From Lamellibrachia satsuma (lineage: Eukaryota; Annelida; Polychaeta; Sabellida; Siboglinidae), in assembly GCA_033239005.1 (NCBI GenBank), contig BSQZ01000022.1:4993001-5057000 (forward strand): DNA of 64,000 bases, given 5' to 3'. The position numbers and the translations under genes were made by a program. Under the pieces are notes generated by a model that saw nothing but the letters and a program-made list of their open reading frames with translations, made no database searches and was not told the origin of the DNA. Shown one piece after another: positions 1 to 64,000 of this stretch; within the stretch, counting starts at the first letter, position 1, and every line of letters starts with the position of its first letter.

Positions 1-2563
1 GTCGTCACGCCGTTCCGCGGCGTACGCGTGTATGCACACTCTGCAATGGGGATGCCCGGGTCAGAAACTGCACTGGAAGAATTGCTATGTTGCATACTCG
101 GAGATCTGCTGCAAGAAGGCAGTGTCGGTAAACTTGCAGACGATATCTACTGCGGCGGCAATACCATTGTTGAACTTCAACAAAACGTCAAAAGGCTGTT
201 ACAATGCTTCGCCAACAGTGGTTTGCGACTATCAGCCACCAAGACAACGATTTTCCGACGTCAACTACCATTCTCGGTTGGATATGGAATATGGGTACCA
301 TTCGGGCGAGTCCTCACCGTATTGCTACCCTAGCCAGCTGTGAAGCTCCCACGACGGTGAAGGCCATGCGCGCATTCGTTGGAGCTTACAAAATGCTAGC
401 GCGTGTAATACCCGGTTGCTCTGCCTTACTCGCACCTTTCGATAACGCAACTGGCGGACGCCAGTCTCCTGAACACATCGTTTGGACAGACTCGTTACGG
501 AAGGCCTTCAAGCATGCACAGGACAGTCTACATACGAACAAGGCTATCACGTTGCCTCGACCCTCCGACAAGCTATGGCTTGTGACCGATGGCTCCACCA
601 AACAGTACGGACTAGGTGCTACCTTGTACGTTATGTGTGCTGGCAAATTGAAGCTGGCCGGATTCTTCAGTGCGAAATTACGCGGGCGACAAACTACGTG
701 GCTGCCTTGCGAGATAGAGGCGTTGTCCATTGCAGCAGCAGTGAAGCATTTCAGCCCGTACATCGTACAGCCGAGTCACACTGCGTCTATCCTCACTGAC
801 AGCAAGCCTTGCGCACAAGCTCATGAAAAACTGTGTCGCGGCGAGTTCTCTGTGAGTCCGCGAGTCTCTACATTCTTGTCGGTAGTCAGCCGCTATCAGG
901 CAACTGTCCAACACCTCGCCGGCTCAGCACATGTCCCATCAGACTTTGCTAGTCGCAACGCACCGACATGTCTCGAACAACAGTGTCAAGTATGCACCTT
1001 CGTCAGGCAAATGGAGGAGTCGGTTGTCCTGCAATGCGTCACTACCAAAGATGTGACATCTGGGAGGGCTCGACTTCCGTTCACCAGCAGATCAACGTGG
1101 CTAGCTATCCAAGCCGAATGCCCTGATTTGCGACGCACACTTTCACACCTCACACAAGGGACGCGACCATCCAAGAAAATAACGAATGCCAAAGACGTCA
1201 AGCGATATCTAAACGTCGCATCCATCGCCCGTGATGGTCTGCTAGTCGTACGTCGTAACGATCCACTCAGCCCAGCACGAGATTGCATCATCGTTCCCCG
1301 CATGGTCCTTGACGGGCTAGTGACAGCACTGCACATTCAACTGGACCATCTCTCGTGTTACCAGTTGAAACAGGTCATGCATCGCTATCTGTACGCGTTG
1401 GACCTGGACAAAGCAATCGACACAGCGTCGCGTAGCTGTCACCAATGTGCCTCACTATGCGATACTCCACACACGACTATCCCACAGTCTACAGGCAATC
1501 CTCCAGAGGTGGTAGGAATTTCCTATGCCGCAGACGTCATCAAACGTGAGAAACAACTCATCTTGGTCCTACGCGAGTGCGTAACGTCATACGCTGTTTC
1601 GTGTTTAATCGATGACGAACGCCGCGACACACTACGAGACTCTCTGGTCAAGCTGTGCATTGGCTTACGACCGCTAGATGTGCCTCCTACTGTCATACGC
1701 ACTGACCCCGCCCCAGGGTTCGCTGCTCTCGTCAAGGACGCCCTGCTGTCCACGTATCGACTCACGATTGAACTTGGACGCGTCAAGAACGTCATTAAAA
1801 ATCCGTTGCAGAAAACGCTGTACGCGAGCTCGAGCATGAACTGTTACACCAACAACCCATAGGTGTGGCTGTCACGCAGCTTGTTCTATCTATTGCCACC
1901 GCAAACCTCAACACTCGTATACGAAACAGGGGGTTTTCCGTCAGAGAGTTGTGGACCCAGCGAGACCAGTTCACAAACGAACAACTGCCGTTAACCGATT
2001 ACGACCTCGTTCGCCAGCAGCATTCTTTGCGAAATGCCAACCACGCTCCAAGTCAACTATCGAAGTCACCCAGTCATACCGTATCCAAAGCACTAAATAT
2101 TGATGTTGGTGACATTGTGTATCTGTACTGTGACCGAAACAAGTCACGTTCTCGGTGTCGGTACCTAGTAGTGAGTGTAGATGGGGTCTGGCTGAATGTC
2201 AGCAAATTCATCGGCAATCAATTGCGAGCCACCTCCTATCGAGTGAAACGGACGGAATGCTACAAGGTTGCTGCCCATACACTTGATCCGCCAACGGCGT
2301 ATCAATACGGTGACTCGACGAATACGCCGACATATGACCCCACTCCAGAACCTCGACCGAGCATACCAACACAGCTACTGTACCCTGCCACACCTGACGA
2401 CGCTCAGTCGGTACATCCGATTCCGGATGCGCAGACTCCGGTCGCTCCGGACGAAGAGAGGCAAGAGTCCGAAGATGAAGAGAACTTCCCCGCCGAGGAG
2501 CTTCCCCGTCGATCAACCAGAAGACGCAGACCTCCCGAGTATCTAAGCGACTTTGTCACTTAG
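1..2563 (+). pseudogene. Ty3/gypsy-type retrotransposon pol, 3' part, frameshifted
   Basis: Three overlapping reading frames give one pol polyprotein in pieces. Positions 28-260 carry the reverse-transcriptase end with a LADD catalytic motif. Positions about 260-1860 carry a thumb-like segment, an RNase H domain (TDGS near 590 and a DSK near 800) and the start of an integrase with a C-x2-C zinc end near 1440. Positions 1865-2563 carry the integrase C-terminal part and a proline/acid-rich tail. The frame changes near 260 and again near 1810, so the copy cannot make one protein. The order RT, RNase H, integrase and the thumb-like segment before RNase H fit Ty3 better than BEL/Pao. The 5' part lies outside the window. 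Assignment to a named clade is not possible here. Confidence 0.8.
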
Positions 2564-3704
2564 ACTATAATTGCAATAATATTATTGTATAGTTGCTTTC
2601 TCTATAATTAGTCATATATAGTATAAGGAGAAGAAAGAAGTCACGCCAATAGACGATCAATTATAATTCACGTCTATGACTGTTTGTGGGTGACCCCGGC
2701 TCCCCGGGTCAAGGACGCTCTCGCTCTCCGCGTTTAATTTCGGTTGGTCGTGTTTTCTTGTTCTGCATTAAATGTCATGTTACATCTTACTAGTGTCTGT
2801 TTGCAAGACTAAATATGCGTTCTTTATCACCCTAATGGCGTTGCTCTAAATCTGCGCGCGCATGAATCGTCCGTTTCGAAAATTAATCGCGTGTGGTCAA
2901 GATGAAAAATACGGCTAATGCTGCTATTCGTAGCAATTGCGATTGCTAAAACTGCCCTAAAACACAATATTTCAAAGTCATATATGCCATTTGTGCACTT
3001 AAAGTGATTGTCTTTACCCCTGAGGTAGACAAAGGGAGGTAAGTGGCGCTGCTGATATAGGTAGGATTTATTTGTTCGTTATTTCATTTGTTCTCTGTTT
3101 TTGGTAGAGTTAAGCTTAGTAAGTTAGTTGCTTAGCCTTAGCCTTAATAAGTTAGTTGCTTAGCCTTAGAAAATCGAAAGGTTGGTACTTTATAAAATTT
3201 GGCAAAGCATATCAAACAGGAATATAAAGTAAACAGCGATTCAAAATTCCCGCAAAATCCGGTCATCTTCACTTTTATCCAATGGCAATGTAAACAAACT
3301 ACAAGTACAACCACTCCCTGACCCTGATCGAACGAAAACCATATTATGGCATATATACAACATTTACGAATTAGAACGACATCTCACTTTTTCTTGCATT
3401 GATACATTGAAATATTTGTGATAAACACTGTTTACACAACAGCGTACTTAAAATATAAAAATTACAATTTGACTTGTGGTTGTGGTCATTGTCGTAACTC
3501 GGCTGAGGCTGAGCCATAGGCATAGCCATAGCCATAAACGTCATTGTCCAAACTTGCTGGTCAGACTCAGAGCTTGGGAACAAACACATTTTCGTTAGCT
3601 GCACTCCAACAGGGCTGCCCACTCCAACATCCATTTCTACAACTAACAGGCTTTTCACTCAAGACGTCTAGATCCCAGAGACGCCTCAAGTGCGGAAGCA
3701 GATT
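2564..3704. other. AT-rich 3' flank, possible LTR, no gene
   Basis: No coding region was recognised. The first about 300 bases after the pol stop are AT-rich and may include the 3' LTR, but the partner LTR lies outside the window, so this cannot be tested. The later part has short direct duplications, for example two copies of an agttagttgcttagcctta motif near 3120-3165. Confidence 0.4.
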
Positions 3705-4500
3705 TCTATGTATTTAACAAGATTGCCATCCCAGACAACAAGTTCCAGATGGCAAGTGGAGAAGGAAGCCATTGGCTTATCGAGAGTCCAACAATTTTCA
3801 CATCTATGTGTAACCCGCCCCTATCAGATATCTGTCAATTCTATTTTTAAACATATTCACACTACTAGCATTAACACAATCATTAATAATAATAATAATA
3901 ATTTTATTAAAATGGCAACTATAGCAGTTGAATTATACATTATATTTGGCAGTTTGTTCCATTCATTTATCACCCCCTGCGAGAAAGAGTACTTTCTCAT
4001 ATCCAATCTACACTGCTCCTTAACTAATGCTGCTTTGTGTCCTCTGGTTCTACTCCCTTCTTTAAGTTTGAAGAACATATTCCTATCAACATCCTCGTAA
4101 CCGTTCACTATTTTAAACACTTCTATTTGGTCTCCTCTTAGTTTCCTGGTCTCTAGTGTTGTCAAACCACATTGAAATAAGCGACTTTCGTAACTAAGGT
4201 CTCTTAATTCTGGAATAATTTTAGTTGCTCTTCGTTGTATTCTTTCTAGCTTATCTATGTCTTTTTTACGATATGCCCTCCATGCTTGAATACAATATTC
4301 CAAATGTGGTCTAACTATTGCTTTGTACAGGGGTACAATTAGCTGTTTCTCCTTAAACGTGATAGTTCATGTCAGCACTAAATGTTACTCCTAAGTCCTT
4401 TTCTTGTGTGGTTCTACCTAGCCCATTTTATATTCTTTGTCCACGTTTCCATGTCCTATGTGTATGCATTTAACTTTGCACTACACAAGCGTCTTGATAC
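3705..4500 (-). pseudogene. CR1-type LINE, 3' end fragment
   Basis: On the minus strand 4303-3890 encodes the C-terminal end of a LINE ORF2 (motifs EYCIQAWR, RIQRRATK, GLTTLETR, KLRGDQIEVFK), closely matching the end of the copy at 16996-19293. A short ATT-type trinucleotide run near 3883-3905 interrupts the last codons. The 3' untranslated part (complement of 3710-3800) also matches the other copy, including the cue about the 'aagccaatggcttcc' stretch and the tail of aatcttgtt-like repeats. It is 5' truncated and has frame breaks beyond 4303. Confidence 0.85.
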
Positions 4501-5845
4501 CTGGCACATATCCCCAAATATTTAGATTTAAAATAGAAAGCACCCAAGCTGAGCCTGGAAATAAAACAACGAATTTTGGTGTCCTAATGTGACCCTGTGA
4601 CTTTTTATGTATCTGGCATTAGGCCCAGGCTTTTACATTTATCCTCCATTATAACGGTATGCAGTGGATATACGCTGACAGTGATAACCCTTTGTAGCGT
4701 CGCTGGTATAATCTGGCTTTTAGTGCGCTGCGTTGACATTTCCCAATTTACGGTAATAACTGCGCAAGAACGGAAGCGCAAACGGGAATACGTATATCAT
4801 ATTTTCCCGCGTAACGCCTAACGGGTTCTCTTCTGTCTGGGTCAGAAATCGCATCTGACTTACACGTAAGTGAAACATGCACGCTTGGGGCGGAGCATTG
4901 TGTTTGTATGACACCCCGTACATTGTGTTTGTATGACACTCTGTCATTGTGTTTATTTGTTCGGATTTGTAGCTATTTGTTGTTATCGTATTCATTACAA
5001 TATCTACTTTTGGCGGCGAGATGTCCCAAATGTCCTAGATCTAGTTAAGTTAGGCACCGTCAACGACAATGGCATGTTAGCTTTTGTATATCGTCCTAGC
5101 GGTTAGATTAATGAATGTATAATGTGTTAGCAAAAATGAGTTGCGGAACGCATAATAGAATTAGTACTACGTCTACGGTGACAGTGTATCGTGCGGTGGC
5201 GTTAGGTTTCAATGAGTAATGTCAGTAGTAGTATTGTCAGCAGTTTCGGTACCCCGATGTGGAATGGTGTTCCCCTGTTGTCATCAGATGGCAGCACTAG
5301 TCATATTACAATGTTCAAGCGTTACTGTTGTGTACTGAATGTCCTGCAATGAGTTACATTCGGGTGTTACATTTGTTAAAGTTATGTTGCATGGTCGTTA
5401 CACTATTATAAGTAGATGCATAGGCATCGTGATCAGTATTATTGTATTAGGTTGCTATAACAGTCCAACATGTGAACATGAAGGCACCTGGAAGTGGACT
5501 TCATCTGAACAGCTGGGCCATGCTTTCTTATTCAACCACTTTATTGCTATTATGTGGAATATGATGCTACGTTGGCGCTAATAAATTGTCCAACGTTTGG
5601 CCGGAATCTTAGATGCTATTTACTTAGTGCTACTAATGTGCATTGGCTGTGTGCAGGCTACTATTTGTTAGGATATTAGGATGTGAAATGTGGTGATGGC
5701 CTGATAATAATCTGTGTTCTATCCATGACAGCTATCATAGTTCTGAGTAGCAGTCGCCGTTTCTGCCGTAGTTTCCATTTCGGCCATATATCCTCTTGGT
5801 TAAGTTAAACAGTTCTTCACAGAAATGAAATACATTTTAGTTATA
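4501..5845. other. no gene recognised
   Basis: Only short open frames without recognisable domains are seen. Two copies of a cattgtgtttgtatgacac phrase lie near 4898-4940. No RNA gene or promoter could be supported. Confidence 0.5.
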
Positions 5846-5849
5846 TAAT

Positions 5850-7470
5850 AATGTTTTATTTCAGGCAAGAGCCCATAATATTATAAATGCATACAGGTTA
5901 TAAAAAAACATACATATACACACATGATGAACAATAGAGGTACATGTAGTGAGAAAATTATATATATAAATATACATACATGACGTGTAGTAAAAATATA
6001 TATATAAGATAAGTCAGGATAAAAAATATATTTGTATAAAAGTACAAACATCATGAATTAAAAGCATACAATTGATCAATCCAATGTTTAATCAGTGTAC
6101 TTCGATAATAAATAAAAGTGTGAAGATAATTCACAAAAAGCATATTGTCGGATTTTTCCAACCGGCATAAAAGGCTAAAAATTGATGAGCGAATACATTC
6201 ATTAAAGGATTTAACATAATTAGTAGTGAACATATGGCTTGCACTACAGCGGGGTGACAGGTTGTGTATAATTCTAAAACTGTAGTTATAAGCGACAGTA
6301 ATACCTTTCAGACTCTGTTTTTTAAAATAACACCAAAGACGAGGTGTACATTGAACCACAGTATGAATTAAATAAAGTTGTTTTAATGGAATTGTTGCAT
6401 AAGTAAAATTTTCTGGCTAAAGCATTTTTGCCTGAGCATAGATACATCTTTTCTGCCTGGCAGTATCGTCATCATCAGTAAGATTATTCTTTATAATATG
6501 GCCAAGGTATTTACATTTATCAGTGTAAGGTAGTGTATGGTTATTGATAACAACAGGATGAATATTTTTCTTGTCCCTAGGTTTGTTATCAATAACCATA
6601 CAGAAAGATTTTTGGCGTTGTACGTTATATCAAACATATTGCCATACTTGGCACAACAATCGTTGAGTTTTCTCAACCCCGCAACACTAGGTGAAAAAAC
6701 ACAAAGGTTATCGGCATACATCATTACATCATATGATTCATTATGGTTCCTGCATAAAGACAGCCAATTTGTAATTTATTCAAATTTACACTTAAGTCAT
6801 CCATGTAAACGTTAAAAAGATGTGGAGAAAGGATTCCACCCTGCCTAACACCGTTTGAAACGGTAACAAAATCTGAGAAGCTACAACACCATCTGACAGT
6901 GAATTTCTGGGTTCTGTGCCAGTAATAAAGAATGCGAACAATAAAAGAAGGACATCCCCAGTCAATTAGTTTGGTGAATAGCTTACTATGATTGACTTTG
7001 TCAAAGGCCTTAGAGGCATCCAGCATGGTAACATACATAGATGAGCCATTCGCTATGTAGTGTCGAAAGAGTTCTTTTAATAAAAATATGAGCATTTCAG
7101 TTGAGTGATGCTTTTTAAATCCAAATTGGTTTACACATGTAGATAAAAAAGTAGAAACCTTGGATAATACCAAGGATTCAAATAATTTACTAGCAATTGT
7201 GGCTAGAGCAATGGGTCGGTAGTTATGTTATCAGACAGGTCACCCGCCTTATTTTTAATTATGGGGGCTATGATTGTAATCATCATAGCATCCGGTAAAA
7301 AACCGTGAATTAACATGCTACTATATAAAAGTGACATGAGAACATGAAATTTTTCATTCGCATATTTAAAATGTTCGTTACTTACACTATCATAACCCGG
7401 GGCTTTGCCTACAGGCATTGCATGTTTTATATCTTGAATTTCCTTAACATTAAAAATTATTTGTTAGTCT
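5850..7470 (-). pseudogene. LINE reverse transcriptase, decayed
   Basis: Minus-strand fragments in order are: GKAPGYDSV (7418-7203), a palm segment with DASKAFDKV and GVRQGGILSP (7173-6724), a catalytic-box remnant MYADN where active enzymes have a DD pair (near 6724), and LINE C-terminal pieces (6599-6417 and 6359-6051). Frame breaks between the pieces and the changed second catalytic Asp show it is inactive. It is a different lineage from the CR1 copies in this window. Confidence 0.8.
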
Positions 7471-7516
7471 GCCATATAACGTTATGTCTCGGTTAATCGT
7501 TTTTCTGTGTGAATAA

Positions 7517-7518
<2 letters not shown>

Positions 7519-7556
<38 letters not shown>
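7519..7556. repeat. (TA)n microsatellite
   Basis: Uninterrupted TA dinucleotides at the 5' edge of the decayed LINE, separating it from the FLYWCH/MULE-like fragment. Confidence 0.9.
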
Positions 7557-7557
<1 letters not shown>

Positions 7558-7564
7558 TCAACCC

Positions 7565-8020
7565 CCTCCTGATGCACTCGTTTGATAGGCCTCCAACGGA
7601 TGTTGTGTCTGGCTCCATGCAGAAGCTCAGCCACAGTCCTCCTGCCAGCCAGGCGATCCTGGCACAGTGTGTGGAGTCCTGAAGTAGGTGGTACTCCCAG
7701 CGCACTCTCTTCGCAGGGAGCTGACCTTGGAAATCCTCCACAATCATGGTCGATGCAACTACATCTTCCTTCTGGATGTCATCTATCAACACCCAGATGT
7801 TTGGATGTATGTGGCACTATAGGGTGTTGGCCTGCATGCACCCTGCGAATCATCTTCTTCACAGCCTCTTGTTACCTGAGCAATGATCTGGCGTCTGCAG
7901 GCAGTTCAGCAAGTTTGGTGGCTACCATCCCTCCAGGTGCCTCCTGGGAGTTGCTGGCAAGCTGCTTCAGATCTGCTCTAGCTTTGATGGCAGCAACTGC
8001 CAGTAGGTTCAGATCATGAT
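7565..8020 (-). pseudogene. FLYWCH/MULE-like transposase fragment
   Basis: Read on the minus strand the segment carries phrases KARADLKQLAS, AVKKMIRRVHAGQHP and LIDDIQKEDVV, in two frames. These resemble the linker between a FLYWCH zinc finger and the start of a MULE transposase in invertebrate FLYWCH/MULE genes. The catalytic core is not seen. Resemblance is from memory of the family pattern, so the call is moderate. A second fragment of the same kind lies at 25200-25420. Confidence 0.45.
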
Positions 8021-8275
8021 TTGTATATCAATGTCATCCATGCCAAGGAAGGTGGTAAAAGCTCCCTTGCAGTGGTTGTGTCGCTTCTGATTCTATTTTT
8101 TGAGGTTACCTTCTTGGTATATAAAGAATCATCAAGACATCTTCTGCTTCCCTCTGGTACTCGTTGTGACGTCCATGTCCAGCACTGTTGGGCTTATGAT
8201 GGAACATCTCATTACCCCCAGTTTTATAGCCTCAGGAAAAGAAGCCACTCTCAGCTCTGGTGAAGCCATACAGTA

Positions 8276-9010
8276 ATGGGAGAGAGATGTATATTAGAAA
8301 TGGGAGGGAAGACAAATGGATCGAAGGAAAGGGGAGTAGGGGAGACACTAGATAAGGAGTGGGGGGGGGGCAAGGAGACGATAGTTAAGGCGATGGCAGT
8401 GAGGGAGACGGGAGGGAAGGCGATGGAAGCACAAGTTAGCCAGGCGACAGGAGAGAAATGTGATAGGTTGATGAGTGAGAGAGAGCCTGATAACAGTCTG
8501 TCATCAAGTGACAAGGCTGTAGGGCAGAATGTGATGGAGGGGATCCATGGAAGAGCTATTCCGAGGCAGTGATAGAGGGGGTGAGAAAGAGAGCGAGGGT
8601 ATTTGTGGGGGACTCAATAGTTAGGAAAAGTGTTAAACAAGGGAGATGACATGGTAGTTTGCTTGCCTGGGGCCAAAATAGAGGCGATAACTGAGAGGGT
8701 AGAAAACATCGTGGGTTTGAGCAAGGATGGATCTGTTTTAGTACACGTAGGGACAAATAACGTAGAGAGAGAGGGTACAACTGCCATTATTAGGAAATGC
8801 AGGAATTTGGTCAGAACACTAAAGCAGATGCAGGTTGAGCAGGTAATACTGTCAGGGATTTTACCAGTAATAGGAAGAAGGGGTCATAGATATCAAAATT
8901 GCTGGGGGATGGCAATTAACATGCTAGTCGAGAAGCTATATAGGGAAGAGGAAGTTGGTTTTGTGGATTTGTGGGGAAGTTTTGTTGGAAGGGCGGATAT
9001 GTACAAGTAG
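8276..9010 (+). pseudogene. CR1-type LINE ORF1 with SGNH-esterase domain
   Basis: An ORF1-like region runs from a charged segment (8276-8572, stop at the end) into an esterase-like domain. Around 8597 VFVGDSIVRK supplies the GDS block and near 8737 VHVGTNN supplies the downstream G-x-N block, both typical of the SGNH esterase domain found in ORF1 of CR1-type LINEs. A frameshift near 8630 separates the GDS block from the rest (8630-9010). In these elements ORF1 acts as an RNA/lipid-associated accessory protein. Confidence 0.7.
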
Positions 9011-10545
9011 GCCAGCTTCATCTAAGTGGAAAGGGGGCAGCAGTATTTGCGGATGGACTCTCAGCAACAGTAGACAGTGGCATGGGTAGCATATCAAATA
9101 TTTTTGGTAGTAAATACTATTTACACTAGAAGCGCAGGGGGGTTACTTAGAGATGCCTCAAGCAGAACAAGAGGCCACTAGATAAACCAATAACAGAATG
9201 TCCGAAAAAGAAAAACCTGTCTGAAGCAGGTTATAAATGCGTGTATTTAAACGCTAGGAGTATAGTAAATACGAAAAACGGATTAAACATTATGGTTGAA
9301 GATATTGACCCTCACGTAATTAATAAATCATGAGAGATCGAATAGGAAGAAGGGGAGGGGGGTATTTTATATGTTAAAGAATCTATTCAGGCTTATGAAA
9401 TAAAATTAGAAAGCGAAGCAGATTACGATGAAGGTGTTTGGTGCAAAATAGTTTCAGGAAATACAAAATTAACTATTGGATTAGTTTAGTCCAAACATAA
9501 ACGATGAGGATAACACAAAAATAGAAAATGTTATAAAGGAAGTTAGTAAAGGGGAATGTATCATAATGGGAGATTTTAACCATGGACACATACAATGGAA
9601 ATCTCTAGAGAGTACAGGGGGTGAGGACCAACAATTTCTATTTTTAGCTCCTTACTCAGCACATACTAGAACCAACCAGGGGAGAAAATGTATAATATAT
9701 AGTTTTGTCATCACAAAAAGAATTAGTGGACATTGTAAAAATACATGAACCATTGGGTAACAGTGACCACAATCAAATACATTTTGACATCAATGTAAAA
9801 TCAGGAAGTAAAAATAAAAAACGTATAGCAGAAACTTCCACAAAGGTAAAGATATGAGAAAATACTTAGAATGGAATAACATGCTGATGAATAAGATCGC
9901 AATTGAATGTTGGAATGTTCTAAAATATGAAATTGAGAGTATCATCGATAAATTTGTTCCCTTGAAAAAACAAGGAAAACGGTCTAGAAAGAAACACTTG
10001 TCAACAGAAGCTATTAGAAAAATAGTGTTTAAGCAAACTATGTGGAGGGTTTATAGGCTTACCAGAAAGGATGAAGACTATGCAAATTACAAAGAGGCAT
10101 TTAACCTAGCTACAACTGAAATTAGAAAATCTAAAAGAACCTTTGAAAAAAAATTGCCAGGTAATATCAAAAATTACTGCAAGAGTTTCTATGCTTATGT
10201 AAGGAGTAAACAGAAAGTTCGAGATAAGGTCGGACCACTGGAAAACAACAGTGGAAACATAATTTCAGATGGATTTCAAATGGCAGAGGTCCTGAATGAG
10301 TATTTCAGCTCAGTTTTTACCACAGAAGATAGCAGCCTCACTTCCAGTTCCATTTACTAAATTTGAGGGCAGTACATCGGAACATTTAGGGCAGTTATTT
10401 GTAACCTCTAAAATGATAGCAACGAAAATTAAGAAGATGAAAGATAATAAATCACCTGGAGTTTGGATACCACCAAAACTGCTTAAGGAAATTGTTGAGC
10501 AAATTAGTACACCACTTGCAAAATTTGTCAACAGATTAAATCTCT
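9011..10545 (+). pseudogene. CR1-type LINE ORF2 (endonuclease and RT start), 3' truncated
   Basis: The AP-endonuclease domain is visible in pieces: an EGGILYVKES-like block near 9350, and IIMGDFNHGHIQW near 9560. At 9740-9800 the end block (PLGNSDHNQIHF) is present in another frame. The RT N-terminal part follows (9854-10553, with DNKSPGV near 10450). Several frameshifts are present. The copy stops abruptly near 10545 where a 21-bp minisatellite starts, just before the RT palm. It belongs to the same family as the copy at 16996. Confidence 0.8.
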
Positions 10546-10905
10546 GTAAGTGATGGAAGGATCCCTGTCAGTAATGTAAGGGTTCCTGTAAGTGCTGGAA
10601 GGATCCCTGTCAGTGATGGAAGGATCTCTGTCAGTGGTGGAAGGATCTCTGTCAGTGGTGGAAGGATCTCTGTCAGTGGTGGAAGGATCTCTGTCAGTGG
10701 TGGAAGGATCCCTTTCATTGGTGGAAGGATCTCTGTCAGTGGTGGAAGGATCCCTGTCATTGATGGAAGGATCCCTGACAATGATAGAAGGATCTCTGTC
10801 AGTGATGGAAGAGTTCCTGTAAGTGGTGGAAGGATCCCTGTCAGTGGTGGAAGGATCCCTGTCAGTGGTGGAAGGATCTGTGTCAGTGGTGGAAGGATCT
10901 TCTTG
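10546..10905. repeat. 21-bp minisatellite (ctgtcagtggtggaaggatct)
   Basis: About 17 copies of a 21-bp unit with few differences. Because 21 is a multiple of three, both strands stay open (a seven-residue EGSLSVV repeat), which explains the reading frames here; no protein is proposed. Confidence 0.9.
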
Positions 10906-12629
10906 TTTTTATTGACATCTGACTGAGAGCATCTAAGCGTTATGTTTATTTTCTCAAGAAGAACAATTGTAAGATTCTCTGAAAACTACACCATGTCGGT
11001 GACATGACATGTCAGTGACATAACATGCAACAATGTGTCATTGTGATAAAATCAAAATCATTATTTTGCATACAAACCAAAAAAAAACTTAACATGGTCG
11101 CCTATGGAAAACAAACTATGATCTGTCCCTAATAAATAATAGATGCTGTATTGGTCGCATGTTGCAATATTTGTCCTTTTTTGTAAAAATGGATGCTGCA
11201 GGGATGTTGTAACTGGTTTAAAAAGAAAAGTCTGTATTACCTGCTGATGGAGAGTATGTCATATGGGTTGGCATTTGTATGGATCGGACAGGTAAATATG
11301 GAACAGATAACCGCGTCAGGAAGCAGATGTACATACATTGGCTGTCTGGTTGTTACAGCCATCGACAAACCTGCACTTGGTCCTGGATGACATTTTAAAT
11401 TGATAAAGTGATGCGTGTCACTTGTGTCACTCGTGCATTAATTGATATCAACTTTGAGCCTGATTGGCTGAACAATAATGGATAGCATTGCCTTGAGATT
11501 TGACTCTTGGTAAAGAACATACTTTGGCCACAATGTTTCATGACTGCAAGTTTGCATTGCTATGACATTGGCATTGACTCTACCTGGTCCCAGGTAAAAA
11601 AAATAGTGTAAGGCATTTGTGGAAGACGCATGACATGTTATATGTTTAAGGGTTGGTGTATGTCAGCGGGTTAAGTGGTGGGGTGGTAGATACAAGTGGG
11701 GGGGAGCCGGGGAGGGGTGGCATTCCTGTAGATGGGGAGCCACTGACCCCTTTAGTAGGACAGATTGCACAGGTGAACGATTTACAAAAGGCTAGAGTAG
11801 CTAGCTAGGATGTCTGAGCAATTCAAATGGGGGGAGGGGTGGAATAAAACGTAAAATGGCTTGATGGGTAATGACTCATCATATGCCCATTTAAATCATT
11901 GTTTGTTTGCGTGTGCATTGAGAAAGTTTGGGAATTCATGTCATTGGTCTGGGGCAAGAAGTCCACTCTGGACAATATATTTAATTAACAATTACATACT
12001 GCTAGTGTTGTCAAACATATAACCACACAACAATCATATGGCAGTGTACCTTTAAAATGTTTATAAATAACAATAACCATTTTCCGTAAAGGGTGGTTCA
12101 TTACCCCACCCTCCCGTGATCATGACACGGGCAGCATAAGTGAATCTAACAAACCCTATTTTGTTGCATTTTCTTTACACGTCTTATGAAACATCTTGAA
12201 TACAAGTTATTATGAATCTCTAGTATGATAATGAGTATCTTCAGTACAAAACTACAAATTAGTATGAAACTTTAATATAATGAGTATGAATCGAAGTATG
12301 AATTGTTTTTTAATGTTGCATGATTATCAATTAAGTTTTAGAAAATATCTGAAAAAGTTGCCATGAATGCATTTAACTCGAAAGTAATAATTAATGATAA
12401 CTAAGACAATATCTACACATGTTACAGTCAGTGCTTGCATAATCATATAATATATATTCGATTAATTTTAAATTAATCTGCCATGTTAAGAAAAAATACC
12501 ATTTGCTGCATAATACATTGCTACTTTGTCTGCATGGCTACTGCATGTCGTTTGTCGATCACCATGAGATAATCCATGATTTTTATACATGAATGCAGAT
12601 TCTGTGTTTTGTAGCACCCACAACTCATC
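10906..12629. other. no gene recognised; 5' flank of the NLR gene
   Basis: No coding region or RNA gene was recognised. G-rich runs occur near 11695-11730. The segment next to 12630 may hold the promoter and 5' untranslated region of the NLR gene, but no TATA box or clear initiator was found. Confidence 0.5.
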
Positions 12630-13100
12630 ATGGCGACGTCATTTGTAAAAGTCAACTTCAGTGGGGCTGACTACAAGAACTGGCTGAAGGTTGGCGTGGC
12701 TCTCCAGTTGACAACCAAAGCAATGACACCATTTTGTGAAGACGTGATTGGATCATTTCACACCTCACTGATGACAAGTATTGGAAGCAGTGTGTGCAGT
12801 GCTGGATGCACTAATGCGGATATCAAGAAGAAGAAGAAGAAATTCACTTGTGGAAGCAACGTCTGTGACAAGTGGCTGGCAGCCATTGAAGCACAACAAG
12901 CTTCAAGACAGTACTCGGTGGATAACACCACTGTCGCCCTGTGGCCTGTGCACCCATGGCAAATCGCCCAGTACTACATGGGCCCTGGACAAGATGCAGC
13001 CAATACCAGTCCGACCCAAACTGACCCAGGTGGAATCCTGCAGCTTGCTATCAATTGCAAGCAATTTCACCCACTCATCAACACAACCAAAGTAAAAGAG
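12630..13100 (+). CDS. NLR gene exon 1: CXorf38-like N-terminal domain
   Basis: First coding exon of a multi-exon gene extending to at least 42721. It starts with ATG after a short leader and ends phase 0 at a gag|gtaaca donor. The 157 residues contain DYKNWLKVGVAL near the N-terminus, paired cysteines (C-x3-C and C-x4-C before DKW), then WPVHPWQIAQYYMGPGQD and INCKQF. This pattern resembles human CXorf38 and a domain found in many invertebrate immune-like proteins (recall, not a search). Its function is unknown; in an NLR it would be the effector or adaptor end. A lysine run (from aagaagaag) between the cysteine pairs may be a local expansion. Confidence 0.75.
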
Positions 13101-13286
13101 GTAACATCATATAGGTTTTTATTATTGTGTAAAATTGTGATTTTAATTAATTTAACTATTTTGAATAGGTGTTTTCACATGAGTAATAGTTTTACTTATT
13201 TCAGAGATTTACTGTAAGCATCTCTATTTCCGATGTTTTTTTGGTGTTTTCCATAAATACATACATGTATATGTCTAGATATGTAC

Positions 13287-14090
13287 GTTGTTGCTTGTGA
13301 TAGATAACTGTGACGTCTCCTCAATCTGTTCATGCACATCATTGACCTGTTAATGTTGTTATTGCTTGTGATAGATAACTGTGACATGTCTCCTCAATCT
13401 GTTCATGCACATCACTGACCTGTTAATGTTGTTGTTGTTGCTTGTGATAGATAACTGTGACATGTCTCCTCAATCTGTTCATGCACATCACTGACATGTT
13501 AATGTTGTTGTTATTGCTTGTGATAGATAACTGTGACATGTCTCCTCAATCTGTTCATGCACATCATTGACTTGTTAATGTTGTTGTTGCTTGTGATAGA
13601 TAACTGTGACATGTCTCCTCAATCTGTTCATGCACATCACTGACCTGTTAATGTTGTTTTTATTGCTTGTGATAGATAACTGTGACATGTCTCCTCAATC
13701 TGTTCATGCACATCATTGACCTGTTAATGTTGTTGTTGCTTGTGATAGATAACTGTGACATGTCTCCTCAATCTGTTCATGCACATCATTGAACTGTTAA
13801 TGTTGTTGTTATTGCTTGTGATAGATAACTGTGACATGTCTCCCCAATCTGTTCATGCACATCACTGACCTGTTAATGTTGTTGTTGTTGCTTGTGATAG
13901 ATAACTGTGACATGTCTCCTCAATCTGTTCATGCACATCATTGAACTGTTAATGTTGTTGTTGTTGTTGCTTGTGATAGATAACTGTAACATGTCTCCTC
14001 AATCTGTTTATGCACATCATTCACTTGTTAATGTTGTTGTTATTGCTTGTGATAGATAACTGTGACATGTCTCCTCAGTCACACTCAAAA
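13287..14090. repeat. about 73-bp tandem array in intron 1
   Basis: About eleven copies of a unit built on gcttgtgatagataactgtg and a ctcctcaatctgttcatgc block, with a variable GTT run between units (spacing about 72-80 bp). The last unit merges into the exon 2 acceptor region: its ctcctcaa has become ctcctcag. Confidence 0.9.
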
Positions 14091-14112
14091 GATGACACTT
14101 GTTGTTTCTCAG

Positions 14113-14274
14113 GTGAGGGATGTCAGGAATGCTGTGATGCACAACTCTAACTTTCAGTTTGTTGATGCTGATATGAAGAAGCATCTTCAGTGTATGATTG
14201 ACTTACTGCAGGAGCCAACTCTACAGACACAGTACACCACTGCAGCAAATGATGCAATCACTGAAATCAACCAG
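14113..14274 (+). CDS. NLR gene exon 2: end of CXorf38-like domain
   Basis: Begins after a tttctcag acceptor and ends at cag|gtatga; 162 nt, phase 0 at both ends. It continues exon 1 with VRDVRNAVMHN, which matches the CRNEIMHS-type block that follows the same domain in CXorf38, then a helical stretch ending AITEINQ. The R-N-x3-H pattern is also the signature of HEPN-like folds, so a HEPN relationship is possible but not shown. Confidence 0.75.
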
Positions 14275-14289
14275 GTATGATTAGGGGGA

Positions 14290-14588
14290 TGAAATAATGT
14301 CACTTTTCCTGATTCTGTTAACTCATTAGTTTTTAGAGTGTCTTTGAAGCGTTTCTTCTGGCCTCCATGGGACCGCTTTCCTTGCTGTAGTTCGCCATAG
14401 AAGAGCCTTTTTGGGAGCTGATGGGTTACATGTCCTGCCCAGCATAGCTGGGACTGCATTTGGATGGTATAGATGCTGGCCAGGTCTGTATGGGCAAGTA
14501 ACTCAGTGTCTGGAATCCTGTCCTGCCACTTGATGTTGAGGAGTTTCCTGAGGCACGTTGTAAAGTTCCCATCTAGCCCCTGACACAT
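14290..14588 (-). pseudogene. LINE ORF2 C-terminal fragment in intron 2
   Basis: The minus strand encodes LRKLLNIKWQDRIPDTELL, QLCWAGHVTH and GGQKKRFKDTLK, the conserved tail of a widespread LINE ORF2 family. There is no RT core, so it is a 5'-truncated relic. The reading frame extends into exon 2 only by chance. Confidence 0.7.
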
Positions 14589-14973
14589 CTGGTATTTGTA
14601 GCAGCATTGTTATAGGTTTGTTATAGGTTTGGTATTGGAGTGTATACTATTAATTAGATTTGCAGCAACAAATATTGGTGAGGCGTTGCAACTTTTCCTT
14701 GCTTCCTTTTTTTACAACAGCTCAGCAAAACTGCGGAAGTATTTCGTACAATTTATCACATACACATTTCTTGATTCATTTATAAAACAGACAGTTTAGG
14801 ACTGTGCAACATTGATCAGTTTTGACTCCTAACGTGTGAACGCGTGATCATGAAAACAATAATTATGTGTTTGCACAGGTGTCTTGTGTGTACACAGGTT
14901 TCCTGTCTTTACACAGGTGTCCTGTGTATACGCAGGTGTCCTGGGTATACATTGCTGAAAGCTTCTGTTTTAG

Positions 14974-15072
14974 ATTGCGAATGCTGATATCGATATCAAT
15001 GATGCTGCAGTCCGTGAGCAGGAGTGCAACATTTGGAAAAGCATGATTGCTGACCAAACTACCAATCACATG
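14974..15072 (+). CDS. NLR gene exon 3: helical linker
   Basis: 99 nt between a gttttag acceptor and an atg|gtaagt donor, phase 0. It encodes IANADIDINDAAVREQ and a following helix. No domain is recognised. Together with exons 4-7 it forms a helical, partly coiled-coil stalk between the N-terminal domain and NACHT. Confidence 0.6.
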
Positions 15073-15988
15073 GTAAGTATTGTAGTATTGATGAAATACT
15101 CATAAATATGTCATAATAAAACACTATGAAATGTCCATGCAAAGATGTCACAGTAAAATGCCACGAAACGTCCATACCCAGACGTCATAGTAAAATGCCT
15201 TGAAATGTTCATTGTTGGACGTTATAATAAAATGCCATAGAAAATGATTAGCGATTAACACAGCAAATAAAAGAGTGCCTTTGCTAGATGAGATCAAGAT
15301 GAGCTTCCATTTCTCGCTAGTAACACTGCCACGCATAAGCCGATGGCAGCCTTATTCTAAATGAACAGGGTGTTAAATGTTGATTTCACTTTAATTTACT
15401 GCGTGAATCGTTTCAATATTAGTCAAGTTTAGAATAGTTGTGTAAGCATTGCATGCGATTGTAAAATGTTACTGATAACTGATGAGTTAGAATGAGAGTC
15501 CCTGGATGTTTGCTCAGATTCTGGGCAGACATTACCCAAGCTATGGGATGTTGTGCCACCAGTTTGTCGTAGGTTCCATTGTGACTAGGTGCATGTTTAA
15601 TTTGGCTCTATTCCAAGAATTTAGCTAACAACAAATAATAATACACTTTTATAAGTTTACAAGATGCATTTGATTATGTTGACACAACTGTCACACTGGA
15701 ATGAAGTTCATAGTGTGGAAACTTGATAATGACGCTGATTGGCTAATGATGTATAATTGCAATGAATCATTAAGATGAGATGTGACAGAAGTGGCCCGAA
15801 TATTTAAGTTGAAAATATCGACAAGTGGTTTTGTAATGACTTGTTGATTGTAAACTGTAATAATCATTATTATTATTATTATGCGCTAACTGTATAAAAT
15901 GCAGCTGTGATTAGTGGCATACTATTATTATTACGCACTAACTGTCTAAGATGCAGCTGTAATTAGTGACGTATTATTATTTTTATAG

Positions 15989-16082
15989 GAAATCATGAAG
16001 ATAATTGAGGCGAACAAAGACCTGAAGAAGCGACTTGGTGAAGACTACACAAGACTGAGAAGGGAAATTAACGATTTAAAAC
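15989..16082 (+). CDS. NLR gene exon 4: coiled-coil segment
   Basis: 94 nt after a ttttatag acceptor; the donor is gtacgtag, leaving phase 1. It encodes a heptad-like charged helix (IIEANKDLKKRLGEDYTRLR). The phase matches exon 5. Confidence 0.65.
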
Positions 16083-16147
16083 GTACGTAGCTTATAGCAC
16101 AAAAAAAGTATTGTCCCTAGAATTACAGCACATTATATGACCGGCTT

Positions 16148-16995
16148 GTGTATGTATGTGCCTTTGTGCACAGTGATACAGCGCAACAACGACTAACTAA
16201 GGGCCCGTTCACACATGCCTATGTTTGCGGTAATACATCACAACAACTAATTAAGAGACCGTTCACACATGCCTTTGTGCACGGTGATACAGCACAACAA
16301 CAACTAACTAAGGGACCATTCACACGTGCCTTTGTGCACGGTGATACAGCACAACAACAACTAACTAAGGGACCATTCACACGTGCCTTTGTGCACGGTG
16401 ATACAGCACAACAACAACTAACTAAGGGGCCGTTCACACGTGCCTTTGTGCACGGTGATACAGCACAACAACAACTAACTAAGGGGCCGTTCACACGTGC
16501 CTTTGTGCACGGTGATACAGCACAACAACAACTAACTAAGGGACCATTCACACGTGCCTTTGTGCACGGTGATACAGCACAACAACAACTAACTAAGGGG
16601 CCGTTCACACGTGCCTTTGTGCACGGTGATACAGCACAACAACAACTAACTAAGGGACCGTTCACACATGCCTTTGTGCACGGTGATACAGCACAACAAC
16701 AACTAACTAAGGGGCCGTTCACACGTGCCTTTGTGCACAGTGATACAGCACAACAACAACTAACTAAGGGGCCGTTCACACGTGCCTTTGTGCACGGTGA
16801 TACAGCACAACAACAACTAACTAAGGGACCATTCACACGTGCCTTTGTGCACGGTGATACAGCACAACAACAACTAACTAAGGGGCCGTTCACACGTGCC
16901 TTTGTGCACAGTGATACAGCACAACAACAACTAACTAAGGGGCCATTCACACGTGCCTTTGTGCACGGTAATACAGCACAACAACAACTAACTAA
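16148..16995. repeat. 57-bp minisatellite, left part
   Basis: About 15 copies of a 57-bp unit built on cctttgtgcacggtgatacag and actaaggggccgttcacacg. It is interrupted at 16995/16996 by a CR1 LINE and resumes at 19294. Because 57 is 19 codons, both strands stay open over the array (a 19-residue AFVHGDTAQQQLTKGPFTR repeat); it lies in intron 4 and is judged non-coding. Confidence 0.95.
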
Positions 16996-19293
16996 TTAGT
17001 GGACAATGTAAAAATATTTGAACCATTGGGTAATAGTGACCATAATCAAATACATTTTGACATCAATGTAAAATCAGAAAGTAAAAATAAGAAAACATAC
17101 AAGAGAAACTTCCACAAAGGTAACTACAAAGATATGAGAAAATACTTAGCACAGCTAGATTGGAATAACATGCTGATGAATAAGACTGCAATTGAATGTT
17201 GGAATATTCTAAAATATGAAATTGAGAGTATCATTGATAAATTTGTTCCCTTCCGAAAACAAGGAAAACGGTGTAGAAAGAAACACTTGTCAAAAGAGGC
17301 AATTAGAAAAATAATGCTAAAACAAACTATGTGGAGGGTTTATAGGCATACCAGAAAGGAAGAAGACTATGCAAAATACAAAGAGGCACTTAATGCAGCT
17401 ACAACTGAAATCAGACAATCTAAAAGAAGCTATGAGCAAAAACTGGCATGTAACATAAAAAATGACAGCAAGAGTTTTTATGCATATGTCAGGAGTAAAC
17501 AAAACGTACAAGACAAGGTTGGACCTCTAGAAGACAGTGCTGGAAATATAATATCACAGGGGTTTTTAATGGCGGAAGACCTAAATGGTTACTTCAGTTC
17601 AGTGTTTACAAAAGAAGATATTAGTTCATTACCAGTTGCTGATGCTAAATTTCAGGGGGCTAAATCTGACTATTTAGGACCATTAGTTGTAACTCCAGAA
17701 TTGGTAGCTAGGAAAATAAAGGCAATGAAGGATAACAAATCACCAGGAGTGGATGGGATTCCTCCAAAATTACTAATGGAAACAGTAGATCAAATCAGTA
17801 TACCACTTGCAAGAGTATTCAACTTGTCATTAAAAGAGGGAGTTGTTCCGTTTGAATGGAAAGAAGCAAACATCATACCATTATTTAAAAAGGGTTCGAG
17901 AAATAAGTCAGAGAATTACAGACCAGTGAGTTTAACGTCGGTGATTTGTAAATTATTAGAAAAGTTAATTAAAGACCATATGGTGGACTTCCTCGTTAAG
18001 CATAAATTATTAAATTCATCTCAACATGGATTCCTTAAAGCGAGGTCATGCTTAACAAATATGTTATGTTTTTTGGAAGAAATCACTAAGTGGATAGACG
18101 TGGGATCGCCAGTAGATATTATCTACTTAGATTTTCAGAAAGCTTTTGACAAAGTGCCACATCAAAGATTGCTACTTAAATTAAAAGCCCATGGTATCGG
18201 GGATAGCATAACTGACTGGATAGAACAATGGCTGACTGACAGAAGACAACGAGTTGTAGTAGATGGAGAAGTTTCAAATTGGAAATCGGTTTTGAGTGGG
18301 GTACCTCAAGGATCAGTATTAGGACCTATATTATTCTTAATTTATATCAATGACTTGGACGAGAGTATAACAAGTAACGTACTGAAATTTGCGGACGACA
18401 CAAAACTGTTTAGAAAGGTAAATACTGATGGTGATAAACAACATTTACAAAACGATCTAGACAGATTAGTGAAATGGTCTGAGAAATGGCAGATGCTGTT
18501 CAATTTTGGGAAATGTAAATGCCTACATATAGGACATGGGAACTTGAATGTAAACTATAAAATGGGAGCTACTGTTCTTGGTACTACTGTAAAAGAAAAG
18601 GACTTAGGAGTTACAATAAGCGCTGATATGAAAGTTTCAGAGCAGTGTGGTATTGCAGCTTCAAAGGGTAATCAAATTCTTGGATTGATTAGAAGAAACA
18701 TAACATACAAGGAAAAAAAGTTAATTATACCTCTTTATAAAGCAATAGTTAGACCTCATTTAGAATACTGTATACAAGCATGGAGACCATATCGTAAGAA
18801 GGATATAGATACGCTTGAACGCATACAAAGGAGAGCAACTAAAATGATTCCAGAACTTAGAGACCTTAGTTATGAAGAACGTCTGAAAGAATGTGGTTTA
18901 ACAACTCTAGAGACAAGGAGGTTAAGAGGAGATCAGATTGAAGTTTTTAAGATATTGAATGGGTATGAAAATATTGATAGAAATATGTTTTTCTCACTCA
19001 AGAAGGATAGCAGAACTAGAGGACATGAGGTAAAATTAGTAAAGGATCAATGTAGATTGGACATCAGGAAGCACTCGTTCTCACAGAGGACAATAAATGA
19101 ATGGAACAAACTGTCTACAGATTGTGTAACTGCTAGCAGCGTGAATATGTTTAAAAACAAGGTTGACACATATATCAGGAGGGCGGGTTATAAGTAGGTG
19201 AACATTGTTGGACTCTCGATAAGCCAATGGCTTCCTTGTCCAATTGCCATCTGGGCCTTTGGCTTGGATGGCAAATCTTGTTAAATCTTGTTA
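16996..19293 (+). mobile_element. CR1-type LINE, 5'-truncated, recently inserted
   Basis: The element begins inside the endonuclease domain and ends with a short aatcttgtt-type 3' tail, as CR1-like LINEs do. The 57-bp array is continuous on either side. AACTAA occurs at both junctions (16990-16995 and 19294-19299), consistent with a short target duplication. The long intact reading frame shows the insertion is young. Confidence 0.9.
16999..19197 (+). CDS. CR1-type LINE ORF2 protein: endonuclease end plus reverse transcriptase
   Basis: An open frame of 732 codons without a true ATG at the 5' end, because the element is truncated. It contains the last endonuclease block (GNSDHNQIHF), RT blocks DNKSPGVDGIPP, a PVSLTS block, DFQKAFDKVPH (first catalytic Asp), GVPQGSVLGPILF, and the catalytic KFADDTKLF. 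It ends with the CR1-type C-terminal region (EYCIQAWRPY, RIQRRATK, GDQIEVFK). All RT catalytic positions I can see are kept. It would reverse-transcribe LINE RNA at a nicked target, but this copy lacks the endonuclease catalytic N-terminal part. Confidence 0.92.
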   Translation: MDNVKIFEPLGNSDHNQIHFDINVKSESKNKKTYKRNFHKGNYKDMRKYLAQLDWNNMLMNKTAIECWNILKYEIESIIDKFVPFRKQGKRCRKKHLSKEAIRKIMLKQTMWRVYRHTRKEEDYAKYKEALNAATTEIRQSKRSYEQKLACNIKNDSKSFYAYVRSKQNVQDKVGPLEDSAGNIISQGFLMAEDLNGYFSSVFTKEDISSLPVADAKFQGAKSDYLGPLVVTPELVARKIKAMKDNKSPGVDGIPPKLLMETVDQISIPLARVFNLSLKEGVVPFEWKEANIIPLFKKGSRNKSENYRPVSLTSVICKLLEKLIKDHMVDFLVKHKLLNSSQHGFLKARSCLTNMLCFLEEITKWIDVGSPVDIIYLDFQKAFDKVPHQRLLLKLKAHGIGDSITDWIEQWLTDRRQRVVVDGEVSNWKSVLSGVPQGSVLGPILFLIYINDLDESITSNVLKFADDTKLFRKVNTDGDKQHLQNDLDRLVKWSEKWQMLFNFGKCKCLHIGHGNLNVNYKMGATVLGTTVKEKDLGVTISADMKVSEQCGIAASKGNQILGLIRRNITYKEKKLIIPLYKAIVRPHLEYCIQAWRPYRKKDIDTLERIQRRATKMIPELRDLSYEERLKECGLTTLETRRLRGDQIEVFKILNGYENIDRNMFFSLKKDSRTRGHEVKLVKDQCRLDIRKHSFSQRTINEWNKLSTDCVTASSVNMFKNKVDTYIRRAGYK

Positions 19294-19545
19294 AACTAAG
19301 GGGCCGTTCACACGTGCCTTTGTGCACGGTGATACATCACAACAACAACTAACTAAGGGGCCGTTCACACGTGCCTTTGTGCATGGTGATACAGCACATC
19401 AACAACTAACTAAGGGGCCGTTCACACGTGCCTTTGTGCATGGTGATACATCACAACAACAACTAACTAAGGGGCCGTTCACACGTGCCTTTGTGCACGG
19501 TGATACAGCACAAGAACAACTAACTAAGGGACCATTCACATTTGT
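19294..19545. repeat. 57-bp minisatellite, right part
   Basis: About four further copies of the unit seen at 16148-16995, with small changes (catcac, catggt). It is the continuation of the array beyond the LINE. Confidence 0.95.
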
Positions 19546-19669
19546 CTTCGTTTACTTATTCATACAAACTAATTCTCATGCTCCCCTCCCCAAATTAGTA
19601 CTGAAAATGATGATATTTGTCCACACTGAAAAACATTGTTGTAACAGAGTTATGACACTATGCCCCATC

Positions 19670-20140
19670 CCACTTTAGTACACAGGCCATGCCCCCTCCC
19701 TCTTTAGTATGCAGGCAATGCCACCTCCCTCTTTAGTACGCAGGCCATGCCCCCACTCTTTAGTACATGGGCCTTGCCCCCTCCCCTTTAGTACACAGGT
19801 CATGCCCCCTCCCTCTTTCGTACACAGGCCATGCCCCCTCCCCCTTTAGTACACAGGACACAGGCCATGCTCCCCCTTTAGTGCACACACCATGGCACCT
19901 CCCCTTTAGTACACATGCCACGCCCCCTCCCTCTTTAGTATGCAGACCATGCACCCTTCCCCTTTAGTACATAGGCCATGCTCCCTCCCCCTTTAGTACA
20001 TAGGCCATGCTCTCTCCCTTTTAGTATGCAGGCCATGCCACCTCCCCTTTAGTACATAGGCTATGCCCCTTCCCCTTTAGTACACAGGCCATGCCCCCTC
20101 CCCCTTTTGTATGCAGGCCATGCCACCTCCCCCAGAATGT
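19670..20140. repeat. about 30-bp C-rich minisatellite
   Basis: About 15 imperfect units built on tttagtacacaggccatgcc followed by a pyrimidine run. Unit length varies. Confidence 0.85.
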
Positions 20141-20891
20141 AAATGTCGACTTTAGAACGCTTTGTATGAACAGGTAAATATCAATAGTTGTGAATGGCCA
20201 TCATTGCATATGTATTCAATTAAATTTGTATATAAAACATTACATATTTATCTGAATTTAATCTGAAAACACCATATCAATGTATGATTACTAAAAGGGA
20301 GTTTAAAACATTAGATTGACTGGTATTTTGTCACATGGCTTAGGTCATAGTGTTTAATTTACGATTTTTTCCCACAATGATTTATTCCATGATTAATAAT
20401 ATAGTAATTATAGATTTATACTTGACACGTGATGTGCATTGTGCTCTAGACAGTGAATGCATAATCAGGAAGACCATGCAGAATATGTTTTGTAATAATT
20501 TCCAATACTGTTACCAACATAGAAATGTTTATATTATGGTGTTATGCCATGCGGGACAAACGTCAAGAAATGCCAAATTTGTAACCGGGGTTATCCACAT
20601 CTAGCAGACAACGATTGTTCCTACAATTAGTTGAATTTCAAGTGGTGGTTTTACTTGCAATGTAGATTTTGTATGTCTGCTATTTAAATGAAGACATGTG
20701 AAATGTTTCTAAAAACAGTTGCAAATATGGGATTGAGAACTTGAGGTCACGCATTTTTCAGGACAGTCATAAAATGATTATATATGTGTGTGCGTGTGAT
20801 TGCATTTTCTGGAAGAAACCATTAATTGAACAGCTTACACCTACAAGTGATATATCATTAGTGGACATTTGTAAGTGCATTGTATTTTCAG

Positions 20892-20954
20892 GAAAACAAC
20901 AGGAGACGGACCAGGAAGTGGAACAAGTGAGCACAAAGTTGCAGAAAGTTGAAG
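20892..20954 (+). CDS. NLR gene exon 5: coiled-coil segment
   Basis: 63 nt after a ttttcag acceptor, ending gaag|gtaagt; phase 1 at both ends, compatible with exons 4 and 6. It encodes a polar coiled-coil helix (QETDQEVEQVSTKLQKVE). Confidence 0.7.
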
Positions 20955-21149
20955 GTAAGTTCATTCAAACCTGTCATACGATTTCATGACTGTGTGTTCA
21001 ATCCAATATTTCAACAAGAAACATCAGTTATGTATTGGTTGTTCAATATGTGTTGTTTTGGCAGTTTCAGTATCCAAGTATTGGCAAACATTTGACATTA
21101 TTCGAGTTATAGGAATAATGATGTGAAAACTGCAAAATATGGTAATGAG

Positions 21150-21970
21150 CAAAATAATGTATGAGAAACCATATATGAGAATCTGAGATGTATACTGTGT
21201 AATGATTAATGATTCAAGAAGTGTTCTGTGTCTCCCAAAGTCAACATAATAAGCAGAATAACAAAATAGTATATGAGAAACCATATATGAGACTCTGGGA
21301 TGTGTTCTGTGTAATGATTAATGATTCAAGAAGTGTTCTGTGTCTCCCAAAGTCAACATAATAAGCAGAATAACAAAATAGTATATGAGAAACCATATAT
21401 GAGAATCTGGGATGTATACTGTGTAACGATTAATGATTCAAGAAGTGTTCTGTGTCTCCCAAAGTCAACATAATAAGCAGAATAACAAAATAGTATATGA
21501 GAAACCATATATGAGACTCTGGGATGTGTTCTGTGTAACGATTAATGATTCAAGAAGTGTTCTGTGTCTCCCAAAGTCAACATAATAAGCAGAATAACAA
21601 AATAGTATATGAGAAACCATATATGAGACTCTGGGATGTGTTCTGTGTAACGATTAATGATTCAAGAAGTGTTCTGTGTCTCCCAAAGTCAACATAATAA
21701 GCAGAATAACAAAATAGTATATGAGAAACCATATATGAGACTCTGGGATGTGTTCTGTGTAATGATTAATGATTCAAGAAGTGTTCTGTGTCTCCCAAAG
21801 TCAACATAATAAGCAGAATAACAAAATAGTATATGAGAAACCATATATGAGACTCTGGGATGTGTTCTGTGTAATGATTAATGATTCAAGAAGTGTTCTG
21901 TGTCTCCCAAAGTCAACATAATAAGCAGAATAACAAAATAGTATATGAAAAACCATGTGTGAGACTCTGG
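21150..21970. repeat. 112-bp tandem repeat
   Basis: About seven copies of a 112-bp unit containing gtatatgagaaaccatatatgag and ttcaagaagtgttctgtgtctccc; the gap between equivalent points at 21269 and 21381 is exactly 112. Divergence is very low, so the expansion is recent. Confidence 0.95.
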
Positions 21971-22760
21971 GCAGAACATCTACACCTGGTCAAGGGCTTC
22001 ATGAATGATGGCGTTGGAGACTTGGTTGGTTAAGTCAATAAAGGCCACAAATAAATATTATAATAATGTAAACGTGGAAGAAATATGTTTTGTAACCATG
22101 GAATGGTGTGGCAGTGGAATATGTACTTCCACCAAGAAATAAGCATTTATGTCCATATTTTGTGTAGCTGTGATATTCTAAATAGGCTATCATGTGAAGT
22201 AGGAATGGCTCTAAAACTAGATCATTATTTCAAACAATTTTCCAACCCCCCTTTTCTAAATACTGGGGACAGGCCTGAATGGAGTAACATTATTGAAGGA
22301 ACAGTGTAGATTGGAAAACATAAAGTATTCATTTTTCATTAGCTGAATGGAATGTTGTTAAACAAGCAAACATTGTGCAGCTATATATTTACCTGAACAT
22401 AGTGATGTTTCCATCAAATTGCTATTTGGATAGTCTTGTGAACATCCGAATGTTCCTCTTTCCAGCTCAGATTGATGCGAAATATGTGTGTGAATTATAA
22501 CTTTGAGCTAATTAATGTGTATGATGTTGAAGTATCACTTGTTACTTTGACGAGTGCAACATACTTTGATTAGTACAACCCATCTTGCCCACATTGATAT
22601 TCTTGTTTATCACATGCAGTTAACTACATAAATTTAGAATTTAAATAAGTCACATTAAAGCAAAACAAAAGTTATAGTTTGGGGGCTGTGCAACTAAGAA
22701 AGATAATAAAAACTAACCATGTGCAACTAAAATCAAGAATATCACGCCGGTGGATTACTT

Positions 22761-22916
22761 AAGATGCATTCTAAAAGTTGGAGAATCCGATTATTTTCTG
22801 AATGACTGAGCACTGGCATGTTAATCAGCAATACCAATAAGCGCATGCGTTCTCTAAAATCGGGGTGATCTAGACTAAAGTGACGTTTTAAGGGTGGCCG
22901 GTATACACAGAACTTA
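22761..22916. repeat. dispersed repeat, copy A
   Basis: About 156 bp, with caataagcgcatgcgttc and a gactaaagtgacg block, matching 30711-30868 in the same orientation with about a dozen differences. Family not recognised; size suggests a short non-autonomous element. Confidence 0.8.
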
Positions 22917-24606
22917 AGGGGGGGGTGAAGCGCTCGAACAACCATAGCCCAAACATAATAACATACCATTTACAGTATATATCACCCTTATATAATGGGC
23001 GCAACGCCACGATAATGTTGTAATATCCTTTTTAACTTTGCCATTATCTTCGCTGGGCGGCACCATATTGCTCTGCGGGGGGCTCAGCGGCAGAGTGGTT
23101 TGAGTACGAGCTCCTGGCACCGCGTTCACACAGTAAAAACCTCTTGGAAAAACGGCCGAAACACATGGAAAATCGAATAAAAAGAAAACTGGTGTGCACT
23201 GGATGGCTCCTGGATATATCAACTAGTACTACAAATGCAAGGAAAAAACTTTTGATCGACTTCCTAGGAAGAATTTGCAGCGGAAAAGGTGGTTGCAAAT
23301 GCGGAAATTGCCGTGTCCGCCAGCCGCAGGCTCTGCGAGTGACCACTTTTCCGATGCAGATTACAAGACAAAAGACTATGTGATGAGCATGGACAGACGG
23401 TGAGTATCAAGATGTCATTCTTGGTCAAAGACACCGTTCCATCTTAGATCTTTTTTTCGCATATGACCATGCATCTACAGACTATTCTGCGACAAGGAAA
23501 CGTCAGATATCAGAGGGCAGAGCGATGCGTAGGAAGATACGAGCCTAAACCAGGTTAGTAATTTGGATTACCGTTACCATTGTGACTTATCACTACGATT
23601 ACAATATAATTCCACCCCAATAAGCACAGCTGTGCTTCAACGTCAGCATATATATGACCCACAGTAAATCGAAATGTATGAATACAATAAAGTGCGAGTA
23701 AGTGTTAATAGTTTCATATAATTACGAGTGTTTTCCAATCCGCCGATTTATTTTCGATGTGATCAGACGTACCGTCAATAGTATACGCGGCCGTACTCAA
23801 AACAATAACAATAACTCAGTAAGTGCTACAGGATATACTGCAACCTTATAACATGGGCCATGGCGTATGTACTAGGCAAAATTATTCAAGAAAATAATTT
23901 GATATTATTTATTGACAGTCATAATAAGTCTCATACTCCTGTGTTCTAAATGCCTAGAGAGCAAGCAGCAAGCGTAAGGCTAAGCCTGGGGGGGTTAGAT
24001 GCATGGGAGAAACACGACCAAAAGACAGTATAGACTATAGTGCAACAGAAGCCTACTGTTGCTGTTTACATTTCAAATTCTTTATGGTAATATTTAAAAT
24101 ATACAAATACTTTCATTGTGATTAAGTGCAAATGCAGTTACACATTTTTTTTAAAGTATTTAAATAGTTAAGTAAAATGCATTTCACCCATGCAATGTCT
24201 AGCTGGAAAGGAAACTAACTAAGGCATCGTCATCTACCCAGTTGAACACTGTTAGATTACATGTCTGCTTTCTATAACGACACTTTACAATTTCTGTTCT
24301 GAATTCTTGTGACTTGACAATAAGGCAAAATTATATAAAATTAATTTGCTTTATTTATCAGATTAAACCCCACATGTAATAACCGGAAGTTCATAGAGAT
24401 GTATTAATTACATTTTATTGTAAGTCATCTGATAAAACTGTAATGAATAAATGTCATGGGGGGGAGGGGGCAACTGTCGGCAACCCACAATAGTATTAGT
24501 ACAAGCTATACATATGAAGGAAGTATATCAGGCATGGGGTCAATTCTGTTTTGTCAATTCCAAAAAATCAGTTCTAATTCCGCCTTGCAAAAAATCCAAC
24601 TGTTAA

Positions 24607-24610
<4 letters not shown>

Positions 24611-24641
<31 letters not shown>
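24611..24641. repeat. (CA)n microsatellite
   Basis: About fifteen uninterrupted CA dinucleotides. Confidence 0.9.
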
Positions 24642-24644
<3 letters not shown>

Positions 24645-25199
24645 CATTTGCCCCCTGTCCATAGCTTCTGGATTATTTGTAAGTTTTTTTATGAAATGTT
24701 TTTTTAACTTATTTTTTTTATTTGTGAACATGAATTCAAGATATATATTACCCTAATTGCAATTAATGTTCTTTGTGTCAGATCAGCCGAGTAAATTACT
24801 TTATGTAGTTGGAGATGATCGTGTAATCAAAGGATTATCTTTATTGCAATTGTGGAAGAAGCCAGTGACATTAGGACCTGGACATGTTAGGACAATTGAG
24901 GATATTTGAAAGAAGCCATCTCAACAAGGTTTCTTTTGAATAGCATTTACCATGGAGAGTTGGAGTGACTCCATTTTCCTATAAAACTGGATGCACAAGC
25001 CAGAGTTGTCAGAATTCACTTATAACTTCACCATGGAAATTACTACTAGCATTTGAGGAGGTCAGAAGCTATGTTTTGAGTGTCATTCCTACACCAAGAA
25101 GGGGGGGCCAACACGATTACTCTTCATTGGGAGTGAAGTCAGCGTCGATCCTGATCATGCAAGGATGCTGTGGACACTGATCTGATCTCCAGGTCCAGA

Positions 25200-25420
25200 A
25201 TGTGATCAACAAGACTGCCTGCAACCATGATGGTGACACGGCACAAATAGAAGCTGCCAAGGTCCGTGAGGACCTGAAAACTAAGGCAGCTAATACCAGG
25301 GGCACTCCAAACCAGCTAATCTCTGACTCGTTACTGTCCACCACTGTTTGTGGATGCATCACCCCAAGAACCCATCTTCCACCACTGATCTGACTATCAA
25401 TGATACCTGGAAGACAACTG
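25200..25420 (+). pseudogene. FLYWCH/MULE-like transposase fragment
   Basis: The plus strand encodes a short block with NHDGDTAQIEAAKVREDLK and TRGTPNQLISDSL. This is the pattern just after the FLYWCH finger in MULE-type transposase genes (His-rich start, helix, P-x-Q-I/L). The frame ends soon after and no catalytic core is seen. It parallels the fragment at 7565-8020. Confidence 0.45.
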
Positions 25421-25609
25421 GTGACAAGATTATCTCACACACACTCCAGGGGATAGGCCATTGCATTAGGCTAAAGTGACTTTGACTTGTCATTGAATGT
25501 TATGTTATTGTAGCAATAATGATAAAACTGCAAACTGATTTTCACTTGTCAACTATCATAGAAAAAAGGCGCAGATGTCCGGGGGTGGAGCAAATATACT
25601 AGGAGGCGG

Positions 25610-26330
25610 ATTTATATCTCTATCAGTTGTGGTATCATTGATATTTCATTAAATTTACTGGAAAGTTTGAGTCTTCAACATCCTAATCTCCAACATGTAT
25701 TCTCCATGGGGACATTTTTAATTACTACAAAGGGCAAACCCTACAGCCACATGTAACAGCATTGTACAGGTGACCAGTGACATGTTTAGTATGGGAAACT
25801 TGTGGGCTGAACATTAGGCTTGGATAAACAAGGGGCTGCAATCAAGTGGGGCAGGCTTCCTCTCTCACACAATGGGAATGAGCAGGCAGGTGCCCTTAAT
25901 TGGCAGTCTCTGTAAATAAACCTTGTACATTGAGAAAGAAAATGAGGCATGAATGGTCTGATTTTGGTTTTACTGTCTCTTACAGTAACTTAGTATTTCT
26001 TTTTGATGCAAATGCTTGATTATATTGTTCTTGGTCAAAATGTTTCAATACCAGAGTAGACAGTGTCTATGCTGTAATGTTGACAACTTCCTGGCTGTTA
26101 CCAGATTCAGGGTGACATGCTAATAGCAGACAAATATGATTTTAAAAGTAATATAAGTAAATATAAGGGTAAATATTAACAGTATCAAGTCAATAATTCC
26201 AACTAAATCAATTCCAATTCCCAAAAAATAAATTTTGGAAAAAAATTCAATAAAAAAAATGTTGAAGTCAATTCCAATTCCGGAACTAGAATTGAGGGTC
26301 AGTTCCAATTCCGGAATGGAACTGACCACA
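25610..26330. mobile_element. unclassified dispersed element, copy 1
   Basis: About 720 bp matching, in inverted orientation, 41715-42160. Shared landmarks are the caacatgtattctccatgggg block, the tggtctgattttggttttac block and a terminal run of caattccaattcc-type repeats. The second copy is shorter. No coding capacity was seen, so it is probably a non-autonomous element. Confidence 0.75.
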
Positions 26331-27099
26331 TGCCTGAAGTACACTCATGACAATATCTTGTCTCTGTGTACTACAGCAACAGTCACGAACAGTATAATTG
26401 AATTGAAACAAGCTTATGTCTGTGGGGCTTTTGTCGGGAGGGGCTTTTGTCCATGCACCATACTATCTAGCAGATGCTTTCAGTATAATACCTAATAATT
26501 ATATATATATATATATATATATATACGTGTGGGCAGGTATGTGTGTGTGTGTGCGTGCACCATTTATAAGGTAAAGATGTCACAAGCATAGATCTGCATT
26601 TGGTCCAACAACAATATTCATGCATTATGTTATCTAAATCGAGTGTCAGATATAAAATAAGGAACCCCATAGAAAGTGTACCTATGGGTCCATATTTTGT
26701 TATGGAATTTGGACCCCTCATAGAATTTTGACCTCCCTGGCCCATTGAAAACAGTGGAATGTTGATTAGATAATATAATGCACTTTGGAGCTAGGATGCT
26801 ACAATTTTGGTTACATGCGTTTGGTTATGTTACCAGTGGCATTCGTCAAACTGACCAAACAGATTCATTAAAAACATTAAGAGATCAGTGAAACACCCAT
26901 TGGTTGAATTAACATGGCTCCACAGGGAAAATGCTTTTCCCTGTGGTTGATTACTTTATACATTCTATATGACACTGGCACTCTTATATTCTAAAAATAA
27001 TATATACAAGAGAAAGTTTCTCACATTGTGATTCATTTTTATTATGCAAAAGATGAATTTTGTAAAATTTTCAAGTCACTGTATGTGTAATCTTTTCAG
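26331..27099. other. intron 5, no gene
   Basis: No supported feature except a (TA)n run at about 26500-26525 followed by a short TG/GC-rich run. Confidence 0.5.
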
Positions 27100-27510
27100 A
27101 TGAAGGATTCACCATTGGTTCGTACAAGTACAGGTACTAGTTTTGAAGCATCCAACGCTACGGGTGATGCCGCCAATCTTTACATTACGGATGTCACCTT
27201 TAGTGCCATCACTGCTACTACTGCTGTGGCAACACATACAACTGATGCTGAGATGCAAATCGATCCGGTAACGATATTTCAAGTGCGACACTTCGCGAAT
27301 GCTGCTGTAGTCACGGATGACATTATTGCACCAATGAACGTTGATCATGACTACTCCTATGTGAAGCTTCCATCAGATTCAGTGAGAATAAAGACATTGG
27401 TGCAGATGATGCACACTATGTGATAACAGCGACATAACCGAGGGTGACTCAAGCAGCTCCGACACCTATGAGAAAGAGAAGAAGTTTGTCATTCGTGAGA
27501 AAAACCTATA
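27100..27510 (+). pseudogene. possible THAP/transposase-derived gene fragment
   Basis: A 107-codon open frame is followed, after a frame change, by DNSDITEGDSSSSDTYEKEKK-like residues ending at 27511. The acidic-serine stretch followed by EKKFVI resembles a linker found in THAP-domain transposase-like genes (recall only). Neither the THAP finger nor a catalytic core is visible. It could equally be unrelated sequence. Confidence 0.25.
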
Positions 27511-27689
27511 ATATCACTTTTCTGCACCTGCCACACACCAAACAGCCATAAACTTTGACACAGGTTGTACTCATGTCTGATCTATCAGCCAAGGTCTTTC
27601 GGATACTGGGGTGTCTGTCACGAAAGTGTGCTGATTTCTACCCCTGGATGAGTGAAAGGTGAATTGAATATGTTAGGTGTACATGTACT

Positions 27690-28140
27690 ATCAGTCAGAA
27701 TAAGTAGTGTATTGGTGTATATTTAGTGCCAGAAGTGTATTGGAACAGATGGTTGGTGTGCAAGTACTATCAGTCAGAACAAGTAGTGTATTGATACATA
27801 TGATTGGTGTACATTTACTGTCAGTACAAGTAGTGTATTTGGTAGAGAATGAGACGCTTGGTTTACATTTGCTGTCGGTAGGAACAAGTAGTAGATTCAG
27901 GTAGAACAAGTAGTATATTGGATACACATGATTGGTGTACATTTACTGTCAGAAGAAGTAGTGAAATGGTGCAGATTCCAGAATGAGATCATTGGTGTAC
28001 ATTTACTGTTGGTAGGAACAAGTAGTGTATTGGTATGCATGATTGGTGTACGTTTACTGTCAGTCAGAACAAGTAATATTGTTACACATGATTGGTGTAC
28101 ATTTACTGTCCAATCAAAACAAGTAGTCTATTGCCATTGG
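27690..28140. repeat. imperfect 50-60-bp minisatellite
   Basis: About eight diverged units built on attggtgtacatttactgtc and agaacaagtagtgtattggt. Older than the neighbouring arrays, judging by indels. Confidence 0.8.
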
Positions 28141-30527
28141 TACAGATGATGATGGTGAAACAGTTCAAATGCCATGGCTTTATAAAGATTAATTATTTCC
28201 TAAGCTAAACTACCAGTATATTTTATATGTTGTGGCACAATAATGATGTGTGTAACTGTGATATCCATGTTCCAGGTTGTATTTCCCGGTGGTAGAAGTC
28301 AATGTTTAGTCTTGATTTCAGTTGTTCTAGTTAGCCTTATTTCTTTGGTAATTGTTTTTCTATTGAATAAACTGTTGATATATTGTATGTTGGTCTCAAT
28401 ATAAATGAAATTGTGTGTAGTGACATGCAAGATGCTGCAGGTAATATTTTTGTTGACAGAAGTGGGATGTGGATAAGAAGGCATTCACATCATTCAGTTA
28501 TTAATATTTTAGTGGGAATTTTTGTACTTTTCCAGGTTGTTTTTCGACCTGCTGCATACTGTGGGTGCCTCACAATTTGTCTATATCAGACTATCAGTAC
28601 ACTCACCTATGTCAGGTCAATCTCCATAGCTAAACTTTCCATCAATTCAATTCGGTTCAGAATAGACATCACAGATCCTTCCCACATTGCAGGATGGGAT
28701 TACTTGTCTTGCCTTTCCTGAGTCTGAAATATAATTTGTCAGGGTTAGTTGATTGCACTAATTCCATAATTACCATAATAGTTGCAAAACTGTGAACATT
28801 ACGTACTGTCGGTGGTTAATTATTGTTATTTAAATGATTACATTGCACCAAGCAACAAGGTGTTGTGGTGTGCTACAGAGAGGGTGATTACAAGTACGAA
28901 TATTAATGTAATCATGATTACAGTAATTACTGCAATCACAATTACTAATGTAGTCATGATTACAATCAGGATTACGGTAACATTTAAGAATATATATATA
29001 TTCACATAACAAATTAAATAAACCCTCATTTTATTATTGTCATCAATGTTATTCAAAACAAAATCAAACAAAATATTAAAATACAGTCACGGTACACTTC
29101 ATTAGATTAGATACAAAATAAAGAGAAAAGCCTGCTTGCATTGCCATTGTAGTTCGGACCTCGCCCTCGGGCTAGGTAAAAGAAATATGCAGAAAAAATA
29201 TGATTATTAAAATGGCAATGATTCGATAACAATTGAATTACTGACCTGCTAGCTATAGGGCACGCAAATCATGCAATGACAGCAGACCAACATCTAGCAC
29301 CGCTCTGTTTGTGCACATCACTACAAAATCATCGTCTTCGCCTTCGCACGGTGATGCAAGCACCAACGCGGTCGGGCACACGGTGCTGCATAGCCATAGC
29401 CTAGCCCTAGGCATGGTAGCTTCCTCAGCGCAGCATGATGACTCAACGTAAACGTGCTCAGACATCGGGACGCAATTTCCACAGGTTCACCACATCACAT
29501 TACCTAGTTAGGAATCGTTGACAGTCAAAGCGCTGTTGTAATTTTTCCTGAATCCAACGTCGTCAAAGGCGAAGCCGACCTGGAGTCTGGAGCGTGACTG
29601 CACACTCGGTGACACTATACGACTGTCAATGGTTGTTTCCGTGTGGCCTGTCGAACTAGACTCTTCATCTGTGGTTTCCATTTCTCCAAAGATAGACAAC
29701 TATTACGGAAGTTCAGTAAACCACTAATCGCTAGTAGCAGATCTGGTAAAACTGTCACAAGCGATGCACCCATCTTGTCAACAAGTAAAAAATAGTTCCG
29801 GTATTCCGTTATCGCATATTCTCGTTGGTTTTCGTCTCGTGTGTTCGAGAAGTGTGGCGTTTTCCACGGTTTTTTGCGTGTTTTGTTGTAATTTCTTTAA
29901 CTTTTTTATTTGGAACGAACAAAAACGCTATTTTGTTGACGTGTGTAAACACTTGTATATATAACAGAGACCCATATCTTTTTTTCGCTCCAGAATGCCT
30001 ATTTACGAAATAAATCGCAAAAAAATTAAAAATTTACATTGATTAGATATACGCGACTCAAACCACTCGTTTCGACAACAAGATGGCGATACGCAGTGAT
30101 GTATTTTGTCGATTTTTGTCTCGAACAAAATCAGTTTTTCAGTTTATCTCATAAATTAGCAGGTATCTGTCACCATTAATGCATAGTTAGATAATATATA
30201 TTTAAATATACGGCATAACACAAAATTGCTTCAGTTCCCCTTTAAATTTAATGAAATTAAGATGTGTGATCAACAAGGTTTTCTAACTAAACCACTGGCG
30301 TGATATTCTTAATTGTAGTTACAAGTGGTTATGTTTTAGCAACACTTATAGGTGCATTCCTTTTGTTTCGCTTTAGGTAAATGTGAATTAATATTTGTTC
30401 CGAACATGGTTCAAGATGGTTTTTACTATGTAGAAAAAATTGCATTATTACTGTCTAAAAGCAGGACCATCATTGCACTAACATCTGGTAGACGATTGTA
30501 TTAACACTTACAAACGTTCTTTTTCAG
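28141..30527. other. intron 5, no gene recognised
   Basis: AT-rich with a short family of attactgtaatcatgatta-like palindromic phrases near 28880-28980. No coding region, tRNA or clear transposon was supported. Confidence 0.5.
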
Positions 30528-30605
30528 ATGAGGTTGGAGCTCACGAAGTTCGAATAGTTGCCCTGGAAGCAGCAAAGGGCCCCCCTGAGATAGAGAACAT
30601 CGAAG
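30528..30605 (+). CDS. NLR gene exon 6: duplicated helical exon, copy 1
   Basis: 78 nt behind tttttcag, ending gaag|gtaatg; phase 1 at both ends. It encodes a helix-forming 26-residue segment ending GPPEIENIEG. Exon 7 is a tandem duplicate: both end in EIENIEG and share AAKG. The flanking intron is duplicated too. Confidence 0.75.
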
Positions 30606-31371
30606 GTAATGTATAATGTAGCTGTGCAGCTTAGGAAACACAATGACATGTTAATGATGCCCCTGACAACATGCCGATGTAACTGAGAGTCTTAGGAAAC
30701 ACCATGAAACTTAGAATGCATTATAAAAGTTGGAGAATCCGATTATTTTCTAATTACTGAGCGCTGACATGTTAATCAGCACTACCAATAAGCGCATGCG
30801 TTCACTAAAATCGGGGTGACCTAGACTAAAGTGACGTATTAAGGGAGGCCGGCATACACAGAACTAATGCAAAGTCTCAAACAAGCATGTTATTTTGCCA
30901 GACAGAAGACTATTTAATAAACAAAGGCCAAAATATGTTACATGCATTGAGTTTGGATGCAAATAGCATGACCATATCCTATTGGCAAGAATAGGAATAG
31001 GTGTATACGAATATATTTTAATTTTGCGAGTGAATATTGCCAGAATACCACACCTGTGACATAGTGTTATCTAACAGTGTGGTGTGGCCCACGAAATTAA
31101 GAAGTGTGTTCAACAGGGCTTTCTTAGTAAACTACTGTCGTGATATTCTTAATTGTAGTTACAACTAGTTATGTTTTATTAACTCATCAGTACATGCCTG
31201 TTGTTTCACTTCAGGCAAATGTGAATTATCCAGCAGTATTTGTTTCCGAACATGGTTCCAGATGGTGTTACTAGATTGATGCCAAATTGAACTTGGAAGT
31301 TATTCCTTTGACAATATTTTGTTTGACGTATATAGCAGATTGTATTAACACTTACAAATGTTCTTTTTCAG
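30606..31371. repeat. intron 6 with 61-bp repeat seeds and dispersed repeat copy B
   Basis: The sequence just after the exon 6 donor (30612-30715) is an early, diverged pair of the 61-bp unit found in the large array at 32125-33200. At 30711-30868 lies copy B of the dispersed repeat found at 22761. From about 31085 to 31371 the intron repeats the sequence that precedes exon 6 (30250-30527). Confidence 0.8.
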
Positions 31372-31449
31372 ATAAGTTTAAAACTTATGACGTTCAAATA
31401 GCTGACCTGAAAGCGGCAAAGGGCGCCAGTGAGATAGAGAACATTGAAG
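31372..31449 (+). CDS. NLR gene exon 7: duplicated helical exon, copy 2
   Basis: 78 nt behind ttttcag, ending gaag|gtaatg; same length, phase and border sequences as exon 6. About 15 of 27 residues are identical to exon 6. Phase-1 symmetry means it can be gained, lost or skipped without shifting the frame. Confidence 0.75.
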
Positions 31450-31459
31450 GTAATGTATA

Positions 31460-33200
31460 ATATAGCTGTACAGCTTTGTAAACATAATGACATGTTAATG
31501 ATGCCCGATGTAGCTGTACAGCTTAGGAAACACCGTGACATGTTAATGATGCTTCTGACTGCATGCCGATGTAGTTGTAGAGCTTACGAAACACTGTGAC
31601 ATGTTAAAGCTGCCCCTGACAACATGCCGATGTAGTTGTAGAGCTTACGAAACACTGTGACATGTTAAAGCTGCCCCTGACAACATGCCGATGTAGTTGT
31701 AGAGCTTAGGAAACACTGTGACATGTTAAAGCTGCTTCCTCAAATGGTTCAGCCCATCGCGAATCAGGTTCACTTATGTCCAGATGTGTAGTGTGTGACT
31801 AGTTTAAGTAATGTACATAGTCTGTTTAATAAAAAAAACTATTTTTGTTCAAAGCATCGAAAGAATTGACTTTAATCGTTAGATCTGATAGGGTTCAAAA
31901 TAGTGGATATCCAAAATGGTAAACACTGTGTGGGTCAATGCTGATCGTGGACGTGACCTCCATCCTCTCGCCGATCACATGACAAAGTTACGAAATTTCA
32001 CAAAGGAAGACAATTGTGATTTTTTTCAGCATTTCGATGTTCACATCAGTTACTGCTTGAAGAAGCATTAACTAATGTAATAGTTTGTCTGATGATTTCA
32101 CAAAAACTATATACAACAGTTGCAAACAAGTCGATGTAGCTGTACAGCTTAGGAAACACCGTGACACGTTAATGATGCCCCTGACAACATGCAGATGTAG
32201 CTGTACAGCTTAGGAAACACCTTGACACATTAATGATGCCCCTGACAACATGCCGATGTAGCTGTACAGCTTAGGAAACACCGTGACATGTTAATGATGC
32301 CCCTGACAACATGCCGATGTAGCTGTACAGCTTAGGAAACACCTTGACATGTTAATGATGCCCCTGACAACATGCCGATGTAGCTATACAGCTTAGGAAA
32401 CACCGTGACACGTTAATGATGCCCCTGACAACATGCCGATGTAGCTGTACAGCTTAGGAAACACTGTAACACGTTAATGATGCCCCTGACAACATGCAGA
32501 TGTAGCTGTACAGCTTAGGAAACACCTTGACACGTTAATGATGCCCTGACAACATGCCGATGTAGCTGTACAGCTTAGGAAACACCGTGACATGTTAATG
32601 ATGCCCCTGACAACACGCCGATGTAGCTGTACAGCTTAGGAAACACCATGACATGTTAATGATGCCCCTGACAACATGCCGATGTAGCTGTACAGCTTAG
32701 GAAACACCGTGACATGTTAATGATGCCCCTGACAACATGCTGGTGTAGCTGTACAGCTTAGGAAACACCTTGACATGTTAATGATGCCCCTGACAACATG
32801 CCGATGTAGCTGTGCAGCTTAGGAAACACCATGACGTGTTAATGATGCCCCTGACAACATGCCGATGTAGCTGTACAGCTTAGGAAACACCGTGACATGT
32901 TAATGATGCCTTTGACAACATGCCGATGTAGCTGTACAGCTTAGGAAACACCATGACATGTTAATGATGCCCCTGACAACATGCCGATGTAGCTGTGCAG
33001 CTTAGGAAACACCATGACGTGTTAATGATGCCCCTGACAACATGCCGATGTAGCTGTACAGCTTAGGAAACACCGTGACATGTTAATGATGCCCCTGACA
33101 ACATGCCGATGTAGCTGTGCAGCTTAGGAAACACCATGACATGTTAATGATGCCCCTGACAACATGCAAATGTAGCTGTGCAGCTTAGGAAACACCATGA
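31460..33200. repeat. 61-bp satellite in intron 7
   Basis: Units built on gatgtagctgtacagcttag and gacatgttaatgatgcccc. A first block at 31460-31740 follows the exon 7 donor; the main block of about 18 copies runs 32125-33200. The copies nearest the exons start within about ten bases of the donor, so the satellite appears to have grown out of the 5' end of the intron. Confidence 0.9.
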
Positions 33201-33654
33201 TGACACCAGATGAGTGGCTGCACCATCCACGATTTCTATCAATGGGGGATTGAATAATGCTGAAGACCTGGCCCTTTCTTGAGTTGCCTGGCTCGCAAGA
33301 GGCATTTTGTAACATCCAAACCCAGCATTGTGTAAAGGCCAATTTGTAAGAGCGATTAATTGTTTGGCCATCACATTGTCGCCTGATATCGTTGTGCACG
33401 AATGGGTCGTGTAAACACCTGCGAAGACTTAGAGTTCGTTCAATTGGTGACGTTCAATACCATGATAGCCTATGCATGTTTTGATGATACCACACACATC
33501 AACCAAAACTTGTTTGTAGAAACTGAAGTTGAATGTCTTGACTTTGTATGGCATATACTAGGAGTTCAATAGTGTCGCCTTTTTGGCATCAAGGAATCTT
33601 CTGCGATGTTTAAATGATTGTGAACATAAAAAGAGAGATATCTGTGACACCAGA
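33201..33654. other. intron 7, no gene
   Basis: No supported feature; open frames here are short and without domain signals. Confidence 0.5.
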
Positions 33655-34060
33655 TATGTGAAAGGACCCAGGTGTTGTAAGCTTGAATGGACCCAGGTGT
33701 TGTAAGCTTGAATGGACCCAGGTGTTGTAAGCTTGAAGGGACCCAGATGTTGTAAGCTTGAAGGGACCCAGGTGTTGTAAGCTTGAAAGGACCCAGGTGT
33801 TGTAAGCTTGAATGGACCCAGGTGTTGTAAGCGTGAATGGACCCAGGTGTTGTAAGCTTGAAGGGACCCAGGTGTTGTAAGCTTGAAGGGACCCAGGTGT
33901 TGTAAGCTTGAAGGGACCCAGATGTTGTAAGCTTGAATGGACCCAGGTGTTGTAAGCTTGAAGGGACCCAGGTGTTGTAAGCTTGAAGGGACCCAGGTGT
34001 TGTAAGCTTGAAGGGACCCAGGTGTTGTAAGCTTGAAAGACCCAGGTGTTGTAAACAAAG
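33655..34060. repeat. 25-bp minisatellite
   Basis: About 16 copies of a 25-bp unit (acccaggtgttgtaagcttga plus four purines). As 25 is not a multiple of three, the long minus-strand frames cycle through all phases with a 75-bp period; they are artefacts of the repeat. Confidence 0.95.
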
Positions 34061-35204
34061 ATGAAAACAAATTAGCTTTGTCTTTCTGCTGCTGCTTGGA
34101 TTTTGTTGTGAATATATTGCTCTACAAACGTGTGAAGTATGGACAGAATGTGTCTTCATTGGACTGCCCATTAAGTATCCTTGTCAAGAAATTCTGTGAT
34201 TGGAATACTTTAAGAGATTGGAATCTTCAAAACTGGTTCCTACATAAAATTGAAATATATATATATATAGATATATATAGTATTATATATATATACACAC
34301 ACAGGCACGAATGAATGCGCGCATAAACACACAGTTTAAATATGTCCTCGCAATATACTATGTATATTATTTATTATTGTTTAAAAATGCAATTATTTGT
34401 GCTTCAACATCGACAATTCCACTTTTAAGGCCAAAGAAGTGTAAACATATTGTTGTTGGAAGAAACAAACAAATAACAGTCCCAACTCAAGTAGTATTCT
34501 CCTGTTGTACATCCTTAGAGGTGATTATTTTTGCTATGAGAGTAACATGAAATTTAACATAGTAATCATCAAGCAGCAGCATCACACTGGGCAGTTTTTA
34601 TACTATTATAATTATATTCTATAGTAGTGGCGCCCTACAGAGATAAAGACCATGTACTTGCTTGTTTTGTCTCTCACAATTGATTAAAACCAGGTCAAGT
34701 GCTCATGATTACATATCTGGCAATTATTACTTATCTTATTAGATTTTAGAAATATATATATATTTAGATTGAAACTTCCCATGACTTTCCATTATGTTAT
34801 ATATCACCAGGAAGATTGTTTTGTTTCAACAACCACACAAAACCATCTAAAACAAACTGACCTCTAATATTGATTTGGAAACATAACTTGTAAAGTAGCA
34901 CCAACAATCTACAACATTTTCATACCAACTACTACGCTGGTAATAGTTTATCCTATTACAATAGATATGAATGCTGGATTTGTTGGTTTGAAATGAGTTA
35001 AGTTAGGGGCATCACAGGTAACATATAAAAGTGGTAACCTGCGAGTTTTAATATCTGTAGTGGCAGTCGTACATACGTGTAATCACGGAGTCAGTTGCTA
35101 AGGTTTGTCTCATGTGTAGGAGCAGGCACTATGTATGTAGATATGATGCTAGATGCATCTGTCATATCCATATTGCATTATTTGTGTCTTGTTTTGTCAT
35201 CCAG
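34061..35204. other. end of intron 7, no gene
   Basis: AT-rich sequence with a (TA)n stretch near 34255-34295. It ends in the exon 8 acceptor (gttttgtcatccag). Confidence 0.55.
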
Positions 35205-36798
35205 ATAGACTGAAGGAAGTGTTACAAGAACAATACAGTGACATGAGACTTGACAATGAAGAGTCAGCACCACTGGACGAGGTCTATGTAGAACTCCGCC
35301 TGCAACAGTATGAAGACGAGAATCTCCCAGAGACCTTGAATGAACGGGATGTTGTTCTCATGGAGAAGAGTATGCAAGATAGCCCAGTAGTGAAATTGCC
35401 GGAGCTGTTTGACGAATTAGAGGATGGAGTTGGCCCCAAGAAAGTACTTATACGTGGCAAAGCAGGAATTGGCAAAACGACACTTGTGAGGCGGATTGCC
35501 TGTCAGTGGGCAGCAGGAGAACTTTGGGAGGATGTCTTCAGCCACGTCTTTGTGATTACACTGAGGGAACTGTCTCAAGACGAGAATTGGACCCTCAAGG
35601 AGTTGCTACTTGGTGGACTTCCACTGTCCCCTGGTGAGAAAGATGCTGCCTTTGGGTTTACTTGTCAAAATGCCAGCAGGATCTTATTGTTGACAGACGG
35701 ATTAGATGAGATTCGCAATTTTGTCTATAGTCAATCACATCGTAGACCACATTGCAATGCACCCATTGACCTGTGTTTGTTGTTGTCAAGTATCATTGGC
35801 AACAGCATGCTACCTGGAGCTAGCTTGGTGGTAACTTCCAGGCCGACTCCACAACTTCCAATGAAGCCATTTGAGCGCACTGTTGAAGTATATGGGTTCC
35901 CAAGAGATAGTATCGATAAGTACGTCAACCAGTTCCAGGCAAACAAAGAAGTGAAGCAGTTCATTATGAAGACCTTCAAAGACAATCAGAGCCTTCTCAC
36001 GTTGTGTTACATACCGCTACATTGTCGATTTGTGTGCCAAGCTCTGGCAGATATGTATGCACAGAACACAAATGGCGATGTGCCAGCTGTCACGACAACA
36101 ACTCAGTTGTATGTGAACGCCACGACAAACTCAGCAAAGAGGCTGCATCCTCGCTTGAAGGGTACGGATGCTGATGAGGATGATGTACTCCAGGTCATCA
36201 AGGGACCATACATGAAGTATGCTGACTTGGCCAAACAGTGTGTCAAGAAAGTTCCACTAAGAATCATCTTCTACACAAAAGACCTGACAGATGTTGGTTT
36301 ACTTCAAGACAATGCTGATGATATGCAGTGCGGTGTCATGACACAGTCACGTACGATGGGCAAGAGTGTGCGAACAAGCCATAAAAGGTGTTGGTCGTTC
36401 AATCATCTGACCCTACAAGAGTATTTCTCAGCCATCGGGTTGCTTCAAGGGTCAGATGATGACATATGGCAACTCCTTCAGGATGAATCCTCAATCCGCA
36501 AACACGAAGTAGTCATCTCTTTCATCCTTGGCCTTTGTGCAGACGAGCAGAATGAAGATTACATACATCAGCTTTTGTCATCAAAGCTCACACTGAATCC
36601 CCGAGAACTTGTCAGCAAACTGGCACTAGTACTGGCACGTGACCCACTGAAAGTTATCACAATCTTGCAAGAGTCACAAGATCCAAATCTTGTGGACGTC
36701 ATCGCAGCTGAAGTCAGCAGCAGTCAGGTGTTCCCGACTGAAATACGAGCACTGTCATGGTTGCTGAAACAAGCCAAGTGTCGTGTTACAACCCTCAG
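35205..36798 (+). CDS. NLR gene exon 8: NACHT NTPase domain
   Basis: One 1594-nt exon, phase 1 in and phase 2 out, encoding about 531 residues. A charged pre-NACHT helix is followed by the Walker A loop GKAGIGKTT (35453-35482), Walker B LLLTDGLDE (35686-35710), a sensor-1 block VVTSRP (about 35825) and a winged-helix region ending HLTLQEYFSA (about 36405-36435). This is the ATP-driven oligomerisation module of NLR receptors. Key residues look intact, with no frame break, so the gene is probably functional. The C-terminal part is helical and leads into LRRs. In NLRs this domain switches the protein from closed to active in the cytoplasm. Confidence 0.93.
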
Positions 36799-39234
36799 GT
36801 AAGTTACTTTAGTTTCATTGCAAAACATAAACTATTCTATTTTCATTTTTAAAAATGTCAATTTATATGATGACAATATTCAGTGCATCTGACAACAAAC
36901 TGGTGCACTGAACAAGACCAATGACTGTTAGGATGACAACATTTAGTGAACTGGACAACCCACAATTTAAAATTGTTATAATGTTTCTAGAACGTTCTTA
37001 GCCTGTTCTGAAAACGTTTGTAAGGAAAAACTCCATCTGGGAACGGCCCCATACAAAGTTTTCTTGTTGTTCTCCAAATGTTCTTACACAACATTGAGGG
37101 AAACATTAGCGAAGTTACACCTTGGGGTAGCCTTTATCGAACTTATTATTTCTTCAACTAAAATACCTAAAAGGTTGGAATGGCTGTTTTTGAAGTTTTG
37201 ACAATTTTGCCATGTTTAAAACTTGGGTATATTTTTCACATGGACATCTTCAAAACCGGTTCGCTTTACAATGGTGAACTAGTGTAAAATTAATGCTACA
37301 AAAGTAGGAAAACGCCTTTTTGCTGTGTTAATATCGTTGCTTTTCAGTGCTAATATATTTTTTCTGTCATAGAAAAGCAAACAATGTTTTGTGTCTTTCT
37401 TGAATGCGTGGAGCTATATTAGCTGTGTTATAAAATTATCAGTAAAATCTTTTTGATTTGTTGTAGTCACTTGCATCACCAGGGCATACATTTATATTTA
37501 CTTTTCTAAATGTCCTTTTTTGTGCAGCTAATTTATGGTCTTGTTGAACAAATGCAAACTAAAGATTATTGTGCCTTTTGTGAATTTGTGGTGCTTTTCA
37601 AAGGAATGTTTCAGTGGCGCATGGAATTGCAACAATATTTCAAGCCCACCATTAGCCTAAGACTACTTAGCAGAGGTCATAGCTTATAATGATGGGAAAG
37701 AAACATGTATGCTACTTGTACAGCACTTCAACACGAGAACAATCCAAAAGGGTATGACCTGAAAATAATTTAGTTTCTGGCATCAGTCACGAGCTCATCC
37801 ACTGAAAACGTTGTACTGTATTGGCACAAACTGAAAAAACAATACACAAATCTTGAAATTTTAGTAGTTTGTAATACTTTTGTGATGACCTTTTAAACAT
37901 TGCTCATGTACACTTGTAATGAGGCACCCATTAGCCGAGAACTATGGGGTCTGATGAACCGGTTCACAGGTCAAAAATTTAACAGGTGTAATACACCCCA
38001 CAATTGTCTGTATTCAGTGGGGTATGGTGGAAGTGTCCGAGTATTTGCCTACGATCTGTTATGATTAGAATTTAGGACCTAAATAACCCTTGCTGGCCTT
38101 AACCTAAAGTAGGTTAGGGCCAGTTATGCCTCATATGTTCTAATGTCTTTTAGAGTTATGGTTTAATCATGAATCGAATGCTGTGATGACAAACATGCCT
38201 ACCATGTTGCTACGGGGAACATTGTCATCTAGTCCCAGAGAACAAGACTTTGCTACCTGGCTAGTTGATGCACTATGCGATAATTAAGTAGCAAACAAAC
38301 TGCTGTGGGAGGTTCTGGTACATGAATTACGACAAGTGGTATGAATTCAAATAGGTTATTGCAAGCCAAATATTAAAATATATCTGATCTGAAGGAGCAC
38401 GTAGGTTTTGAGAAAATCTCTCTCGAGAAATGCTCGCACAGAAATTCAATGCTGTTTTCAGGTTTGGTTGAAGGTGAAAATGATTTAAAAGTGAGAATGG
38501 ATTTAATGAAACTGCTGATTAAGCACATAGAGCCAATAAAATGATTTTAAAATCACTGAAAAACTTGAACCTTCGAAGAGCATCACCGTATTCTAATACC
38601 AGGTCAGGTGAAGCTGCAAGATCAGCAACAGATATGTCGGTGAAGAATCCGGAATCACAGATTGTGTTTATAAATAAGGATCTTGCTAAACATAGAGCAC
38701 ACCTACTATACGACTGCTATATGATGAAGAAAATTTAAAAGCTAAATGGTTTCTGCTCAGTAGATGGAATTTTTTATTCTGATTGTTATTATTTATAATT
38801 ATATATTTGTAACATGCCACATGTCCAGGTTAAAAACTTGCTCAAAGTCTCTAACAAGATAATACCAAGTTAATTTTAAATAATTTGAAAATCTTAAATA
38901 AAAAGTGTGTTTAAAAATATATACTAATATCGTGACATGTCCAGTCAGGTGCTGCCGATAAAACGCAAAGTGGACCTGGAAAAATGCTTACTGCGTAAAT
39001 ACTCAACTTTCACGTATTGTCTTCCTTTACAGTGGTAGACAATGTCTATGTGCCTCTAGTGTTGCTGTATTATTGTAGAAAGGAAGCATCAACTATTTTG
39101 CTTGTTTTTGTTTTGTTTGAAGCAATTATTTGGAGTTCACTAGAGATGTGTAATATTATAAATGTTATATTGCAGAGTAAATTATTATGTTAATATTAAT
39201 CAAATCCATAGTGCTAAAGGTAAAAGTTCAAGAT
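36799..39234. other. intron 8, no gene recognised
   Basis: No supported coding region. A block near 36960-37110 (aacgttcttag, ggaacggcccc) recurs in inverted order near 40470-40630, suggesting another dispersed repeat pair. Confidence 0.5.
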
Positions 39235-39640
39235 ATGTTCTTATATAGCGCGGTATCCAGTCCTTGGGAGTGTTCAAAGTGCATTACACTTCACCCCCTG
39301 GCAGATGTGTTCATTCCAACGTCATTTCGACTTCTCTGTGAAGCATTCAGCCACGCTGTAATTACTGCACGATGACTATTCATTGATATATCCACCTGTG
39401 TATGTAGCCAGGTGCTCGTGTACACAGCTGAGGTAGCCAGGTACTCATGTATACAGCTGAGGTAGCCATGTACTCATGTATACAGCTGAGGTAGCCAAGT
39501 ACTCATGTACACAGCTGAGTGAACTGTGACAACGTGGGGTGAAAAGCCAAAGCTTCGAAACGGCAGCAATAGGATTCAAATCCAGGTTTTCTCGATCGAG
39601 AGTCCAACGATCTAACCGCTATGCCACCGCACCCCCGCAA
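39235..39640 (-). mobile_element. tRNA-derived SINE, decayed
   Basis: Read on the minus strand, 39626-39617 resembles a Pol III box A (tggcatagcgg) and 39583-39572 a box B (ggatttgaatcc), correctly ordered and spaced as in a tRNA head. A body follows with a 29-bp tandem block (39405-39520, about four copies of tactcatgt-acagctgaggtagcc). It ends in a tail with cactttgaacactccc and a tagcgc-like phrase, a common SINE tail motif. It is not a functional tRNA: the acceptor stem does not close and box B is altered. Confidence 0.65.
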
Positions 39641-41714
39641 TACTACTGCTAACTACATGCCATTACTTGTAGGCCTACTGTTTTAATTTTTCGTGCACAT
39701 TTTGAACCAGAACACGAATATAAATTATATCTATGTCAAATATGCATCATAGGGTTCTATCATATTAATTGTATTACTAACGAAAACAAGATAGTCATGA
39801 TTATAAAGTGTCCAGTGTTCTTCCTTGCAATGATGTTGACAGTTAAAGTGAATTTGTAGACGCCATTTCAGAAAGCTGGACGTATGATAATATCACTTTC
39901 TCATTTCATGAGTTAGAAACACATGTTGTGTACCATTTGAACTCAGTTGTTTTATTCAACACTGTTCCTGATACTAATTATTATAGTAAATGTAACCAAA
40001 TCATAGTTCATAGTGAACATTTATTTATATCAACCATGTGCTCGTAGCTCATGGTTGATGTAACCAAATCATAGTTCATAGTGAAGATTTATTTATATCA
40101 ACCATGTGCTCGTAGCACATTCCTACTCAAGTTCTCTAGGTTTGTATCTTTGAATGTTAGATTGTGGCCAACATGTGTATATTTATTTGAGAAATGAGCG
40201 ACATTTTATTTGGTCGATGTAGTCTATCTGGTATTTTATGACAATTTTGTTTTCTCAAGAACTTTGCAAACAATCATTCTTTGCAAATATATGTATGATT
40301 ACTGAATAATTAAATTTTAAGTGTACTATATCTTGAAGCAAAATGCGGTGGAGTAGTGGCATACTTAGAGGGGGGTCATTGGGCCATGGCCCCACTTTGA
40401 CTTGTTCCGTTGCACCGCTACATAGTAGCATAGCAAACTAATGTTGGTCGGCATCAGCTGACATTGTAGTGTTCTCAGAACATTCTTGATTGGCTATGAA
40501 AACATTTGCAGGGAACGGCCCCACGAAACCTGTACGTTCCTCAAACTGTCTTACCAAACGTTCTTTAAAAACCTCGAGGGAACCTTTAGCGATCTTACAA
40601 AACTTTGAGGGAACCTTTAGAGAACATTTGTTGCTAACAGAGACACTCACCAAATCCCGTAAATAATGATTTTATTACAATCAGGCACTTTGTTTCACTT
40701 AGCTTGGTCTTCTTACCCTATAACACATTCAAGATTATTTAACATAAAAGTTGCTCTTAGCATGTTCACCTTGTGAAATATCTGCAGCTGCAGTGAGCTA
40801 ACGGTTCAGTACAACATAACTCATATTACTAAGGCCTAGTATATGTATTATATTCCAAACTTTATTATTGTAGTGATACACGCTATGATCAATCCAAAGT
40901 TTTGGTGACACAATTGTGTCATCACATTTAATGAATTGAAGGAGTGAAACTGTCCCATTTGCAACTTTTGATATACAAGTACTACCCTAGTTCACATGCA
41001 CACACTCACACGCACTGACACGCATGCACGGACACATACGCACACGTACAAAGTAGAATGCAGTGGTAAATTTTATTTTGGCATGCCAGGACAGAACATT
41101 TTATCGCAAATTCGTGCTAGCTATTATCTATGGAACTCATATATCATACTTTATTTTTACATGACGACCTAGATTGCACAAAACAATTGCAATAAATATG
41201 ATTACATGTATTGCGGAGCAAACCTAACGAAAATGGTATGCATTGTAGTAAATTTATTTCAAGCATATGTAAAATAAAACTTTGTCCAGTAGGCCTTGAT
41301 CCAAAATTCTGTCTGGACACGTTTTGTGTTAAGGTGAGAGATCAGTACATTGGAATATTGTGTGTTATAAAAACTTGTGAGACTATGCATCCACCAATGA
41401 AACAGTGTAGCATCAGTCAAGAGATACATTGTATAGTGCGTTATGTAAACGTTGTGTTAGGAGCTAATCAACTAATTGAGAATATTCAAACCATGTAAAC
41501 ATTATTTCAAGTTTGAGCCATGTTTATCTGTGCAGGCTGTTCTTCGAGTTCTCATATCGTCTACTGTACAATATATGATTGTGACTAATGTGCATCATTT
41601 GCCTCCATATTCCTCCTAACAATGATGTCATGCGTAGTGATGTCTGTCCCAAAAAATCGACAAATACAATGCTGCCTAGCTCTTGTAGTTAGAGATTTAC
41701 TTTAAATGTCTGAC
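39641..41714. other. intron 8, no gene recognised
   Basis: A 54-bp direct duplication lies at about 39995-40120 (accaaatcatagttcatagtg twice). Near 40340-40400 a gtggcatacttagaggggggtc phrase looks like the end of a transposon. No coding region supported. Confidence 0.5.
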
Positions 41715-42160
41715 CAGACATGGGATCAGTTCCATTCCGGAATTGGAATTGATTTTCAAAAGTCAGTTGGAATTGTAATTGATTTTTTTTATTATTGACC
41801 TGATACTGTTAATCTTTACTCATATTTGTCTGCTATTAGTAAGTAACCCTGAATTTGGTAACATCCACGAAGCTGTCAACATTATAGCGTATACACTCTT
41901 TACTCTGTTGTTAAAAAATTGTGAACAAGAACAATATAATCAAACATTTGCATCAAAAACAAATACTAAGTTACTGTAACAGACAGTAAAACCAAAGTCA
42001 GACCATTAAGGCCTTATCTGATTTTCTCTCTCAGTGGACAAGGTTTATTTCCCCATGGAGAATACATGTTGGCGATTAGGATGTTGAAAACTCAAAGTTT
42101 ACAGTAAATTTGATGAAATATCAATGATACCACAAGTGATATAAACAAGGGGCACAACTC
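41715..42160. mobile_element. unclassified dispersed element, copy 2 (inverted)
   Basis: Matches 25610-26330 on the opposite strand, with an internal gap. The ccccatggagaatacatgttgg block and the ggaattggaattg run are shared. Confidence 0.75.
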
Positions 42161-42384
42161 AGATTAGCGACCCAACTGTCCAGGGCTGTCCATAATGTCT
42201 GGTTAGCAAAAATCCAGGAGGTGTTGCAGCAGAAAGTACATATCAGATGGCTGAATGTAAGTTTTTTATAGCAAACCTAACATATATTATAAAACGAATT
42301 GGATTTGAAGTTACTGAGCCTTGGATTTTAAAAGTTGGAATTGACAATTTGGAATTGGAATTGATTTTTTGGAATTGCATGGTA

Positions 42385-42598
42385 ATGTCTGGTGTATGGT
42401 TTTTTCTGGTATGTTGTGATGGTAATGTCTGGTATAAGGTGATATCTGGTATGTGGTGATTGTGATGTTAGATGTAAGGTGATATCTGCTATGTGGTGGT
42501 GGTGATGTCAGGTGTGTGGTGATGTCAGGTGTGTGGTGATGTCTGGTGTGTGTGGTGATGTCAGGTGTGTGGTGATGTCTGGTGTATGGTGATCCTGA
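42385..42598. repeat. about 17-bp GT-rich minisatellite
   Basis: About ten imperfect units of gtgatgtcaggtgtgtg, ending about 40 bases before the LRR exon acceptor. Confidence 0.8.
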
Positions 42599-42637
42599 CA
42601 TACAATAATATTAACAGTGTTGGTCTTTTGCTTTCAG

Positions 42638-42721
42638 CTTGTATGAATGTCAACTAGACATTGACCTTGTCAAGTGGCTGTGTGAGGGCTTGGCTCAGAA
42701 CAAGTCCATCCAAACCGTAAG
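42638..42721 (+). CDS. NLR gene exon 9: leucine-rich repeat
   Basis: 84 nt between a tgctttcag acceptor and an aag|gtgag donor, phase 2 at both ends, continuing exon 8 exactly in frame. The 28 residues (LYECQLDIDLVKWLCEGLAQ...) form one ribonuclease-inhibitor-type LRR. Phase-2, 84-bp exons are the usual building block of NLR LRR arrays. No further LRR exon was found before the window ends; the next intron contains the LINE and the Polinton, so the gene probably continues beyond 64 kb or was cut off. Confidence 0.8.
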
Positions 42722-42734
42722 GTGAGAATTTTAA

Positions 42735-43080
42735 TGTGACTGTGATGGTAGAGCAGCCATCAATATGTTGTTGTCATTGATGGTAGAGCAGTCGTCAACA
42801 TGTTGTTGTCACTGGTGGTAGAGCAAACGTCAACATGTTGTTGTTATTGATGGTAGAGCAGTCGTCAACATGTTGTTGTCACTGATGGTAGAGCAGCCAT
42901 CAGTGTGTTGTTGTCATTAATGGTAGAGCAGCCGTCAGCATGTTGTTGTCATTGATGGAAGAGCAGCCGTCAGCATGTTGTTGTCACTGGTGGTAGATCA
43001 GCCGTCAACATGTTGTTGTCACTGGTGGTAGAGCAGCCGTCAGCATGTTGTCATTGATGGTAGAGAAGTCGTCAACATGT
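42735..43080. repeat. about 35-bp minisatellite
   Basis: About ten units of gatggtagagcagccgtcaa plus catgttgttgtcact. It starts within 20 bases of the exon 9 donor. Confidence 0.85.
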
Positions 43081-43429
43081 TTGATGCATGCATGCTAATG
43101 CAGCTTGACGAAAAGCGGTGTCGCGTGTCAGAATTTTGTAGCGCCATCCACAAGGCGGGTCGCCCAGTTCTGCACTCTCTGCAGCCGTTGTATTTGCATG
43201 CGAGGCAGTTGATGGAGCAACGCATTCCCAGTGTCATGTTCAAGTAAAACACCCAACTCATTATAATGAAGCACAATTAATAGTATGATACACACAGCGA
43301 AATGTAATCATTTTAAACACGTTCTGTCTAATGGAGATTCGAAAACCTGTTTTCACGTCATATATAGCATATTCAAGAGTGGAGAAAGGACATTTCCTAA
43401 TATGTATAATATGGAAATGCTTTGCTCGA

Positions 43430-44103
43430 AGATCTTGTCTATGACAATAATGATGTGAATGTATCCAACAATATGCAACTTGTCCAATTGGATCAAACTG
43501 CTGATGGGGAACTAGAGAAGATCATTAAACAGCACCCACCAAAGACCTGCTGCCTTGATTCAACACAACTGATTTGTTAACACAATATGCGGTTATACAT
43601 CTGCATCGTCTTGTGGCCTTGGTGAATGCAAGTTTCCAACAACGCATATTCCCCGTGGCATTAAGAACTGCTCGTGTGAATCCTTTGCTAAAAAAGAAAC
43701 TTTACATGTGAATGAACTGAAGAACTATCGACCTGAGTTGAACATTTCATTTATCAACAAACTAATTGAGAAGGTAGCAGGATAATAGACCACCTCAATG
43801 ATAACGGGTTGAAAGAACAGTATCAGTCTGCCTATAAGGCAAAGCACAGCATGGAAGCCACTTTGCTCAAAGTTCAACATGAAGCGAATATGGGATACAG
43901 GGTCGAGCACTATTGTGGTTTAGGTCATATTTGGATGGACGGACATATCATGTTCAAATTGATGGTGCGTCATCTGAATGTGTTCCACAGTGGTGAGGAG
44001 AGCCACAGGGTTCTGTTCTTGGACCCGTTCTATTCACGATGTATACTGCTCCGATGAATCGCATACTTTAGAGGCACGGTGTTAGCTATCGTACATATGC
44101 TGA
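43430..44103 (+). pseudogene. LINE reverse transcriptase, 5' half, cut by the Polinton
   Basis: RT blocks appear in several frames: ELKNYRP near 43710, NKLIEK near 43755, LKEQYQSAYKAKHS near 43811, then after an internal deletion a GSVLGPV-type block near 44015 and SYRTYAD at 44083-44103. Frame breaks and the deletion show it was dead before the Polinton arrived. The coding sense resumes at 61946. Confidence 0.8.
44098..44103. repeat. target-site duplication TGCTGA, left
   Basis: Six bases directly before the left Polinton end and identical to 61940-61945. Six-base duplications are the Polinton hallmark. Confidence 0.95.
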
Positions 44104-44317
44104 AGTAGTATACGGAGGTTTTTGGGACCCCCTTATCGCCGCAATCTAAGATCAAAGGAAGATCAAAGGAAAGGCCCCTAATATCGCCCACCCGTTGAAG
44201 AGTGCGCGCAGCCAATGAGAGAGCAGTAGAGCGCCCCCTGGCGAGCGTAGGTGAGCGTAGTGCATGCTGGGTAAGGTAAGCGCCCCCTAGGGACTGGAGG
44301 AGGAACGAATATTGACC
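44104..44317 (+). repeat. Polinton terminal inverted repeat, left
   Basis: 214 bp matching the complement of 61726-61939 with two mismatches that I can see (both in the gcgagcgtaggtgag region). Contains a tandem pair of agatcaaagg at 44149-44158 and 44160-44169 and two gcgccccct blocks. The match stops sharply after attgacc. Confidence 0.97.
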
Positions 44318-44385
44318 TAGTTACGTTTACCGGAGGGTCATTAACCTAATAAGGAGACGAACACGATCGTACGGTGCACACGTAT

Positions 44386-44391
44386 TTTATT
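44386..44391 (-). terminator. poly(A) signal AATAAA for the capsid gene cluster
   Basis: AATAAA on the minus strand, about 205 bases downstream of the protease stop and just inside the left inverted repeat; it could end all minus-strand transcripts of the capsid block. Confidence 0.55.
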
Positions 44392-44494
44392 GAATACAAC
44401 AAAGCGGCAGCAGTACAAACGAGGCGTTCGTGTGTGATTGGATACAACGAGCTGGGTATGATGAATATGAAGACGATGACGAGGAGACTTGCGA

Positions 44495-44595
44495 ATGGTG
44501 ACCATCGCGCCAGAGGTCGCGAACTTAGGGGTGTCTCCACCGCGCCAGAGGTTCGAGGGCGAGCTTACGGGTGGAGCGACCACCGCGCCAGAGGC
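44495..44595. repeat. three-copy 40-bp repeat beside the protease stop
   Basis: Three copies of a cgcgccagagg block spaced about 40 bp, between the poly(A) signal and the end of the protease gene. Confidence 0.75.
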
Positions 44596-45075
44596 TCAGT
44601 ATGATGCGTGATAGTACGGTATACCCTTTTTCAGCAGCTTAATCCAATCGAACACGCGACAATCGTTAGCGACCAGATCGGTGCGGAAAGCATTGACGAA
44701 AGTGCTCATGGGAGCGCCGTTACAACGAAACATGATATAAGTGACGCAATATTGTCCGCAAACGTTAGACATAGGACTCGGAAGCGTCTTGCTGTTATGA
44801 GTCCACTCGGAACAGTGTTTGTTCAAGAAGGTGCGGAACGCCGCGTGACGACGCGGCAGACCGTACGAACAGAAGTATTCGCCGCGCCCGTCGGAGGACA
44901 GGTACAGCGCTATCCAATGTTCGCCCGGTTCGTCGCCGTCGTCGGTGTTGCACACGAAGGCGATCGGCAAAGCGTCAATTGTTGCAGGCAGTCCATCTCG
45001 GGGTACGACGCCGCCAAAGACGAACCGGGTCTTCGGATCCATCGCCAGTAGACGGGCGATCTGCAGGGTGTCCAT
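44596..45075 (-). CDS. PRO: adenain-type cysteine protease, two key positions changed
   Basis: 159 residues, the usual size for Polinton PRO, which cleaves capsid precursors during virion maturation. The fold signature is present: GEHWIALYL gives the catalytic His53 and NVCGQYC gives the catalytic Cys106. Two other conserved positions differ. The acidic residue that normally follows the FxSYG-type strand start is Cys69, and the oxyanion Gln seven residues before the catalytic Cys is Pro99. The reading frame itself is intact. It either uses another acid or is weakened. It lies last in the capsid gene cluster, directly after the major capsid gene (stop and next start one base apart). Confidence 0.88.
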   Translation of the reverse strand: MDTLQIARLLAMDPKTRFVFGGVVPRDGLPATIDALPIAFVCNTDDGDEPGEHWIALYLSSDGRGEYFCSYGLPRRHAAFRTFLNKHCSEWTHNSKTLPSPMSNVCGQYCVTYIMFRCNGAPMSTFVNAFRTDLVANDCRVFDWIKLLKKGIPYYHASY

Positions 45076-45076
45076 C

Positions 45077-46393
45077 TCAGTAGTCGTGGATGACGTTGCG
45101 GTTCTTGTCGATCTCCAGCACGGACTCGAATTCGGCGTAGGCGACGACGTTCACGGTGGCCCGAAGCGCTTCGCGGAAATGGAATTCTAAGCGCAGGTTG
45201 CCCTTTTGTATCAGATGACAGCAGGGACCGTCGCACTGGTCGGGGGTAAGGTCGAAACAGAAGAAGGTGTAGCCGTCTCGATAGTCGTCGCGAGTCAGAC
45301 CGTTCCCCTCGTCCTGCCATAGCTTGCCGGTCGAGATGAACATGCTCGCGTAGCTCCTGGCGAAGAGGTTTTCTGCGAAGTTGGGCTGGAAGGGTTTGGC
45401 GGGTATCTGACGACCGTCCACGTACACGGAGACGAAGCTGATGGCGTTGTTCTTGGCGTGAAAGGGGTTTGTGGCGAACGTGCCGTTGTAGGCGTCGTTG
45501 TCGATGCAGCACAGTACGAGACGTTTCGGCAGGGAGCCGAGGAACAGGTTCTCGTGCGTGTGCGACAGAGCGCCCGTGGGAATGGAGTACACCTTGCATT
45601 CGACGGGTCGTAACGGATACTTGACCGTGGCCCGCTCGAGAGCCATGATGTGAGCCTTCTGCACGGTCGGAGTGATGGTAGCCTTCTTGACGAACAAGGA
45701 CGCGTTGACGATGATTATCTTGTACTCGTTCTGTCCACCGGCTATCAGCGCAAACTCGGGCGTGCTGCGCACCAGGCGTAACTTGACGTCGACACCGTTG
45801 ATCAGGAATTTATCCTGCAGAAACATATCCACGTGGAGACGACCCATCATGTCGACCACGCGACCGCCGGCTATGTAGTCTCGTCGAGTCACGAACCCGG
45901 GGTTAGGATCGGGTCCGGCGGCCAGCTCGGCGGCGTGCATGCGACTAGCCTTGTCCTTGTACCACAGCTGATTCGTCAGCTGCGTCGACTTGGCATCGAA
46001 TCCGTAACTCAGCAGCGTCTCTATGTATGAACGATACGGGTACGAGTTGGAGGACGAAGAGGTCACGAGCGTGCCGTTCATGGAGAGGTCGACGTGGCTG
46101 AACAGCGAATGCAAGAAGTTGTTCACCGGTCCCACGGGCTCGCCCGCATCGATAGGGTTACCGTTGGCGCGCGTCACCTTCACCTGCAGGTGGAGCATCG
46201 TGTTGGCGAGATCTATGTAGTCGTCACCCGAACCGGGGATGAAGAATTCTATCGGACCTCCAGAGTCCACAGAGGCCATGGGTTGATGTTCCACCACGTG
46301 ACTGTCGGCGATGCAGTTCTGAGTGGGGGGTACGGTAAAGAGATCCAGCTCGGTCTTGACCCCCTCGCACGACTGTCTATGCACGAACGCCAT
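45077..46393 (-). CDS. MCP: major capsid protein (double jelly-roll, hexon-like)
   Basis: 438 residues matching the Polinton capsid family annotated in many genomes as F54H12.2-like. Landmarks are FFIPGSGDDYIDL near residue 50, GPVNNFLHSLFSHVDLSMNG near 90, a YPYRSYIETLLSYG block near 118, DYIAGGRVVDMMGRLH near 170, and a C-terminal FRFDLTPDQ-like block (here FCFDLTPDQC) near 380. Trimers of this protein would form the icosahedral shell. Its start overlaps the end of the upstream basic-protein gene by 17 bases. No frame break. Confidence 0.93.
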   Translation of the reverse strand: MAFVHRQSCEGVKTELDLFTVPPTQNCIADSHVVEHQPMASVDSGGPIEFFIPGSGDDYIDLANTMLHLQVKVTRANGNPIDAGEPVGPVNNFLHSLFSHVDLSMNGTLVTSSSSNSYPYRSYIETLLSYGFDAKSTQLTNQLWYKDKASRMHAAELAAGPDPNPGFVTRRDYIAGGRVVDMMGRLHVDMFLQDKFLINGVDVKLRLVRSTPEFALIAGGQNEYKIIIVNASLFVKKATITPTVQKAHIMALERATVKYPLRPVECKVYSIPTGALSHTHENLFLGSLPKRLVLCCIDNDAYNGTFATNPFHAKNNAISFVSVYVDGRQIPAKPFQPNFAENLFARSYASMFISTGKLWQDEGNGLTRDDYRDGYTFFCFDLTPDQCDGPCCHLIQKGNLRLEFHFREALRATVNVVAYAEFESVLEIDKNRNVIHDY

Positions 46394-46778
46394 CGTTGTC
46401 GTCGAATATGTCGGCCGTGCGTTTCTTGGACGTCCGTTTCTTGCGACGTCTCGTTACTGCAGTGCCGAACGTCCTTGCACCCGCTCCTCTTATACGTTTA
46501 CCAGGGGGTCGCGGAATACTGCTCAGCACGGCATCGGTGACGCGTCGTTTGGCAGCCGTTTTTATGTTCTGGCCCGATAAGACGTCGCCAGCTATGCGAA
46601 CGCCGGTCTTCAACGCTCCCCTGCCCAACGCCACGGCACCTCTCTTGATGAGCGGCATGGCGCTGCGCAACAGACCGCCGAACAGACTGCCCAGTCCGTG
46701 ACCTCGCTGGTATTGCGCACCGGCGAAGTAGGGCAGCGCACCGCCAGCCTGACGCGCGTAATAATCGTTGTAATTCAT
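46377..46778 (-). CDS. small basic virion/core-like protein
   Basis: 133 residues. The N-terminus is Tyr/Gly rich, residues about 25-65 form an amphipathic helix region (SLFGGLLRSAMPLIKRGAV), and the C-terminus is strongly basic (TRRRKKRTSKKRTAD). Position between the two capsid genes and the amphipathic-plus-basic layout resemble adenovirus minor virion proteins of the pVI/pX kind; the link is by context, not by aligned residues. Starts at ATG within a TGATG overlap with the minor capsid stop. Confidence 0.7.
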   Translation of the reverse strand: MNYNDYYARQAGGALPYFAGAQYQRGHGLGSLFGGLLRSAMPLIKRGAVALGRGALKTGVRIAGDVLSGQNIKTAAKRRVTDAVLSSIPRPPGKRIRGAGARTFGTAVTRRRKKRTSKKRTADIFDDNDGVRA

Positions 46779-47608
46779 CAGAACAGTCCGGTCTTGCGTC
46801 GACGAAAATGAAGCGTCACCGACACTCTACCGTATTCGAATGGCACGCGTCGACCCATGTCGTTCCTTATATCCACCTCGATCGAGCTGAAGCTCGAGCG
46901 CATCAGGGGCACGTAGTGCACGTTAGTGAAACTAGCGGTCACCCTGTCACCGTGACGTCCGCTAATCGGAAGGGTACGCAACAGAGGCGCGAGAGTGTCA
47001 CCCACTATACGAGACTCCACGATGTCCGTGTAGACGTAGAGGGTGTCGAACCCCTGCGTCAGGTCCACCACATCGGGCGCCTCGATGTGGAAGGGGTACG
47101 CCGAGTCGGGATGTTGGGAGTCGTCGGGGAGGACGGGATATGACGTAACCGCCTTCGGCTCGCTGGCTACGGGTTCACGGAATCCCAACAGGGACGCGGT
47201 CGCGCTGTGGTGCGGTATGGTGAACAGGGTGTTCTCTGTCATGTGTAACGTCATTTTCCGAGTGACGGAACTATAGCTCATGTGAGCCTTTGTCTTCTCC
47301 GTCTGCATACTGTACAGTCCCTTGTTGACGTGATACATCAATTGTAACGGATCGTCGTAATACCCGCACGGCAACTTCGAACGTCGGGACGAGTCCGTAG
47401 CATCGAGCGTGTTGAGGAAGAACCAGACATCGTTCTCCGTGACGTTGTACCAAGTGTGCGGATACTGGATCTCAGCCAACCCACACTCCCACTCGCCGGT
47501 AAGATCGATGCGTTGAGGCAAGGCCGTGACGTAATGGGTCAAGGTGTTGCCGGGGTGCATCTTCATGGAAGCGTTGCTAGGCAGCGTCATGTAGAAATCA
47601 GTCGCCAT
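46778..47608 (-). CDS. mCP: minor capsid protein (penton-like, single jelly-roll)
   Basis: 276 residues. It opens with FYMTLPSNASMKMHPGNTL and ends with an arginine-rich beta strand (FEYGRVSVTLHFRR), both typical of the Polinton minor capsid family that would fill the five-fold vertices. GEWECGLAEIQYPHTWYNV lies near residue 38. The frame is complete. It overlaps the membrane-protein gene by 11 bases upstream and shares one base with the next gene. Confidence 0.88.
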   Translation of the reverse strand: MATDFYMTLPSNASMKMHPGNTLTHYVTALPQRIDLTGEWECGLAEIQYPHTWYNVTENDVWFFLNTLDATDSSRRSKLPCGYYDDPLQLMYHVNKGLYSMQTEKTKAHMSYSSVTRKMTLHMTENTLFTIPHHSATASLLGFREPVASEPKAVTSYPVLPDDSQHPDSAYPFHIEAPDVVDLTQGFDTLYVYTDIVESRIVGDTLAPLLRTLPISGRHGDRVTASFTNVHYVPLMRSSFSSIEVDIRNDMGRRVPFEYGRVSVTLHFRRRKTGLF

Positions 47609-47918
47609 GACGTCTCAACGTGGGATTGGGCAGTAGGTAACCCAAAGAACTACTCAACAGAGCCGTCCACAGATTAGAATCGACGTGACCTTTCGTCAGG
47701 TTGTAAATGCTGATCAGAATGACCGTGTACAAGACGACGACCTGACACAGAAACACGATCTCCTCTTTGGGGCACTCGGTACCGAACAGATGCCAGGGAG
47801 TGCTGTCTGGCTCGTTCGGTGCAGCGTCAGTACAGTCCTCGTGTTCGTTCGCCTCTTTCTCCTCGTCTATGATGGTGGTGGTGCAGGTCGGTAGGGGTGG
47901 TGTCGCGTCGTGTGGCAT
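47598..47918 (-). CDS. conserved Polinton membrane protein
   Basis: 106 residues. The N-terminal half is acidic and polar. One strong membrane segment lies at about residues 56-74 (VFLCQVVVLYTVILISIY) and a second weaker one ends LGYLLPNP. This C-terminal block recurs in Polintons next to capsid genes, but no function is known to me. It could be a virion membrane or morphogenesis protein. Confidence 0.7.
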   Translation of the reverse strand: MPHDATPPLPTCTTTIIDEEKEANEHEDCTDAAPNEPDSTPWHLFGTECPKEEIVFLCQVVVLYTVILISIYNLTKGHVDSNLWTALLSSSLGYLLPNPTLRRHGD

Positions 47919-47948
47919 TGCTCGAATGCAGTGTCGGCATGTGCGAGG

Positions 47949-49016
47949 CTAGTCTTTATAGTTGACGAGTCCCTTGGCATCGATCCAGCTGTTGAAGTGG
48001 GAGGAATGGCCGAACCATTTCACCAGAGCTTCCTTTCGTCTACCGACCGTACGGCGTTTCAGTACCGCTTCAACACGGTACACCTTATCAAAGGGTACCG
48101 TCACCTTCTGCAGCTCCAGTTCGTAGAAGGTACCCTCCAGCACTTCGCCGAGATCGTCCCGCAGCCGATACACGGGTGGATCGGAGGGGTGAACCTCGTG
48201 TATCGTGAACAACTCTTCGCTCCAGTTCGTCTCGTAGCCCTTTTCGAACGTGCGTTTGTACTTGCTGACACGCACGCGATCCGACACGTGCAACTTGGGC
48301 ACGCCCTTACCATCGTGACCGTACAGACGTTGCCACACCTGTTCCTGGTTCTGTGCATTCACCTGTGACGGAGCCATACCGATCATGCGGTGGCGGGCAT
48401 TGTTATACGATCGCATCAGGTCCGGAAGGATGTCGATGTACCGCCACGTCTGGTGTTTCGTGAAGTAGCGCCACATGCGCTTCTTCAACGTTCCGTTGAA
48501 CCGTTCCACGACGGCTGCCTTCGTCTCCGCGTTGTGCGTGTAGAAGTAATGTATGTCGTAACGCTTCAATAGCGCCTGAACGGATTTGTTCCGGAATTCT
48601 GTGCCTTTATCCGTCTGCAAGGTCTGGGGGCGAACGTCGACGAACGTGGATTGCAGCGCCGCCACCAACGACGCCGCGGACTTGTTCTTCATGGGAACAC
48701 ACCAGGCCACTTTCGAGAAGACGTCGATCATCGTGAGGAGAAAGGCCATACCGTTGTTGAAGCGTTTGAACTTCGACATGTCCACGAGATCGGCCTGCCA
48801 CTGCTGATGCATACCACCCACGACGACTTGTCGTCTCTTGAAATGACGTCTCGCTGGTTTGTGTAAGGTGTAAGTGTCCTGTGCCGACAACCATGCCTTG
48901 ACGGTCTTCTCTGGCAGGCGCGTGACGCGTCGCAAGCCAGCGACGCCGCCATAACTGCCTACCTTCGTGGGATCGAAGTAGACCCCACTCAAGGTGCGGT
49001 CTCCCCTCTGTGCCAT
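47949..49016 (-). CDS. INT: retroviral-type integrase with C-terminal chromodomain
   Basis: 355 residues from the ATG at 49016, which overlaps the stop of the upstream 51-codon gene in a TGATG; the frame is open further upstream but that part is non-coding in this frame. Catalytic triad: D76 (WQADLVDM), D136 (LQTDKGTEF) and E171 (VVERFNGTLKKR). The C-terminus (YRVEAVL...EALVKWFGHSSHFNSWI) is a chromodomain, which may guide insertion by binding modified histones. It would insert the linear element and make the 6-bp duplications. All catalytic residues are intact. Confidence 0.95.
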   Translation of the reverse strand: MAQRGDRTLSGVYFDPTKVGSYGGVAGLRRVTRLPEKTVKAWLSAQDTYTLHKPARRHFKRRQVVVGGMHQQWQADLVDMSKFKRFNNGMAFLLTMIDVFSKVAWCVPMKNKSAASLVAALQSTFVDVRPQTLQTDKGTEFRNKSVQALLKRYDIHYFYTHNAETKAAVVERFNGTLKKRMWRYFTKHQTWRYIDILPDLMRSYNNARHRMIGMAPSQVNAQNQEQVWQRLYGHDGKGVPKLHVSDRVRVSKYKRTFEKGYETNWSEELFTIHEVHPSDPPVYRLRDDLGEVLEGTFYELELQKVTVPFDKVYRVEAVLKRRTVGRRKEALVKWFGHSSHFNSWIDAKGLVNYKD

Positions 49017-49171
49017 CAAAAGAGGAGGACCGATGCGTTGACGGGGGCGGTGACGTTGACTCCGGAGTACGACTGCTGACGAATGACGAGGAGCACGCCG
49101 ACGTATATTAGGACACACACTATGGCACCCACAACGCAAGCGGTGGAACAACGGTCTAGTAGCGTAACCAT
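49016..49171 (-). CDS. tiny membrane protein (51 aa) upstream of integrase
   Basis: Short gene: ATG at 49171, stop TGA at 49018-49016 whose last base starts the integrase ATG. It has a short polar start, one membrane segment (TACVVGAIVCVLIYVGVLLV) and a short tail ending NASVLLF. It overlaps the upstream small gene by 16 bases. The tight overlaps on both sides support a real gene; function unknown. Confidence 0.6.
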   Translation of the reverse strand: MVTLLDRCSTACVVGAIVCVLIYVGVLLVIRQQSYSGVNVTAPVNASVLLF

Positions 49172-49290
49172 AGTCTGAATAACACCTGTTGTATAAGAAC
49201 GCCGGCTGCAACGTCTCCCAGCAAGGTGAGTCCTTCGAACAATAGCGCAGCGACGAGGGAACGGTACGCGTCCTGTGGATCGACGAGCAT
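49156..49290 (-). CDS. tiny membrane protein, tandem copy A (44 aa)
   Basis: Starts MLVDPQDAYRSLVAALLFEG and continues into a hydrophobic helix. It is a duplicate of the gene at 49327-49575, whose matching stretch is MSPDPQDDVYRSIVGAIF. In copy A the upstream ATG of copy B is ACG, so the shared internal Met is the likely start. About one membrane helix; function unknown. Confidence 0.55.
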   Translation of the reverse strand: MLVDPQDAYRSLVAALLFEGLTLLGDVAAGVLIQQVLFRLWLRY

Positions 49291-49326
49291 GACGAACACT
49301 GTGCTACGGACACGCGTCGTACCACC

Positions 49327-49575
49327 TTATACGGTGTTCCGTCCAGCCAATGACGACGAAGTCTTGCGTGATGCGGGGGGAGGGTGGGTGGGTGGACGAG
49401 GAATGGTCCGTTCGTCGAGCGAGAGGGGTTCGAATAACGCCTGTTGCATATAACTCTGGAGTATACCGTGAGCAATCATGTAAAGTCCACTGATAAATAT
49501 CGCACCGACGATGGAGCGGTACACGTCGTCCTGTGGATCGGGCGACATGACGAACACTGCGCTCCGGACACGCAT
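49327..49575 (-). CDS. tiny membrane protein, tandem copy B (82 aa)
   Basis: ATG at 49575 or, by comparison with copy A, at 49548. One hydrophobic helix (YRSIVGAIFISGLYMIAHGI) is followed by a polar, proline-rich tail that ends SRKTSSSLAGRNTV. That tail resembles the last residues of the 261-aa protein upstream (SRKALSSLAGWDNL). The duplicated block therefore covers the 3' end of that gene plus the small gene, about 260 bp in all. Confidence 0.6.
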   Translation of the reverse strand: MRVRSAVFVMSPDPQDDVYRSIVGAIFISGLYMIAHGILQSYMQQALFEPLSLDERTIPRPPTHPPPASRKTSSSLAGRNTV

Positions 49576-49584
49576 CGTGCCATC

Positions 49585-50370
49585 CTATAGGTTGTCCCAA
49601 CCAGCCAATGACGACAACGCCTTGCGTGATTCGGGGGGTGGGGTGGGCATGGTATGTTCCATTCGACGGCTCTGACGGGCGAGGGGTGACCAACTTAGCG
49701 ATCGTCGTGCACTACCCGATGCAGCACGCGGAGGAGCAAGTGACCGGCGAGAGGGAGTGACCGTCGGCTCCGGACGTATGTAGGCTCTCCTGGAGACGTT
49801 ACCGACCAACGTCATGGGTAGGTTGATGGCACGGAGTTGTCGGGCGAATGGCTGCCAACCCGTCGGAGCGGTCTTACTCTTACTCTTACGCAACAGATCA
49901 TTAACGAGATCCACCACGTTACTTCCGACAACCGGCACGCCCTCGTGTATCAGTTCGCCGCGAGCGGTCCACGCGACGTCTCTCTTGAGATGCTCCATCA
50001 AACGGCTGGCTTTGGCCTTCATGGTCTTGGGAACGGTGGCCAAGACGGTGGCCTCCAGTCCGCTAATAGGGGCTCGTGTCGTACCCTCCGACCCCGACTC
50101 CGACGTCACCTCCGGCTCGTTCACCGTGACCACGCGTAGCGGTTCCTTGACGCGTTTATCGGCCAAGGCGTTGTACCGCTGCAACACCTGATTATACAGG
50201 GTCACCTTGGTCCCGTCGTCTAGGTCCGTTCTATCTAGGATGGTCTTCGTCTCGTCGTCGAGGGCTTGCACCTTCCTGCCTAAGGTGTCGGTTGCGGGTG
50301 GGGGTGGGGGTGACCGCAGCGTGTCCAACAGTCGCGGGTCCACCAAGGCCATCCTGCGTGCGTGCTCCAT
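49585..50370 (-). CDS. conserved Polinton protein of unknown function
   Basis: 261 residues. The central block (PKTMKAKASRLMEHLKRDV, RGELIHEGVPVVGSN, VDLVNDLLRKSK, GWQPFARQL) recurs in many Polintons as a conserved, mainly helical protein. The N-terminal part has a proline run and a helical segment. The C-terminal 60 residues are Ser/Arg/Pro rich and end in a short block that is duplicated in copy B. No catalytic motif seen; a structural or packaging role is a guess. Confidence 0.7.
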   Translation of the reverse strand: MEHARRMALVDPRLLDTLRSPPPPPATDTLGRKVQALDDETKTILDRTDLDDGTKVTLYNQVLQRYNALADKRVKEPLRVVTVNEPEVTSESGSEGTTRAPISGLEATVLATVPKTMKAKASRLMEHLKRDVAWTARGELIHEGVPVVGSNVVDLVNDLLRKSKSKTAPTGWQPFARQLRAINLPMTLVGNVSRRAYIRPEPTVTPSRRSLAPPRAASGSARRSLSWSPLARQSRRMEHTMPTPPPESRKALSSLAGWDNL

Positions 50371-50374
50371 GTAT

Positions 50375-50746
50375 CTACCCCCCTGAGGTCAGCGCCTGTC
50401 GGAGCAAGGGTAGCAAGACCGTACTTGCCAACGGTGCTAGGAAGGCCGATAGGAAACCGCCGCTCTGTCCCTCGCCAACCTGCGGCTGCAGCAAGATGCG
50501 TCTTCTTCGGGCAGCAACCGTTCGTTTATTAGCCAACTCGCGTAACTTCGTCTTGTATTTATTCAATCGTCGCCTCTGTATGGCGCTCAATGGAATGTTC
50601 TTTGTTAGTATGTTGTAGGCACACTCGGCCAGTGCACACAGCAGATCGGCGTCGGCGTTGGCGATGATGGCCTTTTTAATTTTGTTGTTCTTGACTCTGG
50701 CCAGAGCCTGTATGCACACGATGTGTCTCTTCACCAGGGCAGACAT
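50375..50746 (-). CDS. small basic Polinton protein with hydrophobic tail
   Basis: 123 residues from the ATG at 50746 (37 bases after the ATPase stop; the frame opens earlier but would overlap the ATPase gene). It starts MSALVKRHIVCIQALARVK. A helical basic core (LSAIQRRRLNKYKTKLREL) is followed by an Arg-rich stretch and a glycine-rich hydrophobic C-terminus (GGFLSAFLAPLASTVLLPLL). This is a recurrent Polinton protein next to the ATPase; its layout resembles DNA-condensing or membrane-active virion proteins, but the role is unproven. Confidence 0.72.
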   Translation of the reverse strand: MSALVKRHIVCIQALARVKNNKIKKAIIANADADLLCALAECAYNILTKNIPLSAIQRRRLNKYKTKLRELANKRTVAARRRRILLQPQVGEGQSGGFLSAFLAPLASTVLLPLLRQALTSGG

Positions 50747-50783
50747 GATGCGAATGAAGAGACTATCCACACACTCGGTCGTT

Positions 50784-51440
50784 TTATACCTTCGGCAGGT
50801 ACACGTACTGAACACGGTCGTCTGGAAATATGGCCGTGCGCAGACGCATGTCCTCGGGCGTGTCCTGTTTGAGATCGATCAATAGATAACCGTACGGTAC
50901 CGCCGTGGCGTCTTTAAACGCCTCTTGCACGAACTTGCCGCGTCCCGGATACATCTGCCGCGCCAAGGTCGCCATCTGCGATGCGTCGCGTGGATTCTTG
51001 AACACCACCATGTACTGGGAATTCAGACTGATGGTGCGACTCTCTTTGTTTTTAGGGAACAGGTTTTGTACGAGATACAGCACGGACGTGTTCCTGTGGT
51101 GACTTTTTTTAGTGAACAGGGTCGTGACCCGTTCGTCCGTTTCCGCCATGAGATCGTCTATGACGATGAGGTTCCTCGTCGTCGGAACGAACATGTCCGC
51201 CGTCGGTAACCCTTCCTCGAATCGCACGTGACCCAAGTCCGTCGTTGCGTAAGCCTCTTGCCATTCTCCGTAACACCACGTTATTTGTTCGGGTGGCGGA
51301 TCGATCATCGCAGCGGCGTGACGCAACATACGCGTCACGAAAGTACTCTTGCCGCATCCCGTCGGTCCGGCGACGACGCACGTGAAGGGGTGTTTCCATC
51401 GGGCATCCATGATTGCGTATGAAACGAGTGCAGCGTGCAT
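50784..51440 (-). CDS. ATP: genome-packaging ATPase (A32/FtsK-HerA type)
   Basis: 218 residues. Walker A is AGPTGCGKST (residues 24-33, Lys31). Walker B is LIVIDDLM (91-98). A sensor-like Gln-Asn pair follows in YLVQNLFP. It would pump the linear DNA into the capsid. A second Met at residue 11 (MDARWKHPF) is an alternative start. Intact. Confidence 0.92.
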   Translation of the reverse strand: MHAALVSYAIMDARWKHPFTCVVAGPTGCGKSTFVTRMLRHAAAMIDPPPEQITWCYGEWQEAYATTDLGHVRFEEGLPTADMFVPTTRNLIVIDDLMAETDERVTTLFTKKSHHRNTSVLYLVQNLFPKNKESRTISLNSQYMVVFKNPRDASQMATLARQMYPGRGKFVQEAFKDATAVPYGYLLIDLKQDTPEDMRLRTAIFPDDRVQYVYLPKV

Positions 51441-51448
51441 CGCCTTTT

Positions 51449-54400
51449 CTATACGTCCACCGGACCCGTGGTCACCCCGTCCTCGTGCACCACGCGTTTG
51501 GGGTAAAAGTACGTGAGTGCATCCCTTTCCTGCACGTACGTCATTACGCTAGAATTATGCACCCGGAAACCACGGTTCGTTCCACCTCCGCTCCGACGGT
51601 TGGTGAGCACCTCCAGGAACGCGTCCTTGTCGATTGTGTTGTGCCGTTTGTTCAGTCCTTTGGTGCTGTACTTGTCGGTCGCTCCGAAACAATAGTACGT
51701 CTTGCTACACAAGCCCACGAACCCGGCACCGGACCACTCGACCTTGAACAGACCCGGTGTCCTCTTGTCGAACGCTCTTCGCGCCTTACAGCACGCATCG
51801 TCTCCGACCCACGGTCGATTGGCGAGACGACAGCGCACGTAGTCGTTCCGATGGTCGTCGCAACATTCCGACGGGAGCCATTCGGAACGATGTCGGAAAT
51901 AATGTTCCCGTAGTTCCGGGGTCACGAGGTCGTCGACGGACTCGCCGGCCAAGGACAAATAGGCGGAATCTGTATCCATCTCGCAGTACTCGAACAGAGG
52001 GCGCTCCACGTATCTGACGATGAAGTCGTAATAGAACTGCAACATGCGCATCTTGGCGTATTGCAGAACGAAGAATCCCACGTGTACGGGTAGGGTGTAC
52101 TTGACGACTTTCTTGTTCAACTCTATCTCGTACGCGTCGTCGACGACGAGATCGAGTTGTCGGAACCGTCGATCGTTGACCAGGAGCGATGCCGCCTTCT
52201 CCGTGCAGTAGCTGACGTCACGATGTCGGTCAACGTTGGTGATGGTCTTTCCGTAGCCCGAGTTCCCCAGCAACTTCATGGTGTCCGCGATGATGGTCTT
52301 GTCTCGGTGAACGTCGCCCTCGCGTCGGGCCTTGGACACTGAATCGCCGAACCGCCGGAAACACGGAATAGGATCGTATTCGACGACCTGGTACACGTGC
52401 AGCACCTCGAGACCGTGGTCCAGATACCATCGCAGCAGTGGCGTTGCGAGCAGTATCTTATCGCCGCAATAACTACCCACGAGCATGCGACGCGGAGTCT
52501 TCATGATGTCGTGTTCTTCGGCGTATCGACGCATGAACGGACCGAGATCCTCGCGCATCATACTGACGTTCTTGAACACGGGCTGCATCTCGGCAAAGTG
52601 CGCGCGCAATTCTTCCGGTACGCGTATGTCGCACTCGATCATGCCGAACACGGTTCCCGCACGCACTCCGTTCAGGATCTGTTGCGACGTCATGGTCCAG
52701 CGCACGTGTCGACGTCGAGGAAATGCAGCATCCAGACACTCACGTACGGCCGGGGTTCGTCTCATCTCTTTCCACTCGCATTCCCACAGCTCGACGACTG
52801 TGACAAAGTGACGTAGATAGGCGGTGGTCTTTCGGGTCTCGGCGAGCAGTTCCGCCATTGGTTTCCCGTTGACTGCGTTCACCTCGTCACGGTTGCACGC
52901 ACAACCGTGAAAGTAGCACCCTTGGAACTGATAAGCCGTCTTCGTCTCGCTACACCATCCGTCCACCCGATGTTTGCCTATTCTCTTCTCTCGTCCGTTG
53001 ATCTGATGTCGTATGGGACGTCCCGTGCGTTCGGATTCCCACGTCAACCATTCCCCAGCCATCTGTCCGTACAGCTGCGCCGATTCGGGGCGGAAGTCAT
53101 TCTCTGCTCGTCGTCGCGTGTACCATCCCATAGGCATGTCTTGCATGAGCGACCACAGGTACAGCGCGTTCGCATCGTAGCCGACGATCGCTCGGCACGG
53201 ACGAGCCGCCTCTCCGTACTCGTTCTGACGTAGCGTGGTGACACCTTTCTCGTGATAGCGATGAAAAATGATCGACGGCCCGCCTACGATGTTTTCTTTG
53301 ACGAGGTCGTGCAGGTCTTTATTCTTCTCGTTGAAGACGGTAAAGTAGGTCTTCTCTGGAAGGTCGTTGCACAGGTACAGCAGGGTCAGACCAGGTACGC
53401 TGATGCCTTGCTTGAACATGTCTATTCCCCGTTGTCGATAGAACGCGAACTGTTTGTCGATGGCCTGTAGAAAGGGAACCACGTCCCTGTTGTTGTACCA
53501 GACGAGAAAGTCGCGCAACGTCGTCATGCCATTGACGCGCCAGGCCTCCTGACAACTGGCGTAATCCTCGTCTGAAATACCTTCGTTCTTCAGTCGACTG
53601 AAGAAGGCCTCTTTCGGTGGAAGAGCGGTGTCGTCGAGTCTCTCCAGCCGGTCCATGTACTCGTACGGGAAATGACCTTTCGTCACCTCGCATCCGTACG
53701 CTTTCAGATACTTGTCGTAGCTGAACCCGGGGGCTATGTAGTTGATCATGTCGAGGAATTTCAGTTGATCCGTCGAAAGACACATGAAAGTGTTGTTGCG
53801 TTTGATGACGAACATTGCCCCGACGCCATCGTCCTCGGATTTCTTGTTGCCCTCTTGCTCCCTCTCGTCCTCGGTCTCGTTTTGTTCCACGGTCTTTGAC
53901 GTCGCCAGGAAGTACGGTATGAGGAACTGTTTGACGGCATTGAGATCATACTTCCCCGAATTGAACCCGATGACAGGTAACTGACGCATCCATCCATACA
54001 GTTGTCCCATCAGCGTTTTGTACGGATTGGTTGCCGGTCGAGCGTCCTTGTCAGTGGCTGAGCGTGCAGCCTCCTCCCGTGCGTCCCAATTCGACATCTC
54101 TTCGGCGAGTTGGTCCAACACGTGATCGTATGAGCCTTTGATCTTGTCGTACGCGGCCTCGCTCATCGATTGCAGGATGGTCATCATGTCGCTCACCAAC
54201 TTGTTGGTGTCTCCGTCCGTGACGATGCATGTCACCTGTTCGTGTCCGGGTACGTTGGATGCCACGCTGACGCTCAGCGGGACGTGACGCGCAACCCAGT
54301 GAACCTGGGCACTGTCGGACGGAAGGTGTTCGGTGTCGAACCAACACTCGAAGTCGAAGGTGGCTCGGTACGGATAGTACTGCAACGCTTCGGCCACTCG

Positions 54401-54976
54401 GATGTTCTCGTCGGCCAGGCGTTCGAACACCGATGGAGTCGAATGGTACACGCCACCAGGATAGACTCGGCGCACACCCCCCGTACACGTGCTCTCGTGG
54501 TTGCGTAGATGCCATGCGTCTTTCCACAACGAGTCACCGCACTTCCGACATCTGTACGAGTGACAGTACATGCGTATATCCTGGATGAGGGAAAAATGCG
54601 TCCCGTGAAGATTGAGGTAGAGCGTGTCAGGGTACTTACATACCGAGCGACGAACGAGTTCTGCAGTTGACTTTCCATCCTCTCCATCCGGTGGTACTAG
54701 ACTGTACACGCACACATTCGTTTGGAACGTGGTCTCTACACGATAGAGGTCGTCCATCGTGACCCCGGCAAAAGCTGTCATGGGTACGTCGTCTTGGGCG
54801 TAAGTATCGTACAGCGTCTTCACAGCTGGTTCCAATCGACGCTTGTCACATCCTCGATGCAGGGCCAGACATCGGAAGAGACACAGGTTGTCACTGTACC
54901 TTTTGCAATACTGAGGCTCCTTTTCCAATCCGATGACGGCTTTGTTCCTCTTGATGTAGGCTGGAACGTCGGTCAT
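51449..54976 (-). CDS. POLB: protein-primed DNA polymerase B
   Basis: 1175 residues; copies the linear element from its ends. Order seen: an N-terminal DNLCLFRCLALHRG block with a later HGTHFSLI block (near 28-42 and 124-131) that resembles an OTU-like fold; a zinc-binding CRKC...H...H (143-160); 3'-5' exonuclease motifs FDFECWF (D208/E210), FNSGKYDLN (338-346) and YNNRD (494-498). Polymerase motif A is YDANALYLWS (D601), motif B is KLLGNSGYGK (901-910) and motif C is MDTDSAY (D1001/D1003). All catalytic residues are present. The upstream ORF ends in a TGA directly followed, in the same frame, by this ATG; in related elements the two parts are usually one protein. Confidence 0.96.
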   Translation of the reverse strand: MTDVPAYIKRNKAVIGLEKEPQYCKRYSDNLCLFRCLALHRGCDKRRLEPAVKTLYDTYAQDDVPMTAFAGVTMDDLYRVETTFQTNVCVYSLVPPDGEDGKSTAELVRRSVCKYPDTLYLNLHGTHFSLIQDIRMYCHSYRCRKCGDSLWKDAWHLRNHESTCTGGVRRVYPGGVYHSTPSVFERLADENIRVAEALQYYPYRATFDFECWFDTEHLPSDSAQVHWVARHVPLSVSVASNVPGHEQVTCIVTDGDTNKLVSDMMTILQSMSEAAYDKIKGSYDHVLDQLAEEMSNWDAREEAARSATDKDARPATNPYKTLMGQLYGWMRQLPVIGFNSGKYDLNAVKQFLIPYFLATSKTVEQNETEDEREQEGNKKSEDDGVGAMFVIKRNNTFMCLSTDQLKFLDMINYIAPGFSYDKYLKAYGCEVTKGHFPYEYMDRLERLDDTALPPKEAFFSRLKNEGISDEDYASCQEAWRVNGMTTLRDFLVWYNNRDVVPFLQAIDKQFAFYRQRGIDMFKQGISVPGLTLLYLCNDLPEKTYFTVFNEKNKDLHDLVKENIVGGPSIIFHRYHEKGVTTLRQNEYGEAARPCRAIVGYDANALYLWSLMQDMPMGWYTRRRAENDFRPESAQLYGQMAGEWLTWESERTGRPIRHQINGREKRIGKHRVDGWCSETKTAYQFQGCYFHGCACNRDEVNAVNGKPMAELLAETRKTTAYLRHFVTVVELWECEWKEMRRTPAVRECLDAAFPRRRHVRWTMTSQQILNGVRAGTVFGMIECDIRVPEELRAHFAEMQPVFKNVSMMREDLGPFMRRYAEEHDIMKTPRRMLVGSYCGDKILLATPLLRWYLDHGLEVLHVYQVVEYDPIPCFRRFGDSVSKARREGDVHRDKTIIADTMKLLGNSGYGKTITNVDRHRDVSYCTEKAASLLVNDRRFRQLDLVVDDAYEIELNKKVVKYTLPVHVGFFVLQYAKMRMLQFYYDFIVRYVERPLFEYCEMDTDSAYLSLAGESVDDLVTPELREHYFRHRSEWLPSECCDDHRNDYVRCRLANRPWVGDDACCKARRAFDKRTPGLFKVEWSGAGFVGLCSKTYYCFGATDKYSTKGLNKRHNTIDKDAFLEVLTNRRSGGGTNRGFRVHNSSVMTYVQERDALTYFYPKRVVHEDGVTTGPVDV

Positions 54977-55897
54977 TCATACACATCCTATCGGGTGTTC
55001 GATGATGCGACTGACGTAAAATGAGACATTGGTCACGAGTTCGCACACCCACGCCGAATCCGGTCTTTGATTGATGGCCCATTGCAGGACGTCGCGTTCT
55101 CGGATGCGTTCGAGGAACTCATCAAAGTCCTTGCTGTTGGTGATGAGACTGGGCTCGTCCAGGTAGCGTCCACAGCAGTTGCACGAGGGATGGTAGTACT
55201 TGTATTGACCCGTGTTCTTGTTCCTCAGAATGAACCCGTAACTGAGGTTAATCTTGAAAGCGTTGGTCTGTTCCTGGAACACGTTCCTCAACGGCGTCTC
55301 TAGAACGGTCGTGTCCAGAGTCGTTAACCTGTACTCGTACCTGGACTGCAGAGGACCTCTCGCTACACGTGTCCGTATGCTCGACCAGTGCGCTCGTACG
55401 ACATCTAGCAGTTCCGTCGACAGGTTGTCGGCGAAGGGGAGTCGAGCAGGTGGGTCTATGGGGTCTGCATCGGTAACGAGTGGATGGTGGGGTGTGGTGG
55501 GTTCCCTGATTGGTCTCTTTGGCGATGGTAGCTTCGTGACGTCGACGGTACACGCTTTTCGTGCGTGTTTGGTCAGGTCATTGCGTCTAGTGAACGTCTG
55601 TCCACATTTCGCACATGTGTACACTGTGGTCTGTTTTCTATTACTGCTACTGCTACTGCTAAGACGACATACGGACCTCACGTGTTGTTGCAGATCGTCC
55701 CATATCTCAAACGTCGCATCACATTTACACGAATATTTCGTTCGCTTTGCCTGATCGCTAGATGGCACCTCTATTGGTTGCGCCACCGAATACGTGTGTT
55801 CGCTCACTGCCGGTGTCGCATGACTCACTAGGTGGCGTTTTAGCGCTGCGTACGTGTCGAGCACCAGCCCGCAGTGCCGACATTGGTGTCGTTTCAT
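54977..55897 (-). CDS. C2H2 zinc-finger protein / polymerase N-terminal region
   Basis: 306 residues. Three zinc fingers: C6/C9/H22/H26, C57/C59/H72/C77 and C95/C98/H111/C116. After a Pro-rich linker comes a domain with SRYEYRLTTL, FKINLSYGFILRN, DFDEFLERIRERDVLQWA and VTNVSFYVSRI. In other Polintons the same order is found at the N-terminus of the polymerase polypeptide. Here it is closed by TGA, with the polymerase ATG as the very next codon in frame. It may bind the terminal repeats or help priming. Confidence 0.8.
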   Translation of the reverse strand: MKRHQCRHCGLVLDTYAALKRHLVSHATPAVSEHTYSVAQPIEVPSSDQAKRTKYSCKCDATFEIWDDLQQHVRSVCRLSSSSSSNRKQTTVYTCAKCGQTFTRRNDLTKHARKACTVDVTKLPSPKRPIREPTTPHHPLVTDADPIDPPARLPFADNLSTELLDVVRAHWSSIRTRVARGPLQSRYEYRLTTLDTTVLETPLRNVFQEQTNAFKINLSYGFILRNKNTGQYKYYHPSCNCCGRYLDEPSLITNSKDFDEFLERIRERDVLQWAINQRPDSAWVCELVTNVSFYVSRIIEHPIGCV

Positions 55898-56373
55898 GCT
55901 GCTCTACGTGTCTACAACTGAGAGAGAGTGGTCCTTAGTACAGCTATATAGTACGTGTGGTGGTGGTGGTGGTGGTGGTGGTGGTGGTGGTGAAGGGTGT
56001 ATGACCTAAGGTGCGATCCTGTGGTATTGGCTACTGTGTGTCCGATATCGATGGCTACGGGTTCTCTTTCACCTATGTATACCATGGCAACACCACTGAC
56101 AACACGTTTCAATCATTGTATGACTTTTATTGAGTATATACTGCCATAGACATAGACATATTATACATATACATATACACGGTTAGACTTATATAACTAC
56201 TATGATGATGATGACTGTACGGTTTGTGGGAGTGTTCCATCCTCGACAGGGACCCTAGCTTACGTTCGATTATCGACACGCCAGTGGCTAGTAACATGAT
56301 TATTAACTTGTGGGCTTTTACACCGCGACAGAGGTTACGTGCAATGATGGTGATGATGTACTATATAAGTCGG

Positions 56374-56424
<51 letters not shown>

Positions 56425-56592
56425 AGAACTATTACTCTATGTAATACAAGAGAGAGCTACCGTTGCAAACGGTGCTTCTTAATATGACTACGTTTCTACC
56501 ATACAATGAATAAGTATCTGTAATATGACTAAATACAATAAAAGAGAGAGAGAGCTACTAATTAAATGCCGGCGTTTCTACCATGAAAGCTA
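55898..56592. other. simple-repeat region; short ORFs only
   Basis: Holds a (TGG)n run at 55957-55992, a (TA)n run at about 56371-56411, a minus-strand AATAAA at 56131-56126 that could end transcripts of the accessory block, and a 36-bp tandem duplication at 56558-56628 (gctactaattaaatgccggc twice). The duplication repeats the last codons of the possible exon at 56593-56733. Confidence 0.6.
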
Positions 56593-56733
56593 CTAATTAA
56601 ATGCCGGCGTTTCTACCATGAAATCAATAATTATTTGTAATAGACTATGTAGTGCACGTGTCCTCTCGTCTCGTGCTAGTACGGGTGTCTCCTCATTCAC
56701 CTCCTCCTCCTTCACCTCCTCCTTCCCCTCCTC
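56593..56733 (-). CDS. possible alternative 3' exon Z of the acidic gene
   Basis: Minus strand: acceptor tttctttatgtag, then 46 codons and TAG. A Glu/Lys-rich start is followed by TPVLARDERTRALHSLLQII. The helix resembles that of exon Y. Phase 0 after the acceptor, compatible with the donor at 58368. Predicted from sequence only. Confidence 0.4.
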   Translation of the reverse strand, partial: EEGKEEVKEEEVNEETPVLARDERTRALHSLLQIIIDFMVETPAFN

Positions 56734-56751
56734 CTACATAAAGAAATACAC

Positions 56752-56856
56752 CTATTGTTCATCGTGCGTCGATATGATATATTCTATTAGTAGCGTTATT
56801 AATTGACGACTTGCACGCCTACGCGCTTCAATCGGTCGCACAGGTACGTCATCATC
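56752..56856 (-). CDS. possible alternative 3' exon Y of the acidic gene
   Basis: Minus strand: acceptor aatttgttctgtag, then 34 codons and TAG. It starts DDDVPVRPIEARRRASRQLI and ends in a hydrophobic helix like exon Z (LLIEYII versus LLQIIID). Phase 0, the same frame as exons X and Z. Confidence 0.4.
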   Translation of the reverse strand, partial: DDDVPVRPIEARRRASRQLITLLIEYIISTHDEQ

Positions 56857-56933
56857 CTACAGAACAAATTAAAATATATACTAACATTTCACTCCATATT
56901 ACTTAATACTACCTACTACCTCGGTTATGTTTA

Positions 56934-57044
56934 CTAATAATAATAATAATATTCTGTTGACGACATCATATAAGGACCGTTCAATACTCCAGCTCGCTTC
57001 CGAATGCTGACTGGGAGTACGGGTGCCTCGTCGTAAACTTCAAT
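56934..57044 (-). CDS. possible alternative 3' exon X of the acidic gene
   Basis: Minus strand: acceptor gttgttatgtag, then 36 codons and TAG. IEVYDEAPVLPVSIRKRAGV resembles the start of exons Y and Z. The end is a run of TAT codons from an (ATT)n repeat, suggesting decay of the tail. Confidence 0.3.
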   Translation of the reverse strand: MEVYDEAPVLPVSIRKRAGVLNGPYMMSSTEYYYYY

Positions 57045-57126
57045 CTACATAACAACAATAATAATAATAATAATAATACTAATGTTCATATACCGTGGTT
57101 ATAATGTTACTCCTAATTAACAACAA

Positions 57127-57161
<35 letters not shown>

Positions 57162-57205
57162 ATGTTCATATACCGTGGTTATACTAACCACCTCCTGAAT
57201 ACTGT

Positions 57206-58027
57206 TCACAACCTACGGTTGTCGACACGGATGTTACTACGAGCATACGCCACCATTACTGCTTGAAACGCTGCCGACAGTATCGTAGCTGCCAGTGTTT
57301 GGCAAACGTCCTCGGTCACTTCCTCTACCGTGGATGGGACGGATGCCCACCACTGATTCGTTATTATTTGTACAATGCTTTTCTCCATCGTTCGGAAACG
57401 CACCTTGCGCTCTTGGGTGGCCGCGGACTTGTCCTCATCGGTGTCTTCGTCCTCGACGGTCGACGGCTTCGGGTGAGTGATAGTGTGTTGATCTGGTATG
57501 TGGATGTGTCCGCCGTCTGGTGTCACAACGACGGTTTCGTCCGGGAACACATAGAGTCTCGGTGGTGATGCTGATGATGATGCCCTCTCAACTTGCGTGC
57601 TTGCTATCAGTGGTGGCGACGCGGGACTGGACTCGAAGTCCTTGTCGTCATCGTCTTTCTCGGGTGCTGGGGATGAGGCGATGGCTTCTTCATCCACGTC
57701 ATCATAGTAATGAGGGGGGGTCTTGATGATCCAAGGATCATCCTCCTCCTCATTCTCCTCCGTGTCCGATAAATTCTCTACAGGACCCCACGGTAACTGC
57801 TGCGTCGCCGTCGCCACCCCTCCTCCTCTGGTGTTGTCATCTGTCGCCTCATCCTCCGACTCAGTCTCCGACGAGGACCCCCACGGTATTTCCTGTGTCT
57901 CTGGATATTCATCTACCGGGCCTGTCTTCTGCCGTTTCCCCGATGGCGTCACCTCGTCCTCGTCATCTGCATCATAAAGTTCGTCCAACTGGCGCTTGTA
58001 TGCTGTCTCCAGCTGCGTTAGACCCGT
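57206..58027 (-). CDS. acidic protein, spliced second exon (predicted)
   Basis: Open for 273 codons but with no early ATG, so it is best read as an exon. The acceptor gattctttctattcaacag lies at 58028 and joins in frame to the donor ACG|GTGAGT after 58368, 53 codons into the gene starting at 58526. The product is rich in Asp, Glu and Ser, with two similar blocks (QEIPWGSSSE and QQLPWGPVE), a basic KRQKTGP-type patch near the start that could be a nuclear signal, and a helical C-terminus (VCQTLAATILSAAFQAVMVA). No known domain recognised. Possibly a regulatory or transactivating protein; that is a guess. Confidence 0.55.
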   Translation of the reverse strand, partial: TGLTQLETAYKRQLDELYDADDEDEVTPSGKRQKTGPVDEYPETQEIPWGSSSETESEDEATDDNTRGGGVATATQQLPWGPVENLSDTEENEEEDDPWIIKTPPHYYDDVDEEAIASSPAPEKDDDDKDFESSPASPPLIASTQVERASSSASPPRLYVFPDETVVVTPDGGHIHIPDQHTITHPKPSTVEDEDTDEDKSAATQERKVRFRTMEKSIVQIITNQWWASVPSTVEEVTEDVCQTLAATILSAAFQAVMVAYARSNIRVDNRRL

Positions 58028-58526
58028 CTGTTGAATAGAAAGAATCGGTTACATTCGACATATTTTCATCCACGTCGCCCTGTATATCGTTGTATTGGGC
58101 GTACATACTCTTTCTAACCAAATCTGTCACTTGCTGACGCCATTTCATGTTCCCACACGTTGCGATGACATCTATCGATAGCCACCGCAACACGTGCATG
58201 ACCATGCTGACCGATGGTACGTAACGTTCCGTATCATCATTTAAATTCATTATGCGTTGCACCTCGTCACAGGCAAATTGCACGCTGGCGACCTCTAGTG
58301 CCTTATAGAAGGTTTGTTCGTTCGTCATGGCTTCGGCTCGATCACGTAGCCTATCTAAACCACTCACCGTAGCCTCCATATCATCGCTACTGCTTATGGA
58401 TATGACGTCACGCTGTGACGCACTATCGTCCGAGTCATCTGATATTCTAATTAATGGTGGCGGTGAACAGCTGTCCGCAGAGGAGGTGAATAGTATCTCC
58501 GAGCTATTAGCATGTAACCATTCCAT
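57972..58526 (-). CDS. acidic protein, unspliced form (184 aa)
   Basis: ATG at 58526. The N-terminal part has two hydrophobic-then-acidic motifs (PLIRISDDSDD and DVISISSSDD) like SUMO-interaction motifs. The C-terminal two thirds are helical (ALEVASVQFACDEVQRIM, MHVLRWLSIDVIATCG). An internal GTGAGT at codon 54 is a good splice donor, so the first 53 codons may be shared with the exon at 57206-58027 and possibly with exons X, Y and Z. Shared start with different ends recalls the layout of small and large early antigens in DNA tumour viruses, but no sequence similarity is claimed. Confidence 0.6.
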   Translation of the reverse strand: MEWLHANSSEILFTSSADSCSPPPLIRISDDSDDSASQRDVISISSSDDMEATVSGLDRLRDRAEAMTNEQTFYKALEVASVQFACDEVQRIMNLNDDTERYVPSVSMVMHVLRWLSIDVIATCGNMKWRQQVTDLVRKSMYAQYNDIQGDVDENMSNVTDSFYSTDGSNAAGDSIQAPVGRTL

Positions 58527-58552
58527 TACCTTAGAGCGTCCATCGCTGTCGA

Positions 58553-58618
58553 TGACGTCACTGCTTCCGGTCGCAGTAGCCTGTCTGTCACTGCTTCCGG
58601 TCGCAGTAGCCTGTCAAC
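58553..58618 (-). promoter_or_regulatory. CRE and paired ETS-like sites upstream of the acidic gene
   Basis: A palindromic TGACGTCA lies at 58553-58560, 27 bases before the ATG. A 30-bp unit is repeated twice just beyond it (58558-58587 and 58588-58617), each with CCGGAAGC on the minus strand at about 58563-58570 and 58593-58600. CRE plus ETS sites are typical of early, host-factor-driven promoters. No TATA box seen. Confidence 0.5.
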
Positions 58619-58626
58619 AGATGGAT

Positions 58627-59097
58627 TCACACTGTGACTATTTCCATGTCTGACACCGTGTAATTTACATACTGTCCCGCCTCGCGTTTCCTAACGGTCA
58701 CCATGACTTGGGCCCCCCGCAACATGTCCAGTGCTGCATACCGTTCGGCGTCTCCTTTCATGCTCATGTATTCGTTAGCAGTGAATCCCAACACCTGGAC
58801 AGCCTTGGCATTAAATAGGGTTGCCCACACTTCACTACCGATGGCGTCTTGTAGGAGGATACGCATAGCGAACTGATACACTACACCACGCTGCCATCGA
58901 TGAACCGGACACACATACCCGTTGTTTTCGGGACTCACACGTTTGTTACACTGCTGACATGATGGATAAACTATATATTTGTCTTGCACAGCACATTGTA
59001 CTATGGTTAACGGCCGTCTAAATATATAAGTCCCGTTACCTACCTGTCTCTCGAGTTGGCTGACTGTCATCATCATATCGACGTCTTGGGCGGCCAT
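58627..59097 (-). CDS. RPA70-C-like single-stranded DNA-binding protein
   Basis: 156 residues. The central part has the zinc ribbon embedded in an OB fold, as in the C-terminal DNA-binding domain of RPA1: C47-x2-C50, then C63-x2-H66 (one Cys replaced by His). It is followed by YQFAMRILLQDAIGSEVWATLF and AVQVLGFTANEY, the pattern of that family. It is the length of a single OB domain, without the rest of RPA1. It would bind ssDNA exposed by protein-primed strand displacement. It ends in the promoter region of the acidic gene; the upstream promoter has a TATA box. Confidence 0.75.
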   Translation of the reverse strand: MAAQDVDMMMTVSQLERQVGNGTYIFRRPLTIVQCAVQDKYIVYPSCQQCNKRVSPENNGYVCPVHRWQRGVVYQFAMRILLQDAIGSEVWATLFNAKAVQVLGFTANEYMSMKGDAERYAALDMLRGAQVMVTVRKREAGQYVNYTVSDMEIVTV

Positions 59098-59183
59098 TTC
59101 TCTCTCTGCGTGCTGCTGCTAGTGGTCTTGAAGTCGTCTGTAAATCGAAGTGTGGTTGTGTGTCTCGTTCACTCTGCGCCGGG

Positions 59184-59191
59184 TTTATATA
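59184..59191 (-). promoter_or_regulatory. TATA box of the RPA-like gene
   Basis: TATATAAA on the minus strand about 90 bases before the ATG at 59097, giving a predicted start site near 59160. Confidence 0.55.
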
Positions 59192-59312
59192 CACCTCCAA
59201 CTGCCTATGGCGCGATTTCTTATCACAACCCTTGGTCGTGCGCGCGTGATGCTGGATGTCTGGCTTCTATATCTCGCTGTACTCTGTTCACCGGTCTTGT
59301 GACCGGCTCGCA

Positions 59313-59777
59313 TTACGTCTGCTGATGCAATCGAATGAACTCGCGTACTCGCTCGAGTATATGTCCTAGCATGTTCTGACCGGCTTGACCGCTGTATGTT
59401 AGCGCCCCCCAGTATCCTTCACGACTCTTGACCCATTCCTGCAACTGGGAATACCCAGTGTCTAGGAGTCGTTTACGTAGGGTTGGGTCGCGATATTTAA
59501 CAGCAACTAACGCATACATTAGTGAATATCGTTGTTCGTTCCACGATGCACGTAACTGTTCTTTTTCTCGTATGCTCTTGCTGAGGTGTTTCGCCTGTAG
59601 ACCAGTGCGCGTGGACAGCATTTTTTCTGCGGTTTGCAGGTCACCGTGATGCATGCATTTCCGCCATTGGTAAGCGCTTTCGACACTCGTAAATTCTTTA
59701 TTCCACACACGTATCCTGCACACGTAGAAGTTTGACAGGAAATGGCGACCGCCTCTGAAGCGTATATCACGGTTCAT
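59313..59777 (-). CDS. NADAR-family (YbiA-like) N-glycosidase
   Basis: 154 residues, a complete NADAR domain and nothing else. Signatures: FLSNFY (13-18), S-V-E33-S-A-Y36-Q37, a GD (45-46) before a helix, W79-x3-R83, MYALVAVKYRDP (87-98), LLDTG (104-108), YWGA (122-125) and GQNMLG (133-138). NADAR enzymes act on N-glycosidic bonds of ribosides; some remove ADP-ribose from guanine and so reverse DNA-targeting toxins. All motif positions I can judge are kept. ATG at 59777. It has no place in the Polinton core set, so it is an acquired gene, perhaps for counter-defence or NAD/ADP-ribose metabolism. A ctttataac close to the ATG is too near to be a normal TATA box. Confidence 0.85.
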   Translation of the reverse strand: MNRDIRFRGGRHFLSNFYVCRIRVWNKEFTSVESAYQWRKCMHHGDLQTAEKMLSTRTGLQAKHLSKSIREKEQLRASWNEQRYSLMYALVAVKYRDPTLRKRLLDTGYSQLQEWVKSREGYWGALTYSGQAGQNMLGHILERVREFIRLHQQT

Positions 59778-59984
59778 GGTGACTTTATAACGTTAAATTG
59801 TACAGTTACTGTCTTAAATACACGCCGTTCTAGCGCTCTCGAGTACTAGTCACCCCCACTTTTTCCTTGCGTGATGGATGCCCGGTGTCGGTAGGCTGAC
59901 AGTTGCCGGCCGCTTATCTGTTTTCTCATTAGTGTCGTATTGTTCCTCGGGTTGCGTCAGCTGTCTGGTTTATTTCTAGCATGG

Positions 59985-59992
59985 TATATATA
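59985..59992 (+). promoter_or_regulatory. TATA box of the plus-strand two-exon gene
   Basis: TATATATAG about 58 bases before the ATG at 60050; a start site near 60015-60020 is expected. It sits in the 270-bp gap between the divergent NADAR and plus-strand genes, which may be a shared control region. Confidence 0.6.
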
Positions 59993-60049
59993 GACGCTGC
60001 GTTCGTCGTGTCGTCATTACAACCGCCATTGCCTTCGATACCGTTCATC

Positions 60050-60141
60050 ATGCCTCCTATCGTTATGGTGCTCGACTTTGCAGAGTTTTTGACTCTTCTC
60101 AGTGTTATGGGAGATGCGTTGCTCCCACTAATGCGTCGTGT
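60050..60141 (+). CDS. two-exon plus-strand gene, exon 1
   Basis: ATG with MPPIVMVLDFAEFLTLLSV and a following helix, ending at a strong donor GT|gtgagtatt at 60142. Without splicing the frame stops at TGA within the donor. Joined to 60489 the frame stays open: exon 1 leaves two bases and exon 2 supplies the third. Confidence 0.6.
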
Positions 60142-60154
60142 GTGAGTATTTCTT

Positions 60155-60189
<35 letters not shown>

Positions 60190-60367
60190 TTACTATTATA
60201 CTTTCATAGCTCTACATAACTGTACATAGATAATAACTCTTTTCACTGTACATACTGTTCTATCGTTCCTGTGTATACATGTCTCGCCGTGTGTTCGTCG
60301 GGTCCAAGTTCCATATGTAGCGGCTTGCCAGCCGATCGGTTTCGTATTACCTCGTTGCTTGGTTACG

Positions 60368-60445
<78 letters not shown>

Positions 60446-60488
60446 TGTCTATGCATGTTCTCACTCTGGTTGTGTCCTTTACTGACAG
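60142..60488 (+). other. predicted intron with (TTTA)n and (TA)n
   Basis: 347 bases from gtgagt to cctttactgacag. It contains a (TTTA)n run at about 60152-60192 and a (TA)n run at 60371-60442. Confidence 0.55.
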
Positions 60489-61023
60489 AATCCCTCGCTT
60501 TCACTGGGCATGCGTAATGACACAGTTGCTCGTCACGTCAGTCCACCGCCGGGCCTGTCAGGCGACAGTGCTATTTCGAGACGAGTTGTACGACGCCGGT
60601 CTCCTGACGGCATTCGCCGACCATGCAAGCCGTTGGCGTCATGTCATGTCGGACATTGAATTCTATTACGGACCTGGATATCGTACCCATTCTACCGTCC
60701 CTGAGTCGTGGGAAGACGACGACGACGACGACGATGATATCGCCGCCGCCGTCGCCTCCGACACTCACGAGGACTCGGACGATTTCCGTCTCGCATTCAG
60801 GGCTCACATGTTACAGTGGGAGTGCGTCATGCACCAACTCCTGCTGTTACATGCCCCGTCACCCCTCCCTATTTTCCGTCGCCTTCACAGAGGTCCCATC
60901 CATCATCCATCACTCTGCCATCGTCGTCGATCCGTCTCCCTCCGTATTGCATTGGCCCGCAAGTTGACTGCGCGTTCAGTTCGCCGCTCACTCTTGCCGG
61001 CTTTCAACTGTCAGCCCGAATGA
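60489..61023 (+). CDS. two-exon plus-strand gene, exon 2
   Basis: About 178 codons to TGA at 61021-61023. The segment has FHWACVMTQLLVTSVHRRAC and, after an acidic stretch of eight consecutive Asp residues and a short linker, a parallel FRAHMLQWECVMHQLLLL. These two blocks look like a duplicated helix: both have W-x-CVM-x-QLL. The C-terminus is Arg/His/Ser rich. No known domain. It is the only clear plus-strand gene in the element and so divergent from all others. Role unknown; early regulatory gene is a guess. Confidence 0.6.
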
Positions 61024-61047
61024 ACACTTCTACAAACGTTCATTTTT

Positions 61048-61053
61048 AATAAA
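61048..61053 (+). terminator. poly(A) signal for the plus-strand gene
   Basis: AATAAA 25 bases after the stop codon at 61023. Confidence 0.7.
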
Positions 61054-61725
61054 CTTTACTACCGTCATTGATTCATGTATTACAGTTTGCATATTCCCGT
61101 CTTGTATTGCATTGTTTCATGTATTAAAGTTTGCATCATCTTATATTCCCGTCTTGTATTGCGTTTTGTTGGCATATTATATTTTCCACATAGTCCATTT
61201 TCATCCTGCTACATTTTATTTAATGCCATATTATATATATAGTCCATTTTCGTCCTGCTACATTTTATTTAACCAACGGTTCGATTTCCGTCGTCCAGCG
61301 GTTATTTTATAGCCATGCATGTCGGCTAATTAATAACCATTACATATTCCCCTTATGTTTATCGGTTTTACTTTTATTACGTCTTTTGTTCACTCCATAT
61401 AACCCGCTATAACACACATCAATAGCCGTCTCTGCCACATTGTTGCTGTTTATCGCCGATTAGCTCGGCTCCCTTGCTACATTGTACCGATTAGCGTCCT
61501 TTGATCTCGCGCTACGGCTCACAGCTGGATAAACGCCTCGGCTTACACTTAACTCCAGTCGTTCGGATGTCCAGTTGACATTAGCTAACCACTCGGACTG
61601 GTCACTCCGTCGGGTCAGGGTTCAGGTCACGCGGTCACGTGTTTACGTGGGTGGGTGGGTGGGTGGGTGGTGGGTGCTTTACGTGTATTTTCTTTTTTTT
61701 CCTATGTCCACCATCGATGACTACT
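61054..61725. other. right subterminal region with short duplications and G-run
   Basis: No gene. A block with ttgcat and attcccgtcttgtattgc is duplicated at about 61083-61166. A second block, tagtccatttt-gtcctgctacattttattt, is duplicated at about 61189-61271. A (GGGT)n run lies at 61648-61674, about 50 bases inside the right inverted repeat. Confidence 0.75.
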
Positions 61726-61939
61726 GGTCAATATTCGTTCCTCCTCCAGTCCCTAGGGGGCGCTTACCTTACCCAGCATGCACTACGCTCAACTACGCTT
61801 GCCAGGGGGCGCTCTACTGCTCTCTCATTGGCTGCGCGCACTCTTCAACGGGTGGGCGATATTAGGGGCCTTTCCTTTGATCTTCCTTTGATCTTAGATT
61901 GCGGCGATAAGGGGGTCCCAAAAACCTCCGTATACTACT
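61726..61939 (-). repeat. Polinton terminal inverted repeat, right
   Basis: 214 bp, complement of 44104-44317 with two mismatches seen. Ends ...ccgtatactact. Confidence 0.97.
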
Positions 61940-61945
61940 TGCTGA
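61940..61945. repeat. target-site duplication TGCTGA, right
   Basis: Identical to 44098-44103, directly after the right element end. Confidence 0.95.
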
Positions 61946-62370
61946 TAACATACAAATCTATGTGTCATTTAAACCTAACATTGAAAATGACAAAGAATAA
62001 TCTATAGGGCGTCTAGTCACATGCATAAGAGAAATACGAAAGTGGATGTTGCCGCATCGACTGAAGTTAAATGACGTCAAAACTGAAGTAATAAGCTTAA
62101 TCTCCAAACACAACAACACTAAATTTGGCAGTGCTGTTTCCTGCCCATTCAGTGTCGGGAGTAACAACATCATTCCAGCGTTGCGTGTTCGAAATCTGGG
62201 TGTAATTATGGACCAACAGTTATATATGATCGACCAGATTACTGTTGTCTGTGCCAGTTGCAACTACCATCTACGCAGGCTATCGTCAATTCGACGTTAT
62301 CTAACACCTGAGGCTACACAATGTGCGGTTCAAGCCCTTATAACATCACGACTGGACTTTTGCAATCGGG
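61946..62370 (+). pseudogene. LINE reverse transcriptase, continuation after the Polinton
   Basis: Continues the RT frame broken at 44103: QIYVSFKPN directly after the catalytic box, then WMLPHRLKLNDVKTEVI (62043-62095), LRVRNLGVIMD (62180-62213) and TSRLDFCN (62345-62370). The frame is broken between 61990 and 62045. At 62370 a different repeat interrupts the LINE. Confidence 0.8.
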
Positions 62371-62872
62371 CCGGTAGCCAGGTTTTTACAAGGGCAAGGG
62401 GGGATCATTTTTCCCCAGTACAGACTATGGGGGCGCCACAGGTTCACGCAAGGCCATATTTTCTTAATATACTCCAGGGGTGCTACATTTAGGGAAAAGC
62501 ACAGTCACATGTTGAAGTCTAAATGGATGTCAGATAAGCGCAGTCAAATGTCGAGATCGAGTGTTATCATTCCCAGAAATTATACAAGCCTTTGTACAGA
62601 GTAAGAGGGCGATTGAGGGGCACATAATTTAGAGTAAGGAATGGGTGGAGCTGACATTGTGTTGCAGCAACAGGGTGAAAGACACTAGTAATCCCACTGT
62701 AATTAATCAAAGAAGACTAAAACTGCCCAAAGTGAAATAAATGCTCTGAGCTGTGAATGAGCAACAGATCATTGTGCAAATTTAGACCAGTATCAATTAA
62801 AGAAAGCTAGCAGTACGAAGTGCTGGTTTCATGTCTTCCTGTATACACACCCCGTTGTATGCTTTCTGTGTG

Positions 62873-62905
<33 letters not shown>

Positions 62906-63475
62906 TTGCAAAGAGAGTAATTGGCTTGCTATCTCTGCATTGTTTCAGTGAGCAGATATTTTCTGAAAAATGTGAACCCCCTTTCTAAAAAATGTGAACC
63001 TGCTTCTCAAAAGCGTGAACCCCTCCCCAATATTATTTAGGATTTTTCATAAATGTGAACCCCCTTTTTCCAAAAAGTGAACCATCTCAAAAGCGTGAAC
63101 CCTCCACTAATATGAAGATATTATTTTTACAAATGTGAAACCAACTCTTTTTAAAAAATTTGAACCCCTTCTCAAAAGCATGAAACCTATCTAAAGCTCT
63201 TAAAAAGCATAAACCCACCAATAATATGAAAATAATATTATTTTCATATAATGAAAAAAATATTATTTTCATATTATTATTTTTATATTATTTTCATATG
63301 GGAAGTTCATGTTTTTGAGAGGGGGGTCACAATAAGAGATTCACATTTTGGAAAAGGGGGTTCACAAAAAGGGGGGTTCGTGTGAACCCCCGCTTGGTAA
63401 CTAGGATATGGCAACGTGACCATATCACCCGTGTTGCGGGCACTGCATTAGCTACCGGTGCGTCACCGAATCGAA
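62371..63475. mobile_element. fold-back-like element inserted in the LINE
   Basis: Left start ccggtagccaggttttt and right end cttggtaactagg are imperfect inverted repeats. Inside, repeats of aatgtgaacccc (62970-63160) face inverted copies such as gggggttcacaaaa and attcacattttgg (63330-63385), forming a long imperfect hairpin. A (GTGC)n run lies at about 62870-62906. No coding region. Consistent with a MITE or fold-back transposon. Confidence 0.55.
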
Positions 63476-63745
63476 TTTAAAGTGCTACAATAAAAATGTC
63501 GTGGTCTGGCACCCAATTATCTAGCTGAACTGGTCCATGTGCACCACCGTGATAGCAGACTACTACAGACTAAGTGAACAGGTAGCAAAGCGTGTGATTG
63601 GAAGATGTGCCTTTGGGACGTCAGCACCCCCACCCGGGAATCGGCTGTCTGTTGCTGTGCGCGCCACTACGTACCTACAGACGTTTAAACGAGTACTAAA
63701 ACCCCATATTTTCAAACTGTTTTATGACCAGTGACACTGAAATAG
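63476..63745 (+). pseudogene. LINE ORF2 C-terminal end
   Basis: APNYLAELVHVHHRDSRLL in one frame and RATTYLQTFKRVLKPHIFKLF in another are the ending of the same LINE type that is split at 44103/61946. It shows that the LINE once ran from about 43430 to 63745 without the Polinton and the fold-back element. Confidence 0.65.
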
Positions 63746-63834
63746 GGGCTACGATAGTTTTACAATTTCCTTTTTCTTAATGTGAACAATGTTCAATATA
63801 GTTATTATATTATTTTAATTTACATCATCAAGTA

Positions 63835-63838
<4 letters not shown>

Positions 63839-63909
<71 letters not shown>

Positions 63910-63916
63910 TACATAT

Positions 63917-63973
<57 letters not shown>
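63839..63973. repeat. (TA)n / (TATACA)n microsatellite
   Basis: TA runs with a short block of acatat units at about 63901-63933. Confidence 0.95.
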
Positions 63974-63976
<3 letters not shown>

Positions 63977-64000
63977 ATTCCTTAAAGCGAGGTCATGCTT
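63974..64000 (+). mobile_element. start of a further CR1-type LINE copy
   Basis: The last 25 bases match 18030-18054 of the CR1 RT (encoding the FLKARSC block). The copy is cut by the window edge and starts directly at the TA microsatellite. Confidence 0.8.

What the first reader, a model, noticed from the sequence alone, without database searches (positions are those of the whole stretch)
59313..59777. A NADAR-family enzyme inside a Polinton
The 154-residue protein is a full NADAR domain by its motif pattern. Known: NADAR proteins cut N-glycosidic bonds, and some remove ADP-ribose from guanine in DNA, opposing DNA-modifying toxins; they occur in phages and large DNA viruses. I know of no established NADAR gene as part of Polintons. 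Inference: a counter-defence enzyme against ADP-ribosylation of viral DNA, or against NAD-based host immunity.
Basis: partly seen in the sequence, partly recalled or inferred. Interest (0 to 1): 0.93.

Follow-up and report, generated by a model that had tools for sequence, protein, structure and literature searches.

The report
ADP-ribose eraser gene in animal Polintons
A virus-like jumping element in what is probably a tubeworm genome carries, in many related copies, a conserved gene of an enzyme family known to strip ADP-ribose off DNA bases, which hints that these animals may attack invading DNA by ADP-ribosylating it.

The parts
59313..59777 (-). NADAR gene, 154 aa (key residues E33, K40, K63, W79, R83, E114, W123)
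   Evidence: Pfam E=1.9e-18; fold; residue mapping
44104..61939 (.). Polinton element, 17,836 bp
   Evidence: TIRs and TSD
44104..44317 (+). left terminal inverted repeat, 214 bp
61726..61939 (-). right terminal inverted repeat, 214 bp
44098..44103 (.). target site duplication TGCTGA, left
61940..61945 (.). target site duplication TGCTGA, right
58627..59097 (-). RPA-like OB-fold protein, 156 aa, next gene downstream of NADAR
   Evidence: Pfam Rep_fac-A_C E=1.4e-12; adjacent in 8 of 8 NADAR-centred loci
57972..58526 (-). o184, unknown function, third gene of the block
   Evidence: no Pfam match; in the same place in 8 of 8 loci and in L007
60445..61023 (+). divergent ORF of 192 aa, unknown function
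   Evidence: no Pfam match; present upstream of NADAR, opposite strand, in 7 of 8 loci
54977..55897 (-). C2H2 zinc-finger protein
   Evidence: Pfam zf-C2H2 E=8.7e-9
51449..54976 (-). family B DNA polymerase-like, 1175 aa
   Evidence: Pfam DNA_pol_B_2 E=2.9e-5, 23.6 bits, below the cut-off of 25.8
50784..51440 (-). packaging-type ATPase
   Evidence: Pfam Adeno_IVa2 23.8 bits, cut-off 21
47949..49475 (-). integrase with chromodomain (frame from a TTG)
   Evidence: Pfam rve E=6.8e-13, Chromo E=1.1e-5
44596..47608 (-). probable capsid and maturation genes (276, 133, 438 and 159 aa frames): minor capsid, small virion protein, major capsid, protease
   Evidence: by recalled sequence pattern and gene place; no Pfam match; 159-aa frame only E=0.11 to ASFV protease S273R, 438-aa frame none

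Best explanation
The gene encodes a YbiA-type NADAR hydrolase that is a recurrent component of an animal Polinton lineage. It most likely cleaves the N-glycosidic bond between ADP-ribose and guanine in the element's own DNA, chiefly single-stranded DNA exposed during replication, where the neighbouring RPA-like protein would bind and, in one sublineage, is covalently joined to it. It would thereby undo a host (or competitor) ADP-ribosylation of invading DNA. Shown: NADAR family and fold, key residues, place in a Polinton, genome-wide linkage, purifying selection in the copies tested, adjacency and fusion to the RPA-like fold. Inferred: catalytic activity, guanine-DNA substrate, ssDNA setting, counter-defence purpose.
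For: Profile and fold. Residues needed for guanine-ADPr hydrolysis in PMC11543638 (section 12) map to E33, K40, E114 and are kept in 40, 41 and 41 of 41 copies. Median dN/dS 0.223 over 653 pairs. 115 of 150 listed ATPases have a NADAR upstream; reverse order 2 and opposite strand 2 of 258 NADAR places. RPA-like gene next door in 8 of 8 loci and fused in frame in 6 of 6 long-frame copies read. Tested NADARs of several kinds reverse guanine ADP-ribosylation made by DarT1 or ScARP (PMC11543638 passages; PMC11125620 passages). Guanine-N2 DNA ADP-ribosyltransferase activity exists in animals (clam CARP-1; PMC11209040 passages).
Against: No activity was measured. No DarT (PF14487) match in the host genome; pierisin/CARP-type transferases were not searched for. 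The water-bridging Asp (D130) is Glu here and R79 is Lys. NADARs not linked to DarT1 rescued DarT1 toxicity poorly even though active in vitro (PMC11125620). NADARs of cytoplasmic RNA viruses (PMC9503650) show that DNA need not be the substrate. 35 of 150 ATPases have no listed NADAR upstream. The six fusion copies look like one event.
Confidence: 0.45

Rival explanations
1. The enzyme degrades small ADP-ribose-derived immune signals or toxic metabolites (cyclic ADP-ribose variants and the like) made by host NAD-consuming effectors, not DNA adducts.
For: Proposed for phage and DNA-virus NADARs (PMC9503650 passages; PMC7824862 passages). The gene is mostly a stand-alone small protein, as in DNA viruses.
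Against: Adjacency and fusion to an RPA-like fold point to DNA. Measured NADAR activity known to me from the papers is on guanine adducts and riboflavin intermediates.
Confidence: 0.2
2. The enzyme removes ADP-ribose from RNA or acts in RNA processing or repair, as suggested for retrotransposon and RNA-virus NADARs.
For: NADAR occurs in retrotransposon proteins (PMC12477816 passages) and in animal RNA viruses, annelid/bivalve picornaviruses included (PMC9503650 passages).
Against: A Polinton has no RNA genome or RNA intermediate (recalled); the partner fold is of the RPA ssDNA-binding type.
Confidence: 0.15
3. It is a metabolic YbiA-like N-glycosidase (clearing reactive riboflavin intermediates) picked up by the element, with no antiviral role.
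For: Residue E114 is of the YbiA type; TIGR02464 is the best NCBIfam match.
Against: TIGR02464 cut-off not reached by the window protein (69.2 against 73.7 bits; P0003 reaches 75.8); animals do not make riboflavin (recalled).
Confidence: 0.06
4. It is a captured passenger gene, copied along with the element and not selected.
For: 12 of 150 scored copies carry in-frame stops in the matched stretch; 35 of 150 ATPases lack a listed NADAR. Nearest rows outside the Polinton type in my tree are the genome's own C77 NADAR genes.
Against: dN/dS 0.22; key residues kept down to 72% identity; conserved gene order; fusion frame kept open. The 40 added copies were chosen from stop-free rows, which favours intact ones.
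Confidence: 0.05

Closest known systems
YbiA-type NADAR enzymes (E. coli YbiA 2b3w; Phytophthora nicotianae NADAR 8bau)
   Same: Fold, size, the catalytic Glu/Lys/Glu set
   Different: 21-24% identity; Glu for the Asp at the D130 position, one extra residue in that loop, Ser for Gly after Trp123 in 21 of 41 copies; carried by a Polinton
DarT1-linked NADAR antitoxins (DarTG1)
   Same: Family; the Glu and Lys that mutants show to matter; the lysine equivalent to K115 of E. coli C7 NADAR (K63 here)
   Different: Glu instead of Asp at the D171 position; no DarT gene found in the genome
NADAR domains in retrotransposons (Ectocarpus Gypsy Pol; oyster Tx1 ORF1; PMC12477816 passages)
   Same: NADAR carried by a eukaryotic transposable element
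   Different: There fused to or part of retrotransposon proteins; here a separate gene (or an RPA-like fusion) of a DNA virus-like element. Sequences not compared.
NADARs of phages, giant viruses and invertebrate RNA viruses
   Same: Viral NADAR; presumed anti-NAD/ADPr-defence role (PMC9503650 passages)
   Different: 423 phage records match, all under 60% identity; Asp at position 120 in all 14 phage, plasmid and IMG/VR rows aligned, Glu in 33 of 35 Polinton-type rows (1 Lys, 1 Asp)
Canonical Polinton/Maverick elements
   Same: Long TIRs, 6-bp TSD, integrase, PolB-like, ATPase, probable capsid genes
   Different: Extra block NADAR - RPA-like - o184 at one end, with lower GC3 (0.49-0.53 against 0.59-0.78 in the ten other genes measured)

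Membership tests
NADAR superfamily (PF08719) | Profile match above the curated cut-off over the domain | tested here: met
   67.7 bits, cut-off 35.1, profile 11-163 of 163
NADAR superfamily (PF08719) | YbiA fold | tested here: met
NADAR superfamily (PF08719) | Key Glu/Lys/Glu residues | tested here: met
   E33, K40, E114 by the alignment and PMC11543638 section 12; 40, 41, 41 of 41 copies
NADAR superfamily (PF08719) | De-ADP-ribosylation of guanine | not testable with these tools
   needs a bench assay
YbiA riboflavin-intermediate N-glycosidase (TIGR02464) | Score above the curated equivalog cut-off | tested here: not met
   69.2 against 73.7 bits for the window protein; P0003 75.8, P0037 73.6. 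So not filed as this equivalog.
DarT1-linked NADAR (BC4488 type) | Asp at the D171 position | tested here: not met
   Glu (E114) in 41 of 41 copies
DarT1-linked NADAR (BC4488 type) | DarT partner | tested here: not met
   no PF14487 match in the genome (control rings in 1 of 14 genomes)
Polinton/Maverick | Long TIRs and 6-bp target duplication | tested here: met
Polinton/Maverick | Retroviral-type integrase | tested here: met
   rve E=6.8e-13 plus Chromo; PDB integrases E from 2.8e-6
[quoted passage not shown]
   DNA_pol_B_2 23.6 bits, below the cut-off of 25.8; priming type not tested
Polinton/Maverick | Packaging ATPase | tested here: met
   Adeno_IVa2 23.8 bits, cut-off 21
Polinton/Maverick | Capsid proteins and maturation protease | tested here: inconclusive
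   no profile match; protease only E=0.11 to ASFV S273R; assignments rest on recalled patterns and gene place

The most novel reading that the evidence does not exclude
These Polintons carry a dedicated DNA-cleaning module, NADAR plus an RPA-like single-strand-DNA-binding protein (two genes, or one fused protein), that erases ADP-ribose from guanines of replicating viral DNA. Its retention in many copies would betray an antiviral system in annelids that ADP-ribosylates foreign DNA, an animal counterpart of bacterial DarTG1.
Probability: 0.33. Interest if true: 0.92.

Novelty: new variant of a known kind. Interest (0 to 1): 0.74.

Why it matters
The physiological role of animal NADARs is an open question (PMC11125620, passages, says that roles of NADARs across eukaryotes, animals included, remain unclear). 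A NADAR kept under purifying selection in a virus-like element, next to and sometimes fused with an RPA-like fold, gives a prediction that can be tested in vitro: an animal-virus-borne eraser of DNA guanine ADP-ribosylation. It also says where to look for the writer: tubeworm and other annelid genomes.

Tried and rejected

Papers: PMC11543638 passages and section 12; PMC11125620 outline, abstract and passages; PMC12477816, PMC7824862, PMC11209040, PMC9503650 passages; all others only as search listings. 'Not found in print' rests on (0 papers; 0 papers), and on the capped lists (15 of 106; 20 of 91; 10 of 15; 8 of 20): open-access main texts only, no supplements, no Repbase.

Full report
The thing itself. 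Window 59313-59777 is open on the minus strand as a 154-aa protein. It scores 67.7 bits against Pfam NADAR (cut-off 35.1) over almost the whole profile. The profile of its family (A1, 28 rows) finds two convincing PDB chains, P. nicotianae NADAR 8bau (E=4.3e-10) and E. coli YbiA 2b3w (E=5.1e-9), the next being E=0.14. The AlphaFold model (pLDDT 75.7, weakest at 117-121) matches the same two. Against predicted viral structures, 34 matches with E up to 0.001 include NADARs of phages, giant viruses and shrimp nidoviruses.

The element. TIRs of 214 bp at 44104-44317 and 61726-61939 and TGCTGA on both flanks define a 17,836-bp insertion with 52.6% GC; the left flank has 39.5%. The long frames with recognised domains run leftward: NADAR, RPA-like, o184, o260, zinc finger, PolB-like, ATPase, o146, o261, integrase-chromo, then probable capsid and protease genes (capsid and protease names are recalled patterns). 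NADAR, the RPA-like gene and o184 share a lower GC3 (0.49-0.53) than the ten other genes measured (0.59-0.78). TATA-like words stand upstream of both NADAR and the RPA-like gene by eye (sequence printed), so they may be transcribed apart.

Not one copy. In the 735-Mb host genome the window's protein scored 150 places out of 851 candidates: 71-100% identity, 138 of 150 without a stop in the matched stretch, 17 (the window included) identical over all 154 residues. The Pfam profile scored 150 of 573 candidates, all above cut-off; 108 of these were new, union 258 places. The ATPase search scored 150 of 1374 candidates. Joining the lists, 115 of 150 ATPases have a NADAR 5,528-10,466 bp upstream on the same strand; the reverse order occurs for 2 and the opposite strand for 2 of 258 NADAR places; about 0.5 would be expected by chance. 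By ATPase identity the share is 46 of 49 (98% or more), 30 of 40 (94-97%), 22 of 34 (91-93%) and 17 of 27 (90% or less); 35 of 150 lack a listed NADAR. Of 24 NADAR copies at 97% identity or more that had no listed ATPase, I fetched a piece further downstream for ten: 10 of 10 carry PolB, 9 of 10 an ATPase (a 68-78% match or a partial one), 9 of 10 integrase.

Other species. Outside this genome 72 homologues were found with the single sequence and 158 with the alignment, 120 of them listed. None of the 42 with at least 140 aligned residues is identical to the copies I held (a part of all copies); best matches 68-98.7%. Named ones: a partial Lamellibrachia satsuma protein (P0248) and a 3.2-kb contig binned as an endosymbiont of Lamellibrachia anaximandri (L007), which carries NADAR (C-terminal 39 residues only, 77%), the RPA-like gene (53% over the best 115 residues) and o184 (47%) in the window's order and strand, very likely animal DNA in a symbiont bin. 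ATPase relatives of 80-84% occur in an Escarpia laminata symbiont bin. I infer a siboglinid or related annelid host.

Selection and active site. Window plus 40 copies chosen from stop-free rows to span 72-93% identity: 653 pairs with dS 0.1-1.2 have median dN/dS 0.223 (IQR 0.182-0.275; none above 1); window against 37 others 0.194, range 0.139-0.639. The choice of stop-free rows favours intact copies. The residues that the crystal structure and mutants of PMC11543638 single out (section 12) map, through the alignment, to E33, K40, E114, W79, R83 and W123; counts in 41 copies: 40, 41, 41, 41, 38, 41. K63, equivalent to the lysine needed for rescue from DarT1, is invariant in the 28 rows. Departures: D130 is E120, R79 is K67, and WG is WS in 21 of 41. 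The Glu at 114 puts it with the YbiA type, not the DarT1-linked type.

The RPA link. The next gene downstream in 8 of 8 NADAR-centred loci (all with an identical NADAR protein) is the RPA-like OB fold (Rep_fac-A_C E=1.4e-12). In six copies on six contigs (L056, L058-L062; all six 404-407-aa frames) NADAR and this protein are one open frame of 399-402 aa with a linker of about 88 residues; both Pfam domains score in L056. The six differ at dS up to about 0.1, with only whole-codon gaps; dN/dS 0.27 (NADAR), 0.44 (linker), 0.51 (RPA part). I take this as one fusion event that has spread since. It is the best single hint that NADAR works on single-stranded DNA. By recall, Polinton replication is protein-primed and exposes single strands; DarT1 marks guanines in ssDNA (PMC11543638 passages).

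Origin. The genome also has two tandem NADAR genes on contig C77 (L063, L064) whose long, partly repetitive and Arg-rich frames look like host genes. A tree of 46 rows puts the 32 Polinton-type rows (not each checked for Polinton neighbours) in one clade (90/95), sister to C77 (98/95), apart from 12 phage, plasmid and IMG/VR NADARs. At position 120, 33 of 35 Polinton-type rows and both C77 rows have Glu (the two others Lys and Asp), while all 14 phage, plasmid and IMG/VR rows have Asp; but both C77 rows lack the key lysine (Gln for K40). Branches are long (the tree's own warning) and no giant-virus, RNA-virus or other animal rows were included, so capture from an animal host is a lead only.

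Mechanism and rivals. Shown: enzyme family, key residues, place, linkage, selection in the tested copies, RPA adjacency and fusion. Inferred: that it is active, that the substrate is ADP-ribosyl-guanine in the element's ssDNA, and that a host transferase is the opponent. NADARs reverse guanine-ADPr made by DarT1 and ScARP (PMC11543638 passages), and clams have a guanine-N2 DNA ADP-ribosyltransferase (PMC11209040 passages), so the chemistry exists in animals; but no DarT was found in this genome, pierisin/CARP-type enzymes were not searched for, and the PF01129 search did not complete. Soluble ADP-ribose signals (PMC9503650 passages) and RNA adducts are the main rivals.

Novelty. NADAR in transposable elements is known (PMC12477816 passages) and in viruses widely known (PMC9503650 passages, which lists phages, giant viruses, nidoviruses, hepe-like viruses and annelid/bivalve picornaviruses). 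No open-access paper searched held both 'NADAR' and 'Polinton'. New here, as far as searched: a NADAR gene as a lineage-wide Polinton component, and a NADAR-RPA fusion (for the fusion no literature search was made).

Noticed in passing
L056:784-1992(-); L058-L062: NADAR and the RPA-like protein form one open frame of 399-402 aa in six Polinton copies on six contigs.
   Followed up: partly
window 60445-61023 (+): Divergent ORF of 192 aa without Pfam match; present upstream of NADAR on the opposite strand in 7 of 8 loci (79-91% identity where aligned) and at 55-58% in the six fusion copies: probably a real gene.
   Followed up: partly
G000 contig C77, L063 and L064: Two tandem NADAR-containing frames (1277 and 644 aa) with repeats and Arg-rich tails, probably host genes; Gln in place of the key lysine.
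   Followed up: partly
G000, ATPase list: Many ATPase copies at about 90-93% identity share a stop at the same frame length (frames of 221 or 210 aa, 1 TAA), as if a lineage with a differently ending ATPase had multiplied.
   Followed up: no
L095-L104: Several otherwise 95-99% alike Polinton copies carry an ATPase stretch of only 68-78% identity or a partial match, as if exchanged, frame-shifted or recombined.
   Followed up: no
L057 (C32:2878500-2884500): One copy has NADAR run into the second part of the polymerase frame (904 aa), probably by internal deletion.
   Followed up: no
window 35153-36802 (+) and 12630-13217 (+): A NACHT-domain frame (E=2.7e-31) and a DUF4559 frame (E=5.4e-26) outside the element: candidate host innate-immunity genes.
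   Followed up: no
L007 (JAESPD010000129.1); P0244: Bacterial bins (a Lamellibrachia symbiont; a 503-bp 'Chromatiales' contig) hold NADAR sequence of the Polinton type (77% over 39 residues; 49%): probable animal DNA in bacterial bins.
   Followed up: partly
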